Source: Rhizobium gallicum bv. gallicum R602sp (GTDB lineage: Bacteria > Pseudomonadota > Alphaproteobacteria > Rhizobiales > Rhizobiaceae). From it: DNA of 64,000 nucleotides. Shown here piece by piece: positions 1 through 64,000 of the stretch (positions are counted from its first letter, which is position 1; each line of letters opens with the position of its first letter). The notes below the pieces were generated by a model that ran no database searches, was not told where the DNA came from, and saw only the letters and a program-made list of their open reading frames with translations. The translations under genes and the position numbers were made by a program. The stretch is taken from the NCBI RefSeq assembly GCF_000816845.1, contig NZ_CP006877.1, positions 1,679,501-1,743,500 on the forward strand, written 5' to 3'.

Positions 1-1
1 A

Positions 2-460
2 GCCGCCGATCTCTCCTTCGTCATCCGCCGCGACGACAACGAAGTCAAGAAGCTGTCGCGTACCGCCCTTGAGGTTCTGGCGATCATTGCCTATCACCAG
101 CCGGTCACCCGCGCCGAGATCGAAGATATCCGCGGCGTGCAAACCTCACGCGGCACGCTGGACGTGCTGATGGAAGCAGGCTGGGTGCGCTTCCGCGGCC
201 GCCGGCGCACGCCCGGCCGGCCGGTGACGCTCGGCACGACCCGCGATTTCCTTGACCATTTCGGCCTCGAGGAACTTCGCGACCTGCCCGGGTTGGAGGA
301 GCTGAAGGGCGCCGGCCTTCTTTCCGGCCGCATTCCCGCGAATTTCAACATCCCATCGCCCTTGATGAGCGACGAACTGACCGAGGACGAGGATCCGATC
401 ACGCAGTTGGACCTTGAGGAATTGGGTCTTCTCGCGCCCGGCGGCGCCTCTGAAGATTAG
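2..460 (+). CDS. scpB: Segregation and condensation protein B, 3' part (5' end outside window)
   Basis: The frame is open from the window edge and ends in TAG at 458-460. It shows the C-terminal winged-helix part of ScpB: a stretch reading LSRTALEVLAIIAYHQPVTR, then EIEDIRGV, RGTLDVL and GRRRTPGRP. ScpB works with ScpA and SMC in chromosome compaction and segregation. The last 30 residues are an acidic tail (DELTEDEDP), common in rhizobial members. It is followed on the same strand by tatABC, the usual rhizobial order. An internal ATG at 137 is not the start because conserved ScpB sequence continues upstream of it. Confidence 0.93.
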   Translation, partial: AADLSFVIRRDDNEVKKLSRTALEVLAIIAYHQPVTRAEIEDIRGVQTSRGTLDVLMEAGWVRFRGRRRTPGRPVTLGTTRDFLDHFGLEELRDLPGLEELKGAGLLSGRIPANFNIPSPLMSDELTEDEDPITQLDLEELGLLAPGGASED

Positions 461-647
461 TGTCATCCGGTCTTTGTTTTGACACCGACGACGAAAACAA
501 TAGAGATCACTATAATTCGATACCCGGACGACTTGTCATTATGGGCGAAGCCGTGACATTAAGCGTCAATTCAAGGGGAGTTTCGATATTGGAAACGATG
601 TCGGAAACTCTTACATCGAAGAAAGATCGCAACAGGGAGTATGCGTA

Positions 648-839
648 ATGGGTTCTTTTAGCATGTGGCACTGGTTGATCGTTCTGGTCATCGTGCTGTT
701 GCTGTTCGGCCGCGGTAAGATTCCGGAGCTCATGGGCGACGTTGCCAAGGGCATCAAGAGCTTCAAGAAGGGCATCAACGACGAAGAAGCGCCGGACACG
801 GCGAAAACCGTCGATCACAAGGCCGACGAACCGAAGTAA
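648..839 (+). CDS. tatA: Sec-independent translocase subunit TatA
   Basis: This 63-residue protein has the TatA/E layout: one N-terminal membrane helix (about residues 5-21, [15 protein letters not shown]), the [12 protein letters not shown] hinge and amphipathic helix with [10 protein letters not shown], and a short charged tail. TatA oligomerises to form the pore that exports folded twin-arginine substrates. A GGGAG ribosome site lies about 8 bases before the ATG. It is first of a tatA-tatB-tatC set, 51 bases ahead of tatB. Confidence 0.96.
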
Positions 840-890
840 CAAGTCCGGGAACGGGTGGCTTTTGCCCCGCTTCCCCTCCAGGAGCCTTGA

Positions 891-1520
891 ATGTTCGATA
901 TTGGCTGGACCGAGTTGCTTGTCATCGCGGTCGTGTTGATCGTCGTCGTCGGTCCGAAGGATCTGCCGCCGATGCTGCGCGCTTTCGGCAAGATGACGCA
1001 GCGTGCCCGCAAGGTCGCCGGCGAATTCCGCGCCCAGTTCGACGAGGCGTTGCGGGAGGCGGATCTCGATGACGTACGTCAGACGATCAGCGATGCGCAG
1101 CGGCTTAATCCGGCAAACAGCCTGCGCGAGGCGATGAACCCGCTTCGCCAGATGGGCAACGACATCAAGGCCGACCTGCAGAAGGCAACGGCGGTCGAAA
1201 ACAAGACCGAAGCGCCGCCGGTTACCGTGCCGGCGCCGTCGATGAGCCTGCCCGAAACGCCGCCTGTCGTTGCGCCGGCTCTAGAAGCGGGCCCCGCACC
1301 AGCCGTCGCCGAAAAGCCGAAGGCCGTGCGCAAGCCGCGCGCTGCCGCCGAAAAGGCGCTGCCTGCGGCTGCAACCGGGGCTGCTCCTGCTGCAAAGACC
1401 GCCGCCGCCGCGAAAGAACCGGCCGCAGCAACAAAGGCTGCGCCAGCAAAGCCTGCTTTGGCAAAGAAGACTGCAGCCGCTGCGAAGAAGACGGCGACCA
1501 GGAAAAAGGACGAGGCATGA
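891..1520 (+). CDS. tatB: Sec-independent translocase subunit TatB
   Basis: The 209-residue protein begins MFDIGWTELLVIAVVLIVV, the TatB membrane helix, followed by VGPKDLPPMLRAFGK and an amphipathic helix. TatB forms the twin-arginine receptor with TatC in the inner membrane. The C-terminal half, from about residue 105, is a low-complexity Ala/Pro/Lys tail that is probably disordered and is longer than in enterobacteria but typical of rhizobia. Its stop overlaps the tatC start by 4 bases, implying translational coupling. Confidence 0.95.
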   Translation: MFDIGWTELLVIAVVLIVVVGPKDLPPMLRAFGKMTQRARKVAGEFRAQFDEALREADLDDVRQTISDAQRLNPANSLREAMNPLRQMGNDIKADLQKATAVENKTEAPPVTVPAPSMSLPETPPVVAPALEAGPAPAVAEKPKAVRKPRAAAEKALPAAATGAAPAAKTAAAAKEPAAATKAAPAKPALAKKTAAAAKKTATRKKDEA

Positions 1521-2344
1521 GCGGTGATATCGAAGACAAGCCGCAGCCGTTGATCGAGCACCTGATGGAGCTGCGCACGCGGCTGATCTGGGCGATCGGC
1601 GCGTTTTTCGTCGCCTTTATCGTCTGCTTCTTCTTCGCCAAGCATCTCTTCAATGCCCTGGTTTACCCTTACAAATGGGCAGTCAGCTGGGCCGGCCTCG
1701 ATGTAACGAAGGCACAGCTCATCTATACGGCTCCGCAGGAGTTCTTCTTCACGCAGGTGAAGGTCGCGATGTTCGGCGGCCTTGTGATCGCCTTCCCAAT
1801 CATTGCCGCGCAAATCTACAAGTTCGTCGCCCCCGGCCTCTACAAGAACGAGCGTGCGGCCTTCCTGCCGTTCCTGATCGCATCGCCGGTCCTGTTTCTG
1901 CTTGGAGGCGCACTCGTCTATTTCTTCTTCACGCCGATGGTCATGTGGTTCTTCCTGACCATGCAGCAGGCGCCGGGCGAGGGCGATGTCGCGATCTCGC
2001 TGTTGCCGAAGGTTTCGGAATATCTGAGCCTCATCATGACGCTCGTCTTCTCCTTCGGTCTCGTGTTCCAGCTTCCGGTCGTCACGACCCTGCTTGCGCG
2101 CGTCGGCCTTCTCACCTCGCAGTGGCTTGCCGAGAAGCGCAAGTTTGCGATCGTGCTCGCCTTCGTCGTCGCCGCCGTGCTGACGCCGCCCGATCCGATG
2201 TCCCAGATCGGCCTTGCACTGCCGACGATCCTTCTCTACGAGATTGCCATCTACGCTGCGCGACTCGTGGAGCGCCAGCGTTCCCGGCAGGCGGTCGAAG
2301 AGGCGGACGGGTCTGCGGACGTTGCCAAGACGGACAGCGTTTGA
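1517..2344 (+). CDS. tatC: Sec-independent translocase subunit TatC
   Basis: This 275-residue polytopic membrane protein starts with the TatC hallmark QPLIEHLMELRTRLIW and has about six membrane segments. YKFVAPGLYKNERAAFLPF and the closing VLTPPDPMSQIGLALPTILLYEIAIY are the other conserved TatC blocks. It recognises the twin-arginine signal peptide. It overlaps tatB by four bases (ATGA) and ends about 100 bases before serS. The length is usual for rhizobia. Confidence 0.97.
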   Translation: MSGDIEDKPQPLIEHLMELRTRLIWAIGAFFVAFIVCFFFAKHLFNALVYPYKWAVSWAGLDVTKAQLIYTAPQEFFFTQVKVAMFGGLVIAFPIIAAQIYKFVAPGLYKNERAAFLPFLIASPVLFLLGGALVYFFFTPMVMWFFLTMQQAPGEGDVAISLLPKVSEYLSLIMTLVFSFGLVFQLPVVTTLLARVGLLTSQWLAEKRKFAIVLAFVVAAVLTPPDPMSQIGLALPTILLYEIAIYAARLVERQRSRQAVEEADGSADVAKTDSV

Positions 2345-2445
2345 GCGGTTCTCCGAAATTCCCTCCTGAACGCATGCAAAATATCCGGTCGAGGCCCGGT
2401 CAGGCTTTGGCCGGGTCATGTCCTTCGTAACGACCCGGAACGACA

Positions 2446-3729
2446 ATGCTCGATATCAAATGGATCCGTGAGAATCCCGAGGCGCTCGATGAAGCACTGG
2501 CCAAGCGCGGTGCGGAGCCCTTGGCCCAAAGCCTCATAGCTCTCGATGAGAAGCGCCGTTCCGCCGTACAGAGGGTGCAGGACCTGCAGTCCCGCCGCAA
2601 CGCCGCCTCCAGGGAAATTGGCGCGGCGATGGCGCAGAAGAACAGCGAGCTTGCCGAAAAGCTGAAGGCCGAAGTCGCCGAGATGAAGGTTTCGCTGCCG
2701 GCGGCCGAAGAGGAAGACCGCCAGCTGACGGCCGAGCTCAACGACGCGCTGGCGCGCATTGCGAACGTGCCGCTCGACGACGTACCGGTCGGCAAGGACG
2801 AGCGCGACAACGTCATCGCTCGCACGGTCGGCGAAAAGCCGCGCTGGAACCACACGCCGAAGGAACATTTCGAAATCGGCGAAACCCTTGGCTACATGGA
2901 TTTCGAACGTGCCGCCAAGCTTTCCGGTTCGCGCTTCACCGTGCTGACAGGACCGCTTGCGAGGCTCGAGCGCGCGCTCGGTCAGTTCATGATCGACCTC
3001 CACACGACGGAACATGGCTATAGCGAAGTCAGCTCGCCGCTGATGGTGCGCGACGAGGCCGTGTTCGGCACCGCACAGCTTCCAAAGTTCGCGGAAGACC
3101 TCTTCAGGACGACTGACGGTCGCTGGCTGATCCCGACGGCTGAAGTAACGCTGACCAATCTGGTCTCGGGTGAGATTCTCGAGCAGGAAAAGCTGCCCCT
3201 CCGCTTCACCGCGCTGACCCCGTCTTTCCGTTCTGAGGCAGGTTCGGCAGGGCGCGATACGCGCGGCATGCTGCGCCAGCACCAGTTCTGGAAGTGCGAA
3301 CTCGTGTCGATCACCGATGCCGAGAGCTCGATCGCCGAGCATGAACGCATGACGGCCTGCGCCGAAGAAGTGCTGAAGCGCCTCGGCCTGCATTTCCGCA
3401 CGATGACGCTCTGCACCGGTGACATGGGCTTCGGCTCGCGCAAGACCTACGATATCGAGGTCTGGCTGCCGGGGCAAAACGCCTATCGCGAAATCTCGTC
3501 CTGCTCGGTCTGCGGCGATTTCCAGGCGCGGCGCATGAATGCGCGCTATCGCGGCAAGGATGACAAGAGCACGAAGTTCGTTCACACGCTGAACGGCTCC
3601 GGCACCGCCGTCGGCCGCTGCCTGATCGCAGTGCTCGAAAACTACCTGAACGAGGACGGCTCGGTGACTATCCCCGACGCGCTGCTGCCCTATATGGGCG
3701 GTTTGACGAAGATCGAACGGGCGGCCTGA
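2446..3729 (+). CDS. serS: Seryl-tRNA synthetase
   Basis: The 427-residue protein is a class II aminoacyl-tRNA synthetase that charges tRNA-Ser and tRNA-Sec. The N-terminal 110 residues form the long antiparallel coiled-coil arm that grips the long variable arm of tRNA-Ser. The catalytic core shows motif 2 ([21 protein letters not shown]) and motif 3 near the C-terminus ([20 protein letters not shown]). The ATG at 2446 gives [12 protein letters not shown], a standard SerRS beginning. Four bases separate its stop from surE. Confidence 0.97.
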
Positions 3730-3733
3730 AGCG

Positions 3734-4501
3734 ATGCGCATTCTGCTCACCAATGACGACGGCATCCATGCCGAAGGTCTCGCGGCACTTGAGCGGATTG
3801 CGCGCACCCTTTCGGACGATGTCTGGATCGTCGCGCCGGAAACGGATCAGAGCGGCCTGGCTCATTCGCTGAGCCTTTCGGAGCCGCTTCGTCTGCGTCA
3901 GGTGGCCGACAAGCATTTCGCGCTCCGCGGCACGCCGACGGATTGCGTCATCATGGGCATCAAGCAGGTGATGGACATCAAGCCTGACCTCGTGCTTTCC
4001 GGCGTCAATTCAGGCTCGAACGTCGCCGACGATGTCACCTATTCGGGCACCATCGCCGGCGCGATCGAAGGCACGATGCAAGGCGTGCGCTCCTTTGCGC
4101 TGAGCCAGGCCTATAGCTATTCCGACGGCGCGCGCATCGTGCCGTGGGAGGTCGCCGAGGCCCATGCGCCGGCGCTACTCGACAGGCTGATGACGGTCGA
4201 CCTGCCGGAAGGCACTTTCCTCAACCTCAACTTCCCGAACTGCCGTCCGGCCGATGTTCAGGGTGCCGAAGTCACAGCCCAGGGCAAGCTCGCCTTCAAC
4301 CTGCAGATTGATGCGCGCTCCGACGGCCGCGGCTTGCCATATTATTGGCTGAAGTTCGGCGAGCGTGGCGGCGCCTTTGCAGAGGGCACGGATATTCACG
4401 CGCTGAAGCATAATAAAATTTCGGTAACACCTTTGAAACTGGATCTAACCGATTATTCCGTGAAGGACCGCGTGGCGCGGGCGCTTTCAGGTACGGAGTA
4501 G
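3734..4501 (+). CDS. surE: 5'/3'-nucleotidase SurE
   Basis: This 255-residue protein has the SurE opening [16 protein letters not shown], whose paired Asp residues bind the divalent metal, plus [16 protein letters not shown] and [22 protein letters not shown]. SurE is a survival phosphatase acting on nucleoside monophosphates and polyphosphate in stationary phase. It is followed by pcm six bases later, the classic surE-pcm pairing of stress and repair functions. Confidence 0.96.
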
Positions 4502-4507
4502 GACGTT

Positions 4508-5161
4508 TTGACGGCACGGCTGGTCGAGAAGGAAGGTTTTGCGGCGCTCGTCTTGAGGCTGCGGGCGGAGGGTATCTCAGACATCGATCTCCTGACTGCC
4601 GTCGAGCAGACGCCGCGCTCGCTTTTCGTGCCGCCGCAATTTTCCGACGACGCCTATTCCACCCGGACGATCCCGATCGAGTGCGGCTCGTTCCTGGAAG
4701 GCGTCGATCTTGCCGTCCGCATCCTGCATCTTCTGAAGGTCAAGCCCGGTCAGCGTGTGCTCGAAGTGGGTACCGGCAGCGGCTTCACCGCAGCTGTCAT
4801 CGGCCGCATCGCCGAGCGCGTGCTGACGATCGACCGCTACAAGACGCTGACGGCCAATGCGCAGCGGCGCATGGATCAGCTCGGCCTTCGCAGCATCGTC
4901 GTGCGGCAAGCCGACGGCAGCAACGGCCTGCAGGGCGAGGGGACTTTCGACCGCATCCTGGTGACGGCCGCATTCAATTCCATGCCGCGCTTTTATGCGG
5001 ACCAGCTCGTCTCCGGCGGTTCGATGATTGCGCCGCTGATGATCTCCGAGGACCAGTGCCGCATGGTCCGGCTGACGAAGACCGGCAGCCGCTTCGAGCG
5101 CGACGAGCTTTTCGACGTGCCTTATTTGCCCATCGTGCCGAGATTGGCTTCCCAGCTCTGA
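4508..5161 (+). CDS. pcm: Protein-L-isoaspartate O-methyltransferase
   Basis: The 217-residue protein is an SAM-dependent repair methyltransferase that converts damaged isoaspartyl residues. The SAM-binding motif VLEVGTGSGFTAAV is clear, and IPIECGSFLEG is a variant of the family substrate-binding stretch. The start is the TTG at 4508, with GGAG upstream; no in-frame ATG lies near enough to keep the conserved N-terminus. It forms a tight pair with surE. About 160 bases of non-coding DNA follow. Confidence 0.93.
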   Translation: MTARLVEKEGFAALVLRLRAEGISDIDLLTAVEQTPRSLFVPPQFSDDAYSTRTIPIECGSFLEGVDLAVRILHLLKVKPGQRVLEVGTGSGFTAAVIGRIAERVLTIDRYKTLTANAQRRMDQLGLRSIVVRQADGSNGLQGEGTFDRILVTAAFNSMPRFYADQLVSGGSMIAPLMISEDQCRMVRLTKTGSRFERDELFDVPYLPIVPRLASQL

Positions 5162-5332
5162 AGCCATTTTGCGAGCATTTCCAGTGTGTCCGGCGGCTAT
5201 GATTTCTCACCCGCAAAACTATGGTTATCAATTCCTCAAAAAAATCGCACTGATTCCAGCGCTTTAACCGGGTGGTAACACTAACGCGCTTTAATATACA
5301 CACGAATGGTTGAGTTATGAGTGGGTCGAGTC

Positions 5333-6925
5333 ATGCGTTTTAGCGTTTCGCCAAAGTTCGGAAAGCCGGCCGGCAATCTCTTGTTTATTACCTTGCTGGC
5401 AAGCACCGCAACGGGCTGCAGTTCGGATGTGACCCGCTTCGGCGGCCTCTTTGCCGGGTCGGGCCAGGATCAGATGACGACCGGTTCTGTACCGAGGCGG
5501 AACATGAGTGGCTCGCAGGGGGATCCGGTCCCGAGCGCCGATCTTCAGTCCGGAATGGCGCAGCCCTCATATAGTGCCAGCAATGACGCATTGAACCAGC
5601 CTTATCCGGCGGCGACCGGAACGACAAGCTCCAGCGCGCGCCTTGCGTCCGCCCCGGTTTCTGTCCAGCGCACCGAACTTGCCGCGCCGACGGGCGCATC
5701 CCCGGCGCCGTCGCGCGAAAAGCAGATCGCCATGGCGCAGCCGTTCCCGGCAGCTTCCTCCGGCTCGCAGGCTCCCCGCCAGAGGCAGGCTGCTCCGAAG
5801 CTGGCTGCGCCCGATCCGATGACGACGGGCACGACTCCGAAGGTGTCCGGATGGTCGGCGGCCAACGCGCCTACTGTGTTGGTGCGTCCGGGCGAAAATC
5901 TGGCAACGCTGGCCAACCGCTACGGCGTTCCCGAAAAGGAAATCCTCCGCGTCAACAACATGAAGTCGGCCGCTGCCATCAAGCCGGGCGAAACGATCCT
6001 CATCCCGACCTTCAACGGCGGCAGGAATGCTGCCAAGGCTTCCGCGCAGGCCGCCGACCTTTCCAAGACCGGTAAGCTTCCGCAGCCGTCGAAGACGCCG
6101 GACCAGAACCTCGCGGTGTTGCCGGGCGCAAACGCTGCTCGCGACAAGTCGCAGGCAAGCGCGGATGCTGCCGCGGGCAAGATTGCGGCCGGTGCCGGAA
6201 AGGACCCGAATGCAGGCGGCGGCACTTATACGGTCAAGCCGGGCGATTCCCTGGCCAAGATTGCCAAGGCGACCGGCACAAAGATCGATGATCTCAAGGC
6301 TGCGAACAACCTTTCCGCAAGCTCGATCCGCATCGGCCAGACACTGGCGATCCCGAACGGTTCTAGTTCCGCCGATCAGACGAAGACTGCGTCCATCCCG
6401 GCCAAGGCCGAGCCGAAGCCTGCTGCTCCGGCCGCAGTTGAAACTGCGTCCGCCCAGCCGGCCTCCTACCACGCGCCGGTCGCAACGCAGACTGTCGACG
6501 AAGTCGAGAAGAAGTCCGATGTCGCCTCCGCAGCCCCCGAATCGACCGGCATCGGCAAATATCGCTGGCCGGTGCGCGGCGCCGTCATCGCCGCTTACGG
6601 CGCGAACGTCAATGGCAGCCGCAACGACGGTATCGACATCTCGGTGCCGCAGGGAACGCCGATCAAGGCCGCCGAAAACGGCGTGGTCATCTATGCCGGT
6701 AACGGCTTGAAGGAGCTCGGCAACACCGTCCTCATCCGCCACGACGACGGCACGGTGACCGTCTACGGCAATGCCGACACGCTGAGCGTCGCCCGCGGCC
6801 AGAAGATCCAGCGCGGCCAGACCGTCGCCGTCTCGGGCATGAGCGGCAGCGTCAAGCAACCGCAGGTCCACTTTGAAGTCCGCAAGGACGCCTCGCCGGT
6901 CAATCCGATCACCTTCCTCGAGTAG
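5333..6925 (+). CDS. NlpD-like lipoprotein: two LysM domains and a degenerate LytM/M23 domain
   Basis: The 530-residue product (ATG 5333 preferred; an in-frame GTG lies at 5321) has a signal peptide ending in a lipobox-like ATGC with Cys29. Long Ala/Pro/Ser linkers follow, then LysM domains at about 181-226 and 298-342 and a LytM/M23 fold at about 410-530. The zinc ligands of active LytM enzymes are missing: the first His position reads RNDGIDI and the HxH motif reads QVHFE. This matches the NlpD/EnvC class, which activates amidases rather than cutting murein. Likely role: periplasmic control of septal amidase. Known annotations may call it a peptidase; the residues argue otherwise. Confidence 0.88.
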   Translation: MRFSVSPKFGKPAGNLLFITLLASTATGCSSDVTRFGGLFAGSGQDQMTTGSVPRRNMSGSQGDPVPSADLQSGMAQPSYSASNDALNQPYPAATGTTSSSARLASAPVSVQRTELAAPTGASPAPSREKQIAMAQPFPAASSGSQAPRQRQAAPKLAAPDPMTTGTTPKVSGWSAANAPTVLVRPGENLATLANRYGVPEKEILRVNNMKSAAAIKPGETILIPTFNGGRNAAKASAQAADLSKTGKLPQPSKTPDQNLAVLPGANAARDKSQASADAAAGKIAAGAGKDPNAGGGTYTVKPGDSLAKIAKATGTKIDDLKAANNLSASSIRIGQTLAIPNGSSSADQTKTASIPAKAEPKPAAPAAVETASAQPASYHAPVATQTVDEVEKKSDVASAAPESTGIGKYRWPVRGAVIAAYGANVNGSRNDGIDISVPQGTPIKAAENGVVIYAGNGLKELGNTVLIRHDDGTVTVYGNADTLSVARGQKIQRGQTVAVSGMSGSVKQPQVHFEVRKDASPVNPITFLE

Positions 6926-6947
6926 GTAAAGCGTCTCGGGGAAGTGC

Positions 6948-6974
6948 AAAAGCCCGGCTGGCCGCCGGGCTTTT
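6948..6974. terminator. Bidirectional Rho-independent terminator
   Basis: A perfect 10-base stem (AAAAGCCCGG with its complement CCGGGCTTTT) around a 7-base loop sits between the NlpD-like gene and the convergent DUF815 gene. It carries T runs on both strands, so it can end both transcripts. Confidence 0.85.
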
Positions 6975-7001
6975 GTCGTTTTGCAGCAGCCGTAGCTCGG
7001 C

Positions 7002-7874
7002 TCAGTCGCGGGCGAGCGCGACGCGCATGCGCCCTGCGAGATCCTGGATGTACTGCCATGCGACACGGCCGGAGCGCGCACCGCGCGTGGTCGCCCATTC
7101 CAGCGCTTCCGCATGCATCTTCTTGCGATCGAGCGTCAGCTTGAAATGCTCGGCATAGCCGTCGATCATCATGAGATAGTCTTCCTGGCTGCATTTGTGG
7201 AAGCCGAGCCAAAGGCCGAAACGGTCGGAAAGCGATACCTTCTCTTCGACGGCCTCGGATGGATTGATCGCGGTCGACTGCTCGTTCTCCATCATATGCC
7301 GTGGCAGCAGGTGGCGACGGTTGGAGGTAGCGTAGAAAAGCACGTTGTCCGGCCGGCCTTCGATGCCGCCGTCAAGCGCTGCCTTGAGCGACTTGTAGGC
7401 GGTATCGTCATGGTCGAAGGAAAGGTCGTCGCAGAAAACGATGACGCGATGGGGCACCTCCTTCAGGATATCAAGCAGGGTCGGAAGGCTCGCAATGTCC
7501 TCGCGATGCACTTCTACAAGCTTCAGCGAAACGCCGCTTTCGCGCCGCACGTCCTCATGCACGGCTTTGACCAGCGACGACTTGCCCATGCCGCGCGCGC
7601 CCCAGAGTAGCACGTTGTTGGCGGCAAATCCCTCGGCAAAGCGCACCGTGTTTTCGTGCAGGATGTCACGCACGTGGTCGACGCCGCGGATGAGCTTCAA
7701 GGCAACGCGGTTCGGCCGCGCGACGGGCTGCAGATGCGTGCGGGCAGGCGACCAGACGAAACAGTCGGCGCCGTTCCAGTCGTTGACGCCGGGCGCCGGG
7801 CCTGCCAGCCGCTCGACCGCATTGGCAAGCCGCCTCAGCTCCTGCAAGATGACGCTGTTCAATTCTTCGGCCAT
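7002..7874 (-). CDS. DUF815-family P-loop ATPase
   Basis: The 290-residue protein is an AAA-like ATPase of the DUF815 family. Walker A is LLWGARGMGKSSL and a Walker B-like VIVFCDDLSFD follows. Other family signatures are ATSNRRHLLPRHM and LSDRFGLWLGFH. The frame runs upstream to 8021, but the ATG at 7874 (MAEELN) has a perfect AGGAGGA site six bases ahead and was chosen. The function of the family is not established. It lies alone on the - strand between two + strand units. Confidence 0.9.
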   Translation of the reverse strand: MAEELNSVILQELRRLANAVERLAGPAPGVNDWNGADCFVWSPARTHLQPVARPNRVALKLIRGVDHVRDILHENTVRFAEGFAANNVLLWGARGMGKSSLVKAVHEDVRRESGVSLKLVEVHREDIASLPTLLDILKEVPHRVIVFCDDLSFDHDDTAYKSLKAALDGGIEGRPDNVLFYATSNRRHLLPRHMMENEQSTAINPSEAVEEKVSLSDRFGLWLGFHKCSQEDYLMMIDGYAEHFKLTLDRKKMHAEALEWATTRGARSGRVAWQYIQDLAGRMRVALARD

Positions 7875-8085
7875 CGCATGTCCTCCTGAATTTCCTGCCG
7901 CGGCATCCGCGCTTGTGGGTTTCGACGCGCAGTAGCATGGCCTTTCCACAGCGGAAAGGTTATGAGACAGGGGAATCGGTACGCCCGCAGGCTGTTTTTG
8001 TTGCATTCGTTCTTGCCGCAACTATAGTCCGGCCACCCGAAAAAGAGAGGCGGATATACGCCGCCCGTAGTTGAGGAGCTTATCA

Positions 8086-8433
8086 ATGTTCATCACCCCG
8101 GCATTTGCCCAGGCCGCACCGGATGCCGCTGCGTCGCCCTTCGGCTCCGGCTTCGAAATGATCATCCTGTTCGTGCCGCTGATGGTCGTCTGGTACTTCC
8201 TGCTGATCCGCCCGCAGCGCGCCCAGGCCAAGAAGCGTGCAGAAACCTTAAGCGCGATCCGCCGCGGCGACCAGGTCGTCACGGCCGGTGGCCTCGTCGG
8301 TAAGGTAACGAAGGTCGTCGACGACAAGGAACTTGAAGTCGAAATCGCTGATGGCGTGCGCGTTCGCGTGGTCCGCAGCGGCATCGCCGACGTTCGCGTG
8401 AAGGGCGAGCCCGTAAAGGCAGACGCTGCGTAA
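8086..8433 (+). CDS. yajC: Preprotein translocase subunit YajC
   Basis: This 115-residue inner-membrane protein has one membrane helix (MIILFVPLMVVWYFLLIRPQ, about 25-44) followed by the YajC core QAKKRAETLSAIRRGDQVVTAGGLVGKV. YajC associates with SecDF in the Sec holotranslocon. The ATG at 8086 has GAGGAG eight bases upstream; an in-frame TTG at 8071 is rejected because it precedes that site. secDF follows after 44 bases, the usual pairing. Confidence 0.96.
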   Translation: MFITPAFAQAAPDAAASPFGSGFEMIILFVPLMVVWYFLLIRPQRAQAKKRAETLSAIRRGDQVVTAGGLVGKVTKVVDDKELEVEIADGVRVRVVRSGIADVRVKGEPVKADAA

Positions 8434-8477
8434 TTCCGGCAGGCAGATCCAGCCGGATCAGAGGTGTCGAGACTGAA

Positions 8478-11009
8478 ATGCTCCATCTTTCCCGTTGGAA
8501 AACAGTTCTGATCTGGCTCATTGTCTTTGTGGCGGCGCTCGGCGCCGCCCCAAATCTTTTCACGGACGTCTGGCTGCCGGGCTGGATGCCGCACAAGCGG
8601 GTGGCCCTCGGCCTCGATCTTCAGGGCGGTTCGCATATCGTGCTGAAGGCGGAGCGCTCCGACATCGTCAGGAAGCGGCTCGAAAACACCGTTGCGAGCG
8701 TGCGCGGCAGGCTGCGCGAAGCAGGAATTCGCTATACGGGCCTCGCCGGCAATGGGCAGACCATTCAGGTCCGCATCACCGATCCGAACCAGATCGATCG
8801 GGCCGTCAGCGTTCTGACGCCGCTGACCGCTGCGGCAACCGGAGCCCGGGATCCCGACGTCACGCTCTCGAAAGGCAATGACGGCCAGCTGACATTGCAA
8901 ATCACCGGCAAGGCGATCGGCCGAAGCCTGTTGGCGGCGCTCACACAATCGGTCGATATCGTTGGCCGCCGTGCCGTCGAGGCAGGCGGGATCGATCCTG
9001 TCATCGAAACCCGCGGCCCAGATCGATTGTCCGTGCAGGTGCCGGGTCTCGCCGACCCGCAGCGGTTCAAGGATCTTTCGAGCCAGGATGGCCGGCTTTC
9101 CTTCCACCTGATCGATGGCAGCATGTCGCCGCAGGATGCGATGGGCGGCACCGTGCCGGCGCGCTCGCGGATCGTCTATTCGCAGGACGACCCGCCGGAC
9201 GCCTTTCTTGTAGAGCGCACGGAAGTGCTGTCGTCGGCCGATCTGAGCGATTTCCAGGTCGAGCCTGGCAACGACGAAGAGAGTTCGATCCTCACCTTTC
9301 GCATTAATCCCGAGAGTGCCAGGCGATTTGCCGAGCTGACGCAGAAGAATGTGGGGCGGTCCCTCGCGATCCTGCTGGACGATCAGGTCATTGCCGCACC
9401 TGATATCGGCGAACCGGTCGCCGGCAATAGGGGCGAGATACCGCTCAACTATTCGCAGGAGGAGACGGAAGACCTCGCCGCAATCTTGCGCTCCGGGGCG
9501 CTTCCCGTAACGCTGACGATTGTCGAGGAGCGGACGATCGATCCTGGTCTCGGCGCCGGATCCATCCGCTCCGGCCTCGTTGCAGGGTTTGTCGGCGCCG
9601 TTTTCGTGATCGGCCTGATGGTGGCGTTCTACGGTATCCTCGGCGTGATTGCCGGCGCTGCGCTTGTGGTCAACATCATGATGATCCTTGCGGTTCTCAG
9701 TCTGTCGGGAGCGCCGCTAACCTTGCCGGGTGTTGCAGGCATCGTGTTGACGATCGGCATTGCGGTCGATGCCACCGTTCTGATCTACGAACGCATCCGC
9801 GAAGAGGTCAAAGGCGGCGCGCATCTCGATCAGGCGATCGAGGTAGGTTATTCCAGAGCCTTTATGACCGTCGTCGATGCCAATATCACGACCTTGATTG
9901 CCGCCGCGATCCTCTTCTATCTGGGAAGCGATGCCATTCGCGGCTTTGCAGTCACGCTTGCGATCGGCATTCTAACGACAGCGTTCACTGCCTTCCTCTT
10001 CACGCGCCCGCTGGTCGTTGCCTGGGTGCGCCACCGCCGCTTCAAGCATCTGCCGAAGAGCGTCCACACCGATCTCTTCGACGGCACGAACATCCGATTC
10101 ATGGGCATCCGCCGCTACAGCTTCACCGCGCTTGCCGCCCTTTCGCTCGTTTCCATGCTGGCCGTAACGACGATTGGCATGAATCTCGGCATCGATTTCA
10201 CGGGCGGCTCCGTCATCGAGGTGAGATCAAAGCAGGGACCGGCCGATCTTGAGGATATCCGTTCGCGGCTGAGCCAACTGAATATAGGCGATATCCAGGC
10301 CAGGCGCCTTCGCGATGCCTCAAACGCCATCATCCGCATTGAAGCGCAGGGCGGGGGCGAAAATGCCGAGCAGTCGGCAATCACCCTCGTGCGCAGCGAG
10401 CTTGCGGACCAGTATGATTTCCGCCGCGTCGAAGTCGTCGGCCCCGCCGTTTCCGGCGAGCTGACGAGGACGGCGACGCTCGGCGTTCTTGCTTCGCTTG
10501 CGGCGATCCTCGTCTACATCTGGTTCCGCTTCGAGTGGCAGTTCGCCGTCGGCGCCATCATCGCGACGCTGCATGACGTCATCCTGACGCTCGGCTCCTT
10601 CGTCGTCACCGGGATCGAATTCAATCTGACGAGCATCGCCGCATTGCTTGTGATCGTCGGCTATTCGCTGAACGACACCGTCGTCGTTTACGACCGCATG
10701 CGCGAAAACCTGAAGCACTTCAGGAAGATGCCGCTACCGATCCTGATCGACGCCTCGATCAACCAGACGCTGTCGCGCACGATCCTGACGTCTGCCACGA
10801 CGCTGCTTTCGCTGCTCGCGCTCTACCTCTTCGGCGGCGAGGTCATCCGCTCCTTCGCGCTCGTCATGCTTTTCGGCGTTGCCGTCGGAACCTTCTCCTC
10901 CATTTATATTGCAGCACCGGTACTGATCCTCTTCAGGCTTCGCCCGAAGACCTTCGACGAGAAAGAGGATGGGGCCACCGATGAAAAATCCGGAAAGGCC
11001 ACAGTTTGA
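8478..11009 (+). CDS. secDF: Fused protein-export membrane protein SecDF
   Basis: The 843-residue protein joins SecD and SecF. The SecD half has an N-terminal helix, ALGLDLQGGSHIVL, a large periplasmic P1 domain and a membrane block with LTLPGVAGIVLTIGIAVDAT. The SecF half begins near residue 540 (IRFMGIRRYSFTALAAL) and has GMNLGIDFTGGSVIEV and LLVIVGYSLNDTVVVYDRMRE. SecDF uses the proton gradient to complete Sec translocation. Fusion is normal in alphaproteobacteria. It is followed after 3 bases by the next gene, so the operon probably continues. Confidence 0.97.
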   Translation: MLHLSRWKTVLIWLIVFVAALGAAPNLFTDVWLPGWMPHKRVALGLDLQGGSHIVLKAERSDIVRKRLENTVASVRGRLREAGIRYTGLAGNGQTIQVRITDPNQIDRAVSVLTPLTAAATGARDPDVTLSKGNDGQLTLQITGKAIGRSLLAALTQSVDIVGRRAVEAGGIDPVIETRGPDRLSVQVPGLADPQRFKDLSSQDGRLSFHLIDGSMSPQDAMGGTVPARSRIVYSQDDPPDAFLVERTEVLSSADLSDFQVEPGNDEESSILTFRINPESARRFAELTQKNVGRSLAILLDDQVIAAPDIGEPVAGNRGEIPLNYSQEETEDLAAILRSGALPVTLTIVEERTIDPGLGAGSIRSGLVAGFVGAVFVIGLMVAFYGILGVIAGAALVVNIMMILAVLSLSGAPLTLPGVAGIVLTIGIAVDATVLIYERIREEVKGGAHLDQAIEVGYSRAFMTVVDANITTLIAAAILFYLGSDAIRGFAVTLAIGILTTAFTAFLFTRPLVVAWVRHRRFKHLPKSVHTDLFDGTNIRFMGIRRYSFTALAALSLVSMLAVTTIGMNLGIDFTGGSVIEVRSKQGPADLEDIRSRLSQLNIGDIQARRLRDASNAIIRIEAQGGGENAEQSAITLVRSELADQYDFRRVEVVGPAVSGELTRTATLGVLASLAAILVYIWFRFEWQFAVGAIIATLHDVILTLGSFVVTGIEFNLTSIAALLVIVGYSLNDTVVVYDRMRENLKHFRKMPLPILIDASINQTLSRTILTSATTLLSLLALYLFGGEVIRSFALVMLFGVAVGTFSSIYIAAPVLILFRLRPKTFDEKEDGATDEKSGKATV

Positions 11010-11012
11010 GCC

Positions 11013-11399
11013 ATGGCTAAAGGCATCGAAATCCGCGAGGCCCATTTCCCCGGCCGCGCTCCCGTCGACACGTACGGAAATGGCGGCTTCCGCTTTGCCG
11101 ATATGTCGCATCGCGGCTCCATCCTCTGCCTTCCATCCGGCATCTACGGCTGGGACATGGATATGTCGAAGGCGCTCTCCGTGGAGAGTTTCCAGAGAGT
11201 GCTGGATGAGGCAGATGACATCGAGGTTCTGCTCGTCGGGACAGGCACCGAGCTTCGCCGCTTGCCGCCGGAGCTGAAGGATGCCCTGAAGGCCCGCGGT
11301 ATTTCCTCCGACCCGATGAGCACGGGTGCTGCAGTCCGCACCTTCAACATCATGCTTGCAGAATCGCGCGCCGTCGCGGCGGCTCTGATCGCGGTCTGA
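11013..11399 (+). CDS. Mth938-like domain protein (DUF498/DUF598)
   Basis: The 128-residue soluble protein matches the Mth938/NDUFAF3-like fold: APVDTYGNGGFRFADMSHRGSILCLPSGIYGW, VLLVGTGTELRRLP and MSTGAAVRTFNIMLAESR. The human homologue NDUFAF3 is a complex I assembly factor; the bacterial role is unproven. It starts three bases after secDF and is two bases ahead of a squalene/phytoene-synthase-like gene. That gene resembles NDUFAF6, another complex I assembly factor, which makes the pairing suggestive. Confidence 0.88.
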   Translation: MAKGIEIREAHFPGRAPVDTYGNGGFRFADMSHRGSILCLPSGIYGWDMDMSKALSVESFQRVLDEADDIEVLLVGTGTELRRLPPELKDALKARGISSDPMSTGAAVRTFNIMLAESRAVAAALIAV

Positions 11400-11401
11400 C
11401 G

Positions 11402-12253
11402 ATGACGGACAAACCGATGAGCAACCAGGAGATCTGCCTGGCGATGCTGCGCGACAGCGATCGCGACCGCTATCTCGCCTGCCTTTTGTCTCCGCAGGAC
11501 AAGCGCGGCGCCCTGGCAGCCCTTTACGCCTTCAATGCCGAACTCGCCCGCATCCGAGATCTCGTGCACGAGCCGCTGCCGGGCGAGGTGCGCATGCAAT
11601 ACTGGCGCGACCTGCTGGAAGGCACCGCCCACGGCTCGACCGAGGCCAATCCTGTTGCCGCATCCTTGCTGAGCGCGATCGAAGCCCACCGCCTGCCGCG
11701 CCAGACGCTCATCGACATGATCGATGCGCGCATCTTCGATCTCTACGACGATCCGATGGAAACGCGCACCTCACTTGAAGGCTATGCGGGAGAGACGGCC
11801 TCCGCGCTGATCCAGCTGGCAAGCCTCGTCTTGTCGGCGGACGAGGCGGCGAAATCTGCCGAGGCCGCGGGCCATGCCGGTGTCGCACAGGCTATTGCCG
11901 GCATGCTGCTGCTGATGCCGCTGCACCGCCATCGCGGCCAGCTCTATATTCCGCTCGAAATTCTGAGCGCCACCGGACTCGACCGCGATAGCTTCCTGGC
12001 GGGCAAGGACAAGGCACGCATTTCCGCTGCTATCGAAGCCTTCGTCGGTCTTGGCCGCGATCATCTCGCAAAGGCCCGTGCGGTCGTGCTCCCGCCCGCC
12101 ATTTTCCCAGCCTTCCTGCCTGTGACGCTCGCCGAGCCAATGCTCATGAAGGCGCAGAAGGCTGGCGCTGCACTGTTTGATCAATCGCTGCAACAGCCGC
12201 AATGGCGCCGGCAGCTCGGCATGACGCTGGCGCTGATGCGCAAGAAAATCTGA
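11402..12253 (+). CDS. Squalene/phytoene synthase family protein (NDUFAF6-like)
   Basis: The 283-residue protein has the all-helical SQS/PSY fold: DRYLACLLSPQDKRGALAALYAFN, ELARIRDLVHEPLPGEVRMQYWRD and a later ARIFDLYDDPM. The first aspartate-rich motif of true synthases (DxxxD) is weak, as in the eukaryotic complex I assembly factor NDUFAF6, so catalytic prenyl-transfer activity is doubtful. It is probably co-transcribed with the Mth938-like gene (2-base gap). Confidence 0.85.
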   Translation: MTDKPMSNQEICLAMLRDSDRDRYLACLLSPQDKRGALAALYAFNAELARIRDLVHEPLPGEVRMQYWRDLLEGTAHGSTEANPVAASLLSAIEAHRLPRQTLIDMIDARIFDLYDDPMETRTSLEGYAGETASALIQLASLVLSADEAAKSAEAAGHAGVAQAIAGMLLLMPLHRHRGQLYIPLEILSATGLDRDSFLAGKDKARISAAIEAFVGLGRDHLAKARAVVLPPAIFPAFLPVTLAEPMLMKAQKAGAALFDQSLQQPQWRRQLGMTLALMRKKI

Positions 12254-12326
12254 ATCTGTTCAAACTCGCGCAAGGCTCGGGCACTATAAGCGGGCAACCG
12301 CTAGACCTGAATCGGAGAAAACGGCG

Positions 12327-12797
12327 TTGAGCATGATCGTCTGGTCCGTCATTTTTGCCCTTGTGATCTTCCTGGCCTTCGTCGCGACCCGCATGGCCGC
12401 ACGGAACAAGGATGAGGAGGGCTTTCACGATACTGGTCTCGCGATCCTGGAATTCAATCGTGCCTTCCCGCACGAGGCGATCCGCCAGCTTCAGGCGACG
12501 GCCGACGGACAGGTGGTTTTCGTGCGACTGCACGACAACAAGGCGGGCTTCATGCGCAATATGCACCGCCACTTCTCCTGCCATGTGCTGGAGCCGGGCA
12601 GGGTGCGCGTCGTCAGTTCGGAAACGGGAAGGGGCCTGGTCATCGATTTCCTCGATCACCCGCATCACAACGGCGTTTTCGAATTCGCTTCCGCCAAGGA
12701 GTCAGCCGAAGTTTCGCTTTGGCTGCTCGGCAATTACGTCGCCGACGCAGACCTTGCGCTGCCGCCGACCGAAAGGCCGGCAGCCAACAATCAGTAA
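12327..12797 (+). CDS. Conserved membrane-anchored protein of unknown function
   Basis: The 156-residue protein has one N-terminal membrane helix (MIVWSVIFALVIFLAFVATRMA) and a soluble domain of about 120 residues containing FVRLHDNKAGFMRNM, GRGLVIDFLDHP and EVSLWLLGNYVADADLAL. No family was recognised. A GGAG nine bases upstream favours the TTG start at 12327 over the ATG at 12333. It ends four bases from the convergent trmFO. Confidence 0.72.
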   Translation: MSMIVWSVIFALVIFLAFVATRMAARNKDEEGFHDTGLAILEFNRAFPHEAIRQLQATADGQVVFVRLHDNKAGFMRNMHRHFSCHVLEPGRVRVVSSETGRGLVIDFLDHPHHNGVFEFASAKESAEVSLWLLGNYVADADLALPPTERPAANNQ

Positions 12798-12800
12798 AAC

Positions 12801-14234
12801 TCAGGCGCTCTCTGCAAAGGGCGCGCTCTGGCCGAGCCATGCAGCGCAATCGGCAAGCGCGCGCTTGGCAATCAGCTGCCGCTTCAGGATGGTCTTGTCC
12901 TTGCCGCGGAAGCGCTTGACGCCCTCCGGCTTGACGATCGAGCCAGGCTGCAGGTCCGGAAACAGGCCGAAATTGATGTTCATCGGCTGGAAGGAGCGCT
13001 TGCCCGGTTCCTCGTCGGTGACGAGATGCCCGCCGGTGATATGGCCAAGCAGCGAACCCAGAGCCGTGGTCGCCGGCGGCAGCAATACCGCTTCGCCCTT
13101 GCGTTCGGCGGCGGCGAAGCGCCCCGCCATCAGCCCGACGCTGGCGCTTTCGACATAGCCCTCGCAGCCGGTGATCTGGCCGGCAAACCGCAGCCCCGGC
13201 CGCGACTTCAAGGTCAGCGACGGATCGAGCAGCGTCGGCGAATTGATATAGGTGTTGCGGTGCAGGCCGCCGAGGCGGGCGAATTCGGCGTTCTGCAGGC
13301 CCGGGATCATCCGGAAGATTTCCGCCTGTGCTCCGTATTTCAGTTTCGTCTGGAAACCGACCATGTTGTAGAGCGTACCGAGCGCATTGTCCTGACGAAG
13401 CTGCACGACGGCATAGGCTTTGACCGATGGGTTGTGCGCGTTGGTCAGCCCCATCGGCTTCATAGGCCCGTGGCGAAGCGTCTCGCGACCGCGCTCCGCC
13501 ATCACTTCGATCGGCAAGCAGCCGTCGAAATAGGGCGTGCCTTCCCACTCCTTGAAGCCGACGGTGTCACCAGCGATCAGCGCGTCGACGAAGGCATTAT
13601 ACTGCTCCTCGTCCATCGGGCAGTTGATATAGTCCTTGCCGGTGCCGCCGGGACCGACCTTGTCGTAGCGCGACTGATACCAGCAGATATCCATGTCGAT
13701 GCTGTCGCGATAGACGATCGGTGCAATCGCATCGAAGAAGGCAAGCGCGTCCGCACCCGTTTCCTCCTGAATTGCCGCAGCCAGTGACGGCGCCGTCAGC
13801 GGTCCGGTGGCGACGATGGCCAGATCCCACTCCTTCGGCGGCAGCCCGGTCACTTCCTCGCGCACGACGCTGACGAGCGGATGGCCGTTGATCACCTTCG
13901 TCACGGCGTCGGAAAAGGCCTCCCGATCGACGGCGAGCGCCCCGCCCGCTGGAACCTGATGCTTGTCGGCACAGGCCATGATGAGCGAGCCTGCCATGCG
14001 CATTTCGGCGTGGATCACGCCGACGGCATTGCTCGTCGCGTCGTCGGAGCGGAAGGAGTTGGAGCAGACGAGCTCCGCAAGGCCGTCGGTCTTGTGCGCA
14101 TCCGTGCCGCGCACGCCACGCATTTCGTGAAGGACGACCGGCACGCCGGCATTGGCAATCTGCCATGCGGCCTCCGAGCCGGCGAGCCCACCGCCGACGA
14201 CGTGGATAGGGGAATAGGAAGAGGTCTTGTTCAT
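12801..14234 (-). CDS. trmFO: Methylenetetrahydrofolate-tRNA-(uracil-5-)-methyltransferase TrmFO
   Basis: The 477-residue flavoprotein methylates U54 of tRNA using methylenetetrahydrofolate and FADH2. It shows the FAD-binding opening [58 protein letters not shown] and the [20 protein letters not shown] block. Residue count and start are usual for the family. Confidence 0.96.
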
Positions 14235-14506
14235 GCGCGGCTGATATCACGCCCGGCGCGAACAGGGAACTCCCGGCGTGAAAAAGCGGAACCAGGCCGC
14301 AAATGCCACAAGACTCCGATCCCAAAATTGTGGCTGGCGATTGCACCAGGGTATCGCATGTCGCAGTCGTCGAGGAATTGCCCAGCACTTACTCCTTGGC
14401 GTCAATTCCGTCGAATCCATAGGCTCTGAAGGAGAGCGCCACGCGGATCTCGTGACGCTCGTGCCAGTCTATATCGGTGCGGCAGTCTCTGTGAAAAAGC
14501 ATGGCC

Positions 14507-16180
14507 TCATGCCGGCACCAGTTCCGTCGCTCCGCACTCGAATTTTGCCGAAACCCTGCCGGTCTGGTTCCGTCGCGACGTCTTCTGCGGTTTGCTTGCA
14601 GCAACCAGCGCCGCTGCGGCTTGTTCGGTTTCGCTGACGATCCGCCGCAGAGCCTCGCGCGACTTTTCAGCGAATTTCCGCTGCACTGGATTGTCGTAGC
14701 TATATTGCTCGACCATGGCGAAGACCCGTGCAGCCTCCGGCTGGCGGCCTGCCGCCGCCAGTGCCACGCCTTGCTTGTAGTGCGCCTGCGCGTCGTAGGG
14801 CGAGCGTTCGACGATGCGGCCGAAAGTCCTCGCAGCCTCCTCGTAACTGCCGAGCGCGAGTTGCGTGTCTCCAAGACGCAGATAGACCGGAACCGGGTCG
14901 TCGATGCGGCCGACAAGCGCCGTGAAGCCGGCCTCGGCTTCGTGCAGCTTGCCCTTCTCGAACATCAGGCTCGCCAGCCCGAACTGCGCACCCATATGGC
15001 TGGGGACGGTCTCGAGAAGCTGCCGGAACGCCGCTTCGGCAAAAGCTTTGGCGCCGTCGCGGTACATCTGCAGCGCCTGGTCGTAGACGAAGGGGATGCT
15101 GCGGGGATGGATCACGTCACCGAGATTGCGACCGCTGCGCGTGCGGAACAATGTACAGCTGATCCGGCGCTCGTCGGGGCCGAACATGTATTTATAGGGC
15201 TCGTTGCCGCGCAGGAAGTCGTATGTCTTGAATCCGTCCGCGATCGCCCTGCGAATGCAGTAGCCATGCAGGATGAGGCCAGGCGAGGGCGTCTTCCAGG
15301 TCTCGTCGCGGCCGGTGATGTAAAAGAGGATCGACTTCTTCTGCCGGTCGACGATGTTGGCAAGTGCGCCGAGCGGCCGGTCACCGTACCACATCACCGG
15401 CACATCGAGATTGCCGTCCTTGAAGCTGTCCATCAGCAATTGGCGCGTCGCGCCGATCAGCCGTTCGGTGCGTTCCTTGCCCTTCCGCCCGATCCACTTC
15501 GTGCGCCACAGCTCGAAGAGAATATCGAGGTCGCGGTCAATGGTTTCCGGCGTCGCCATCGTGATGCGATAGTCGTCGTCGCTCTCGACCTTGCGCAGGA
15601 AGCGCCGCAGTTTCTGTCGCGTCTGGCTGCTCATCTTCTGTTCCAGATAGTCGTCAAAGCTCGGTGGCAGCGTGACGACCGGGCAGATGCAGTTGTCTAT
15701 GTTCTCGGGATTTTGCGGGGAGCTGTCGCGGAACATCACCTCCGGCCCCTGCAGCGCGCCAACCAGTGCTTCGCGCCGCTGCGGAGGGCCGCTGAAATAT
15801 TCCAGCTTCAGATGCGTCCAGTTCTGCCGTTTCAGATAGGCGGCAAATCCGGCGATCGCGTGCTGCTCATAGTCCGGCTGCGCGATGAAGCCAGTATAGT
15901 CGGCCGAAAAATTGCCGGCCATGATGATTTCGTCGAAAAAGGCGCCTGTCTTCTTGTCATGCTGGGTGGTGACACGCAGAGGAAAGAAGGCGACGTAGGG
16001 AGAGCGATCCTCGCGTTCGCGCAGCGCTAGAATGAACCAGCGTTTGCGATGAAAAAGATAGGACTTGAGCCATATCCAGGACAGGAAGTGCTGCGCATGA
16101 GGATCGTCCATATAGACCCGATCCCAATCATCGCGGACAGCCTCGAAGCCGGCCTCGGTGTCGATCACGTCAATGCGCAT
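14507..16180 (-). CDS. GNAT-fold (CelD/BcsL-like) protein with C-terminal TPR repeats
   Basis: The 557-residue product combines an N-terminal BcsL/FemX-like acetyltransferase region (about 1-345; SRRL-type chemistry is not visible, but DDPHAQHFLSWIWLKSY, SSQTRQKLRRFLRKVE, TPSPGLILHGYCIRRAI and YDFLRGNEPYK are typical) with tetratricopeptide repeats at about 375-510 (AQFGLASLMFEKGKLHEAE, YLRLGDTQLALGSYEEAA, AHYKQGVALAAAGRQPEAA). GGAGGG lies five bases before the ATG at 16180. Family members modify polysaccharides or lipid substrates. It is the last - strand gene downstream of the type I secretion genes and could share their transcript, although 130 bases separate them. Confidence 0.78.
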   Translation of the reverse strand: MRIDVIDTEAGFEAVRDDWDRVYMDDPHAQHFLSWIWLKSYLFHRKRWFILALREREDRSPYVAFFPLRVTTQHDKKTGAFFDEIIMAGNFSADYTGFIAQPDYEQHAIAGFAAYLKRQNWTHLKLEYFSGPPQRREALVGALQGPEVMFRDSSPQNPENIDNCICPVVTLPPSFDDYLEQKMSSQTRQKLRRFLRKVESDDDYRITMATPETIDRDLDILFELWRTKWIGRKGKERTERLIGATRQLLMDSFKDGNLDVPVMWYGDRPLGALANIVDRQKKSILFYITGRDETWKTPSPGLILHGYCIRRAIADGFKTYDFLRGNEPYKYMFGPDERRISCTLFRTRSGRNLGDVIHPRSIPFVYDQALQMYRDGAKAFAEAAFRQLLETVPSHMGAQFGLASLMFEKGKLHEAEAGFTALVGRIDDPVPVYLRLGDTQLALGSYEEAARTFGRIVERSPYDAQAHYKQGVALAAAGRQPEAARVFAMVEQYSYDNPVQRKFAEKSREALRRIVSETEQAAAALVAASKPQKTSRRNQTGRVSAKFECGATELVPA

Positions 16181-16310
16181 GGTCCCCTCCCAATACCCAT
16201 AACACATTCGGGAGGCTTCATTCTAAGGGCAAATGCAGGGCTTCAAATATGCCGTTCGGATGAAAGGTTTGTATTAAATATGATTAGTCGCCGAGGGTTA
16301 GGAGCAGGGG

Positions 16311-16802
16311 CTAAAGCTCGCCGGATACATGCGAGCTTGCGTTGATGAAGCTCCAAAGCGATTGGCTGATCGAGACGATCTCGGCGATCGATTTCTCCAG
16401 CGCCGCAATCTCCTTTTCGTCGAGCTGCTCGACCTTGCCGTAGCTGATTTCCTTGTCGTCCTCGACGAAGCGCATCAGTTGCGTGCCGGAGATCTGGCCC
16501 TTGTCGTCGAAGGAATAGATGCAGTGGTTATACTTGTTGCGCATCTTGGATTCCTTCTTCATGCGCGACATGGCGTGAAGGACGGCCTTGCGGTCTGCTG
16601 CTGGCGTGGAATGCAGCTTAGCGAGGCGCTCGACCAGGTCGATCCTCGCCCGTGTCGTGTTGAGCGTCAGGAACACGACGATCGCCGCGTCCTTCTGGAT
16701 TTTGAGAAGGTGGGCAATGATGTAGATCAGCAGGCTTTCCGTATTGGTCCAGACATAGTTCAGGCGGCCGACCCGCAGCAGCACGTCAGACATAGCCGCC
16801 AT
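16311..16802 (-). CDS. Small helical protein with HEPN-like RxxxxH motif, unknown function
   Basis: The 163-residue protein is predicted to be mainly helical. It contains RNKYNH (an R-x4-H motif) inside a helix-rich stretch preceded by LIYIIAHLL and RARIDLVERLAKL, a pattern resembling HEPN domains. The ATG at 16802 has CGGAGGG eight bases upstream; the frame continues to 16907 without a better site. It lies 86 bases downstream of the HlyD gene on the same strand, so it is probably in the secretion operon. HEPN assignment is an inference from one motif and the helical pattern; a structural role is possible. Confidence 0.65.
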   Translation of the reverse strand: MAAMSDVLLRVGRLNYVWTNTESLLIYIIAHLLKIQKDAAIVVFLTLNTTRARIDLVERLAKLHSTPAADRKAVLHAMSRMKKESKMRNKYNHCIYSFDDKGQISGTQLMRFVEDDKEISYGKVEQLDEKEIAALEKSIAEIVSISQSLWSFINASSHVSGEL

Positions 16803-16887
16803 GAAAGCCTCCCTCCGTGATCCTCTAGTGAAACGATACTTCAGATCGCCGTGAGAGGCTTTTGATTTCTTTTGCTGACTGCTGCCA

Positions 16888-18234
16888 TCAGCGTTCCTTG
16901 AATGCACGCGACATGCTGTCGGTGATCGGTTTCGTCAGATACTCGAAGAAAGTGCGTTCGGATGTCTGGATCAGCACGTCGGCCGGCATGCCAGGCACCG
17001 GATGAAAGCCGTGAACCCGGCTGATCTCGTCGTCGGATATTTGGACACGCACGATATAGACATCCTTCACCTGCTGGCCGGCATTCTCCTCGATCGAGTC
17101 GGCGGAAACGTAGAAGACGTTGCCGTTGAGCACCGGTGTCGTGCGCCGGTTGAGCGCGGAAAGGCGTATGGCCGCCGTCTGGCCCTCATGTAACTGGTCG
17201 ATCGACGTGCGCAGTACCTGCGCTTCGATGATGAGCGGCACATGCGCGGGCAGGATTTCCATGATCGGCTTGCCGGTGGTGATGACGCCGCCTGCGGTGT
17301 GATAATAGCTGCGCACGACGGTGCCGCTGACCGGCGAGCGGATGACCGTGCGCTCGAGGACGCCTGCTGCTTCGCGAACCTGCTCGCGCACGCTGTCGAG
17401 CTCGGATTCGGCGGTTTCCAGCGCGTCGAGTGCGGCCTGCTTATTGGAGTTGACGGCGATGACCGCTTCCTGACGGAACTTGGCGACTTCCGCCTCGCTT
17501 TCATTGAGCTCGCCCGTCAGCCGCGATATATCGCCCAATGCATCGGCCATGGCGCGTTCGATCGCCAGAAGGTCGGTCCTGCGCATATAGCCGACCTTGA
17601 CGAGACGCGCCTTGGAATCGCGCTCTTCGGTCAGAAGAGACAGCTGGCGCTCGAAGGCCTGCCTCTGGCCGTCATATCCCTTGAAGCGGTACTCCAGCGA
17701 TTTGATGTTCTTCTCGATGAGGTTGAGCTGTTCTTCCAGCTTGATCTGCTTGCTGTGGAAAACAACGTTCTGGCTCTGGATGATCGCGTTGACGTCTGGG
17801 TCGCTCGCCTCGGCCATGACGATGTCGGGTATCTTGAAGTGGCGGGCGCCCTGGGCCTCGGCGCGCAGCCGAGCCACGACCGCTTCAAGGCGCAGGCGCC
17901 GCAGCTTCAGCATCCGCTCGTTGGAGAGCGCGGCCGTCGGGTCGAGTGTCACCAGAACATCGCCCTCCTTGACGACATCGCCTTCGCTGACGCTCATTTC
18001 CTTGATGATACCGCCTTCGAGATGCTGCACGATCTTGTTGTTGCCGGTTGCGACGAAGCTGCCCTGCGCGATGATTGCGGAGGCAAGCGGTGCGGTTGCC
18101 GCCCAGAAGCCGAAGCCGCCGAAGGAGGCAAAAAGGACGCCGAGCCCGATGATGCTGTGATAGCGGATGGAGCGCGGCACTTCGCTGTACCATTCGATCG
18201 GGTTGCCGGCCGGTTGCGGTTTTCTACTCACCAT
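16888..18234 (-). CDS. HlyD-family periplasmic adaptor of a type I secretion system
   Basis: The 448-residue membrane-fusion protein has one N-terminal helix (SIIGLGVLFASFGGFGFWAATAPL), a first lipoyl half (VQHLEGGIIKEMSVSEGDVVKEGDVLVTLD), a long coiled-coil hairpin (about 100-280), the second lipoyl half (TVIRSPVSGTVVRSYYHTAGGVI) and a beta-barrel domain ending MPADVLIQTSERTFFEYLTKPI, the classical HlyD/PrtE ending. It links the ABC exporter to an outer-membrane TolC-type channel, which is not encoded in this window. It overlaps the exporter gene by 11 bases. Confidence 0.94.
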   Translation of the reverse strand: MVSRKPQPAGNPIEWYSEVPRSIRYHSIIGLGVLFASFGGFGFWAATAPLASAIIAQGSFVATGNNKIVQHLEGGIIKEMSVSEGDVVKEGDVLVTLDPTAALSNERMLKLRRLRLEAVVARLRAEAQGARHFKIPDIVMAEASDPDVNAIIQSQNVVFHSKQIKLEEQLNLIEKNIKSLEYRFKGYDGQRQAFERQLSLLTEERDSKARLVKVGYMRRTDLLAIERAMADALGDISRLTGELNESEAEVAKFRQEAVIAVNSNKQAALDALETAESELDSVREQVREAAGVLERTVIRSPVSGTVVRSYYHTAGGVITTGKPIMEILPAHVPLIIEAQVLRTSIDQLHEGQTAAIRLSALNRRTTPVLNGNVFYVSADSIEENAGQQVKDVYIVRVQISDDEISRVHGFHPVPGMPADVLIQTSERTFFEYLTKPITDSMSRAFKER

Positions 18235-20488
18235 TGTCGTTACCTTCGATACGCGGCGGCTGCCGGCCGTTATTCTTGGAAAGCGCTTCCATGACCTCGG
18301 TACGCTCGCCGAACATGGCGACGGAGCCCTCCTTCAGAAGCAGGATCTTGTCGACGCACTGAAGCAGGGCGGGGCGCTGCGTGATCGTTACCGTCGTGAT
18401 TCCCTTTTTCTTCGCATGGATAAGGGCACGTGCAAGCGCTGCCTCGCCCTGCGAATCGAGGTTGGAGTTCGGCTCGTCGAGAACGACGAACCTCGGATCG
18501 CCGAAGAACGCACGGGCAAGCGCGATACGCTGTTTCTGGCCGCCGGAAAGCGGAGAACCATCGGCGGCAACGATCGTCTCGTAGCCCTGTGGGAAGCTCG
18601 CGATCAGCTCGTGCACGTCGGCAAGCACGGCCGCCTCGAAGATCTGCTGGTCTTCGACGTCGTCGCGCATGCGCGATATGTTGGCCTTGATCGTACCGGG
18701 AAAGAGCTGAACGTCCTGCGGCAGATAGCCGATGCTTTCGCCGAACTGCCGTTGGTCCCAGTTGCGCAGGTCCATGAGGTCCAGGCGCACGTTGCCGGAA
18801 GTCGGCAGAATCGAGCCGACGAGCATCTTGCCGAGCGTCGTCTTGCCGGAGCCGGAATTGCCGATGATCGCCAGCGATTCGCCCTTCTTCAGCGAGAAGG
18901 AGATGCCGTTCAGGATCACCTTCTTCTGCGGCGGCGGTACGAAGAGAATACGCTCGACATCCAGCCGGCCTTCCGGATTGGGCAGCCGCAGCCGCGGAAA
19001 GTTCAGCGGCGAGGTGATCAGCAGCTGCTTGATTCTGCCGAAGGCAGACGCCGACTTGTTGAACTGCTGCCAGCCTTCGATTGCACCTTCGATCGGCGCC
19101 AGCGCGCGGCCCGAAACGATCGAGGCTGCAATCACCATGCCGCCCGTCATCTCGCCCGAAAGCGACAGATGCGCGCCCCAGCCGAGCAGCGCGACCTGCG
19201 TGATCATGCGGCAGGCCTTCGAGACGCCGGAAAAGACGATGTTCCGATCCTGCGCCGAGACATGCGATTTCAGCGAGCCGGCCGTCTCTCGGCCCCACAT
19301 CTTCACCGCCTCGGGGATCATGGCGAGCGCATTGATGATCTGCGAGTTGCGCGACATGGAATCGAGGTGGAAGTTCGCGCGGCTGAGATAACCGTTCGCC
19401 TCTGCGAACTGCCGCGCCGTGAACTTCTGGTTCAAATAGGCGATGACGAAGAGCACTGCGCAGCAGGTCATAATGATGAGACCGAGATGTGGATGCACCA
19501 GATAGACCACGACGACGAAGAGCGGCATCAGCGGTGCATCGAGAAAGGCGATGAGCGTGCCCGAGGTCAGGAAGGACCGCAACTGCTGCAGATCCTGCAG
19601 CGTCTGGTAGTCCCTGCCGTTGCTGTGCAGCGATGCGCGAGCGGCGGCACTCAGGATCGGCGCCCCGAGTTGCACTTCGAGCTCGACCGCCGTGCGCATC
19701 AGGATGAAGCGCCGGATCGAATCCATGAAGGCCTGCAGGATGACGGCGCCCAGAACGGCAACCGTGAGCATGACCAGCGTGTCGATCGAACGGCTCGTCA
19801 GCACGCGGTCGGAAATCTGGAAGAGATAGAGAGGGATCGCAAGCAGCAATACGTTGATGGCGATCGTGAAGGCCATGACGATGACCATGTTGCGCCGGAC
19901 AGCTGCAATACCCCTTGCGAGGCTAACGGCAAAGTTCACCGGTTCGCTACGCTTGTGGAAGCTGGCGCCGCCACCGCCACCACCGCCGCCACCGCCAAAA
20001 TCGGGGGTCTTGCCGTTGTTGCCGCCGTCGTTGCGCTGGCGGCGCTCGTTCTCCCTGATTGGCCCGCGATTGCCGTCGATCGTCTTGCCGAAGGGAATAG
20101 CGGGATTGGCCTTTGCCTCGCTCTGATCACCCGGCGTCTTGAGCGGTACGACGGGCGTGTCAGGCGTTGTCTTGGCAACGGTTTGCCCGGCCTTCGCCTG
20201 TTCCGTCGACCGCTCGGGACCCGGGATGGCGCGCGAGCCTAGCGGGATCAGCGGGACCGTCTCCTCGGCTGGATTTTCGATCGGCTCGGGGGCTTTTTCG
20301 GCCTTCGGCTCGGCGGGCGAAACGGACTGCGCCGGCGCCGTGCGGTTCTCCGTGAGCTTCCGCAGGCTCGCAACGGCTTCGTCGATCGCCGACATGCAGG
20401 CACCCGTCAGCGTTTCGTCGACGCGGCCGGTACTGCCAAACCTGAGCGAGCGGTCGGCGGAAAGCGTATGTTTTGAAATATGATTCAC
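18224..20488 (-). CDS. Type I secretion ABC exporter (PrtD/PrsD-like), altered H-loop
   Basis: The 754-residue protein has a disordered Pro/Ala/Glu N-terminal extension of about 185 residues including ten consecutive Gly, an ABC transmembrane domain (about 190-475) and a nucleotide-binding domain with Walker A GNSGSGKTT (about 540), signature LSGGQKQRIALARAFF (about 644) and Walker B FVVLDEPNSNLD. The switch His of the H-loop is Gln704 (TITQRPALL). The GTG start at 20488 follows GGGAGA and lies 23 bases after the upstream stop; an ATG at 20395 lacks a ribosome site. It powers export of unfolded substrates across both membranes with the HlyD protein downstream. Confidence 0.93.
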   Translation of the reverse strand: MNHISKHTLSADRSLRFGSTGRVDETLTGACMSAIDEAVASLRKLTENRTAPAQSVSPAEPKAEKAPEPIENPAEETVPLIPLGSRAIPGPERSTEQAKAGQTVAKTTPDTPVVPLKTPGDQSEAKANPAIPFGKTIDGNRGPIRENERRQRNDGGNNGKTPDFGGGGGGGGGGASFHKRSEPVNFAVSLARGIAAVRRNMVIVMAFTIAINVLLLAIPLYLFQISDRVLTSRSIDTLVMLTVAVLGAVILQAFMDSIRRFILMRTAVELEVQLGAPILSAAARASLHSNGRDYQTLQDLQQLRSFLTSGTLIAFLDAPLMPLFVVVVYLVHPHLGLIIMTCCAVLFVIAYLNQKFTARQFAEANGYLSRANFHLDSMSRNSQIINALAMIPEAVKMWGRETAGSLKSHVSAQDRNIVFSGVSKACRMITQVALLGWGAHLSLSGEMTGGMVIAASIVSGRALAPIEGAIEGWQQFNKSASAFGRIKQLLITSPLNFPRLRLPNPEGRLDVERILFVPPPQKKVILNGISFSLKKGESLAIIGNSGSGKTTLGKMLVGSILPTSGNVRLDLMDLRNWDQRQFGESIGYLPQDVQLFPGTIKANISRMRDDVEDQQIFEAAVLADVHELIASFPQGYETIVAADGSPLSGGQKQRIALARAFFGDPRFVVLDEPNSNLDSQGEAALARALIHAKKKGITTVTITQRPALLQCVDKILLLKEGSVAMFGERTEVMEALSKNNGRQPPRIEGNDNGE

Positions 20489-20511
20489 GTAACGTCTCCC
20501 TCTGGCTCCGG

Positions 20512-22536
20512 TTAGGCGACGACGGTTTGCATTACATCGGCCGGTTGAGCCAGCGTCCATGAAAGGTCATGACCTGCGTTGATGACCGCGTCCTCGGATC
20601 CACCAAGCGGCTCGTCCTCCCCGAGGAATGCGATAACTTCATTGGCGAGATGATCGCTGTTCGGCTGTGACTGCGATGTGTCGTGCTCCACGAGGCCCCC
20701 CTGGATCAGGATGGCATCCGAATAGAGCTGGCCGGCAAGGTAGGTCGTCTGGCCGAAGCTGTCATAATCGGTAATCTGCGCGATGTTGACGACCGCATTG
20801 CTGCCCGTATCGATCTTTATATCGGCGTCCTGGTTGTGCTCGAGAATGTTCGATACGGCCTGTGTCACGTCGTCGGAATCGCCAAGGATGCTCACCTGCT
20901 TGATGATGTTCACATCGTAGAGATTGCCGGTGATGTAGAGGACGTTGAGGCCGATATAGCCTTCGAAATTGCCGTCATGCGATAGCCCCGACGGCATCGC
21001 CGCATCGCGGTCCTCGATTGCCTTTTGCGTCTGCACCACATAGTCGGGCATCGCTTCGAAACGGTCGTTTGCGCCGACGTTATGGATGGATGCGAGGTTC
21101 CAGATCAGATTGTTGCCGGATTGCACGGTGGCTCCTGGAGCCCCGTCCTCGGCGCGCACCCAGTCGTTGTCGTAGAGAAGGGCGATCTGCGAAATGACAT
21201 TCATGTCGAGAATGTCGCCGCCGACGATGATCAGGTCGTACTGCATGCCGATGCCGAGGAAGGAGGCAAGGTTGACGGCGGCATTGCCACCTGTCAGCAC
21301 GGTTGCCTCCGAACCGGTCGTCGTTACGGTCATCGTGTCGTTGTCGCTGATGAAGTGATACTGCTCGATCCAGTTCACGAAGGAAACATCGCCTTCGATC
21401 ACGCTGACACGCCATGCGGTCGGAAAGATCGTCTCAGCCGCCGGTTCTGCTGTGTCCGGTTTTCCGTCGTCGTAAGTGCTGCGCTCGAAAATCGCGATGT
21501 TGTTTGCAACGGTCGTCGCGCTATCGTCACGATTGAAGACGGAAGCGATCTCGTCGCGATCGCTGTAGACGTAAAACTGCGAGATCGCATCGATCTGATG
21601 GTAGTTGCCCATCACGGCGGTAAGGGGCGATATGATTGCCGTCTCGGTGATCTCCACCACGTTTGCAAGCACATTCGCGCCTGCGGCCACATCGAGGCTG
21701 TTTTCGCTGCCGCCGTCCTGTTCCACGGGTACGTCGCTTTTCTCAGGCTCCGTGGGCGGCGTTGCGATGCCGCGGTCGGGCATGAAGTCGTCGATCGAAG
21801 GCGCTTCTTCGACGAGCTGACCATTTACATAACTATAAGTACTAATGCCGTCGATATGGTTGTCTGGGAGTACGATGATCTGCGGTTCGCCGCTTTCCGT
21901 CGTCGTGGCGCTGCTCTCGCGCGCCGCCTGGATGTACTCGTGGATATCGTCGGCAATCGCCCGCAGGCCCTCCTGCGTATCGACGCGGTCATAGGAAGAG
22001 AAGGGCGTAAAGGCGTCCGCCTTCTCGCTGAATTCCATGAGGCGGTGTGTGACGAAGCTCGTGTCGCGCAGCTGCGGCTGATCGCCGGTCATATTCAGGT
22101 GGTCGTCGTCGATCAGCATATTCGCCTGGGCGACATGGCTGATGACCGAGCCTGGTCCCTGGAAGACTTCGAGTTCTTCTTCCTCCTCCTCGCCGGGAAG
22201 GTAGATATTGGCCCCGAAGTGTGGAGCGCTGAGATCGCGCGATGCAATCTCGGCCAGCTTCTTCAGGGTCTCTTCGAACACGCCGCCGAAGTGGCGCGGT
22301 TCTGCGTAGTTAATATCGTAGCTGACGGATCGGTAATCGACGCCTGGATCGTAATCTTTCAGCTCAAGGTTCGAAATAAAGGCCGGGCTGAAAGCTTCGT
22401 CCTCGGACAGCGAAGGATCTGCTTCGCGCGGACGGGCGCCGTCCAGGTAATTGCTTCGCATCCGCGCTTCGTCGGTTGCAGCGCCGAATAAGCCGATGAA
22501 ATGGGCAACGATTTCCGAAATCTTCTCTGCATGCAT
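20512..22536 (-). CDS. Large acidic repeat protein of the type I secretion locus
   Basis: The 674-residue protein has no signal peptide or membrane helix and no recognised domain. Its C-terminal 390 residues carry five degenerate copies of a motif, G-[DN]-x4-[ND]-x-I-x-Q followed by D-x-D, at 310-330, 382-402, 439-460, 536-557 and 601-619. These alternate with G-x-N-x3-N units at 286, 416, 473 and 577. The N-terminal 280 residues are acidic and include EEEEEEL. It sits between the low-complexity protein and the exporter on one strand. It could be a second secreted substrate, an adhesin or a cell-surface scaffold; the sequence does not decide. Confidence 0.82.
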   Translation of the reverse strand: MHAEKISEIVAHFIGLFGAATDEARMRSNYLDGARPREADPSLSEDEAFSPAFISNLELKDYDPGVDYRSVSYDINYAEPRHFGGVFEETLKKLAEIASRDLSAPHFGANIYLPGEEEEEELEVFQGPGSVISHVAQANMLIDDDHLNMTGDQPQLRDTSFVTHRLMEFSEKADAFTPFSSYDRVDTQEGLRAIADDIHEYIQAARESSATTTESGEPQIIVLPDNHIDGISTYSYVNGQLVEEAPSIDDFMPDRGIATPPTEPEKSDVPVEQDGGSENSLDVAAGANVLANVVEITETAIISPLTAVMGNYHQIDAISQFYVYSDRDEIASVFNRDDSATTVANNIAIFERSTYDDGKPDTAEPAAETIFPTAWRVSVIEGDVSFVNWIEQYHFISDNDTMTVTTTGSEATVLTGGNAAVNLASFLGIGMQYDLIIVGGDILDMNVISQIALLYDNDWVRAEDGAPGATVQSGNNLIWNLASIHNVGANDRFEAMPDYVVQTQKAIEDRDAAMPSGLSHDGNFEGYIGLNVLYITGNLYDVNIIKQVSILGDSDDVTQAVSNILEHNQDADIKIDTGSNAVVNIAQITDYDSFGQTTYLAGQLYSDAILIQGGLVEHDTSQSQPNSDHLANEVIAFLGEDEPLGGSEDAVINAGHDLSWTLAQPADVMQTVVA

Positions 22537-22628
22537 GACGGCCCCTCCCGTTCAACACGGTGTCTGGCCCGAAAGGCAGCAAACTCATCGATGACGAGCT
22601 ATTCATCTCAGCCGCTTCTCAAGCCACC

Positions 22629-22659
22629 AAACTGCACCGGCGGAATGCCGGTGCAGTTT
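22629..22659 (-). terminator. Perfect intergenic hairpin between the two secreted-protein genes
   Basis: A perfect 13-base inverted repeat (AAACTGCACCGGC and complement) with a 5-base loop lies 24 bases beyond the stop of the low-complexity gene and 92 bases before the start of the repeat-protein gene. On the - strand it is followed by only a short T-poor tract, so it may act as an attenuator or mRNA stabiliser rather than a full terminator. Confidence 0.7.
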
Positions 22660-22683
22660 GTTTGTTTCCGCACTGGTCGGAGG

Positions 22684-23673
22684 TCAGGCTCCAGAGTCGG
22701 CGTCGTCTCCCGCCAGGTTGCCGCCTACGACGCTGCTGTCGAAGGTGTTGGAGAGCAGATTGGCGCCCTGAACGACTTCCAGATGGAAGCCGGAATTGGC
22801 AATGATCGCCGAAGCGTCTGCCGTGCTCGTGCCGGTGATGTCGTCGCCTGCACCGCCTGCCCAGCCGGCACCGTCGATGTCGATGCCTTCCGAGCCGAAG
22901 GCCTTGCCGCCATCCGCTTCGAGATGGTTGCGGGCTCCTTCGTTGTCCATCTTGATGTTCCAGGCACTGTCCTGGTCGGCTAGATGATTGGCCTGGACAG
23001 CGCTGAAGCCGTTGCCGCCAGCACCGAGCGAGCCGTTGAGGATGTTGTCGACATCAAGCGTGAACGAGAAGTTGTCACCGATGTTGAGGTTGCCGCCGGC
23101 GATCCCGAGGTTGTCGAAATCCTTGACGTCTTCAAGAACGGCGAAGTCCGTGTCCGTCTTGTTGAAGCTGTCGGTCGTCGTCGTATTGTGGCTGTTGGTA
23201 TCGGTGATCGTCTTGATATCGGTGTCAGTATCGGTGATCGTCTTGATATCGGTATCGGTAATGGTCTTGATGTCGGTGTCCGTCTTGGTGCTGGTAAACG
23301 TGTCGTTGTCGCTGTAAGACTTGCTGTCGTAGCTCCAGTCGTAATCGGTCTTGACGTCCGTATCAGTGATCGTGGTCGTCTTGGTGTTGGTGATGTTGTC
23401 GTTGTCGCTGTACGACTTGCTGTCGTAGCTCCAGTCGTATGAGTTGTCGCGGTTGTCGCCGTTGTTGGCATCGACATCGATCTTGGAGTCCACGTCTACA
23501 TCGACGCTGCTGTCGCTGTTGTTGCGGTTGTCGCCGTTTGCCACACCGCCGACATAGCCCGTGGAGCCGTCATCTACGTCAGTATCATTGATGGCAGTAT
23601 TGGCGAAGCCGTCGGCAAGTGCGCCGACATTCGTTTCGATCTCGTCGCCACCATTCGGATAATTGTAGCTCAT
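22684..23673 (-). CDS. Low-complexity Asp/Asn/Thr/Ser-rich protein, probable type I secretion substrate
   Basis: The 329-residue acidic protein starts at the ATG at 23673 (GGAGAA seven bases upstream; the frame extends to a TTG at 23688). Residues 45-175 are almost wholly Asp, Asn, Ser, Thr, Lys and Tyr. They include two copies of YDWSYDSKSYSDND (79-92, 111-124) and three of TDTDIKTI (131, 139, 149). Residues 190-329 are Gly/Asp/Asn-rich with GDDITGTSTADAS and GANLLSN. The protein contains no Cys. No N-terminal signal peptide is seen, consistent with C-terminal type I export. It is the first gene of the locus. Assignment as substrate is inference from composition and position. Confidence 0.78.
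   Translation of the reverse strand: MSYNYPNGGDEIETNVGALADGFANTAINDTDVDDGSTGYVGGVANGDNRNNSDSSVDVDVDSKIDVDANNGDNRDNSYDWSYDSKSYSDNDNITNTKTTTITDTDVKTDYDWSYDSKSYSDNDTFTSTKTDTDIKTITDTDIKTITDTDTDIKTITDTNSHNTTTTDSFNKTDTDFAVLEDVKDFDNLGIAGGNLNIGDNFSFTLDVDNILNGSLGAGGNGFSAVQANHLADQDSAWNIKMDNEGARNHLEADGGKAFGSEGIDIDGAGWAGGAGDDITGTSTADASAIIANSGFHLEVVQGANLLSNTFDSSVVGGNLAGDDADSGA
23302..23439 (-). repeat. Pair of 42-bp direct repeats within the low-complexity gene
   Basis: Copies at 23302-23343 and 23398-23439 differ at one base and are offset by 96 bp, exactly 32 codons. They encode the two YDWSYDSKSYSDND blocks. Shorter in-frame repeats encoding TDTDIKTI lie just upstream in coordinate order (about 23205-23283). 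Recombination or slippage between copies would change protein length without breaking the frame. Confidence 0.85.
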
Positions 23674-24541
23674 TTCGCATTTCTCCAAAAAAATTCGGAG
23701 CAGCTTTCGAAATCCCTTTCATCTCAACGGGATTTTGCTCGCGCTTGCTCCGATACTGTTACAGATCGGCAGATGTAAGCACTACCTTGTCACCTGCGTT
23801 TGATGTTCCGGTTTGTAGATCAAACCCTCGTTGAACTGCGCGTTACTAAGTACAAATGCGCAGGTATCCTGATCCGCAATTGTAAGATTGCAGACTTGAT
23901 GCACGTATTTCTTTGAGTTACCCCAGCTAAGGCGCCGCGATACCGCAGACACTAGGTGGTATTCGACGCCTCCCATGTCGCCATTTGGCAACGATGCGAC
24001 TGTGGCCGAGAAAATATTTAGTTGATAGATACCAATTCGGGCTAGCGAATCAGAAATTACTGGAAGCAGCCGGAAGTAATCATGGAAAATAGATCAGCGA
24101 AGCATTCGGGCATCCAGTGGCGCCCGCGCATACTGATTCCGCAGAGGCCGCTGGCCTGGCGTTCCGAAGGTTCAGTTTGCTGGTTTTGCGGCCAGAACGT
24201 TTTTATAAGTAACTTCTTAGTTCGCTGCCAAGAAGGTAAAATACCAAAAATAGTCTGTCGTCTATAATGACACACAAATACCATTTCGAGGCAAAAATAT
24301 TGGAACATATAGCCCACAAGTTAGCTGTACTTACGCCGATACAACCAGAACAATAGGAAATATCACTTTAAATCTGCAAAAACTAACCCATTTGGGCCAT
24401 TTATTTTCGTATCTGTTCATATTACCATAATTAAGAAATGGCTAACTAACTAAGACGGAAATTTTTAGGGCACACCTCTTTGGGTGTTTTCACAGTATCG
24501 CCCAAAGCATCTGTAACGTGTAACGCTATGGGGAGGCGTAA
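23674..24541. promoter_or_regulatory. 868-bp AT-rich region between the secretion locus and its candidate regulator
   Basis: No convincing gene is seen here. The open frames at 23782-23991 and 24057-24317 lack codon bias or a recognisable product. The stretch is distinctly AT-rich compared with both flanks, especially 24220-24470, with a small GC-richer island at 24105-24215. It must hold the promoter of the leftward secretion genes and of the rightward luxR-type gene. Its size suggests long leader RNAs, regulator sites or an acquired segment. Confidence 0.5.
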
Positions 24542-25309
24542 ATGTTCATGACGGCGTCGAAGACGGGGGATGCCGACCAAAGCCGAAAGTTCGGCCCGGC
24601 CGGAGATACAATACTGGTCATTGCAAATGCGGATTTATTCTCCGAATGCCTGGCAGAGGCTTTGGCGAAGAAATTCGCAGGCTGCGAAGTGGTCAGCAAG
24701 GGCTACTCGAAAGCCATGCTGGAAAACGACGCGAATGACGCCAAGCTCGTACTCTTCTATCATATAGCAAGCCCCGAACTGAACGAGGCGCTTCAGGTCG
24801 TGCGGGAAAACCACCCGTCGACGTCGATCGGTCTCGTGGTCGAGGCGATCGACATGCTGGAGCCCTATATAAACCGGCTGGTCGAAGCGCGGGTCATCGA
24901 TGGCGTGCTGCCGCTCAATCTCCGCCTCGACGTGTTCATGGCGGCGGTCGACCTTCTGATGAAGGGCGGCGAGCATTTCCCATCGGCGCTGCTTAACCGG
25001 CTCACGGGCGCACAGCCGGAGAAATCGCTTTACGAGACGAAGTCGGTTGCTGCAGCCGGTGCCGGCACTTTGAGGCTTCGCCAAGGCGATGTCACCGCGC
25101 TCACCACCCGCGAAGTGCAGATCCTGGATCTGATCTGCAAGGGTACGCAGAACAAGATCATCGCCGATGAGCTGCACCTTTCCGAAAACACGGTGAAGGT
25201 TCACGTACGCAACATCTATAAGAAGATGAATGTCCGCAACCGCACTGAAGCCGCTTCACGCTTCTTCAACAATGAAGCCGGCAACGCATCGGGCAGGTGG
25301 CGAAACTAG
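24542..25309 (+). CDS. LuxR-family transcription factor with a pseudo-receiver domain
   Basis: The 255-residue protein has a response-regulator-like N-terminal domain (about 20-150; DTILVIANADLFSECLAEAL onward) and a C-terminal LuxR/GerE helix-turn-helix (LTTREVQILDLICKGTQNKIIADELHLSENTVKVHVRNIYKKM). The position of the phosphorylated Asp reads LVLFYH, so canonical phosphorylation is unlikely. GGGGAGG lies upstream of the ATG. It is divergent from the secretion genes across a large AT-rich gap and could control them or the uxs-type cluster to its right. Confidence 0.85.
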   Translation: MFMTASKTGDADQSRKFGPAGDTILVIANADLFSECLAEALAKKFAGCEVVSKGYSKAMLENDANDAKLVLFYHIASPELNEALQVVRENHPSTSIGLVVEAIDMLEPYINRLVEARVIDGVLPLNLRLDVFMAAVDLLMKGGEHFPSALLNRLTGAQPEKSLYETKSVAAAGAGTLRLRQGDVTALTTREVQILDLICKGTQNKIIADELHLSENTVKVHVRNIYKKMNVRNRTEAASRFFNNEAGNASGRWRN

Positions 25310-25322
25310 ATCCTCAGGGTCG

Positions 25323-25652
25323 TCAGGTGGCCGGTCGCGCGAAGCAGCGCGACTTCTGGCCAAACCCGCTCGGCGTGCAGATCCAGGGCGCGGACCCATA
25401 ATAAACCTTGGACCCCGCGCTCACTGGCGCTGCCGTTTTGTTGCTCGCCACCGCATAGCTGTAGACCTTGCTGCTGCGCGGCACTTTGGTGACCACGGTT
25501 TTTGCCGGCTTTGGATTGGACGCAAGTGGCAGGTCGTCATCGACGGCCGCACATGAAATCGGTCCTGCAGCGATGAGCATCAGCCCAAAGGCTAGCGCAG
25601 TCCTGCGGACGGCATCCGACGTCCGCATTCCAGTGAAATCGAAGTTCCGCAT
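25323..25652 (-). CDS. Small putative lipoprotein, unknown function
   Basis: The 109-residue protein has a charged start, a hydrophobic stretch (LAFGLMLIAAGPISC) ending in Cys as a possible lipidation site, and a Lys/Ser-rich region ending SAPWICTPSGFGQKSRCF. A GAGGGGAA site precedes the ATG by seven bases. It is convergent with the LuxR-type gene, 13 bases apart. No family was recognised. Confidence 0.65.
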   Translation of the reverse strand: MRNFDFTGMRTSDAVRRTALAFGLMLIAAGPISCAAVDDDLPLASNPKPAKTVVTKVPRSSKVYSYAVASNKTAAPVSAGSKVYYGSAPWICTPSGFGQKSRCFARPAT

Positions 25653-26022
25653 CGCTCGTTCCCCTCAACAAGGCAGCCTTTTGCCTGCCTTCCGCTCCCA
25701 TGTCTAGAACGTATTGGTTGAGCGAAGCTTGCATTGTCGATTTTATAGTCAAATCCAACATGGTTAAGCAGGATTAAACACGCCTATATCAACTGTATTA
25801 GAAGAGTAATCAATTCGACATAGCCCACTCTTTTCGTATTGACCTAATATAAAAGCCTAATATCATCAACCATAGATAGACTTGAATTGGCGAGTCAGGC
25901 CAAAATCTACTCGGATAACTCAAGTATTTATCTATTTTGCTTCGGAGTAAATCTGGAGACTGAAGGAGATCTATTAAAAAATAAGGATCAGTGTTCTTGG
26001 TCCTATTGGGAAGGGGTTTGTA
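25653..26022 (+). promoter_or_regulatory. AT-rich leader upstream of the polysaccharide operon
   Basis: The 370 bases contain no supported gene. The stretch 25740-26010 is strongly AT-rich and must carry the promoter for the operon starting at 26023. No clear operator was recognised by eye, and no AraC-type regulator gene adjoins it. Confidence 0.4.
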
Positions 26023-27042
26023 ATGCGTAGTTTCGTTCCCAACGAAATATGTTCCGGTTATGATAATCTATCGGGCCGGACACCGAAGAAAGTGCTCGTC
26101 AACGGAGGCGCGGGATTCCTCGGCTCCCATCTTTGCGAGCGGCTTCTCAAGGGCGGTCACGAAGTTATCTGTCTGGATAATTTCTCGACCGGCCGCCGAT
26201 CCAACGTCCACCATCTCCGGCCATTTTCACGTTTTCGGATCATCGAGCACGATGTTCGCAGTCCGTTTGACGTGGATGCGGCGCTGATTTTCAACTTCGC
26301 GTCTCCGGCATCTCCGCCCGATTATCAGCGCGATCCGGTTGGAACCTTGCTCACCAATGTGCTCGGCGCCGTCAATGCGCTCGATCTCGCGCGGCGCAAC
26401 GGGGCGACGATCGTGCAGTCCTCGACCTCCGAGGTCTACGGCGATCCGGAGCACAGCCCGCAGCGGGAGAGCTATTGCGGCAACGTCAACCCGGTCGGTC
26501 CGCGTGCCTGCTATGATGAGGGCAAGCGCAGTGCCGAGACGCTGTTCTTCGACTACCATCGAACCTACGGCGTCGATATCCGGGTCGGGCGGATATTCAA
26601 CACCTACGGGCCGCGCATGCGTCCGGATGACGGCCGCGTGGTCTCGAATTTCATCGTCCAGGCGCTGCAGAACAAGAACATTACCATCTACGGCGATGGC
26701 TCGCAGACCCGTTCCTTCTGCTATGTCGACGATCTGATCGAGGGCTTCCTTCGTTTCTCGAACGCCGGGAAGAAATGCACCGGGCCGATCAATCTCGGCA
26801 ATCCGGCCGAAATCCCGGTGCGCCAGCTCGCCGAGGTGATCCGCGAGATGACGAACTCGCGCTCGCGCATCGTTCATCTGCCTCGGGTGACCGATGACCC
26901 GAAACAGCGGCGGCCGGATATCTCGCGGGCACAGGCAAAACTCGGCTGGCAGCCGCGTGTCGCGCTGGAAGTCGGCCTTGGAAGGACGATCGAATATTTC
27001 GAGGCACGTCTTTCCGCGGCAAAGGTAGCGGAGGCCGTATGA
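26023..27042 (+). CDS. UDP-glucuronate decarboxylase-like (UDP-xylose synthase) SDR enzyme
   Basis: The 339-residue extended SDR has the NAD-binding [26 protein letters not shown], the catalytic YDEGK (YxxxK) and the family block [22 protein letters not shown] with [15 protein letters not shown]. These match UDP-xylose synthases, which make UDP-xylose from UDP-glucuronate. It is first in a five-gene operon; the next gene starts one base after its stop and encodes a 4-epimerase that could turn UDP-xylose into UDP-arabinose. The symbol uxs1 would fit if substrate is confirmed. Confidence 0.88.
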
Positions 27043-27043
27043 G

Positions 27044-28027
27044 ATGTCTCCCTACATCATCGTCACGGGTGGTGCCGGCTTCATCGGCAGCCACATCTGC
27101 AAGACGCTGGCCGGCGCGGGGTTCACGCCGGTCGCATATGACAATCTCTCGACCGGACATCAGGATGCCGTTCGCTGGGGTCCGTTGATCGATGCCGACA
27201 TCGCCGATGTCGGTTCCCTGAAAAAGGCGCTCGGCCGGTTCGAGCCGGTATGCGTCATCCATTGCGCGGCGAATGCCTATGTCGGCGAGTCGGTCGCAGA
27301 TCCGCGCAAGTATTATCGCAACAATGTTTCCGGCAGCCTTGCGCTTTTGGAAGCATGCCTGGACCAGCAAGTCGATCGCATCGTCTTTTCGAGCAGTTGC
27401 GCGACCTATGGCATTCCGGCGGCATTGCCGATCCGCGAGGAGATGGTTCAGCTGCCGGTCAATCCATACGGACGCACGAAACTGATCTTCGAAATGGCGC
27501 TGGAGGATTATGCCGCCGCCTATGGCCTTCGTTTCGTGTCGCTGCGTTATTTCAATGCCGCCGGCGCCGATCCGCAGGGCGATCTTGCCGAGCGTCATGA
27601 ACCTGAAACGCATCTCATCCCGCGCGCGTTGCTTGCGGCTGCACACCGTCTGCCGTGCCTGGAGGTTTTCGGCAATGACTACGAGACCGAGGATGGCACC
27701 TGTGTTCGCGATTACATCCATGTCAGCGATCTCGCGCAGGCCCACCTTGCCGCCGTCGACTACCTTGCAAGCGGCGGTGAAACGCTGCGGGTCAATCTCG
27801 GCTCCGGCCATGGCACCTCCGTCGGCGAGATACTGAGCGCCATCCATCGCATCACCGGACACGAGGTTCCCGTACACTACGATATCCGCCGTGCCGGCGA
27901 CCCGCCGGTGCTTTTTGCCGATACCGCACGGGCGCGGGCGGTTCTCGGCTTCACGCCGCAGTTCTCCGACATCGACACGATCATCCGCACGGCGAGCCCG
28001 ACCTTCGGTCTGGAGGTGCGCGCATGA
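27044..28027 (+). CDS. UDP-sugar 4-epimerase (GalE-like; probable UDP-xylose 4-epimerase)
   Basis: The 327-residue SDR enzyme shows GGAGFIGSHICKTLAGAG, CAANAYVGESV, SSSCATYG, the YxxxK catalytic pair in NPYGRTK, and RYFNAAGADP, all GalE-family signatures. On sequence alone it would be called UDP-glucose 4-epimerase; its place after a UDP-xylose-synthase-like gene points to UDP-xylose/UDP-arabinose interconversion. It overlaps the glycosyltransferase gene by four bases (ATGA). Confidence 0.87.
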   Translation: MSPYIIVTGGAGFIGSHICKTLAGAGFTPVAYDNLSTGHQDAVRWGPLIDADIADVGSLKKALGRFEPVCVIHCAANAYVGESVADPRKYYRNNVSGSLALLEACLDQQVDRIVFSSSCATYGIPAALPIREEMVQLPVNPYGRTKLIFEMALEDYAAAYGLRFVSLRYFNAAGADPQGDLAERHEPETHLIPRALLAAAHRLPCLEVFGNDYETEDGTCVRDYIHVSDLAQAHLAAVDYLASGGETLRVNLGSGHGTSVGEILSAIHRITGHEVPVHYDIRRAGDPPVLFADTARARAVLGFTPQFSDIDTIIRTASPTFGLEVRA

Positions 28028-29913
28028 ACGTAGCGCCATTCGTGACCAGACAGAGAAGGGCGACGGCGCCTCGTGCTGCCAGACAGGACGCGCTCGAACC
28101 CATCTTTGCAGGCTGGAGCCGCGCCGCCTACTGGTTCGGCGTCGCCTGCTGGCTCGCCGCGCTTGCCTATTTCTGGACATGGTGGCTGCAGCCCGCCCAT
28201 GTGATCTCGACGCCAGCATTCATCATCACGACGGCGACCGTTGCCTGGGTCACGCTGATCCCGGCCTATTTCATTTTCATCTTCGTCAATGCAAAGCGGA
28301 TGAAGCCTTCGGCAGCCGTCCCCACGGGCCGCGTCGCCATGGTGGTGACCAAGGTGCCGTCCGAGCCCTTCGAGGTAGTGCGGAAGACATTGCTCGCCAT
28401 GCTGGATCAGAAAGGCGTCGAGTTCGACATCTGGCTCGCCGACGAGGATCCGGCGGAAGAGACGAAGCGCTGGTGCGCCCGGCATGGCATCTACATTTCG
28501 ACGCGCAAGGGGGTTGCCGCCTATCACGGGACTGAGTGGCCGCGCCGGACGCGCTGCAAGGAAGGCAACCTCGCTTATTTTTATGATCGCTACGGTTATG
28601 ACCGCTATGATTTCGTGGCGCAGTTCGATGCCGACCATGTACCGGAGCCGACCTATCTGCAGGAAGTCATGAAGCCCTTCGCCGATCCGCGCGTCGGCTA
28701 TGTCTCGGCTCCCAGCATCTGCGATGCGAATGCCGCCGACAGTTGGGCCGCAAGAGGCAGGCTTTACGCCGAGGCAAGCCTCCATGGTTCGCTTCAGGCG
28801 GGTTACAATGACGGCTGGGCCCCGCTCTGCATTGGCTCGCATTATGCCGTGCGCACCGCAGCGTTGCGTCAGATCGGCGGCCTCGGGCCGGAACTTGCCG
28901 AAGATCACTCGACGACGCTGATGATGAATGCCGGCGGATGGCGCGGCGTGCATGCGCTCGATGCGATCGCCCATGGCGACGGCCCGGCGACGTTTGCCGA
29001 TCTCGTCGTCCAGGAATTCCAGTGGTCGCGGAGCCTGGTGACGATCCTGCTGCAATATTCGCGCACTTACGTGCCGAAGCTGCCGCTGAAGCTGAAGTTC
29101 CAGTTCCTGTTTTCGCAGGTCTGGTATCCGCTGTTTTCGGCGTTCATGGCGCTGATGTTCGCCTTGCCGGTCCTGGCCCTGCTGACAGGTCACGTCTTCG
29201 TCGGCGTCACCTATCCGGACTTCCTGCTGCATTTCTCGCCGCTGTCTCTGGTGCTGGTTGCGCTTGCTCTCTTCTGGAGGCGCAGTGCGACTTTCCGGCC
29301 ATATGACGCCAAGCTTTTCGGCTGGGAAGGCATTGCCTTCGTTCTCCTACGCTGGCCGTGGTCGCTTGCCGGAACCCTGGCTGCTCTGCGCGATCACGTC
29401 TCCGGCTCCTTCGTCGATTTCCGCATCACGCCGAAGGGCACGCAAGCGCAGAGGACGCTGCCGGCGCTCGTTCTGCTTCCCTATGTGCTGCTGGCGGGTA
29501 TTTCCCTTGCCGCGATGGTGCTGGCACCTGCCGAAGGCGCTGCCCGCGGCTTTTATATCTTCGCCGGCATCAACGCCGTGATCTATGCCGCGCTGACCAT
29601 GCTGATCGTTGCGCATCACGCACGCGAGAACGGCTTGCCGCTTATGCCCCGCTCACGCGATCTAAGGCTCGTGGCGGCCAGCGCGCTGACGCTTCTTGTC
29701 GCCGGCAGCGGCGAAATCCGCCTGCACGGCCTGAGCAGTCTCGAAGCGCTGTCGCATGGCCAGGACATCGTCAGTTTCACGGAAGCAAAATTCGCAGTCG
29801 CAGGCGCCGGTCTCGGCGGCGGCAAGACGCGGATCGTCAAATTCCGCTTCAAGTGGAATGGGTTCCGGCAGCAGGCTGCCGCAGGATCAACGAGAGTGGA
29901 GCCGAGCGCGTAG
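28024..29913 (+). CDS. Membrane GT2 glycosyltransferase (polysaccharide synthase)
   Basis: The 629-residue processive-type family 2 transferase has two N-terminal membrane helices (about 40-95), a cytoplasmic catalytic domain (DIWLADED, QFDADHVPEP for DxD, LAEDHST for the acidic base, QEFQWSRS in the place of QxxRW) and five or six C-terminal helices. Such enzymes polymerise and extrude polysaccharide. The last 90 residues after the final helices are soluble. The order uxs-uxe-GT2 matches, from memory, the uxs1-uxe-apsS start of the Sinorhizobium arabinose-containing polysaccharide cluster. Confidence 0.88.
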   Translation: MNVAPFVTRQRRATAPRAARQDALEPIFAGWSRAAYWFGVACWLAALAYFWTWWLQPAHVISTPAFIITTATVAWVTLIPAYFIFIFVNAKRMKPSAAVPTGRVAMVVTKVPSEPFEVVRKTLLAMLDQKGVEFDIWLADEDPAEETKRWCARHGIYISTRKGVAAYHGTEWPRRTRCKEGNLAYFYDRYGYDRYDFVAQFDADHVPEPTYLQEVMKPFADPRVGYVSAPSICDANAADSWAARGRLYAEASLHGSLQAGYNDGWAPLCIGSHYAVRTAALRQIGGLGPELAEDHSTTLMMNAGGWRGVHALDAIAHGDGPATFADLVVQEFQWSRSLVTILLQYSRTYVPKLPLKLKFQFLFSQVWYPLFSAFMALMFALPVLALLTGHVFVGVTYPDFLLHFSPLSLVLVALALFWRRSATFRPYDAKLFGWEGIAFVLLRWPWSLAGTLAALRDHVSGSFVDFRITPKGTQAQRTLPALVLLPYVLLAGISLAAMVLAPAEGAARGFYIFAGINAVIYAALTMLIVAHHARENGLPLMPRSRDLRLVAASALTLLVAGSGEIRLHGLSSLEALSHGQDIVSFTEAKFAVAGAGLGGGKTRIVKFRFKWNGFRQQAAAGSTRVEPSA

Positions 29914-29959
29914 AGTCAAAGCCATGTCGGCGGGTGCGCTTCGGTTGAAGGAGGGTGCA

Positions 29960-30466
29960 ATGAAAATAGGAACAAGAACATATGGCGCGGCGGCTGCCGT
30001 CCTTAGCCTGGTACTTTGCTTGCCGGGCGCGGCGGCGGGAGCCGAAGCGAAGAAAGCGCCGATGCCGCTCAGCGCCTACGAACTCTACCAGCTCTATCGC
30101 GACAAGACCTGGACCTGGGGCGCCGGCGGCGGCCGCTTCATGGACGAAGGGCGCCGCTTCGTCGCCTGGACGAACGACGGCGGAAAGCAATGGGTGGCCG
30201 AGGGCCGGTGGGCCGTCGACGATCTCGGACAGATGTGCATGCGCGCCACCTGGACGAACGAAGAGGGCCCGGCCCGCGTCAGCACCTGCTTCGGTCACCG
30301 CAAGATCGGCAGGGTGATCTATCAGAAGCGCCAGCCCGACGGTAACTGGTACATCTTCCGCCACGCCTCAGCGCGCGCCGGCGATGAATATCTGAAGCTC
30401 GTGCCGGCGGACACCGTCAGCGCCAATGCGGATGCCTACAGGCAGAAGCTGATGGCTCGGAGGTAA
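29960..30466 (+). CDS. DUF995-like secreted protein of the polysaccharide cluster
   Basis: The 168-residue protein starts at the ATG at 29960 after GGAGGG. It has a signal peptide ending in AAAGAEA and a compact domain with LYQLYRDKTWTWGAGGGRFMDE, WVAEGRWAVDDLGQMCMRATW and CFGHRKIGRVIYQK, resembling the DUF995 group found in rhizobial exopolysaccharide loci. It is probably periplasmic. Function unknown; position suggests a role in polymer export or maturation. Confidence 0.75.
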   Translation: MKIGTRTYGAAAAVLSLVLCLPGAAAGAEAKKAPMPLSAYELYQLYRDKTWTWGAGGGRFMDEGRRFVAWTNDGGKQWVAEGRWAVDDLGQMCMRATWTNEEGPARVSTCFGHRKIGRVIYQKRQPDGNWYIFRHASARAGDEYLKLVPADTVSANADAYRQKLMARR

Positions 30467-30478
30467 GAGGAGAACGTC

Positions 30479-31444
30479 ATGAAGAAGCTAAGGGAAAGAA
30501 TAGTCTCGGCCACCGCAATCGCGCTGCTGCTGTCGGTCGCAACTCATCCCGCAACGCCGAGCCTGGCGCAGGAAGCAGCTGGAGTTCCAGCACCCTTGAG
30601 CCAGGCAATCGTTGACAAGCGCCCCGTTCTACATGCGGACGGCATCAAGTTCGGCGCCTATGACCCGCACGGCGATTTCACGTCGCAGCAAGGTGTCGCG
30701 ACCGAACACCTGTTCCTGCCGTGGGAAGACGTCGATCTCGAAACGCTGAAGGCGGCAGACGCCTATGCGCAGGCGAGGGGACGCAACCTGCTGATTTCCG
30801 TCGAACCCTGGTCATGGGATGTCGACTGGCGGCTGACCTCCGATGAGCTGCGCCAGAAGGTCCTGCGCGGCGATTACGATGTCAACATGCGTGCGATCGC
30901 CCAGATGATCACAAAGCTCAAGAGCCCGGTCATCGTCCGCTGGGGGCAGGAAATGGAAGATCAGAACAGCCGGTTCTCCTGGGCTGGCTGGAACCCGCGC
31001 GACTACGTCACCGCATACCGGCGGATGATGGATATCGTGCGTGCCGAGGCACCTGGGGTGGAAGTGATGTGGTCGCCGAAGGGACTGGACGGACTCGATG
31101 CCTACTATCCGGGTGACGATTATGTCGATCTCGTTGGCCTCTCCGTCTTCGGCCTGGAGCCCTACGACACCCTGGCTTATGGCGGTCCGCGTGACTTCCG
31201 CCAGGCGCTGACTGACGGCTACCGTCGAGTCTCGGGATACGGCAAGCCCATCTGGGTAGCCGAGCTGGGCTATGAAGGAAGAGACGCCTACATGCGGCCG
31301 TGGATCGACACCGTGACGTTGAAGCACAGCGATTTTCCGAAACTGGAAGAAGTCGTCTACTTCAACGACCGCGACGTCCATGCCTGGCCCTTCAATCTCG
31401 GCCGTCCCAACTGGAGGGTCATCAAGGGCGACGAGACGAACTAG
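30479..31444 (+). CDS. Secreted glycoside hydrolase (GH26-like TIM barrel)
   Basis: The 321-residue protein has a signal peptide (cut near SLAQEA) and a TIM-barrel domain. VIVRWGQEMEDQNSRFSWAG has the general acid Glu typical of clan A and WVAELGYEG the nucleophile Glu. The layout most resembles GH26 endo-mannanases, but clan-A members with other specificities cannot be excluded. Just 12 bases follow the DUF995-like gene, so it is the fifth gene of the operon. It may trim or release the polymer made by the GT2 synthase. Confidence 0.8.
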   Translation: MKKLRERIVSATAIALLLSVATHPATPSLAQEAAGVPAPLSQAIVDKRPVLHADGIKFGAYDPHGDFTSQQGVATEHLFLPWEDVDLETLKAADAYAQARGRNLLISVEPWSWDVDWRLTSDELRQKVLRGDYDVNMRAIAQMITKLKSPVIVRWGQEMEDQNSRFSWAGWNPRDYVTAYRRMMDIVRAEAPGVEVMWSPKGLDGLDAYYPGDDYVDLVGLSVFGLEPYDTLAYGGPRDFRQALTDGYRRVSGYGKPIWVAELGYEGRDAYMRPWIDTVTLKHSDFPKLEEVVYFNDRDVHAWPFNLGRPNWRVIKGDETN

Positions 31445-31567
31445 TCATCGACCAAGAGCTGTGGATGGCTAGCCCGGATTCTCGTGTCTGCACCGGGCTG
31501 GCGCAGGCCAGCAGAAGTGGATTATAAGCGAGCTATCGGCTTCGATCTGCTGATAGGCACGCCCGAC

Positions 31568-32533
31568 ATGATTCACTCTGGCTCGGTGATCGACTGGCTT
31601 CTCCACTCCGACCCATCGATCCGATGGCAGGTGATGCGCGACCTGATTGACGTCCCGGAGCCGGAGTGGGCGGCGGAGCGGACGAAGGTGGAGAGCGAGG
31701 GCTGGGGCGCCAGGCTTTTATCCTACCAGGACGAGGACGGGCAATGGGCGGGCGGCTCCTTCGTCCCAGCCGATTTTGATCCTCGCGAGTGGAAGGAGCA
31801 CGGTCAGCCGTGGACGGCCACGACCTTTTCGTTGTCGCAGCTGCGGGAGTTTGGTCTCAATCCCTCGTCGGATCGGGCCAAACGAACTGTCGAACTGATC
31901 GGCGCTAACGCACGTTGGGATGAGGGCGGCCAGCCCTACTGGGAGGGCGAAGTCGAGGAGTGCATCAACGGCCGGACCGTTGCCGATGGTGCCTATTTTG
32001 GGGTTGACGTCTCGTCCATTGTCGACAGGCTGGTAGGCGAGCGTCTCGATGACGGCGGCTGGAACTGTGAGAGGCTCAACGGCTCGGTCCGCTCCTCATT
32101 CGCCAGCACGATCAACGTGCTGGAAGGGCTCCTGGAGTACGAGAGAGCCACGGGGGGTACGCGTCAATCTCAAGAGGCCCGTAGGTCTGGCGAGGAGTAT
32201 CTCCTGGAGCGCAACCTCTTCCGCCGTCTCGGCACGGGTGAGCCGGCAGACGAGCGGTTTCTGCGCTTCCTGCATCCGAACCGTTGGCGCTACGACGTCT
32301 TGCGTGCGCTCGACTATTTCCGCTTCTCTGCGATGTTGACCGGCGGCGATCGCGACCCGCGACTTGGCGAGGCTATCGGCCACGTCCGTTCCAGACGCCT
32401 GGAGAACGGCACCTGGCCGCTCGACTGGAGCCTGGCGGGGCGGGTGTGGTTCGAGGTCGACGACGGGCAGGGCGAGCCCTCGCGATGGGTGACCCTCCGG
32501 GCGATGCGGGTACTTAGGTGGTGGGAGAGTTAG
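31568..32533 (+). CDS. Terpenoid-cyclase-like alpha/alpha-toroid protein, unknown function
   Basis: The 321-residue protein (ATG 31568; the frame extends to 31484) contains repeated helical units with motifs such as LLSYQDEDGQWAGG, VGERLDDGGWNCERLNG and VRSRRLENGTWPLDW. They resemble the QW/GxxGGW repeats of squalene cyclases and prenyltransferases. It is too short for a two-domain cyclase and lacks a DxDD motif. WES at the C-terminus ends the protein. It lies 124 bases after the polysaccharide operon on the same strand and may be independent. Confidence 0.7.
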   Translation: MIHSGSVIDWLLHSDPSIRWQVMRDLIDVPEPEWAAERTKVESEGWGARLLSYQDEDGQWAGGSFVPADFDPREWKEHGQPWTATTFSLSQLREFGLNPSSDRAKRTVELIGANARWDEGGQPYWEGEVEECINGRTVADGAYFGVDVSSIVDRLVGERLDDGGWNCERLNGSVRSSFASTINVLEGLLEYERATGGTRQSQEARRSGEEYLLERNLFRRLGTGEPADERFLRFLHPNRWRYDVLRALDYFRFSAMLTGGDRDPRLGEAIGHVRSRRLENGTWPLDWSLAGRVWFEVDDGQGEPSRWVTLRAMRVLRWWES

Positions 32534-32640
32534 CCGATCTAGAATTTCCCACCAGGCCCACGAACGTTCCACCAAGAAAGAAATCGAGGCTGTTCGTTTG
32601 GCTGGCACACTGCGCCTGGAGCCGACAGAACCTTAAAACG

Positions 32641-32668
32641 AAAACGGCGCCAAATCGGCGCCGTTTTT
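32641..32668 (-). terminator. Rho-independent terminator of the first DUF1127 gene
   Basis: A strong stem AAAACGGCGCC / GGCGCCGTTTT with loop AAATC lies 21 bases past the stop of the DUF1127 gene on the - strand. It has T runs on both sides and could also end rightward transcripts. Confidence 0.85.
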
Positions 32669-32689
32669 GGTGTATCACGCCTGCCGCGA

Positions 32690-32833
32690 TTAGCGGAACG
32701 AGCGGGATGCGATGTTACGGATCTCGTAGCGGCTGATGCCGATGTCGGAGAGCGTCTGGTTCGAAAGGTTGCCCAGCTCATTGAGCGTGCGGCGGTAGCT
32801 AATCCAGCTCTTAGCAATGCGGATCGGGTTCAT
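32690..32833 (-). CDS. DUF1127 small protein (47 residues)
   Basis: The product MNPIRIAKSWISYRRTLNEL continues with GNLSNQTLSDIGISRYEI, the DUF1127 signature (helix, then LxDIGIxRxEI). AAGGAAG lies about eight bases before the ATG at 32833; an in-frame ATG at 32839 is too close to that site. DUF1127 proteins are small, Arg-rich, often stress-induced and proposed to act on RNA turnover or phosphate/carbon metabolism. A second member follows at 33133-33279. Confidence 0.88.
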   Translation of the reverse strand: MNPIRIAKSWISYRRTLNELGNLSNQTLSDIGISRYEIRNIASRSFR

Positions 32834-33058
32834 CGTCATCTTCCTTAGAACGTTGCCTCGCGGGCGGCGCCATCGCCGTCTCTGCGGTTGACATTCATAT
32901 AGTGGTTCCCGGTCATATTGTGCAGTGCAAAGAAAAGGCATCTGCTATGCATTTGTGCAATGTGATGCACGATAAATACGCAGAAGCCATTTTTTGAGCG
33001 GAGAAGAAAAAAGGCGCTTTCCGCTGCAACTAATGCGAAGGTGCAAGTTGAACAAACG

Positions 33059-33091
33059 AAAACGCCCGTTGCCGAAGGCACCGGGCGTTTT
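33059..33091 (-). terminator. Rho-independent terminator of the second DUF1127 gene
   Basis: The stem AAAACGCCCG / CGGGCGTTTT with a short loop lies 42 bases after the DUF1127 stop on the - strand and is followed by T-rich sequence. A hairpin with an anti-Shine-Dalgarno loop lies between stop and terminator. Confidence 0.88.
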
Positions 33092-33100
33092 GAAGGAGGA

Positions 33101-33124
33101 GATCAGCTTGGGAGGACGCTGATC
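33101..33124 (-). ncRNA. 3'-UTR hairpin with CCUCCC loop behind a DUF1127 gene
   Basis: Read on the - strand, a perfect 7-base stem (GATCAGC/GCTGATC) displays a 10-base loop GTCCTCCCAA, complementary to a Shine-Dalgarno sequence. It starts eight bases after the stop codon. Together with the terminator it could be released as a 3'-derived small RNA. Confidence 0.55.
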
Positions 33125-33132
33125 GCCTTGAA

Positions 33133-33279
33133 TTAGCGGCCAGAGGCCTCGCGAGCAACGCGATGGATGTCCGAACGGTCGATGCCGAGGTCGTGCAATT
33201 CGCGGTTGGTCATGCGGCCAAGTTCGGTAACCGTCTGACGGTACTTGCGCCAGTTGTTGAACGAGCGTGTGAAGTTCAT
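33133..33279 (-). CDS. DUF1127 small protein (48 residues)
   Basis: This short gene encodes MNFTRSFNNWRKYRQTVTEL followed by GRMTNRELHDLGIDRSDI and HRVAREASGR, a clear DUF1127 protein (LHDLGIDRSDI core). AAAGGGG lies just upstream of the ATG at 33279. The protein is Arg-rich (8 of 48). It is transcribed in the same direction as the other DUF1127 gene and as the small RNA at about 33.7-33.8 kb. Confidence 0.9.
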   Translation of the reverse strand: MNFTRSFNNWRKYRQTVTELGRMTNRELHDLGIDRSDIHRVAREASGR

Positions 33280-33707
33280 TTTAATCCCCTTTCCGAGGGC
33301 TTGCCATCTGCCAGCTGCTGCCCATCAGCGCTGGCTTGCGTTTGATGACCAGAATATATGTTGCGCCGCGAAGAACTAACAGAGACAAGATTTCATTCCA
33401 CCTATGCATTCGACGCAAGTCTCTGACAGGAAATTACGTGATTCCGCCGCCTTCTGGTCAACGAATAGGCAGAATGTATTTTCGGCGGGCATGGCTTTCT
33501 TCGATTGCTCAAATCGCCGTCAGCCGGCATCGATGCCGCTATGGCCGCTCTCAAAATCCGAATCAGCACCCTCTCGCCCTTCGCCACAGTTTTGGTATTG
33601 GCAAGAGACCGGCGCGTTTCCCAAGCGGTCGGAGCCGGGCGTTTCACGACTTGGTGAGGCTCTCGGCGAGATCCTTGCAAACTGGCAGGCTAATCGTTTT
33701 ATGCCCG
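33280..33707. other. Gene-free stretch
   Basis: No supported gene is seen in these 428 bases; open frames here lack start signals and codon bias. It presumably holds the promoter of the leftward DUF1127 gene. Confidence 0.5.
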
Positions 33708-33830
33708 CAAACCAAAACGCCCACCGGGGGAGGATCCGGTGGGCGTCATGTTGGTGACTGACAACTGGGAGGAGGAGTGTCGTCAGTCTATCGGAGGGCG
33801 CTGGGAGGAGGAGTGCGCTACTCCGAATTT
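33708..33830 (-). ncRNA. Small RNA with three hairpins bearing anti-Shine-Dalgarno loops (alpha-r14/cuckoo-like)
   Basis: On the - strand three consecutive hairpins are seen. Hairpin 1 (33825-33792) has stem CGGAG..GCGC/GCGC..CTCCG. Hairpin 2 (33788-33756) has stem GACTGAC/GTCAGTC. Both display the identical 13-base loop ACTCCTCCTCCCA, with CCTCCTCCC at 33811-33803 and 33775-33767. Hairpin 3 (33746-33717) is an 11-base terminator stem with loop ATCCTCCC followed by a T-rich tail. No reading frame fits. Size (about 120 nt), three-hairpin layout and CCUCCUCCC loops match the alpha-r14 family of rhizobia and the cuckoo RNAs described near DUF1127 genes in Rhodobacter (from memory). The 5' end is an estimate. 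Confidence 0.8.
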
Positions 33831-34140
33831 CGTTGCGGACATCATATCCGCAGGCATCCGGTAAACCGGGCCGGGCTGCCATACCCGCGCTTCTTGATCG
33901 TCAATATAGTATGACTAATGGTTATTTTGCAGTGCAATATTTTCATGGTGGCCATGCGTTTCATGCATGCCTTATCTGCAAGGACTCCATCCTAGCGCGC
34001 TGCTGTTAATGCTCGGTTAATTCCGTACCAAGTTCGCACAGTGAAGTATCTTGAACGGCACAGGCTCGGGAGATTGCGAAAGACGCTGCTCCATCTATAA
34101 GATTGATGGGAAAGCCGCTGGAATCGGCACGGAGGCAGGC
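33831..34140. other. Gene-free stretch upstream of the DUF2157 gene
   Basis: These 310 bases contain no supported gene. They hold the leftward small-RNA promoter and the rightward promoter of the DUF2157 gene; 33895-33955 is AT-rich. Confidence 0.45.
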
Positions 34141-35244
34141 ATGTATCGGGGACGGTTGGAGCGGGATCTGTCGCTCTGGGTGGAAAAGGGTCTGCTGCCC
34201 GAGGCGATGGCGGAGTTGCTGCTTGTCGAATATGACAGCCGGCCTGCAAGTTTCAGTCTCGGCAATGTGCTGATGGTGCTTGCCGCGGTCTTGCTTGCGG
34301 CGGCAGTCCTGCTGCTCATCGCCTCCAACTGGGAGGCGATTCCGCGGCTGGTCCGCGTCGGCGCGATCCTCGCCCTGATCTGGGCTGTTTATCTCGGCGC
34401 CGCACTACTGTTTGCTCGGGGGGCGTCGGCGGTTGCGAGCGGCCTGCTCGTCATCGGTGCCCTGAGCTTCGGCGGCGCGATCTCCCTCATCGGCCAGATG
34501 TATCATCTGTCGGGTGACGAGCAGACTGTTATGTATCTCTGGTTCGCGATCGCGACCGTGTCTGCCGCCCTCTTCCGCTCAGGTGTCGTGACTGCCATAG
34601 GCGGCTTTCTGTCCTGGGCCTCATTCGCTGTCTATCTGACGGACTACGGCGCGCGCTGGGTGGGTTTCGATCCCTGGGCGCCGCCCGTCATGGCCGTGGT
34701 CATTGTCGCACTGGTGCGCTTTACCGGCGCAGCTCGTGCACGGCACCTTGCCTATCTGCTTGCTGTGGGCTGGCTTGCATGGCTCTACACCTTGCATGAA
34801 GATATCCGGACTGCGTTCGCCTTCGTGCTTTGCGGCATGGCCGCGTTCATTTCCGTCAGCCTGCCGCCGCTGCGTGGCTCCGCATTCATAAGGGCTGCGG
34901 GCGCTGCGCCGGCCTTTTACCCATTCTTGGTGGCGGCAGTCGGATTGCTGTTGCTCAACATAGAGCACGATGAAGGCTGGCCGCTTGTTGTGGTCGGCAT
35001 GGCAACGCTCGCAACGGCCGTGCTTGCGATCGCGCTGCAGGGCCGAGACAACGGCGCCGTGCGCTATCTTGCCTACGCCACCTTTGCCGCCGAGGTTTTC
35101 TATCTTGCTTCCGTCACAGTCGGTTCGATCCTCGGAACGTCGAGCCTCTTTCTTCTGTCCGGTCTGCTGGTGGCGATCGTCGCCTGGGCGGTGATCCGCC
35201 TCGAGAGACGTTTCGGTGCAAGGTCGACGGAGGTGACGGAATGA
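34141..35244 (+). CDS. DUF2157 membrane protein
   Basis: The 367-residue protein has a short soluble N-terminus (YRGRLERDLSLWVEKGLLPE) typical of DUF2157 and about ten membrane helices, including VLMVLAAVLLAAAVLLLIASNWEAIP and the SFGGAISLIGQMYHLSGDE stretch. The ATG at 34141 follows GGAGG; the frame is open from 34051. It overlaps the next gene by four bases. The pair DUF2157 plus GDYXXLXY is common in bacteria. Its function is not known. Confidence 0.88.
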   Translation: MYRGRLERDLSLWVEKGLLPEAMAELLLVEYDSRPASFSLGNVLMVLAAVLLAAAVLLLIASNWEAIPRLVRVGAILALIWAVYLGAALLFARGASAVASGLLVIGALSFGGAISLIGQMYHLSGDEQTVMYLWFAIATVSAALFRSGVVTAIGGFLSWASFAVYLTDYGARWVGFDPWAPPVMAVVIVALVRFTGAARARHLAYLLAVGWLAWLYTLHEDIRTAFAFVLCGMAAFISVSLPPLRGSAFIRAAGAAPAFYPFLVAAVGLLLLNIEHDEGWPLVVVGMATLATAVLAIALQGRDNGAVRYLAYATFAAEVFYLASVTVGSILGTSSLFLLSGLLVAIVAWAVIRLERRFGARSTEVTE

Positions 35245-35831
35245 ATGCGTTGTCTTCAAAACGTCAATCGGGCAGGGGTTACCTGATTGCGGCGGTCATT
35301 GCTGCCGCCCTCCAGACCATCATTCTGGGATACATAATCGAAAGCCGCGCGGCGATCCTGCGTAGCGGCACCGAAGTCCTGCTGAAGACGACACCTGTCG
35401 ATCCACGTGATTTCCTGCGTGGCGACTATGTCGTGCTGAATTACGAAATTTCGTCGGTTCCGGCACAGACGGTGGTCGGCGAGCTGCCCGCCGTAGCGGG
35501 CGAGCAGACGCTCTGGGTCCGCTTGAAAAAGCAACCGGACGGCTTTTGGGCAATCGCCGAATCCTCGTTCCAGCCGCTCCCCGAGGCAGCGGAAAGCGCC
35601 GTGCTCAAGAGCCGTCCATTTTACAGCTACGGTGTGCGCACGGCCGACACGATCCGCGCCGAATACGGGATCGAACGCTATTATGTGCCGGAAGGCCAAG
35701 GCAAGCCGCTGGAGGAGGCCCGGCAGGACGGCAGCGTTTCGATTGCTGCGCGTATTTCAAGCGATGGCACGGCTCAGATCCGCAGCTTGCTCGTAGACGG
35801 CAAGCCCGCCTATGAGGAGCCGCTCTACTGA
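35241..35831 (+). CDS. GDYXXLXY domain protein
   Basis: The 196-residue protein has one N-terminal membrane helix (YLIAAVIAAALQTIILGYII) and the diagnostic FLRGDYVVLNYEIS (G-D-Y-x-x-L-x-Y). The domain lies outside the membrane. It starts inside the stop of the DUF2157 gene (ATGA), so the two are translated together and probably form a complex. Confidence 0.9.
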   Translation: MNALSSKRQSGRGYLIAAVIAAALQTIILGYIIESRAAILRSGTEVLLKTTPVDPRDFLRGDYVVLNYEISSVPAQTVVGELPAVAGEQTLWVRLKKQPDGFWAIAESSFQPLPEAAESAVLKSRPFYSYGVRTADTIRAEYGIERYYVPEGQGKPLEEARQDGSVSIAARISSDGTAQIRSLLVDGKPAYEEPLY

Positions 35832-35859
35832 CTTTGGCGAAATGCCAGGCGAGGGGGGC

Positions 35860-36159
35860 TGGACACGGTTCTCTCCACGGCTCAGAGACAGGGCGTGAAC
35901 ATCATCCTCGTCGAGCCGAACATGGGCGACGGGATGTTCGCTCAGCTTCTCCGTGCCCGGTTTGTGGTCAAGTACCGGTGTCTATCGAGGACGCTGCTGG
36001 TCGAAGCACCAGAAGGAAGCTCGGATCATCGACACCCTCGAACCGATCATGAACCAGCACAGGCTCGCGGTCTGCTCTTCGCTCGTTGACTGGGACTACG
36101 ACAACACGGCCAGCTACACGACCGACGAGGTGAACAAGTCCGTCTGTTCTACTAGATGA
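35860..36159 (+). pseudogene. Relic of a T7-like phage terminase large subunit
   Basis: Two overlapping frames carry adjoining pieces of one protein. The first (from about 35874) reads STAQRQGVNIILVEPNMGDG then MFAQLL, the second (to the stop at 36157-36159) reads WSKHQKEARIIDTLEPIMNQ then HRLAVC. NxGDGMF and the RI-DTLEP-HRL stretch are typical of podovirus terminases such as T7 gp19. A frameshift lies between about 35965 and 36005, and both ends of the gene are missing. Confidence 0.75.
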
Positions 36160-36272
36160 CCCATATCATCCGGCAGCGGTCCCTTGCTCATGATGACGGT
36201 CTTGTGCTGTCGCTGGCTGTGTCTCCGACTGGCTTGGCCTTCCTCGTCTCGTCGTGTCGGCTCATTGATGCC

Positions 36273-36467
36273 TCAGGATGCCCTTGTCTTCATGTCTTGG
36301 AGGTTCAGGAGATCGACCATCTCGTCAGCCTCCTCGGCCTCGAATCTGTTCAGCACGACACCCTTGAGCACATGCGGCTTTCCCGTGAAGATATCGATCA
36401 CGGACCAATAGGGTTCGTTGTCATACTTCATGACGAAGAACCTGATGTGTGGCGGGCGCTTCTCCAT
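36273..36467 (-). CDS. Small hypothetical protein in the prophage relic
   Basis: The 64-residue frame begins MEKRPPHIRFFVMKYDNEPY and has a compact beta-rich pattern (WSVIDIFTGKPHVLKGVVLNRF) with an acidic helix (EAEEADEMVDLLNLQDM). A weak AGGA site precedes the ATG by ten bases. It is of a kind often seen in rhizobial phages but not recognised. It lies opposite in direction to the terminase relic. Confidence 0.5.
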   Translation of the reverse strand: MEKRPPHIRFFVMKYDNEPYWSVIDIFTGKPHVLKGVVLNRFEAEEADEMVDLLNLQDMKTRAS

Positions 36468-36950
36468 GAGGTGATCCTAACCCCGACCCGGAATTTTGGT
36501 ACAAAATTCTGAGCCACCTATCGATATGCAGCACGCGCCGTGACCCACGGTACCCCTTCGATCTAACTCATGTGCCGCGTCGGTCGACCCACTGTCACCT
36601 TCTTTTGTCACAACGCGCCTAATTCTCCAATGAAATCAATGGTTCACACTAGATGCTGTATCTTGTGAAGGCAGGGGGCGGGGCTAGCGGGCTATCAAAA
36701 GGCATTGAAGACCAAGAATGTTCGTTCGAGTGCCTTCTAATCGGTGTCGTTTGATCCGACTGCCGTTCAGTGCAGCGCCAGGGGACCGTTTAGGTCAACC
36801 AAAAGAGGTAATAAAGGGAACCGAGAAGCAACCAAGAGTGAACTAAAGGGGATGGTTTATTAGTCTCTGCTAACTGACATAATGTCACAAAATGGCGAAT
36901 CAGCTAGAATGCGGCTTTAATGTCGGCTGAAGCTCAAGATAGGCGCGGCG
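36468..36950. other. Gene-free stretch in the prophage relic
   Basis: No supported gene is seen in these 483 bases. A palindromic site at 36875-36887 lies near its right end. Confidence 0.45.
36875..36887. promoter_or_regulatory. Palindromic candidate operator, copy 1
   Basis: TGACATAATGTCA is a perfect 6-base inverted repeat around one base, 63 bases before a small phage-type gene. A close copy (TGACGTAATGTCA) occurs at 37169-37181 before another small gene. Confidence 0.4.
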
Positions 36951-37136
36951 ATGAGATACGAAATTGAACGGGAAAACAACGGAACCTACCGTATCATAGA
37001 TCATCGAAGAAGCGATCAGGTCGCGGTCTGGGAGGACGCAGTTCAAGTTCGCTTATCGATTGGCCTTGCAAGTGCCATGGCTGGATATATGAACGCGAAG
37101 GACCGGCACGACACGGCTTGCGGTTCCAAATCCTGA
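36951..37136 (+). CDS. Small hypothetical protein in the prophage relic
   Basis: The 61-residue product starts MRYEIERENNGTYRIIDHRR and ends in a short hydrophilic tail after a helix (SIGLASAMAGYMNAKDRHD). Its layout, a strand-rich start followed by a helix, resembles small phage accessory proteins. It lies 63 bases after the first palindromic site. No function recognised. Confidence 0.5.
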   Translation: MRYEIERENNGTYRIIDHRRSDQVAVWEDAVQVRLSIGLASAMAGYMNAKDRHDTACGSKS

Positions 37137-37168
37137 ACGCGCTTCGGCTCCCACAGGCAAGCTCTCAC

Positions 37169-37181
37169 TGACGTAATGTCA
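37169..37181. promoter_or_regulatory. Palindromic candidate operator, copy 2
   Basis: TGACGTAATGTCA differs by one base from the copy at 36875 and lies 126 bases before the small membrane-protein gene at 37308. Shared sequence extends slightly (CTGAC before, AAAATG after). Confidence 0.4.
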
Positions 37182-37307
37182 AAATGACCCGGCGATTGGC
37201 TGGCGATTGCCAGCTAGATGTTTCGTGGGCGTCATTCTGGCGTGTTCATTAGGTGCAGCTGACCGTCTATCTTAGCGCCATGGGAGGGAAGGCTAAGGGG
37301 TTAAGGC

Positions 37308-37499
37308 ATGACAGACATAGCAGACACGCAAAGGGCAAGCGCTGGCGTAACGCTCCGGGCGGACTGGCTCGGCGTCCTATCCATTCTATTCGTTGTGGCA
37401 TTCATCGGGCTAGCGATCGCTGGATATGGCAAGAGCGCGCCGGGTGACGGTAACGCGGTCCTATCGATCGCACCGAAGGCGCACATAATGGCTCCCTAA
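37308..37499 (+). CDS. Small membrane protein in the prophage relic
   Basis: The 63-residue product has a polar start (MTDIADTQRASAGVTLRADW), one membrane helix (LGVLSILFVVAFIGLAIAGYG) and a short tail. Its stop lies two bases before the next small membrane gene. A small lysis or membrane role is possible but unproven. Confidence 0.5.
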   Translation: MTDIADTQRASAGVTLRADWLGVLSILFVVAFIGLAIAGYGKSAPGDGNAVLSIAPKAHIMAP

Positions 37500-37500
37500 T

Positions 37501-37725
37501 ATGGATTGGGAATTGGCAATTGAGAGGCTGATTGGGTTGGCTTGGCTTACCCTGTGTGGCACTTGCATATTCATAGCGGCAAAGAAGCACGCTCAAGGCC
37601 ATACGCTTGAGATGTGGGGAATGATTTTCGTCGCGCTCGTTATGGCTATCATGTTCGCCGAGGTGATCAAAGAAGATGGCGCAATAGCTCCTGAAGGGGA
37701 TTTTGGGGGTCTGAACCCCAATTAA
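37501..37725 (+). CDS. Small two-helix membrane protein in the prophage relic
   Basis: The 74-residue product has two predicted membrane helices (LIGLAWLTLCGTCIFIA and MWGMIFVALVMAIMFA) joined by a short KKHAQGHTLE loop, with an acidic tail. Size and two-helix layout are like phage holins, but there is no endolysin nearby to support this. It follows the previous gene by one base, so the two are probably co-translated. Confidence 0.5.
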   Translation: MDWELAIERLIGLAWLTLCGTCIFIAAKKHAQGHTLEMWGMIFVALVMAIMFAEVIKEDGAIAPEGDFGGLNPN

Positions 37726-37766
37726 CTCACCCGCGTTCAACCGGGCTGGCACACGCCGGTCTGTGA

Positions 37767-38072
37767 CTTCCCAAATGCAAGCAAGCAATCCTCACGGCCC
37801 GCGTCTGGTCTCACTGCACATCGTCGGGGACACCTGACCTCACCATCAAGGAGCTGGCGCAACGCACTGGCCTTGGCGATGGTGGCCGATCAATCACCCG
37901 CAAGAACGATGAACTCACGAAGGAGCATTACACGCCAGTCGGGAAGGAACTTCAGAAGGTTCCCGGCCGGAAAGCTTACGAAGACCCGAGAGACCGCAGT
38001 TTCAAGCGCGTTCGAGCAACCCTGAAGGGGCAGCGCGTCTTCAAAACCCTCATTGAACTCTTAGAGAGATAG
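37767..38072 (+). pseudogene. Open frame without a start: winged-helix-like fragment
   Basis: The frame is open for 101 codons after a TGA at 37764-37766 and ends with TAG two bases before the integrase ATG. It contains no ATG, GTG or TTG near its beginning. The visible part (LTIKELAQRTGLGDGGRSIT, then GRKAYEDPRDRSFKRVRATL) looks like the end of a MarR-type or phage DNA-binding protein. Confidence 0.45.
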
Positions 38073-38074
38073 CA

Positions 38075-38712
38075 ATGGCTGTACGCAAACGAGGCGATGC
38101 CTTCATGGCGGATTTCATGATCAAGAGAACCCGCTACCGTGGGACTTTCGATAAGGTGCGCCTCTCAGGCGAGACGAACGAACGCCTCCGGTTCCAAACG
38201 AAGGACGAGGCGCAGAACCTTCTGGCTTACCGGGAGACGGTCTACCACGACGAGATGTACGCCTTCACAGTCTTCGCGCTTCACTGCGGGGCTCGCTCGG
38301 GTACCATCATGGATCTTCGCTGGAACAATTTCGCGCTGAATTGTCGCACGGCCCTGTTCATCGGCGGGGATAAGAAGTCGCCACCGAAGACGCTTCCCAT
38401 GTCGCAGCCAACCATCGACGCGATCAAGACGATGGAGAGGCTTAACCCGAACAGCAAGGGATCGTTCGCGCACTTCAAGAAGGACGGCAAACTGCGCACG
38501 GCATGGGACCGGATGCAGGAGGCTCTCGGGTTCGACGACGTGGTCGTCCATACGCTTCGCCATACATGCGCCTCATGGAGGTGCAACGTGGGGTGGACTT
38601 GAAGCGCGTCCAGACGTGGCTCGGTCACAAGCGGATCGAGACGACGCTGATCTACGCGAAGCTCGGAACGGGTACCTCGACGTTTGCTCTGACATCCTCG
38701 GAGACTTGTTAG
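38075..38712 (+). pseudogene. Broken tyrosine-recombinase (phage integrase) gene
   Basis: The first frame (38075-38602) keeps a short N-terminus, then jumps straight to the catalytic domain (HCGARSGTIMDLRW with the first Arg; VVHTLRHTCASW with HxxR). It stops after a one-base loss near 38577. The second frame continues with RGVDLKRVQTWLGHKRIETT and LIYAKL, giving the last His and the Tyr. The SAM-like core-binding domain (about 90 residues) is missing. It sits about 95 bases from tRNA-Leu, its likely target. Confidence 0.85.
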
Positions 38713-38806
38713 AAAGCCCGAAACCGCTGCTTTCTGTGGTGGGCGAGAACTAGCGTTGACTTGTGACAAAGCCTGTGACAAACGGTGTCAAAATTCACCA
38801 GATCAT

Positions 38807-38891
38807 GCGGATGTGGCGGAATTGGTAGACGCAATGGATTTAGGTTCCATCGCCTTACAGCGTGGGGGTTCGAGTCCCTTCATCCGCACCA
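38807..38891 (+). tRNA. tRNA-Leu (anticodon UAG)
   Basis: The 85-base gene has a 7-base acceptor stem (GCGGATG with CATCCGC), D arm, an anticodon stem ATGGA/TCCAT with loop TTTAGGT (anticodon TAG), a class II variable arm (CGCCTTACAGCG), a T arm with GGTTCGAGTCC and an encoded CCA. It is the expected leucine isoacceptor ahead of tig. Confidence 0.96.
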
Positions 38892-38893
38892 AA

Positions 38894-38977
38894 AACTGAG
38901 TGGAGAAATGGGTAGAGCCTCGGATTTAGGTTCTGGTGCCGCAAGGCGTGGGAGTTCAAGTCTCTCTACCCGCACCA
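38894..38977 (+). pseudogene. tRNA-Leu-like pseudogene in tandem
   Basis: A second tRNA-Leu-shaped sequence follows two bases later. Its anticodon arm (GGATTTAGGTTC, 38922-38933, identical to 38836-38847), variable arm GCCGCAAGGC, T arm and CCGCACCA end are good. Its 5' acceptor strand (AACTGAG) cannot pair with TACCCGC at the 3' side. It is therefore unlikely to be a working tRNA and may be an attachment-site product. Confidence 0.7.
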
Positions 38978-39163
38978 AAGCTGGCCTGCAGGTGGGAGGA
39001 CCGGGATAGGTCGCCTCAATTATCCGGCAGGATGGCGCCGTCCCCCCTTGGGAGGGATGCATTGGAATCTGACAAAAGCCACGCGCGGCAATTTTTCCGG
39101 CGTCGTGCTCATCGAAACGAACGGCGTCTGGGCACGGCCGCCACGAAATGAAGGTAGGAAGAC

Positions 39164-40645
39164 ATGCAGGTTATCGAAACGCTCGCTGAAGGGCTGAAGC
39201 GCGAAATCAAGGTCGTTATCCCGGCCAAGGACATGGAAAACAAGATGAACGAGCGCCTTGCCGACGTAAAGGACAAGGTGCGCATCAATGGTTTCCGTCC
39301 GGGCAAGGTCCCGGTCGCCCACCTCAAGAAGGTCTACGGCAAGTCGATCATGGCCGATCTCGTCAACGAGATCGTTCGCGAGCAGCCTACTCAGATCCTT
39401 TCCAGCCGTGGCGAGAAGTCCGCCACGCAGCCGGAAATCGCAATGACGGAAGACAAGGACGAAGCGGACAAGATTCTCGCCGCAGAGCAGGACTTCGAAT
39501 TCACGCTCTCCTACGAAGTTCTGCCGCCGATTGAACTGAAATCCGTCCAGGGCATCAAGATCACTCGCGAAGTCGTTGATATTTCTGACGAAGAAGTCAA
39601 CGAGCAAGTTCTCAAGGTTGCCGAAAGCGCCCGTTCTTACGAAACCAAGAAGGGCAAAGCCGCCAATGACGACCGCGTCACGATGGATTACGTCGGCAAG
39701 GTCGACGGTGAAGCCTTCGAAGGCGGCACCGATCAGGGTGCTGAACTCGTCCTCGGCTCAGGCCGCTTCATCCCGGGTTTCGAAGACCAGCTCGTCGGCG
39801 TCAAGGCTGGCGACGAGAAGATCATCACCGTGACCTTCCCGGCCGACTATCCGGCAAAGAACCTCGCCGGTAAGGAAGCTACCTTCGACGTCACCGTCAA
39901 GGAAGTTGCTGCTCCGGCCGACGTGGAAATCAATGACGAGCTGGCAAAGAAGCTCGGCCTCGATTCCGCCGATCGCCTGAAGGAAATCGTCCGCGGCCAG
40001 ATCGAGTCGCAGTATGGCTCGCTGACCCGCCAGAAGGTCAAGCGCCAGATCCTCGACCAGCTCGACGAGATGTACAAGTTCGAGACCCCGAAGTCGCTCG
40101 TCGAAGCCGAATATAACGGCATCTGGAGCCAGGTGAACAACGATCTCGCTCAGTCGGGTAAGACGTTCGAAGACGAAGATACGACGGAAGAGAAGGCCAA
40201 GGAAGAATACAAGACACTCGCCGAACGCCGCGTCCGCCTCGGCCTCGTCCTTTCCGAAATCGGCGAAAAGGCCGGTGTCGAAGTGAGCGAAGACGAAATG
40301 CAGCGCGCGATCTACGAGCAACTGCGCCAGTATCCGGGCCAGGAGAAGCAGATCCTCGAATTCTTCCGCAGCCAGCCGGGCGCCGCCGCTTCGATCCGCG
40401 CCCCGATCTTTGAGGAAAAGGTCATCGATCACCTGCTGACCGAGATCGACGTCACGGACAAGAAGGTCACCAAGGAAGAGCTGCTCGCCGACGAAGAAGG
40501 CGAAGGTTCAGCGAAGGAAACCAAGAAGGCCGCGCCGAAGAAAAAAGCAGCCGCAAAGGCTGAAGATTCCGAAGGCGAAGAGGCAGCTGCTCCCAAAAAG
40601 AAGGCCGCCCCGAAGAAGAAGGCCTCCGAAGGCGACGCCGAGTAA
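39164..40645 (+). CDS. tig: Trigger factor
   Basis: The 493-residue ribosome-bound chaperone and peptidyl-prolyl isomerase has the N-terminal ribosome-binding domain with the signature GFRPGKVP (about residues 44-51), the FKBP-type domain ([19 protein letters not shown], about 165-245) and the helical C-terminal domain. A Lys/Ala/Glu-rich tail of about 45 residues follows, as in other rhizobia. It lies downstream of tRNA-Leu, and a terminator follows its stop. Confidence 0.97.
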
Positions 40646-40668
40646 TCGGTTCTTCAAAGGCTGAAATT

Positions 40669-40699
40669 AAAGGCCCTGCCGGGTTCGGCGGGGCCTTTT
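40669..40699 (+). terminator. Rho-independent terminator of tig
   Basis: A GC-rich stem (AAAGGCCCTGCC pairing with GGCGGGGCCTTT, one mismatch) followed by TTCTTT lies 24 bases after the tig stop. Confidence 0.85.
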
Positions 40700-40754
40700 C
40701 TTTGGGCGGCAATGCGAGTGCTGTGCTGGCAGCGCTGGAAATGAGGCGGGCGGC

Positions 40755-42161
40755 TCAGAGTTCCGACTTGATGTCGCCCATGCGGTTCCAGGCGTCGAGG
40801 CCGGCGATTTTGTAGGCTTCCGCAAGCGTCGGATAATTGAAGGTATTCTCGACGAAATACTCGACGGTGCCCTTAAGGTTGAGCACCGCCTGGCCGATAT
40901 GCACGAGTTCGGTCGCCCCTTCGCCGACAATGTGCACGCCGAGCAGACGGCGGGTCTTCAGTGAAAAGATCATCTTAAGGAGACCGGTTTCGAGGCCCAT
41001 GATGTGACCGCGCGAGGTCTCGCGGAACCGGGCGATGCCGCATTCGTAGGGAATGCCGCGCTCCTTGACCTCTTCTTCCGAAAGGCCGCAGGTGGAAATC
41101 TCCGGCACGGCATAGATGCCGTAAGGGAAGTATTTCGGAGGCTCCTTGGCGATCGCGCCGATGGCGACGCGGGCGGCGATGCGGCCCTGCTCCATCGAGG
41201 TCGAGGCGAGGCTCGGAAAGCCGACGACGTCGCCGGCGGCATAGATGTTCGGCACCGAGGTCTGGAAGGTTTCCGGATTGACCTTCAGTCGGCCGCGGCT
41301 GTCTGCCTCGAGGCCTGCGGCAGCAAGGTTGAGCGCGTCCGTCGCCCCCATGCGTCCGGCGGCAAAAAGCACCATGTCTGTCGTCAGGTGGCGACCGTTG
41401 TCGAGCGTTAGCGCGACTTTGCCGTTGTCGAGCGTCTCCACTTTGTCCGCCTTCTGGCCGAGCAGCAGTTTCATGTTGCGGTCGCGGAGCTGGTAGGTGA
41501 AATCCTCAACGATCTCCTTGTCAATGAAATCGAGCATGGTCGACTTGGGATCGAGCAGAGTCACGGCCGTATCGAGGGCGCTGAAGATCGTCGCATATTC
41601 GATGCCGATGACGCCTGCGCCGATGACGACCATCGAACGCGGCAGTTCCTTGATATCGAGCAGTTCGTCGCTGTCGATCACGCTCCTGCCGTCGAAGGGG
41701 ATGTAGTCCGGGCGGAATGGCTTGGTGCCGACGGCAAGCAGGATGCTGGCGCAGCTGACCTGCATGGTCTCCCCGTCATCCTTGATCACCTGCAGCGTCG
41801 AGGGATCAACGAAGCTTGCCCTGCCGCGGATGTGCTGGACGCGGTTGCGGGCGAACTGGTGCTCGAGCACTTCGACCTCGTGGTCGAGGGTAATCAACAG
41901 GCGGCGGCGCAGATCCTCGGCACTGATCTCTTCCTTGACGCGATAGGCACGTCCGTAGAAGCCGCGCTCGCGCCAGCCGGAGAGATTGAGAGCCGTCTCC
42001 CGCAGCGTCTTGGAAGGGATGGTGCCCGTATGAACCGAAACACCGCCGACACGCTTGCCCTGTTCGATGACCAGGACCTTCTTGCCGAGCTTCGCAGCCT
42101 GGATGGCGCCTCGGCGTCCTGCCGGACCGCTGCCCACAACAACAAGATCGTACTGAAACAT
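40755..42161 (-). CDS. sthA: Soluble pyridine nucleotide transhydrogenase
   Basis: The 468-residue flavoprotein belongs to the pyridine nucleotide-disulfide oxidoreductase family. It has an FAD-binding YDLVVVGSGPAGRRGAIQAAKLG, the NAD(P) motif VVIGAGVIGIEYATIFSALD and a dimerisation domain. The redox-active Cys pair of related reductases is absent (GGVSVHTGTIPSKTL), as expected for transhydrogenases, which move hydride between NADPH and NAD+. The name rests on the TIPSKTLRE stretch and the missing Cys pair. Confidence 0.92.
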   Translation of the reverse strand: MFQYDLVVVGSGPAGRRGAIQAAKLGKKVLVIEQGKRVGGVSVHTGTIPSKTLRETALNLSGWRERGFYGRAYRVKEEISAEDLRRRLLITLDHEVEVLEHQFARNRVQHIRGRASFVDPSTLQVIKDDGETMQVSCASILLAVGTKPFRPDYIPFDGRSVIDSDELLDIKELPRSMVVIGAGVIGIEYATIFSALDTAVTLLDPKSTMLDFIDKEIVEDFTYQLRDRNMKLLLGQKADKVETLDNGKVALTLDNGRHLTTDMVLFAAGRMGATDALNLAAAGLEADSRGRLKVNPETFQTSVPNIYAAGDVVGFPSLASTSMEQGRIAARVAIGAIAKEPPKYFPYGIYAVPEISTCGLSEEEVKERGIPYECGIARFRETSRGHIMGLETGLLKMIFSLKTRRLLGVHIVGEGATELVHIGQAVLNLKGTVEYFVENTFNYPTLAEAYKIAGLDAWNRMGDIKSEL

Positions 42162-42263
42162 GGCTCGGCCCCGGAATTGGAATTTGGAATCATATATTGC
42201 GATGCAAAATGTCGCTCATCCGCGGGTAGCTGGTCAATGTTACAGATTGACTTTCGGCTGATG

Positions 42264-42839
42264 TCAGGAATTGCCGAAAACGAAGGTCTCCAATTTCTCG
42301 AACGTGCGATCCATCGCGAAAGCGCGGCTGAACGGGAAGGGCAGGTGCCCGTAGAGAAGCGACAACTGGCCCTCGGCAGCCTCTTCGTCCTTGCCGGCGA
42401 CGGCGGCCAGATAGAGAGCTGAGGCAAGCCCGGTGCGATCGGCACCGGCGCGGCAATGGATCAGCAGCGGTTTCGGCGCGTCGCGCATGATGGCGATGAG
42501 GTCCTTGGCCCTTTCCGAGCTCAGTTCCCTTCCGGCGGACATTTTGAAGTTGATATGGACGATGTTCAATGCTTTCGCCTGCTGAACCTCGTCGGCGTAC
42601 CATTTGGAGCTGTCGGCTTTACCCCTGAGGTTGAGGATCGTCTTGATGCCATACTGTTTTTCAAGCTCTGTGATTGATTGGGCGGACGGCTGCGACGAAC
42701 GGTAGACTTCGCCGGCAACGACCGTTGCGAAATTGTCCGTTGCCTGCAGATAAAGGAAATAACCGCCTGCGGTGAGCAGGAATAGGCAAAAAAGCCTTAG
42801 CGCCGCCTTCCCGTAGCGTGGCAAGAATTTTGTCGTCAT
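42264..42839 (-). CDS. Membrane-anchored dual-specificity protein phosphatase
   Basis: The 191-residue protein has one N-terminal membrane helix (ALRLFCLFLLTAGGYFLYLQ) and a phosphatase domain with the catalytic P-loop LLIHCRAGADRTGLAS (HCx5R) and an acidic loop upstream. GEVYRSSQPS is typical of the DSP/Siw14-like group, whose members dephosphorylate phosphotyrosine or inositol pyrophosphates. The catalytic domain should face the periplasm if the helix is a signal anchor. Confidence 0.85.
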   Translation of the reverse strand: MTTKFLPRYGKAALRLFCLFLLTAGGYFLYLQATDNFATVVAGEVYRSSQPSAQSITELEKQYGIKTILNLRGKADSSKWYADEVQQAKALNIVHINFKMSAGRELSSERAKDLIAIMRDAPKPLLIHCRAGADRTGLASALYLAAVAGKDEEAAEGQLSLLYGHLPFPFSRAFAMDRTFEKLETFVFGNS

Positions 42840-43264
42840 CGAATGCCTCTGCCTCGGAACGCTACCTGCGAGGCAGCATGCGCTCTTTGCGATCCGAAGC
42901 TGACAGACACCTGAATGGTGGCGCTTTTAAGCGTCTGCCCTCGCTTGGCGGCAGGCCAGTCCTTGCCGATAATGATGCGGTCGTGGATATACAAGGACTT
43001 CTGCTGGGATTGACTGCTGTTCGGCCAATCTTTTTGACCTTGTCAAGGATGGCCGCGACAACGTGCGCCCGGCTGTTCGCACGCGAGGCGAAGAAGGTTA
43101 GGTCACGCGCTGCCGCGCTCTTCAGACTTCAATCAGTTCCCTCGCACCAAAAAGGGTGCAGGACGATGGAACCTGCAACCGCCGCAGCATCGCCGATGTG
43201 AAAGGAAGACGCGCTTCGACCGCGGCGCGGAAGATCGTACCAAAAGCAGATCGGCGCTGCGCCA
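42840..43264. other. Gene-free stretch
   Basis: No gene can be supported in these 425 bases. Open frames present lack ribosome sites and resemble no family. This is the left edge of an accessory stretch running to about 50.5 kb. Confidence 0.45.
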
Positions 43265-43615
43265 CTATTCTTTCGAGATGCAGGGGTCTGCGATACGATC
43301 CGTAAGGCGGCGCAAAACCATACCGCCGTGGTGCAAGGTATTTGCGTCGACGAAGTCGCCATCGGCGGTGAAGCCGGTGTCGTCCCAATATTCGATATGT
43401 GTGCCGGTCACTGCGTAACGCCCCTCATAGGCGCGTTCGCGTTTACCGCGTGCCTCTACATAACGCCCGCTCGGCAGGAGTTCGTGGCGGACATGGCCGT
43501 CGTCGGTCACCCACATGCCGGTATAGGAATGGCTAGCCTGCAATTTGGATTCCCCGGCTTGTACCGATTCACTCAAGAGTGTTGCGCTCAACACGATTGC
43601 AAATGCATGCCGCAT
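43265..43615 (-). CDS. Atu4866-domain secreted protein
   Basis: The 116-residue protein has a signal peptide (AFAIVLSATLLSESVQA) and a small beta-rich domain with YTGMWVTDDGHVRHELLPSG, AYEGRYAVTGTHIEYWDD and HGGMVLRR, matching the Atu4866 family named from Agrobacterium. AGGAG precedes the ATG at 43615 by eight bases. Family function unknown; members often adjoin oxidoreductases and SnoaL-like proteins, as here. Confidence 0.82.
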   Translation of the reverse strand: MRHAFAIVLSATLLSESVQAGESKLQASHSYTGMWVTDDGHVRHELLPSGRYVEARGKRERAYEGRYAVTGTHIEYWDDTGFTADGDFVDANTLHHGGMVLRRLTDRIADPCISKE

Positions 43616-43750
43616 GATCGGGCTCCTAAACATTTATTGTATATCTTGGCTGCCAGAGCCGAATTAGGTTTCTGCATGGGTCTGAGGTCCGGCTGTCTTG
43701 GCGCCTGCCGACGCGTGACGCCGACCCACAGGCGAACGCATGACTGCCGG

Positions 43751-44302
43751 CTATTGCGCACGCGGCTCGTTGTTCTCGACAACCTGCTGATAGGCGACGA
43801 GATCCAAAAAGGCCTCGGCCTCGACGACAGAGCCGTCCTTCATCCGAAATATCCAAACGAACTGGTTGCGATAAGGTGTTCCCGAGGTTGTCGTGGCCGT
43901 GCCGTCGAAGCGGATGAAGACCATGTCTCCATCGGCCATGATGTCATGCACCTCCGGCAACACAGGGGTCGTGAGACGGCTGACCAGGGGGGCAGAGGCC
44001 CGCTCGACGAAATCCCGGAGACTGCGGTAGGTGCCGGCTACGGGGCCGGAGCCATGGATTGTCCAGACGACGTCGGGCGCGAGAAGCTCTGCAAAGACGT
44101 TACCGCCTGCACGCCATTTCTCAAACGCCCTGCGCACGATGGCCTTGTTCTGCGTCTCGATACTGGTCTCCTGGATCCCGACACGGGCGTCCGGCGCGCT
44201 GGTCTCGGCGTGCGCCGGTCCGATGGTGGCCACGAATGCTGACGCGACCAGCAGTTTGCAGCCTGCGGCGGTGAGGCGATCGGTCAATGAGGAAAAGGTC
44301 AT
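43751..44302 (-). CDS. Secreted NTF2/SnoaL-like protein
   Basis: The 183-residue protein has a signal peptide (LLVASAFVATIGPAHAE) and a cone-shaped alpha+beta barrel domain: KAIVRRAFEKWRAGGNVFAELLAPDVVWTIHG, then FVWIFRMKDGSVVEAEAFLD. The fold binds small ligands or acts as an isomerase or hydratase. The start at 44302 begins MTFSSLTDR; the frame extends to 44371. It lies between the Atu4866 gene and the aldo/keto reductase on the same strand. Confidence 0.82.
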   Translation of the reverse strand: MTFSSLTDRLTAAGCKLLVASAFVATIGPAHAETSAPDARVGIQETSIETQNKAIVRRAFEKWRAGGNVFAELLAPDVVWTIHGSGPVAGTYRSLRDFVERASAPLVSRLTTPVLPEVHDIMADGDMVFIRFDGTATTTSGTPYRNQFVWIFRMKDGSVVEAEAFLDLVAYQQVVENNEPRAQ

Positions 44303-44392
44303 GGTATCATTCCATTCTTGGGTTGCTGAAGGGCGAGGAAGGCCGCTGTTTGGGCAACCGCCTTCACGCATGTTGGTATTCTTCGTCTGAGT

Positions 44393-45451
44393 TCAGATGC
44401 GGCGAGCCACGGAAGCACCGCCGAAGATGAGTTGCTGAACCAATGGGCGATCTACGAAACGGGCAGGGAATATCGGATCCGGGTCGCTTACCCGGTTCAG
44501 GCGATCGAGGTGCTCTGGCGACAGCGCCACGTCCAGAGCGCCCAGATTTTCCTCCGCCTGGGCGATGGTGCGGGCGCCCATGATGGGAGACACGACCGTG
44601 GGATTGGCCAGGGTCCATGCAAGCGCTACCCGAGACGGTGTCGAGCCCATTTCCTGAGCAACGGTGCGAACCTCGTGCGCGATCTCGATTGAGCGCTCGT
44701 TGAGATGCCCCGACGAGGCGATGACGCCCTTGCGGCTGGGAGAGACGGCTGCTTCCCGTGATTCCTGAACGTCGTTACGGGAGTATTTACCGGCCAGCAC
44801 GCCGCCGCCCAGCGGCGACCACGGAAGCACGCCGAGTCCCAAAGCTGCGGCCATCGGCATGAGCTCATGCTCGACGGTTCGTTCCACGAGACTGTATTCG
44901 ATCTGGAGCGCGACGAAGGGGGACCATCCGCGCATGTCGGCGAGCGTCTGCATTTCGGCGATCCGCCATGCCGGCGTATTGCAGATGCCGACATAGAGAA
45001 TCTTTCCCGACCGAACGAGATCGTCGAGGGCGCGCATCACCTCGTCTGGCTGGGTCGTCATGTCCCATCCGTGCAGATAGAAGAGATCGATGCGATCAGT
45101 GCCAAGCTGCCTGAGGCTCTGCTCGACCGATCGCATCATGTTGAGGCGATGATTGCCGCCCGAATTGGGGTTGCCAGGCTCGCGGGCCATCGTGAACTTC
45201 GTCGCGATGACGAGCCGCTCACGCTTGTCGCCGACGAATTCCCCGAGAAAGCGTTCGGCGGCGCCGTTGGTGTAGTTCACCGAGGTATCGATGAAATTGC
45301 CGCCCCGATCGACATAGAGATCGAAGATGCGGCGGGCTTCGACACCGTCGGCGCCCCAACCCCAATCCGACCCGAAAGTCATGGTGCCCAGGCTTATGGG
45401 CGAAACACGCAATCCTGAGCGTCCTAGCAGCTTGTAGTTCTCGAGCATCAT
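44393..45451 (-). CDS. Aldo/keto reductase
   Basis: The 352-residue NADPH-dependent oxidoreductase shows the AKR features LGRSGLRVSPISLGTMTFGSD, FIDTSVNYTNGAAERFLGEF (Asp and Tyr of the tetrad), the conserved Lys in VIATKF, DLFYLHGWD with the His, and PWSPLGGGVLAGKY. It starts at 45451 (MMLENYKL) and is divergent from a LysR regulator, which probably controls it and the two secreted-protein genes downstream. Confidence 0.92.
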   Translation of the reverse strand: MMLENYKLLGRSGLRVSPISLGTMTFGSDWGWGADGVEARRIFDLYVDRGGNFIDTSVNYTNGAAERFLGEFVGDKRERLVIATKFTMAREPGNPNSGGNHRLNMMRSVEQSLRQLGTDRIDLFYLHGWDMTTQPDEVMRALDDLVRSGKILYVGICNTPAWRIAEMQTLADMRGWSPFVALQIEYSLVERTVEHELMPMAAALGLGVLPWSPLGGGVLAGKYSRNDVQESREAAVSPSRKGVIASSGHLNERSIEIAHEVRTVAQEMGSTPSRVALAWTLANPTVVSPIMGARTIAQAEENLGALDVALSPEHLDRLNRVSDPDPIFPARFVDRPLVQQLIFGGASVARRI

Positions 45452-45513
45452 CTTGGTTAGCCATCTCCGATTGACCGAGCCAAAAGTAGCAGTTCTAGAG
45501 GGGCAGACAACTT

Positions 45514-45544
45514 GCCCAATCGTGACCACGCTGGTAAGTTGGGC
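45514..45544. promoter_or_regulatory. Candidate LysR operator
   Basis: Within the 99-base divergent gap between the aldo/keto reductase and LysR genes lies an inverted repeat GCCCAA (45514-45519) and TTGGGC (45539-45544), just upstream of the regulator start. Spacing and placement suit a LysR-type binding site. Confidence 0.4.
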
Positions 45545-45550
45545 TAACCA

Positions 45551-46474
45551 ATGGCTATGGACCTGAATGGCATCTCTGTTTTTCTCGCCGTCGCAGAGGC
45601 ACGAAGCTTCCGCGCGGCCGCCGAGCACTTAGGTGTCACGCGGCCGGCTGTGAGCCAGACGATCCGTCGCCTCGAGGATCGGCTTGGCGTCGCGCTCGTT
45701 CAGCGAACAACCCGAAGCGTCAGCCTGACAGAGGCTGGCGAACAGCTTTACCAGCGCGTGGCGCCAGCCATTGCGGAGGTCGCCCTGGCCCTGAACGCCA
45801 CCGCGGATCGAGACATCGCTCCGAGCGGCCTTTTGCGGCTGGCAGTGTCCTCGATCGCAGAACGGTTCATCTCAGGACCGCTGCTGTCGAGCTTTGCGGA
45901 CGCCTATCCTGCCGTTCAGATCGATCTGACCGTCACGGACGAAGAATTCGACATTGTGGCGAAGGGATATGACGCGGGGGTGCGGCTTGGCGAAGTGATA
46001 GACCAGGATATGATCGCTATCCCGGTGTCCGGCGAGCAACGTCAAAGCGCGGTTGCCGCGCCTTCCTATATCGAGCGCTTCGGGAAGCCGTCCCACCCCT
46101 CGGAACTGGCCCAGCATCGCTGTATTGGCTGGCGTCCCGCACCGCGCACCGCGCCTTACCGCTGGGAGTTTGCCGAAAATGGACGTGAGTTCGACGTGGC
46201 GGTCAATCCTCAGATCACCACCAATGATATGTGGCTAATGATCCGCACGGCCTGCGCGGGGGGAGGCATAACGTTTGGCATGGAGGAGACATTCAGACCG
46301 TTCGTCTCATCCGGCAAACTGGTGCCTCTCCTCCAAGAGTATTGCCCGCCGTTCGCGGGTTTTTTCCTCTATTTTCCCAATCGGCGGAATCTCGCCCCGA
46401 AGCTACGCGCCTTGGTTGAGCATGTAAGGCGGTGGCGACAGCGCCGAGGGTCTGCGGGTTCGAGTGAACCTTAG
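45551..46474 (+). CDS. LysR-family transcriptional regulator
   Basis: The 307-residue protein has the N-terminal winged helix (LNGISVFLAVAEARSFRAAAEHLGVTRPAVSQTIRRLEDRLG) and a periplasmic-binding-like effector domain from about residue 90. It is divergent from the aldo/keto reductase, the usual arrangement for a LysR regulator and its target. Start could be the ATG at 45551 or the second Met two codons later. Effector unknown. Confidence 0.93.
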   Translation: MAMDLNGISVFLAVAEARSFRAAAEHLGVTRPAVSQTIRRLEDRLGVALVQRTTRSVSLTEAGEQLYQRVAPAIAEVALALNATADRDIAPSGLLRLAVSSIAERFISGPLLSSFADAYPAVQIDLTVTDEEFDIVAKGYDAGVRLGEVIDQDMIAIPVSGEQRQSAVAAPSYIERFGKPSHPSELAQHRCIGWRPAPRTAPYRWEFAENGREFDVAVNPQITTNDMWLMIRTACAGGGITFGMEETFRPFVSSGKLVPLLQEYCPPFAGFFLYFPNRRNLAPKLRALVEHVRRWRQRRGSAGSSEP

Positions 46475-46595
46475 CGATCGGATGTCGCGTCGATGCCAGG
46501 AGCGAGCGGAAGCCATGCTGTGGTGCTTCGGGCAAGGCTGAAGGACCCCGGCTCGGGCTCGCCCAAGTCGGCCGAGATCGTTGCGCGGCCTGTCG

Positions 46596-48050
46596 TCAGG
46601 CTTGCAGGCGATCGCGCGGGACTGATAACCGAATGACGAGGCCTTCCGGCTTCCAGTCTCGCTGGATTTCGCCGCCGAGCTGGCTACGGACTGTGGCGCG
46701 GCCGAGAGTCGTGCCGAAGCCGTCCCCGTCAGCGGCCTGCATTACGGGCGGGCCGTCTCGCTCGGTCCAGGTGAGGACGAAGGTGTCGCCTTCCTCTTCG
46801 CAGGCGATTTCGACGCAACCCTTGTCGGTCGACAGCGCCCCATATTTCGCGGCATTGGTCGCAAACTCGTGCAGCAGGAGCGCGAAGCTCGTCAGAGACC
46901 CCCCGGAGATCGTCGCGTCGGGGCCACTTACCACCGCATGCGGTGCGGTTGCGTCCGCGCCGCGATCATATGGCGCAAGGATCGTTCGCAACAGGGTATG
47001 GAGCGTGGTCGCCTGCTCGATGCGGTCCGACGCCTGGGACGTCTGCGCCACCGTCAAGGCGTGAGCCTGGGCGAGTGCTCCCAACCTTTGAGACACTGCT
47101 GTGGCGAGCTCGCGCGGTGTCGTCGCCCTTTTCGCGCTCAGCGACACGACGCTGCTCGCCAGCGCAAAAAGGTTCTTGACGCGGTGATCCATCTCTCGGA
47201 GGAGAAGGTGCTGCTGCTCTTCGGCGCGCCTGCGATCGGTGATGTCACGCGCGATCTTGGATGCGCCGATCACTTGGCCTGCGCGATTTCGGATTGGCGA
47301 CACCGACAAGGATATCTCGACAAGGCTCCCGTCCTTGCGCCGGCGGATGGTCTCGTAGTGGTCGATCTTTTCGCCCCGTCGAAGCCGGGCGAGGATATTG
47401 GGCTCCTCATCGGCTCGATCCAGCGGGATGAGCATGGTGACCGAGCGGCCGATGGCTTCTTCGGCGGTATAGCCGAAAAGCCGCTCGGCGCCGCGGTTCC
47501 AGTCGGTGATTGTGCCGTTGAGATCCTTTGCCAGGATGGCGTCGTCGGATGATTCCACTATAGCTGCGACCCGCTGCGCGGCTTCGTCGGCGACAGCAGC
47601 GTCCGATTGATCGACGAGCATGTTGACCGCACCGATCAGCGTGCCCTCGGCGTCGAAGATCGGTGTAGGAAAGGCCCGGAACAGGACCCGGCGGCCGTCC
47701 GGTCGCTCGGCAAATGCTTCGAGCCCTCGCACCGGGCGCTTTTCGCGCAGCGCCATGGCCATAGGGCATTCGTCATGTGGCAGAGGCGTGCCGTCCGGCC
47801 AATATAGCTTCCAGGAGCCGCAGAATTCGCTCTTCCCGAGCTCCGGCCTCACTCCCCACAGCTCGGCGGCCGCCTCGTTGTAAAAGGTTATGAGCCCTGA
47901 CGCATCGGTCGTATAGACGGCTTCCGGTAGAGCCTGAAGGATGTGCTCGATCGCCATGTTCGCGGGGATCGCGACGACAGCTGAGTGCGGTTCCGCCTCG
48001 TGACGGGACCTAGTGAAGGGCGTCTCACTCTGGCTCAGGGGCTTGTTCAT
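46596..48050 (-). CDS. PAS-PAS HWE-family sensor histidine kinase
   Basis: The 484-residue protein has two PAS domains (about 30-150 and 155-285; second with IVESSDDAILAKDLNGTITDWNRGAERLFGY), the HWE/HisKA_2 phosphoacceptor block (LLLREMDHRVKNLFALASSVV) and an ATPase domain of the HWE type. No membrane helix is seen, so it senses a cytoplasmic signal such as light, redox or a ligand. GGAG lies seven bases before the ATG at 48050; the frame extends further without support. No response regulator adjoins it. Confidence 0.9.
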   Translation of the reverse strand: MNKPLSQSETPFTRSRHEAEPHSAVVAIPANMAIEHILQALPEAVYTTDASGLITFYNEAAAELWGVRPELGKSEFCGSWKLYWPDGTPLPHDECPMAMALREKRPVRGLEAFAERPDGRRVLFRAFPTPIFDAEGTLIGAVNMLVDQSDAAVADEAAQRVAAIVESSDDAILAKDLNGTITDWNRGAERLFGYTAEEAIGRSVTMLIPLDRADEEPNILARLRRGEKIDHYETIRRRKDGSLVEISLSVSPIRNRAGQVIGASKIARDITDRRRAEEQQHLLLREMDHRVKNLFALASSVVSLSAKRATTPRELATAVSQRLGALAQAHALTVAQTSQASDRIEQATTLHTLLRTILAPYDRGADATAPHAVVSGPDATISGGSLTSFALLLHEFATNAAKYGALSTDKGCVEIACEEEGDTFVLTWTERDGPPVMQAADGDGFGTTLGRATVRSQLGGEIQRDWKPEGLVIRLSVPRDRLQA

Positions 48051-48725
48051 GCGATACTCCTTGCAGACTTCGTGACCATCACATTGCTTTGGGCTCTTCC
48101 CCGGATGTCCGCACGATCTGGCCGCTGGTGCGGCTGAAGGTAAAGGCTCGTAGGCGAAGGCCCAACCTACCGAATGCAGCGGCGGATAGGGCCCGTCGTC
48201 ACAACAGCAGTGTGGATTTGACGATACTAGCGGAAATCCCGCGTCTTCACTAATCGTGTCCGGATGCAGGTGGGAATTTATCCCGAGCCCGATACTATGC
48301 CGAGCCCATTCCCTAAAGCCCGAGCTTTCCGGTAGTCCAGCATTGAAAGCTCGGCATAATTTGAACGCGTTGGAAGACCGGGTTCGGCCCGTTGCGGCCA
48401 TTGGTAGTCGCAAAGCTCGGTCGTGAAACCCCGACTTTCGCGACTGAGTTATGCGACAGGAATTCTTGTGAAAATTTAGCCCCGGCGATTTTGTCGCAAG
48501 ACTTGGGATTTCTGCGACACGGCATTGCCCAATGTGGAGACGACGCCGACAATCAGTGCGACGATGCCGCTGGCCTCGCGCAGTGTGGGCCAACGCCCAT
48601 AGGCCCTGCGGGTGCTGGGATTGCGAATATTGGCGGTGAAGAATTCGAAGAAGCGATACGAGACATGGTCACCAGCGGCGGTAACAACCGTAGGGGCGTG
48701 CTACGCGGCGATGACGGCAGCTGGC
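48051..48725. repeat. Gene-free stretch with inverted repeats at the end of a recombinase element
   Basis: No gene is supported in these 675 bases. TATGCCGAGC (48296-48305) and GCTCGGCATA (48349-48358) form a perfect inverted repeat. Inside it, CCGAGCTTTC (48320-48329) and GAAAGCTCGG (48345-48354) form another. TGCGACA or its complement appears three times at about 48450-48525. The 9-mer TCGGCATAA recurs at 50446, just past the recombinase relic, suggesting element ends. Confidence 0.55.
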
Positions 48726-49175
48726 TCATGGCGCTACATGTCCGGGCGTCTCAAATCGCTTCTTCAGAAAGATGAAGCTGTGTCCCGGTGGATAATCATC
48801 CATGATCCCGAAGGCCTCATACCCAAGCCGTTCGTAAAATCCGCGCGCCTGGAAGCTGTGGGTCGTGAGCCACGCGCCTCGGCAGCCGCGATCTATCGCC
48901 TCTTGCTCAGCGAGCGCCATGAGACGACGGCCAATACCACCATGGCGAAGCGCTTCCGGCACTACCAGTAGATCGACATGCAGGTGGTCATGAATCGTGC
49001 TGCCCCAAAGCCCACCAATGATATTTCCCGTTTCGGGCTCAGTGACAGTTAAAACTAGCAGTTTATCTTCGGTCGGACGCCCGATACGAGACGCGTTGAA
49101 CTCAATCAGCGACGCGGCAATGGCGGACCGTTCATGTGAACCCGGATCTCTGACGAGCTGGATCGTTACCTGCAT
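48726..49175 (-). CDS. GNAT-family N-acetyltransferase
   Basis: The 149-residue protein has the GNAT fold: IGGLWGSTIHDHLHVDLLVVPEALRHGGIGRRLMALAEQEA, with the acetyl-CoA motif RHGGIGRRL, then GAWLTTHSFQARGFYERLGYEAFG. Start ATG at 49175 (MQVTIQLVRD) is chosen over the longer frame to 49265. It lies between repeats and a recombinase relic, so it may be cargo of that element. Substrate unknown. Confidence 0.86.
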   Translation of the reverse strand: MQVTIQLVRDPGSHERSAIAASLIEFNASRIGRPTEDKLLVLTVTEPETGNIIGGLWGSTIHDHLHVDLLVVPEALRHGGIGRRLMALAEQEAIDRGCRGAWLTTHSFQARGFYERLGYEAFGIMDDYPPGHSFIFLKKRFETPGHVAP

Positions 49176-49369
49176 GAGCACCCTCGCGAAAATCCCGATA
49201 GAAGCGACACTTGTTTTCCTAACTTTTGCGACGGCGCATAGTACGGGGTTCTGCGATAGCCGCAATGTGCGCTTGTGGCGCTTTCCTGCCTAGTGAAAGT
49301 TCCTTGATGATTGGACGGCTCGACCTGACATCGCGGCCCTCACCGCGATGTCAATAGCTCCGGCAGGGA

Positions 49370-50424
49370 TCAAAGTTTGTCGAGAAACGCCAATAACTCG
49401 TCGCCAGCCCTGAACCGGCCAGGCGATTGTCCATTGAACGGGTCGATCTTGGCTAGAGCGGCCTCCTTGATTGCCAGGTGGGCATGCAAGTACGGCTGTG
49501 TGGACCGCGTGGACTCATGGCCGAGCCACAATGAGATCACCGTGCTGTCGACACCGGCATCCAGCAACTCCATTGCCGCGCTATGTCGAAGGACATGGGG
49601 TGATATCCGCTTTGATCGTAACGACGAGCCGCCCTTCGACGCCGTCGACACGTATTTTGCCAGAAGATACTGAACGGCATCAGGGCTCATTCGCCCGCCG
49701 TGAACGGTCGGGAAAAGAGAATTGCCGTTCCCCACCGGTGGCTCGTCCAACCAGGCCTTGAGCGTAACTTTGAGCATTCCGGTTATCGGCGTAGCGCGTT
49801 CCTTGCGCCCCTTCCCGAAACACCGGATGTGCGCTCCTGTGCCGATGGTGATGGCACTTCGATCAAGGCCCAGTAGCTCGGAGAGGCGCATCCAGCGTCG
49901 TACTCGGATGCAGCGGCACGATGCGGGTCTTTCCGAACTTCGTCTCGCGGATCGTCAGCATGCCTGCTTTCAGATCGGCGTCCTCACGAAGCAACCGCGC
50001 GGCCTCTGAGAAGCGAAGTCCGGTGGATGCCAGCAAGCCGAAGAAGTAATGATATGTCGGCCCTCGGAAGCTTCCAGGATGCAGGTCGAGCATCGACTTC
50101 AGGAGATCGGCGATCTGTTCGTCTGAATAGATGAAAGGACGCGGTCTTCGTTGTGGTGGAAAGATATACGAAGGCGGAATCTCGGTTCGGGGGGTCGACC
50201 ACCTGGAGATGGCGGGCAAAAGCTCTGACCGTCGAAAGGCGCGACGACCACGTTGCGGGACCACATTGGTGGCTTGCCCAATCCACCGCAATCTTCGCGG
50301 TGACCCGCAGTTCGCCATGCGCAGTCGCATACCTCACAAAATTGCGCAGGCGGCTCTCCTGAGTTTGGAGCTTGAACCCGAGTGAGCGCCGCAACTTCAG
50401 ATATTGTTCAAGGGCATCGGACAT
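49370..50424 (-). pseudogene. Chimeric relic of tyrosine recombinase genes
   Basis: Three frames in sequence are needed. The N-terminal core-binding part (start at 50424, MSDALEQYLKLRRSLGFKLQ) runs to about 50200. The next frame (PRPFIYSDEQIADLL; GLRFSEAARLLREDADL) runs to about 49890. There it joins, inside the catalytic domain, the end of a different recombinase (MRLSELLGLDRS; SPHVLRHSAAMELL; WLGHESTRSTQPYLH with catalytic His and Tyr). This looks like a frameshift plus a deletion fusing two genes of a multi-recombinase (trio-type) element. Confidence 0.75.
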
Positions 50425-50434
50425 ATCCGTAGCC

Positions 50435-50454
50435 TTATGCCGAGTTCGGCATAA
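50435..50454. repeat. Perfect inverted repeat next to the recombinase relic
   Basis: TTATGCCGA and TCGGCATAA lie on either side of two bases, 10 bases upstream of the recombinase start. The same 9-mer occurs in an inverted repeat at 48351-48359. Confidence 0.6.
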
Positions 50455-50556
50455 CGGCACGTGATGTCGCGCGTGCGCGGTTCTTTGGGCGGCAAACCGC
50501 GGTGTCGGGTTCAGTTCACCGTTCGTGTGGAACACAGGACCTTTCGCGATCTGCGT

Positions 50557-51390
50557 TCACCCGTTGAGCGGCAGGCCTGGCCGGTCGAGGGTGCCGGGCG
50601 AAAGCGTGAAGATCTCGCAGCCGCCGGCCGTGACACCGACGGTGTGTTCGTATTGCGCAGAAAGCGACCGGTCGCGGGTGACCGCCGTCCAGCCATCGGC
50701 AAGCACCTTCACATGCGGACGCCCGAGATTGATCATTGGCTCGATCGTGAAGATCATGCCTTCGCGCAGCTCCGGACCCTCGTTGGCCCGGCCGTAATGC
50801 AGGATGTTCGGCGAATCGTGGAAGAGGCGGCCGACGCCATGGCCGCAGAAATCGCGGACGACCGAGCAGCGTTCGCTTTCTGCGTAGGTCTGGATCGCTT
50901 CGCCGATCGCGCCGGTGCGCGCGCCGGGGCGGACGGCGGCAATGCCGCGCATCAACGCTTCATGCGTGACTTCGAGGAGACGTTCGGCGGCACGCTTAAT
51001 CTGCCCGACCGGATACATGCGGCTGGAATCGCCGTGCCAGCCGTCAAGCACGAAGGTAACGTCGATATTGACGATATCGCCTTCGCGAAGCGGTTTTGCG
51101 TCCGGAATGCCGTGGCAGACGACATGGTTGATCGAGGTGCAGGTGGATTTGGTATAGCCGCGATAATTGAGCGTCGCCGGATGGGCACCGTTGTCCATAC
51201 CAAATTCGAAGACGAACCGGTCGATCGCCTCGGTCGGAAGGCCCGGCCTGACGATCGCCGCGAGTTCGTCGAGGCAGCGGGCGGTCAACTGGCACGCCTT
51301 GCGCATGCTCTCGAAGGCCTCGGGACCATAGAGCCGGATGGCGCCGGTATTCTTCGGCGGCGCGGAGGAGGCTTCGATATAATTCACCAT
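50557..51390 (-). CDS. map: Methionine aminopeptidase, type I
   Basis: The 277-residue metalloenzyme removes the N-terminal Met from new proteins. The metal ligands are visible: NIDVTFVLDGWHGDSSRM (two Asp), FCGHGVGRLFHDSPNI (His), MIFTIEPMIN (Glu) and QYEHTVGVT (Glu). NYRGYTKSTCTSINHVVCHGIP is the typical type I stretch. The ATG at 51390 fits the family beginning. Confidence 0.96.
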   Translation of the reverse strand: MVNYIEASSAPPKNTGAIRLYGPEAFESMRKACQLTARCLDELAAIVRPGLPTEAIDRFVFEFGMDNGAHPATLNYRGYTKSTCTSINHVVCHGIPDAKPLREGDIVNIDVTFVLDGWHGDSSRMYPVGQIKRAAERLLEVTHEALMRGIAAVRPGARTGAIGEAIQTYAESERCSVVRDFCGHGVGRLFHDSPNILHYGRANEGPELREGMIFTIEPMINLGRPHVKVLADGWTAVTRDRSLSAQYEHTVGVTAGGCEIFTLSPGTLDRPGLPLNG

Positions 51391-51399
51391 TGTAGGGCC

Positions 51400-51690
51400 T
51401 TAGCGGAGATTGTCCTCATCGTACATAATGCAGCTATGCCGCTTTCGTCCATCGCGATCAACCGCAACCACGAGATTTGTACCACTTCGATACCGGGCAG
51501 GTATGCCTTTCCAGTCACGCACCCCGTATCTTGCGTCTTGCGCTCCACTCGGACGGCGCGCTGGAAATTGCCGCGTTGAAGTGAAACATATGACGGTCCC
51601 CGGCGTCCCATTCGAGACGGTAGCGTAAGCCCGCTCGAATGCTTCTAACGGCAGCCAAATCCTTTTCGCAGCAAAACGGACATTGCGCAA
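51400..51690 (-). CDS. Possible small protein upstream of map
   Basis: The 96-residue frame ends nine bases before map and contains YGVRDWKGIPARYRSGTNLV and VAVDRDGRKRHSCIMYDEDN, which look protein-like. No clear ribosome site or family was found, and a competing - strand frame overlaps (51384-51611). The assignment is tentative. Confidence 0.3.
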   Translation of the reverse strand: MRNVRFAAKRIWLPLEAFERAYATVSNGTPGTVICFTSTRQFPARRPSGAQDARYGVRDWKGIPARYRSGTNLVVAVDRDGRKRHSCIMYDEDNLR

Positions 51691-51769
51691 ATCGCGCTTA
51701 CGGAACCGGATTTATTGACGACTTGCCCTAGCTTTGCTGATTGGACACTAGGAGATACGACGGGACCTC

Positions 51770-52672
51770 ATGAGCGAAACGCGACGCAAGCTGACCACGA
51801 TCTTCTCCGCCGACGTGCAGGATTATACGCGCCTGATGGGTGCGGATGAGGAGGGCACGCTGGCGATGCTGAAGCGGTATCGCGATGCGATGTCGCGGCT
51901 CATCGCGTTGCACGGAGGGCGGGTGATCAATACCTGGGGCGACGGATTGATCGCCGATTTTCCGAGCGTCGTCGAGGCGGTGCGTGCGGCAGTCGACGTT
52001 CAGAACGAGCTCGCAGGCATGAACGCTACGCGGCCGGCGGACGGTCGCATGCTGTTCCGGATCGGCATCAATCTCGGCGATGTGATCGTCGAAGGCGACG
52101 ATCTCTATGGTGACGGTGTCAATATTGCCGCGCGGCTGCAGGCGTCTGCCGCCGCCGGCGGGATCGTGATATCGAATACCGTCTACGACCAGGTCCGCAA
52201 CAAGGTGGCCGTCGGTTTCGATTTTCTCGGGCCTTTGGTGGTGAAGAATGTCACGGAACCCGTGCCGAGCTATGCCGTGCGCATAGGCGAAGACATAAAA
52301 AGCGCCCCGCAGCCGGAGGCTGCAACGAACCGACCGAAGGCTCCGGCAGTGACCAATTGGTCGCTTGGCGCAAAGGCTCGCAAGATGTTTGGTCTGCTCG
52401 CCTTGTTGAGCGCTTTGCTGGTTGTCGTTAATCTTCTCTCCTGGCGGGGCGTCTTCTGGGCGGCATGGCCGCTTCTGGCCTTTGCTGTCTTGACGGCAAT
52501 GATATGGGTGCGGAACCAGAACCGCATCGATCGGGGCATTGCCGCCCTCGGCGTCGCCGGGCTTGGCATGGTCGCGATCAACCTGCTGTCGTGGCACGGG
52601 ATATTTTGGGCGATATGGCCAGTTCTGGGGCTGGCCGCCGCTGCCGGCGTTCGATGGGTGATGCGAAACTGA
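51770..52672 (+). CDS. Class III adenylate/guanylate cyclase with C-terminal duplicated membrane segment
   Basis: The 300-residue protein starts with the cyclase domain (RRKLTTIFSADVQDYTRLMG with the metal-binding Asp; VINTWGDGLIADFPS; INLGDVIVEGDDLYGDGVNIAARLQ), about 1-175. After a linker, two similar membrane units follow (NLLSWRGVFWAAWPLL and NLLSWHGIFWAIWPVL), 2TM-like. The cyclase lies N-terminal and the membrane part C-terminal, the reverse of the commonest rhizobial order. Confidence 0.9.
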   Translation: MSETRRKLTTIFSADVQDYTRLMGADEEGTLAMLKRYRDAMSRLIALHGGRVINTWGDGLIADFPSVVEAVRAAVDVQNELAGMNATRPADGRMLFRIGINLGDVIVEGDDLYGDGVNIAARLQASAAAGGIVISNTVYDQVRNKVAVGFDFLGPLVVKNVTEPVPSYAVRIGEDIKSAPQPEAATNRPKAPAVTNWSLGAKARKMFGLLALLSALLVVVNLLSWRGVFWAAWPLLAFAVLTAMIWVRNQNRIDRGIAALGVAGLGMVAINLLSWHGIFWAIWPVLGLAAAAGVRWVMRN

Positions 52673-52767
52673 CCCAAGAGTGCATTGGCCGCGATTACGA
52701 GGCGGCGTTGCCAGTGCTTACGAATTGCATATCTTGCCGCGCTAGTCGATGACCGACGAAAGCCACC

Positions 52768-53664
52768 ATGACAACGGAAAAGATAGATCAGTTCCGGGAC
52801 ATCATTCTCAGCGAGTATCCGGACTTGGCCGCATCGACGTTCGAGCTCGCCCCGGTAGGCTGGGATTCGATCGCCGTTGACGTGGATGACCGGCTGATCT
52901 TCAAGTTTCCCCGCAATGAGGTCGCACAAAAGGCGCTTGTGAGGGAGGCCGCATTGCTTGCCGTCGTCCGGCCCAGGGTCTCAATGGCCGTCCCGGAGCT
53001 GCGCATTCTTCAGAGAGGCCGGCACCTGTTTTCTCTTCATGAGAAGCTGAAGGGCGAACATCTGCTTGCGGCCGAATATGACAGGCTGCCGGAGCATGTG
53101 CGCCGGCGCCTTGGCGATGCATTGGGGCAGTTTTACACCGAGCTTCACCGGCTCGACAAGGAGCAAATGGCGGATGCCGGCGCCGCGACAATCGGCGCAT
53201 GGCAAAGCCCTTCAGCGCTTCGCGGTAAAGCCGTGCCGGCCCTTCCGGTCGAACTGCGTGGCGTGGCAGAGGATATCATCGCAGGATTCGAGCAGCTTCC
53301 GCCCGATCCCCACGGACAGACCTATGGCTTTTTCGACGGCCATGGATGGAACATGGCTTTCGACCGTGTGCGGGGCCGCCTCAACGGCATCTACGATTTT
53401 GCCGATTCCGGCTTTGGTCCGGTCCACCAGGAGTTCATCTATTCGAACTTCATATCGCCGGATCTCACCGAGCGGATCGCTGCGGCTTATGAAAAGGCGT
53501 CAGGCCGGACGCTCGACCGGCGCCGTATCGCGATCCTCACCGGTATTCATAGGCTGTCGGAACTGGCAGAGCTACCGGACGATTTTCGCCATACTCCGGC
53601 AATGACCCGCCATACCGTGATATGGCTCGAGACGATGTCGGGCCGCGGTTTCGCTGCGAGCTAA
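52768..53664 (+). CDS. Aminoglycoside-phosphotransferase-like kinase
   Basis: The 298-residue protein has the APH/choline-kinase fold: a nucleotide-binding N-lobe (DVDDRLIFKFPR with Lys), a catalytic loop GFFDGHGWNMAFD in place of HGDxHxxN, and the DFG-like IYDFADSGFGP. The catalytic base lies in FFDGHGWN. Substrate unknown; members act on aminoglycosides, sugars or macrolides, and resistance cannot be inferred. Confidence 0.82.
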   Translation: MTTEKIDQFRDIILSEYPDLAASTFELAPVGWDSIAVDVDDRLIFKFPRNEVAQKALVREAALLAVVRPRVSMAVPELRILQRGRHLFSLHEKLKGEHLLAAEYDRLPEHVRRRLGDALGQFYTELHRLDKEQMADAGAATIGAWQSPSALRGKAVPALPVELRGVAEDIIAGFEQLPPDPHGQTYGFFDGHGWNMAFDRVRGRLNGIYDFADSGFGPVHQEFIYSNFISPDLTERIAAAYEKASGRTLDRRRIAILTGIHRLSELAELPDDFRHTPAMTRHTVIWLETMSGRGFAAS

Positions 53665-53690
53665 TGGCGAAAGAGGCGGCGGAGACGATT

Positions 53691-54689
53691 TCAGACAACG
53701 GAACCAAAGAACCGAGCCGCGATGCTGGCGACTTCGTCGTGAATAGACCGCCGATCGATGCCGTCGGCATCCGTGAAAATGTCCGGTGCCAGTTTCCTGC
53801 CTTGAGGCGTCGGTTCCGGCATAAAAATGTAATGGTCAACTCCGCCTTTGAGAATATCCAGCCCAGCGCCCGGCAGAAGGCTGTGCAGCCAGCTGCAGCA
53901 CTCCTGCGCAGGCGCGATGGTATCCGCATCACCGCCGACAATTCGAACCGGCTTTGCGATCCGCTTCAAGCTTTCGGCCGAAAAACCCAACACCGAGCGG
54001 CCAGGCGCAAGGACGAGGGCAGCATCAAATCGAGGGTCGCTATAGTCCTTTGATCTGCGGCTCCACGACTCGCGAAAAACGGCGCTGCGCTCCAGCAGGG
54101 GAGATATGTGGTCCGCCAGATTGGGAAACTCCCTCGGTCCACGGTGCGGGCTCTTGATCGGGTTTGCAGATTCAAACTGGGAATAGGCCACGCGTGCGCC
54201 CATCAGCAACATAGCCGTGTAGGCACCGGCGGAAAAACCAGCGACGCAGGCGTGAGCGCTGATCATTCCGCCCAGTTGCGTTCGCCAGCTGCGATCGTCA
54301 AGCATTGCACTTATGTCGCTTGCCCGTTCCCAGAGGCAGAGGAAGCCTTCCGGTCTATGGGGTTCGGCACCGGTGTGGCCGTGATGATTGACCGCAAGGG
54401 CGACGAAGCCCTGCTGCGCCAGGCGATGGGCCAGCCATTCGAGACCGGCGGCAACTCCCCCGGTGCCATGAGAGAGCAGCACGAGGGGATGGGGCCTCGC
54501 TGCCGGTTTAAGAGCCGCGTCACGCGCAACAGGCTTCAGCCAAAACCAAGATGCGTCAGATACGGGCGTCTCGATTGCGCCGTCATCCGCAGGATACCAG
54601 GCCGCCCAGGAAAGAGGCCGGGGGCCGCTACCGTCCCAATTCGTCCTGTTCGCATCAAGGCAGAGGCCCTTTGCTAAGCCCACCGGCAT
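53691..54689 (-). CDS. Alpha/beta hydrolase
   Basis: The 332-residue protein has an alpha/beta hydrolase fold with PLVLLSHGTGGVAAGLEWLA (oxyanion region), the nucleophile elbow AGFSAGAYTAM (GxSxG), an acid in RIVGGDADTIAPAQE and a His in KGGVDHYIFMPEP. It resembles dienelactone-hydrolase or PAF-acetylhydrolase-like proteins. GGAG precedes the ATG. It is convergent with the kinase-like gene, 26 bases apart. Confidence 0.85.
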   Translation of the reverse strand: MPVGLAKGLCLDANRTNWDGSGPRPLSWAAWYPADDGAIETPVSDASWFWLKPVARDAALKPAARPHPLVLLSHGTGGVAAGLEWLAHRLAQQGFVALAVNHHGHTGAEPHRPEGFLCLWERASDISAMLDDRSWRTQLGGMISAHACVAGFSAGAYTAMLLMGARVAYSQFESANPIKSPHRGPREFPNLADHISPLLERSAVFRESWSRRSKDYSDPRFDAALVLAPGRSVLGFSAESLKRIAKPVRIVGGDADTIAPAQECCSWLHSLLPGAGLDILKGGVDHYIFMPEPTPQGRKLAPDIFTDADGIDRRSIHDEVASIAARFFGSVV

Positions 54690-54777
54690 CTCATTGCTCC
54701 AATTCGCCAGCTATCCCGTCGCGTCCTACTTTCGCAAGAAGATGGACCAAAGGCCATCCAGCGAGGCGAGGCGGTGC

Positions 54778-56022
54778 TTAGCTTCGTTTCGAAAACAGCG
54801 ATGCGAGACTTGGACGTGGAGAGGGCGGGTTTTTCAGGCGCGGCACGACCACGAGGCGTTTGACCTCGCCGCGCTTGAAGGCGGCAAGGAAGCGGCGGTA
54901 GTCCTTGAACGAAACGCATCCATTGGAATCGCCACGCTTGCCGAGCATGTAGGTGTGGGCGAGCAGGCCGACGCGACCGTGGATCTTCTGCGGGCCGCCG
55001 ACGGGATGGAGGCGGATCGCCTCGACGCCGTGGAACAGCGCTTCGCGCATGGCGAGGTCATAGGTGTGCGGCGGGGTTGGGCCGCGCATTTTCTTGTCGG
55101 CGTAGCGCGGCTTGTCGCGCATGCCGCCGAGGCCGGAATGGGCTTCGAGCTTTTCGCCGTTCGGCAGATAGACGATGCTGGCCTCGATATCGTAGATCGC
55201 CACCCCATTGCGGGCGCTCGGCATCAAGGCCGGCTTGGCGAATGCCGGCATCTCCTCGTCGTCATCTTCCGTTCGCGCATAGGCAAGAGCCGGTCCGGCT
55301 TCGGGCGCGTCGATCTTCGGCTTGCCGGGGCGTGCCATCGGAAGCGGAATATCGGTGCCAGGCGCCAGAACGAGGCCGAAAGGCTCGTCGGACGTAGCCG
55401 TTTCGGCAGAGGCGGTTTCGACAGGAGCAACGGCCGGTATGGGCCGGGCGGAAGGAAGCGTTGCCGCAAGCGCGAGGCTTGACGCCGGTTCAACCGGCTT
55501 GGCGGAGGCGGTCCGGATCGAATAATCAGCTGCCGGAAGGGTCGCATGCGCGGTAACCGCCACAACAGGTGCGGCGCTTGCAAGCACCAGCGCCTGCTGC
55601 TTCAGCGCTGCGGCCATCGCCGCGCTGTTGTTGCGCATGGCAAGCAGTGACAGGCCGCGGCGCTGCAAGAGGGCGACCATATCCTTCGAGGATTTCGGCG
55701 AGAGTTCGGCAACCATGCGGTCCGAAACCGTCGTCTTGCCCGGAAGGCGCGAGAACTTGCCGACGCGGATCAGCGGGTGCGCAGGCGTGCCAACATGTGC
55801 AACCGGCTTTCGGACGATCGCGACATCGGCGATCGTCGCAGCTGCGGGTTGCGGCAAGGCGGAGGTGTGCATAGCCGCGACAGAGGCAATCGTCCAGGCC
55901 GACAAAGTGACCGCGATACCAATTGCAGCAATTCCGGATATCAGCCGGAGGGGTTTGGCTGAGCGAAAAAAAGCCCAGCCGAAAGGGTTGACGCTTTCAT
56001 GCGCCTCAACAGCAAACGCCAT
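54778..56022 (-). CDS. DUF2778 (Tlde1-like) membrane-anchored protein
   Basis: The 414-residue protein has an N-terminal membrane helix (LISGIAAIGIAVTLSAWTIASVAAM), a long Ala/Pro-rich periplasmic linker and a C-terminal domain of about 150 residues with HSGLGGMRDKP, THTY-like LLAHTYMLGKRGDSNGCVSFKDY. The His and Cys of the GDSNGCVSF block are the catalytic residues of an L,D-transpeptidase-like fold. It probably acts on peptidoglycan in the periplasm. Confidence 0.85.
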   Translation of the reverse strand: MAFAVEAHESVNPFGWAFFRSAKPLRLISGIAAIGIAVTLSAWTIASVAAMHTSALPQPAAATIADVAIVRKPVAHVGTPAHPLIRVGKFSRLPGKTTVSDRMVAELSPKSSKDMVALLQRRGLSLLAMRNNSAAMAAALKQQALVLASAAPVVAVTAHATLPAADYSIRTASAKPVEPASSLALAATLPSARPIPAVAPVETASAETATSDEPFGLVLAPGTDIPLPMARPGKPKIDAPEAGPALAYARTEDDDEEMPAFAKPALMPSARNGVAIYDIEASIVYLPNGEKLEAHSGLGGMRDKPRYADKKMRGPTPPHTYDLAMREALFHGVEAIRLHPVGGPQKIHGRVGLLAHTYMLGKRGDSNGCVSFKDYRRFLAAFKRGEVKRLVVVPRLKNPPSPRPSLASLFSKRS

Positions 56023-56302
56023 ACTACTCGGTTTCCCAACGCGTCACATTACCGGCGGCTTACGCGGAACGCCCTCGCCGGAGCCGGTAATGAAGCAAGA
56101 GGGCCAAAATGAGGCCCGATGCGACTTGCCGACTACCGAGAAGCATGACGCACTATGGTAACTAATTCCTTTACGGGATTATCTGGCTGGCCGAAATGGC
56201 CCGGTTTGCCGGTTTTCGCGATGCGGGAACAATGAAGCTGGCGCCGTCGCCAGCGAGCCTCATCGCCTTTGAATGAACGCGTTTGCCTTGCAAGGCGTGC
56301 CT

Positions 56303-58138
56303 TTATGTCCGCTCCATGACGTAGCTGCCCGGTGCTTCCTCGATAGCGTTGAGCGCCGTGCCGCCGGGTTTGCGCGCGGGCACGCGTTCAGCGTCCTTGG
56401 CTTCGATCCAAGCGTGCCAGTGCGGCCACCAGGAGCCGGGGTTTTCCTCGGCTTTGGCAAGCCAGGTATCGTAATCGCCCCTGGTTGGGCCGCCGGTCCA
56501 GAACTGGTATTTCTTCTTGTCGGGCGGGTTGACGACGCCGGCGATATGGCCGGAGCCGGCCAGCACGAAATCGACTTTTCCGCCGAAGAACTGGCTGCCG
56601 AGGAAGACCGAATTCGCAGGAGCGATATGGTCTTCGCGTGTCGCCAGATTGTAGACCGGGATCTTCACGTCTTTCAGCGATACGGTCTTGCCGCCAAGCA
56701 TCATTTCGCCGGCGGTGAGCGCGTTCCTGAGATAGCAGTTACGCAGGTAGAAGGCGTGGTTGGCGGCCGCCATGCGGGTGGAATCGGCATTCCAGAAGAG
56801 TAGGTCGAAGGGCATCGGCATTTCGCCCTTCAGGTAGTTGTTGACGAAATAGGGCCAGATCAGCTCGGAAGCACGCAGCATGTTGAAGGCGGTTGCCATC
56901 TTCGAGCCGTCGAGATAGCCGGTCGCCTGCATATGCTCCTCGAGTGCTTGCAGCTGCTCCTCGTCGACGAAAACCTTGAGGTCGCCAGCATGGGTGAAGT
57001 CGACCTGGGTGGTGAACAGCGTCGCCGTCTTGATGCGCTTGTTCTTCTCCTTGGCGTGCAGCGCCAGTGTTGCCGCAAGAAGCGTGCCGCCGACGCAATA
57101 GCCGACGCTATTCACATCCTTTTCATCGGTGGCTTTCTCGATCGTTTCCAGCGCGAAATCGATGCCCTCGCGGGCATAGGCCGTCCAATCCTTTCCGGCA
57201 TGGCGGGCATCAGGGTTCACCCATGAGATGACGAAGACGGTATGGCCCTGGTCGACGCACCATTTAATGAAGGATTTCTGCGGGTTGAGGTCAAGAATAT
57301 AGAATTTGTTGATCCACGGCGGGCAGATGAGGAGAGGGCGTTTCAGCACCGTATCGGTGGACGACTCGTACTGGATGATCTGGCAGATGTCGTTCTGCGC
57401 GATCACCTTGCCGGGGGTGAGCGCCATGTCCCGGCCGACGGCGAATTTAGTCATGTCGGTTTGGCGCAATTTCAGGTCGCCGCCGCCGGCCGCGATGTCC
57501 TCTGCCAGCATCTTCATGCCGCGCACCAGGTTCTCGCCGCTGGTTGCGATCGTTTCGCGGTAGAGCTGCGGGTTGGTGGCGACAAAATTGCTCGGCGAAA
57601 GGGCAGCAGTGATCTGCTTCACGTAGAAGCTCGCCTTATGCCTCGTATGCTCGTCGAGCCCCTCGGTCTGGGCGACGATTTTCTCTGCCCAGTCGGCGGT
57701 GATGAAATAGACCTGACGCAGGAAATCGAAGAAGGGGTTTTTCTGCCAGTCGGCGTCGGAAAAGCGCTTGTCCTTGCGCTCCGGCTCGGGTTCGCCGGCC
57801 TCGCCCTGCAACCGTTGCATCGAGCGCATCCAGACGGCGAAATAGCTGCTCATCAGCTGTGTTTGCGCCTCGAAAGTCCGGCGCGGATCGGACATCCAGT
57901 ATTCAGTGACCTTGGAGAGCGTCTTGACCATGTCGGTCATCGGCGCGGCGAGCCGGTCGTTGATTTCCCCGCTCTTGCGCGGCGCAAGCCAGACGGAGGC
58001 CGCCTTCCCGAGGTTTTCCAGGGCGCGGGCAATGTTCACCGCCATCGCCTCCGGATCCTTCAACACGTAAGGATCGAGATTCGGTTCGAAACCCGGGGAT
58101 TTCGTCTTCCCGCCATTTTCCTGCTTGCTGTCGGTCAC
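56303..58138 (-). CDS. phaC: Class I poly(3-hydroxyalkanoate) synthase PhaC
   Basis: The 611-residue enzyme polymerises (R)-3-hydroxyacyl-CoA into storage polyester. It has the lipase-like box GYCVGGTLLA with the catalytic Cys, the Asp in ATREDHIAP and the His in GSGHIAGVVNPP. PPWINKFYILDLNPQKSFIKW is a conserved synthase stretch. The GTG at 58138 follows GGAGGAG by four bases and is preferred over the frame extension to 58171. It reads away from the gene at 58293. Confidence 0.95.
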   Translation of the reverse strand: MTDSKQENGGKTKSPGFEPNLDPYVLKDPEAMAVNIARALENLGKAASVWLAPRKSGEINDRLAAPMTDMVKTLSKVTEYWMSDPRRTFEAQTQLMSSYFAVWMRSMQRLQGEAGEPEPERKDKRFSDADWQKNPFFDFLRQVYFITADWAEKIVAQTEGLDEHTRHKASFYVKQITAALSPSNFVATNPQLYRETIATSGENLVRGMKMLAEDIAAGGGDLKLRQTDMTKFAVGRDMALTPGKVIAQNDICQIIQYESSTDTVLKRPLLICPPWINKFYILDLNPQKSFIKWCVDQGHTVFVISWVNPDARHAGKDWTAYAREGIDFALETIEKATDEKDVNSVGYCVGGTLLAATLALHAKEKNKRIKTATLFTTQVDFTHAGDLKVFVDEEQLQALEEHMQATGYLDGSKMATAFNMLRASELIWPYFVNNYLKGEMPMPFDLLFWNADSTRMAAANHAFYLRNCYLRNALTAGEMMLGGKTVSLKDVKIPVYNLATREDHIAPANSVFLGSQFFGGKVDFVLAGSGHIAGVVNPPDKKKYQFWTGGPTRGDYDTWLAKAEENPGSWWPHWHAWIEAKDAERVPARKPGGTALNAIEEAPGSYVMERT

Positions 58139-58292
58139 GCGTCTCCTCCGGCGGCAGCAATCCTCTTGCAAATCTTGTTGTACATCGTCCCGGATCGAGA
58201 AAACAAGTTCAACGCAAGCGCACTCGTGCTATTGCTTTGTTGCTGCGACAAATTTAACAGTCGCTGAGGCTTCAGGATTTGGAAGATCTGGC

Positions 58293-58709
58293 ATGACGAC
58301 GAACGGCATCTTAGGCATCGCACTCGCAACCCGCATGGCACTCGCTGCCGCGGCCGCAGCGATGACGCTTGCTGGATGCGCCTACACGCCGGAGCAGAAG
58401 GCGGCCGCTGCGGCGCGGCGCGCGCCTCCGACCGCTGTCGTCATGACGCCCACCAAGGGCGAGGAGCCGGCACAAAGCAGCCTTGCCCATTATCCGGATG
58501 GCTATCCGAGCTTCGGCGCGCCGCTGACGGCAGCAAATGCCCAAATGAGCAACGAGGAAGCCGCAAGCTTGGGACAGAAGCTTTCGGGACTCCGCGTCCA
58601 GCGCAAGGCAGGCACGATTTCGGAAGCCGAATATCAGCGGCGCGTGGCCGAATATCGCAAGCTTGCCGCCGAGCACGGCACAGAAGCGCTCTCTGCAATC
58701 GGCAATTAA
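58293..58709 (+). CDS. Small lipoprotein of unknown function
   Basis: The 138-residue protein (ATG 58293) has a signal peptide ending in the lipobox LAGC, a Pro/Ala linker and a C-terminal helix-rich part (GQKLSGLRVQRKAGTISEAEYQRRVAEYRKLAAEHG), whose EAEYQRR pattern resembles SHOCT-like regions. No function recognised. It is divergent from phaC, with about 155 bases between, so the two promoters share the gap. Confidence 0.75.
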   Translation: MTTNGILGIALATRMALAAAAAAMTLAGCAYTPEQKAAAAARRAPPTAVVMTPTKGEEPAQSSLAHYPDGYPSFGAPLTAANAQMSNEEAASLGQKLSGLRVQRKAGTISEAEYQRRVAEYRKLAAEHGTEALSAIGN

Positions 58710-58931
58710 GCCTTGCCTTTCAGGCGATTTGGACGCAAAGCCTTCCGCAGCTGGCGGGAGACGCAATTTTCCCGATAATCCGCGTCTGTCGTGGCCTTTC
58801 GTCAAAGAATCGCCGCGGGACGAAAGTCTGATGAATACGGCGTTTGCGATTGTGAAGTTCGTGTCGCAGGCAGCCGGGAACAAGCGAGCTTCGAGCGCGG
58901 TCATGGTGGCCGCATTTCCATGGGGAAAGAG

Positions 58932-60149
58932 ATGGAAGAATTTCACAAAGTCCGGCGTTTGCCGCCTTACGTTTTCGAACAGGTCAACCGTTTGAAAGCG
59001 AGCGCGCGAGCGGGCGGCGCCGATATCATCGATCTCGGCATGGGAAATCCGGATCTCCCCACTCCAAAGGCGATCGTCGACAAACTGTGCGAGGTCGTCC
59101 AGGATCCGCGCACGCATCGCTATTCCTCCTCCAAGGGCATTCCCGGCCTTCGCCGGGCACAGGCCGCCTATTACGCCCGCCGTTTCGGCGTGAAGCTCAA
59201 TCCCGATACGCAGGTCGTCGCGACCCTCGGCTCGAAGGAAGGCTTTGCCAACATGGCGCAGGCGATCACAGCGCCGGGCGACGTCGTTCTCTGCCCGAAC
59301 CCGACCTATCCGATCCACGCCTTCGGCTTCTTGATGGCGGGAGGTGTGATCCGTTCGATCCCGGTCGAGCCGGACGAGAACTTCTTCCAGCCGTTGGAGC
59401 GGGCCGTGCGCCACTCGATCCCGAAGCCCTTGGCGCTGGTCCTCAACTATCCGTCCAACCCGACGGCGCTTGTCGCGACGCTCGATTTCTACAAGGATGT
59501 CGTTGCCTTCGCGAAGAAGCACGACATCATCGTGCTGTCGGACCTCGCCTATTCGGAAATCTACTTCGATGGCGAGCCGCCGCCGTCCGTCCTGCAGGTT
59601 CCTGGCGCCATCGATGTCACCGTCGAGTTCACCTCGATGTCGAAGACCTTCTCGATGCCCGGCTGGCGCATGGGTTTTGCGGTTGGCAACGAGCGGCTGA
59701 TCGCGGCCCTGACGCGCGTCAAGTCCTACCTCGACTACGGCGCCTTCACGCCGATCCAGGTAGCGGCGACGCATGCGCTGAATGGTGACGGTTCCGACAT
59801 CGCGGAAGTCCGCAACGTCTACAAGCGCCGCCGCGACGTGATGGTCGAGAGCTTCGGCAAGGCCGGTTTCGACGTGCCCCCGCCGGCAGCCACGATGTTT
59901 GCGTGGGCGAAGATCCCGGAAAAGTTCCGTCATCTCGGTTCGCTGGAATTCTCCAAGCTGCTCGTCGAAAAGGCCGATGTCGCGGTCGCACCGGGCGTCG
60001 GCTTCGGCGAGCAGGGCGATGATTACGTGCGTCTGGCGCTCGTGGAGAACGAGCATCGCATCCGCCAGGCCGCCCGCAACATCAAGAAGTTCCTGTCGAC
60101 GGCCGACGAGACGATGCACAACGTCATCTCGCTCAACGCGCACCGTTGA
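58932..60149 (+). CDS. Class I/II aminotransferase (AlaC/LL-DAP-aminotransferase-like)
   Basis: The 405-residue PLP enzyme starts MEEFHKVRRLPPYVFEQVNR, typical of the AlaC group. It has IIDLGMGNPDLPTP, NYPSNPTA, SDLAYSEIYFDG and the PLP-binding Lys in SMSKTFSMPGWRMGF. GGGGA precedes the ATG at 58932 by five bases; an upstream ATG at 58920 is possible. Likely substrates are alanine/glutamate or related pairs. It precedes hom, but a terminator hairpin separates them. Confidence 0.9.
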   Translation: MEEFHKVRRLPPYVFEQVNRLKASARAGGADIIDLGMGNPDLPTPKAIVDKLCEVVQDPRTHRYSSSKGIPGLRRAQAAYYARRFGVKLNPDTQVVATLGSKEGFANMAQAITAPGDVVLCPNPTYPIHAFGFLMAGGVIRSIPVEPDENFFQPLERAVRHSIPKPLALVLNYPSNPTALVATLDFYKDVVAFAKKHDIIVLSDLAYSEIYFDGEPPPSVLQVPGAIDVTVEFTSMSKTFSMPGWRMGFAVGNERLIAALTRVKSYLDYGAFTPIQVAATHALNGDGSDIAEVRNVYKRRRDVMVESFGKAGFDVPPPAATMFAWAKIPEKFRHLGSLEFSKLLVEKADVAVAPGVGFGEQGDDYVRLALVENEHRIRQAARNIKKFLSTADETMHNVISLNAHR

Positions 60150-60166
60150 TATCTTCACACCTCAAC

Positions 60167-60190
60167 GGCAGCCGCTTTTTGGCGGCTGCC
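60167..60190 (+). terminator. Rho-independent terminator after the aminotransferase gene
   Basis: A 9-base stem GGCAGCCGC / GCGGCTGCC around TTTTTG lies 17 bases past the stop. No long T run follows on the + strand, so termination may be partial and allow read-through into hom. Confidence 0.65.
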
Positions 60191-60216
60191 TCTCATAAAA
60201 CACGCAGGATCGTTCC

Positions 60217-61539
60217 ATGACAGACGCCCTCAAAATCGGCATTGCGGGCCTTGGCACCGTTGGTGCTTCGCTCGTCCGTATCATTCAGAGCCGCAGCAAC
60301 GAGCTTGCTGCCACATGCGGGCGGCCGATCCTGATTACGGGCGTTTCGGCTCGCGACAAGACCAAGGACCGCGGCCTTCATCTTGCCGGCGTCGAGTGGT
60401 TCGACCGGCCGGAAGACCTGGCTGAAAAAGGAGACATCGACGTTTTCGTCGAACTCATCGGCGGCGCCAACGGCCCGGCCAACGGTTCGGTGCGCGCCGC
60501 TCTCGAACGTGGTATCCATGTGGTGACGGCCAACAAGGCGCTGCTTGCCTATCACGGCGTCGAACTGGCGATGATCGCGGAAGAAAAGGGCACGCTGCTG
60601 AATTTCGAAGCGGCCGTGGCCGGCGGTATTCCCGTCATCAAGGCGCTGCGTGAATCGCTGACAGGCAACACGATTTCGCGCATCTACGGCATCATGAACG
60701 GAACCTGCAACTACATCCTGACCAAGATGGAGAAGGAGGGCCTCTCCTTTGCAGATTGCCTGAAGGAAGCACAGCGTCTCGGCTACGCTGAAGCCGATCC
60801 GGCCTTCGACATCGAGGGCAATGATACGGCGCACAAGCTCTCGATCCTGACGACGCTTGCCTTCGGCAATCAGATCGCTGCTGACGACATCTACCTCGAA
60901 GGCATAACGAATATTTCGATCGAGGATATCCATGCGGCGGCCGAGCTCGGCTACCGCATCAAGCTGCTCGGCGTCGCACAGCGCACCGAGACCGGCATCG
61001 AACAGCGCGTGCACCCGACCATGGTGCCTGTCGATTCGGTCATCGCCCAGGTGGACGGCGTCACCAATGCTGTGGCGATCGAGTCCGATATTCTCGGCGA
61101 ACTGCTGATGGTTGGCCCGGGTGCCGGCGGCAATGCGACTGCATCCTCGGTGCTTGGCGATATTGCCGACATCGCCAAGAGCCAGCCTGGCGCGCAGCGC
61201 GTACCGGTTCTCGGCCATCCGGCAAAGGCGTTGGAGCCCTATCGCAAGGCCCGCATGAAGAGCCATGAAGGCGGCTATTTCATCCGCCTGACGGTGCTTG
61301 ACCGCACCGGCGTTTTTGCAAGCGTCGCGACGCGCATGGCGGAAAACCACATTTCACTGGAATCCATTGTGCAGCGGTCGCAGCAGCACCTGGCGCCGTC
61401 GCACCACCAGACGATCATCCTCGTCACCCATGCGACGATGGAGGATTCCGTGCGCAAGGCCGTTACTGCTATCAAGGGCGAGGGCTACCTCGTCGGCGAA
61501 CCGCAGGTGATCCGCATCGAGCGTCCCAAAGAAGATTGA
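60217..61539 (+). CDS. hom: Homoserine dehydrogenase
   Basis: The 440-residue enzyme converts aspartate semialdehyde to homoserine for Met and Thr synthesis. It has the NAD(P)-binding GIAGLGTVGASLVRII, TANKALLAYHG, FEAAVAGGIPVIKALRESL, IMNGTCNYIL and the catalytic DIEGNDTAHKLSIL. A C-terminal ACT domain (about 355-430; YFIRLTVLDRTGVFASVATRM) gives allosteric control by threonine. Confidence 0.97.
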   Translation: MTDALKIGIAGLGTVGASLVRIIQSRSNELAATCGRPILITGVSARDKTKDRGLHLAGVEWFDRPEDLAEKGDIDVFVELIGGANGPANGSVRAALERGIHVVTANKALLAYHGVELAMIAEEKGTLLNFEAAVAGGIPVIKALRESLTGNTISRIYGIMNGTCNYILTKMEKEGLSFADCLKEAQRLGYAEADPAFDIEGNDTAHKLSILTTLAFGNQIAADDIYLEGITNISIEDIHAAAELGYRIKLLGVAQRTETGIEQRVHPTMVPVDSVIAQVDGVTNAVAIESDILGELLMVGPGAGGNATASSVLGDIADIAKSQPGAQRVPVLGHPAKALEPYRKARMKSHEGGYFIRLTVLDRTGVFASVATRMAENHISLESIVQRSQQHLAPSHHQTIILVTHATMEDSVRKAVTAIKGEGYLVGEPQVIRIERPKED

Positions 61540-61692
61540 CAACCCGTCTTCCTTAAAAGAACTGGTGAGCGAGGCGGCCGGGGCAGTCTCGTCCACAGCT
61601 AACATGCGCCTTGGCGTCCAAAATCGTTGTGTGCTCCACCAAAGCCACATAAATCTGCCCACAGCGCTCCGGTCCCGGGGCGGTGACAAGCG

Positions 61693-63516
61693 ATGGGCGA
61701 TCAGAGGGGCGTTGTGGATATTGCCGCCGATCCGGTACAGCGGGCATTCCTGGGGGTGGAGAAATCCGTCCTCGATAACCGCTGGGTGTCGCGTCTGGAT
61801 CAGGCGGGACAGAACCGCGCGCTTGCCATAGCCCAGGTGCACGGCCTGCCGGATTTGATTGCCCGCGTGCTTGCCGGGCGTGGGGTCGGGGTCGACGAGG
61901 CCCTGGAATTTCTCGATCCGACGATCCGCAGTTTAATGCCTGATCCCTATACGCTGACGGATTGCGAGAAGGCGGCCAGACGCCTGGTCGGGGCGATCCG
62001 GCGCGGCGAGAACGTTGCGATCTTCGGCGACTATGACGTCGATGGCGCGGCTTCCTCGGCGCTGATGTATCGTTTCCTCACGCATTTTGGCGTGAAGGCC
62101 AATATCTATATTCCCGATCGCATCTTCGAAGGCTACGGGCCCAATCCGGCGGCGATCAATCAGCTGATCGACAACGGCGCGCAGCTGATCGTGACGGTCG
62201 ATTGTGGCTCGACCAGCCACGAAGCTCTGGGGGCTGCCGAAAAGCGGAATATCGACGTCGTCGTCGTCGATCACCACCAGGTGACACATGATCTGCCGCA
62301 CTGCCATGCTCTGGTGAACCCGAACCGCGAGGACGATCTTTCGGGGCAGGGGCATCTCTGCGCTGCGGGTGTCGTCTTCCTGGTGCTAGTCGCGGCGCTG
62401 AGGCTGCTTCGCGAGGCGGGCGACAAGCGAATTCCAAAGGTCGACTTGCTGCAATGGCTGGACATCGTGGCGCTGGCGACGGTCTGCGATGTCGTGCCGC
62501 TCAAGGGGCTGAACCGGGCCTATGTCGTCAAGGGCCTGGTCGCCGCGCGCCACCAGAGCAATGCCGGGCTCACGGCACTTTTTCGCAAGGCAGGCCTTTC
62601 CGGGCCGGTGACGCCCTATCATTTCGGCTTCCTCATCGGTCCGCGTATCAATGCTGGCGGCCGCATCGGCGACGCGGCACTTGGCAGCAGGCTTCTGACG
62701 CTTGACGATACCGGCGAGGCGGAGGTCATCGCCCAGCGGCTGGACGAGCTCAACCGCGAGCGCCAGGCGATGGAAGCGGCGATGCTGCAGGAGGCCGAGG
62801 CGGAGGCGCTTGCCGAGTATGGAGACGGCGAGGGCGCTTCGGTGATCGTCACCGCACGGGACAAGTGGCATCCGGGCATCGTCGGCCTGCTGGCTGCGCG
62901 GCTGAAGGAGAAATTCAAGCGTCCGGCCTTCGCCATCGCCTTCGACCCGTCGGGCCGCGGAACGGGCTCCGGCCGCTCGATCAACGGTTTCGACATGGGA
63001 AGGATGGTGCGCGCGGCGGTCGACGAAGGCCTGCTCCTGAAGGGGGGCGGTCACGCGATGGCTGCGGGCTTGACCGTCGAGCGCGAAAAGCTCGGAGCCT
63101 TGCGCAACTTCTTCACAGAACGTGCCGGAAAAACCGTGGCGGCATTGGTCGCCAACGAAACGCTGAAGATCGACGGTGCGATCGGCGCCAGCGGCGCCAC
63201 GATCGAATTGATCGACCGGCTGGAAACGGCCGGGCCCTACGGCTCGGGGCATTCGCAGCCGATCTTCGCAGTGCCCGCGCATCGCCTGCGCGACGCGCGG
63301 TTGGTCGGCGATAGACATGTGAAGGTAACGCTTGAGGCGATGGACGGCTCGCGCCTCGACGGCATCGCTTTTCGGGCCGCGGACACCTCGCTTGGCAACC
63401 TCCTGCTCAATTCCCGCGGGGCGAACCTGCATGTCGCGGGAATGCTGGGCGCCGAGCATTATCAGGGTGCGCGACGCATCCAGCTGCGTGTCTGCGACGC
63501 GGCGCCGGCGCGGTAG
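61693..63516 (+). CDS. recJ: Single-stranded-DNA-specific exonuclease RecJ
   Basis: The 607-residue 5'-3' exonuclease has the DHH-family metal motifs FGDYDVDGAASSA, VDCGSTSHEAL, VVVDHHQV and ALVNPNRED, followed by DHHA1 with GGGHAMAAGLTVE and an OB-fold tail (HVKVTLEAMDGSRLDGIAFR). It acts in recombination and mismatch repair. The ATG at 61693 is the first plausible start after hom; 153 bases separate them. Confidence 0.95.
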   Translation: MGDQRGVVDIAADPVQRAFLGVEKSVLDNRWVSRLDQAGQNRALAIAQVHGLPDLIARVLAGRGVGVDEALEFLDPTIRSLMPDPYTLTDCEKAARRLVGAIRRGENVAIFGDYDVDGAASSALMYRFLTHFGVKANIYIPDRIFEGYGPNPAAINQLIDNGAQLIVTVDCGSTSHEALGAAEKRNIDVVVVDHHQVTHDLPHCHALVNPNREDDLSGQGHLCAAGVVFLVLVAALRLLREAGDKRIPKVDLLQWLDIVALATVCDVVPLKGLNRAYVVKGLVAARHQSNAGLTALFRKAGLSGPVTPYHFGFLIGPRINAGGRIGDAALGSRLLTLDDTGEAEVIAQRLDELNRERQAMEAAMLQEAEAEALAEYGDGEGASVIVTARDKWHPGIVGLLAARLKEKFKRPAFAIAFDPSGRGTGSGRSINGFDMGRMVRAAVDEGLLLKGGGHAMAAGLTVEREKLGALRNFFTERAGKTVAALVANETLKIDGAIGASGATIELIDRLETAGPYGSGHSQPIFAVPAHRLRDARLVGDRHVKVTLEAMDGSRLDGIAFRAADTSLGNLLLNSRGANLHVAGMLGAEHYQGARRIQLRVCDAAPAR

Positions 63517-63528
63517 TTACCGAGCAAG

Positions 63529-64000
63529 TCACCAGTCGGAGGAGAGCTTCGTCAGATATTGACCGTAGGCGCTCTTGCCGAGCCTTTCGGCGAGCTTGGC
63601 GAGGTCATCCTGCGAGATGTATCCCATCCGCCAGGCGACTTCCTCGGGACAGGCGATCTTGAAGCCCTGGCGTTTCTCCAGCGTGCTGACGAAACCTGCG
63701 GCGTCGAGCAGGCTGTCCGGTGTGCCGGTGTCAAGCCAGGCGTAGCCTCGGCCCATCAGTTCCACGAAGAGCTGTCCGCGCTCGAGATAGGTGCGGTTGA
63801 CATCGGTGATCTCCAATTCACCGCGCGGTGACGGCTTCAGATTGGCGGCGATATCGACCACCTGCTGGTCGTAGAAATAGAGGCCGGTCACCGCCCAGTT
63901 CGATTTCGGCTCATTGGGCTTTTCCTCGATCGACAGCGCATTCATGTTCGCATCGAAGCCCACGACGCCGTAGCGTTGCGGATCGGTGACGTGATAGGCG
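63529..64000 (-). CDS. rfbA: Glucose-1-phosphate thymidylyltransferase, C-terminal part (start outside window)
   Basis: The - strand frame runs off the right edge and reads [40 protein letters not shown] and [20 protein letters not shown], all typical of RmlA/RfbA. It makes dTDP-glucose, the first step to dTDP-rhamnose for lipopolysaccharide. It ends 12 bases from the convergent recJ stop. Other rml genes would lie beyond the window. Confidence 0.93.

Follow-up and report, generated by a model that had tools for sequence, protein, structure and literature searches.

The PrsDE system of rhizobia pairs a PrtD/AprD-type ABC transporter with a HlyD-type adaptor and serves at least thirteen proteins encoded in diverse genome regions, many of them with RTX motifs (PMC2275737); its cargo includes NodO, PlyA, PlyB and the Rap proteins. 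A further exporter pair, toaDE (RL0072/RL0071) of Rhizobium leguminosarum bv. viciae 3841, was termed "enigmatic" by Krehenbrink and Downie in 2008. According to the available part of their paper, toaDE had neither a substrate nor a mutant phenotype: mutation of toaD left biofilm rings, nodulation and visible secreted proteins unaffected, no gene for a known type I substrate lay within 10 kb, experiment revealed none, and the cargo could be a peptide or a non-protein compound (PMC2275737). The exporter alone was named, and the available text mentions neither of the tags RL0073 and RL0074. For bltDE, another exporter with large neighbours, a bacteriocin role was suggested (PMC2275737).

In the window analysed here, a 64,000-nucleotide stretch of the Rhizobium gallicum bv. 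gallicum R602sp genome, six genes were confirmed at the positions given earlier: five on the minus strand and a facing LuxR-type gene (Table 1). Judged by sequence, their exporter pair is the orthologue of toaDE, at the orthologous locus. In strain 3841, three PrtD-type genes and no more pass the cut-off, lying at 91.5 kb, 671 kb and 3.85 Mb; this fits RL0072, RL0623 and RL3658 in number and order, and the first of the three is that of the S674 locus. The sequence-only reading had suggested an undescribed secretion system, a description that falls away for the exporter itself. We found no account of the gene set around toaDE in the searchable literature, and the available portions of PMC4018554, PMC4696191 and PMC2912261 hold nothing on it. 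The same reading's compact type I locus with two exported-type proteins of non-RTX kind was borne out; both exporter components scored above their family cut-offs.

Table 1. Genes and intergenic region of the Toa locus, in window coordinates.
Feature	Position	Strand	Remarks
HEPN-like protein	16311..16802	-	163 aa from conserved start, probably 16802; ORF open to 16907
HlyD-type membrane fusion protein (ToaE)	16888..18234	-	TIGR01843 419 bits (cut-off 209); adjoins ABC exporter
PrtD-type ABC exporter (ToaD)	18224..20488	-	754 aa from GTG 20488; TIGR01842 (PrtD type) 774 bits (cut-off 510)
S674, acidic beta-repeat protein, 674 aa, probable exported substrate	20512..22536	-	
Low-complexity Asp/Asn/Thr-rich partner	22684..23673	-	329 aa from 23673; C-terminal region conserved: Q-x3-L-x-D-x-D, V-x-GAN-x3-N
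AT-rich intergenic region, operon to divergent regulator	23674..24541	.	covering 1-kb blocks GC 0.52 and 0.50, against 0.58-0.65 in most others
LuxR/NarL-type DNA-binding regulator, divergent	24542..25309	+	GerE PF00196 77 bits

The starts of the HEPN-like protein, the partner and ToaD in Table 1 are corrected ones, based on conserved starts and on the bases upstream.

We propose that these genes encode a dedicated type I system, Toa, in which S674 and probably its partner leave the cell by way of ToaD, ToaE and a TolC-type channel (probability about 0.72). ToaD (ABC) and ToaE (HlyD type) would take the cargo out of the cell directly from the cytoplasm, and the channel would be supplied by a gene outside the locus. 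No TolC-type channel is encoded at the locus; one TIGR01844 match over the cut-off was found elsewhere (C1:1119356), beside another exporter. Whereas PrsDE serves scattered genes, Toa has fixed neighbours that lack tandem RTX repeats. An exporter that has been without a cargo since 2008 thus gains two specific candidates, along with a fifth fixed member of unexpected type and a candidate regulator to switch on; with cargo and regulator named, the toaDE question becomes testable by a simple mutant-and-antibody experiment.

Among 296 sampled genomes of the family, S674 and the ToaD-type exporter occurred in the identical 73 (33 of 99 genera, the window's own genome included), and each of the 75 S674 copies had the exporter directly downstream on the same strand. 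This is more than chance, and the opposite pattern, homologues found mostly without the exporter, was not observed. The HEPN-like gene was present in all 73 S674 genomes, with one marginal match elsewhere among the 296. Wherever a locus offered enough sequence it held the HlyD adaptor (68/68 in a first set of loci, 54/54 in a second), and the partner was recognised in 73/77 loci of the first set by phmmer and in 53/55 of the second by a position rule. The four loci of the first set in which phmmer missed the partner encode a low-complexity protein that, judged by eye, shares its C-terminal motif. Weak HEPN frames (27-40 bits) near the adaptor in four loci of the second set (L136, L137, L143 and L165), which have short upstream sequence or contig ends, were taken as chance and stand outside the 50 counted there. 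In Devosia and the Rhodobacteraceae the set is kept, with S674 at about 30% identity. The genes of the operon lie clustered in a single orientation and are passed on together; their presence among genomes is patchy. As the set is common in the sampled family, many of whose members are associated with plants or soil, its product may be widespread and unstudied.

S674 itself has the features expected of a type I substrate. It is acidic (net charge -85 in the window), lacks Cys, has by eye no signal peptide at its N-terminus and carries a conserved C-terminal tail of hydrophobic residues after an acidic one (strict motif in 92/137 relatives). In the predicted model 207 of the 674 residues fall below pLDDT 50, the last 55 among them; the tail is probably unstructured, and its conservation suggests an uncleaved C-terminal type I signal. 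Export of S674 by ToaDE is a part of the proposal that we consider likely. The possibility allowed by Krehenbrink and Downie, a peptide or non-protein compound as cargo, would make S674 and its partner non-exported accessories; it fits the failure to see a ToaDE-dependent protein in 3841, in the available part of that work (PMC2275737), but it sits poorly with the unbroken adjacency of S674 and exporter and with a size, charge and beta-repeat prediction that suit an extracellular protein, and we regard it as improbable.

No known fold could be assigned to S674: there was no Pfam match at E ≤ 1 and no significant PDB match, and no toxin or enzyme domain was detected (best stray match, E 0.02). 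The best match to a viral model, a collagen-like protein (E 0.0025, TM 0.05), was taken as chance. CsgA and FapC occupied the top two rows of a Foldseek search, neither of them significant. Curli and Fap resemble Toa in their repeated Q/N-bearing beta units and, for curli, in that CsgD is among the regulator's sub-cut-off matches; they differ in that neither the fold nor the sequence of S674 matches theirs significantly. Both use their own outer-membrane pores, and no type I exporter.

The window partner (D 17%, N 11%, T 12%) has a net charge of -47 and no Cys, and it matched nothing in Pfam at E ≤ 1, toxin and enzyme domains included. Its labels in databases, "fibrinogen-binding protein" and "MSCRAMM SdrC", were rejected: the match covers the low-complexity part (35-180) and scores 25 bits where the cut-off is 2500. 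That tract is not essential, since the Sinorhizobium meliloti 4H41 version does without it. The statement in the sequence-only reading that neither protein contains GGxGxD was exact for window S674 (any such motif in 2/137 relatives) and failed for the partner, which has one; because this is isolated and not part of a tandem array, the absence of RTX repeats holds in substance. At least one GGxGxD occurs in 57/130 partner relatives, a count of the motif in any arrangement.

Short motifs link the two candidate substrates. Window S674 contains five Q-x3-h-x-D-x-D and four G-x-N-x3-N motifs. Across non-redundant sequences, Q-x3-h-x-D-x-D occurred 214 times in 46/46 S674 proteins (shuffle mean 3.5) and 28 times in 28/28 partners (shuffle mean 0.9), against once in the 103 remaining proteins encoded at these loci; the means are from 200 shuffles, and the motif was chosen after looking. 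In an "analog" set of eight, two minus-strand frames were not partners; four of the six real ones carried the Q motif, and of the remaining two one lacked its 5' part and the other (L087) lacked the motif. Homology over long stretches was rejected (profile comparison probability 0.4%, a 19-column match). A model of S674 repeat R1 (280-330) gave 51 matches in partners and 2 in the other four proteins (best E 0.009), whereas R3 gave 25 and 22, and R6 22 and 57. Our claim is accordingly limited to shared short motifs; common descent is not shown.

These motifs also bear on whether both proteins leave the cell. S674 alone could be exported, with the partner remaining intracellular or cell-bound and serving S674 as chaperone, pilot or anchor. 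The conserved tail of S674 has no counterpart in the partner, whose length varies from 199 aa (S. meliloti 4H41) to a 641-aa frame (Cognatishimia) around a constant C-terminal region. Against this, the partner shares motifs with S674, and in the window it is acidic and without Cys, as type I substrates are. We give this alternative a minor share of the probability and consider export of the partner, under the proposed Toa system, reasonably probable, with less assurance than for S674.

Once outside, the two Toa proteins might form a polymer or coat of stacked beta-sheets on the cell surface, in which calcium may sit at D-x-D turns; we offer this tentatively, at somewhat below even odds. Toa may plausibly serve the surface or matrix; in the published work, mutating toaD left biofilm unaffected.

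In the 778-aa ORF of ToaD the TIGR01842 match starts at residue 218, and the long N-terminal extension is predicted, by eye, to be disordered. Motifs of this extension are absent from PrsD (a 593-aa frame) and TobD of 3841. A strict motif was found in 42/77 ToaD sequences and a looser version, written after the sequences had been seen, in 62/72, the other 5 of the 77 being left out for want of an anchor. The broadest form of our proposal appears unlikely as a whole: a distinct alphaproteobacterial secretion family in which the motif-bearing extension recruits a non-RTX beta-repeat pair (shared Q-x3-h-x-D-x-D units) whose two members co-assemble as a novel surface polymer, with an obligate cytoplasmic HEPN-type ribonuclease tying cargo translation to export.

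The label of the HEPN-like protein derives from its motif. R-N-x3-H was present in 64/66 non-redundant relatives and the H in 66/66, in keeping with the Rx4-6H of HEPN superfamily ribonucleases, as is the mostly helical prediction (AF2 model with a beta insert among the helices, mean pLDDT 83). That part of the earlier label stood; a profile match did not follow, since the window protein matched nothing in Pfam at E ≤ 1 and 27 members gave no match to curated HEPN profiles at that threshold, and a fold search (Foldseek, VIA) listed generic helical bundles and no HEPN entry. The best Pfam match, PucR-type HTH_30 (6/27 members, best E 0.001), would speak for DNA binding instead. The gene also differs from HEPN genes of toxin or defence systems in being tied to a secretion locus; if truly a ribonuclease, it would, to our knowledge and within a brief literature search, be the first in such a setting. 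Toxins and defence genes often carry HEPN motifs, and this, the patchy presence of the set and the bltDE precedent could suggest an antagonistic or host-directed effector in place of a structural protein, with the HEPN-like protein as immunity or linked toxin, but neither S674 nor the partner has an enzymatic or toxin domain and the HEPN-like protein, at 50% mean column identity, is well conserved, unlike immunity proteins, so that we consider this the least probable reading.

Within the Toa system, the LuxR-type gene may turn the operon on outside standard culture, and the HEPN-like protein may be cytoplasmic and perhaps cut or bind the operon mRNA, coupling cargo supply to export; we hold this coupled scheme to be doubtful. 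The regulator was divergent in 75/77 loci of the first set and was found in 32/50 of the second. It gave no receiver-domain match at E ≤ 1, and its best NCBIfam matches, NarL and CsgD models, were below cut-off and ran through the DNA-binding half. The c-di-GMP-type regulator VpsT was among the PDB matches through that half only and was not adopted as a model. Beyond the regulator lie sugar genes (26023-29913), and a functional tie to them was rejected: a glycosyltransferase flanked 50/79 loci of the first set and 1/58 of the second, so that the adjacency looks like lineage synteny.

The sequence-only reading had described a compact type I secretion locus encoding two unusual exported-type proteins, and this observation was confirmed, far beyond chance. 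Five genes on one strand make up the set, with a LuxR-type gene facing them across a 0.87-kb AT-rich gap; the adaptor and exporter genes overlap by 11 bases. The window (C1:1679501-1743500) belongs to a 7.3-Mb genome in 4 contigs, and its proteins have their closest named relatives in Rhizobium etli 8C-3, R. azibense, R. mongolense and R. sullae. At E ≤ 1, no Pfam match was found for the window's S674 (a beta-repeat protein), its Asp/Asn/Thr-rich partner or the HEPN-like protein, and profiles of S674 or the HEPN-like protein matched no PDB sequence; among 40 diverse S674 relatives, a few had stray Pfam matches (best E 0.02).

Features of the toa locus and its surroundings in the window
Feature	Position	Strand	Remark
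Partner, Asp/Asn/Thr-rich, 329 aa	22684-23673	minus	first gene reading downstream
S674, 674 aa	20512-22536	minus	second
ABC exporter (ToaD)	18224-20488	minus	third; PrtD type, far above curated cut-off
HlyD-type adaptor (ToaE)	16888-18234	minus	fourth; family matching exporter, far above curated cut-off
HEPN-like protein, 163 aa	16311-16802	minus	fifth
LuxR-type gene	24542-25309		faces the five-gene set
Two sugar-nucleotide epimerase/dehydratase genes and a cellulose-synthase-like family 2 glycosyltransferase	26023-29913	plus	after regulator
GNAT-type acyltransferase fused to TPR repeats	14507-16207	minus	PF13480 + TPR
TrmFO-like gene	12801-14234		by eye
Small RNA ar14, alphaproteobacterial	33712-33831	minus	RF02344, 103 bits

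Conservation of the set was read in two samples that overlap, some genomes being common to both. The first held 79 loci of named genomes, located through S674; of 112 matching relatives, the best 80 were kept. Eleven loci ended too early downstream; counts there refer to the 68 with at least 4 kb. The ABC gene lay directly downstream of S674 in 67/68 by our position rule, the remaining locus (L083) failing solely through an over-long frame, and HlyD and HEPN-like genes were present in all 68, the latter downstream in 62. Enough upstream sequence was available in 77 loci: 75 had a divergent LuxR-type gene (missing in L041 and L082), and phmmer found the partner in 73. By eye, the four phmmer misses (L082, L084, L085 and L087) do encode a low-complexity protein, and its C-terminal motif is the same. 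Of the eleven short loci, ten, on draft contigs (L017, L019, L022, L029, L031, L036, L047, L054, L066 and L081), stop 0.24-0.63 kb past S674, near the part of toaD coding for a glycine run; perhaps this reflects an assembly problem that would hide the operon in drafts.

For the second sample, an even draw across the family gave 296 genomes, including that of the window. S674 occurred in 73 of these (75 copies), and a ToaD-type ABC gene (E ≤ 1e-150) occurred in the identical 73, also as 75 copies, every one directly 3' of S674 on the same strand. The HEPN-like gene was found in 74 genomes, namely those 73 and one marginal case (G436, E 2.4e-4); it lay within 8 kb of S674 in 69/75 copies and only on a different contig for the other 6. 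Gene order was read in 58 fetched loci. The position rule found the ABC gene in 57 (the exception, L142, again arising from frame length), and we counted HlyD genes in 54/54, partners in 53/55, HEPN-like genes in 50/50 loci with 5 kb on either side, and LuxR-type genes in 32/50. The commonest order (29/58) placed the HEPN-like and LuxR-type genes upstream and divergent; the HEPN-like gene thus stays with the set though its position shifts. We conclude that the genes of the set are a unit.

Presence of this unit is patchy, both within the window's own genus (2/7 sampled genomes) and class-wide (4/387 drawn genomes, the window's own included). A Rhodobacteraceae query returned 62 relatives, none carrying a precomputed Pfam domain. 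The S674-ToaD pair is present twice in G565 and in G615, both among the 73 genomes; the two copies score far apart in G565 (849 and 593 bits) and alike in G615 (573 and 572).

The exporter itself is already known. According to a 2008 study, Rhizobium leguminosarum 3841 has three AprD-type exporters, PrsDE, ToaDE (RL0072/RL0071) and TobDE (RL0623/RL0622), and an additional bacteriocin-type exporter, BltDE; toaDE and tobDE are called "enigmatic" there (Krehenbrink and Downie 2008, PMC2275737). Exactly three PrtD-type genes exceed the cut-off in the 3841 genome, at 91.5 kb, 671 kb and 3.85 Mb, and its S674 homologue lies at about 93.8-95.8 kb on the chromosome. We take the window's locus to be the toaDE counterpart because the number and order of these genes fit RL0072, RL0623 and RL3658. 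The gene set and its probable cargo were not found in the open-licence papers that could be searched: toaDE and the tags RL0071-RL0074 led to the 2008 study and a 2024 review (PMC10925705) as apparently relevant, and no title or passage on the set emerged under type I secretion with HEPN, functional amyloid in Rhizobiales, fibrinogen-binding protein in Rhizobium, Agrobacterium adhesin/LuxR/biofilm or S. meliloti LuxR. The window genome has one other PrtD-type exporter above cut-off (L002, G000:C4:1229940-1234565), adjoined by an HlyD-like frame, on the 2.47-Mb contig and not the 4.13-Mb one.

We class the set as PrtD-type type I secretion that is unusual in three respects: its cargo candidates are paired and non-RTX, ToaD has a motif-bearing extension, and the HEPN-like gene is obligate. 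The window's S674 and partner lack tandem RTX repeats, which agrees in substance with the sequence-only reading. S674 is acidic and without Cys. Its AF2 model (40 sequences) has a mean pLDDT of 68, with low confidence at both ends; residues 281-620 are nearly all beta structure, and 25 of the 34 ten-residue blocks there reach pLDDT 81-93. Repeat models from one part of the protein detect some others (e.g., 412-458, E 2.6e-5; 534-557, E 1e-5). The motif Q-x3-h-x-D-x-D occurs five times in the window's S674 and 214 times across 46/46 non-redundant relatives (shuffle mean 3.5), and G-x-N-x3-N four and 164 times (shuffle mean 7.8); these shuffle comparisons exaggerate the surprise, because the motifs were chosen after the alignments had been viewed. 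Their constancy holds despite this post hoc choice.

The partners share the first motif, with 28 occurrences in 28/28 non-redundant sequences (shuffle mean 0.9); across 103 other proteins encoded at these loci it occurs once. In partners, G-x-N-x3-N is just twofold above shuffles (28 vs 11.7). Of 130 partners from both samples, the Q motif is seen in 125 and V-x-GAN in 126; the 4 without V-x-GAN carry GAN in a variant form. The low-complexity tract varies freely: Rhizobium partners carry Asp/Asn/Thr, Devosia partners Asn/Gln, those of Aquamicrobium and Cognatishimia a Gly-rich tract, and the 199-aa partner of S. meliloti 4H41 (L075) none. It is the C-terminal region that is conserved, rather than the tract to which attention was first drawn.

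In ToaD, a long stretch (a median of 220 residues up to LFQxSDRV, with a range of 46-366 and uncertain starts) precedes the first membrane segment; it is Pro-/Glu-rich by eye and often has a glycine run. Within it, h-[DE]-x-[DE]-x-[GS]-P-h is present in 62/72 non-redundant sequences and an F-H-K-R-like motif in 66/72, whereas neither was found in PrsD or TobD of 3841 or the window genome's second PrtD-type exporter. C39 or C39-like domains occupy the corresponding place in some other type I exporters, and the extension may serve in docking.

Among non-redundant HEPN-like sequences, R-N-x3-H is kept in 64/66 and its H in all 66. Mean column identity, from sets that differ, is 50% for this protein, above S674 (44%), the regulator (44%) and the partner (37%). 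Structure prediction (mean pLDDT 83) gives a helical protein containing a beta insert. Membership of the HEPN superfamily is putative, because fold searches returned generic helical bundles and Pfam gave a weak PucR-type HTH match (6 of 27 relatives in alignment A4, best E 0.001; others, stray families).

The simplest reading is that a private type I channel would carry S674, and probably its partner, opening under conditions sensed via the LuxR-type regulator. The 2008 study reports no ToaDE-dependent secreted protein in 3841, no phenotype of a toaD mutation alone and none added in double or triple mutants with prsD and tobD (PMC2275737). This negative outcome is compatible with the operon being switched off in laboratory culture, but it is also clear evidence that speaks against an abundant or biofilm-essential product under those conditions. 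The beta repeats, and the fact that two proteins with a common motif are paired, suggest that the product may be a polymer or coat. Curli CsgA and FapC, the top two Foldseek rows for S674, would weakly suggest the same; at E 0.2, TM 0.04 and VIA Z 2.0-2.4, an amyloid claim is unsupported.

The glycosyltransferase beyond the regulator lies near the toa locus in 50/79 first-sample loci vs 1/58 in the second. The GNAT-TPR gene sits between the TrmFO-like gene and the toa operon, and 42/79 first-sample loci, two of them from Devosia, have a relative nearby.
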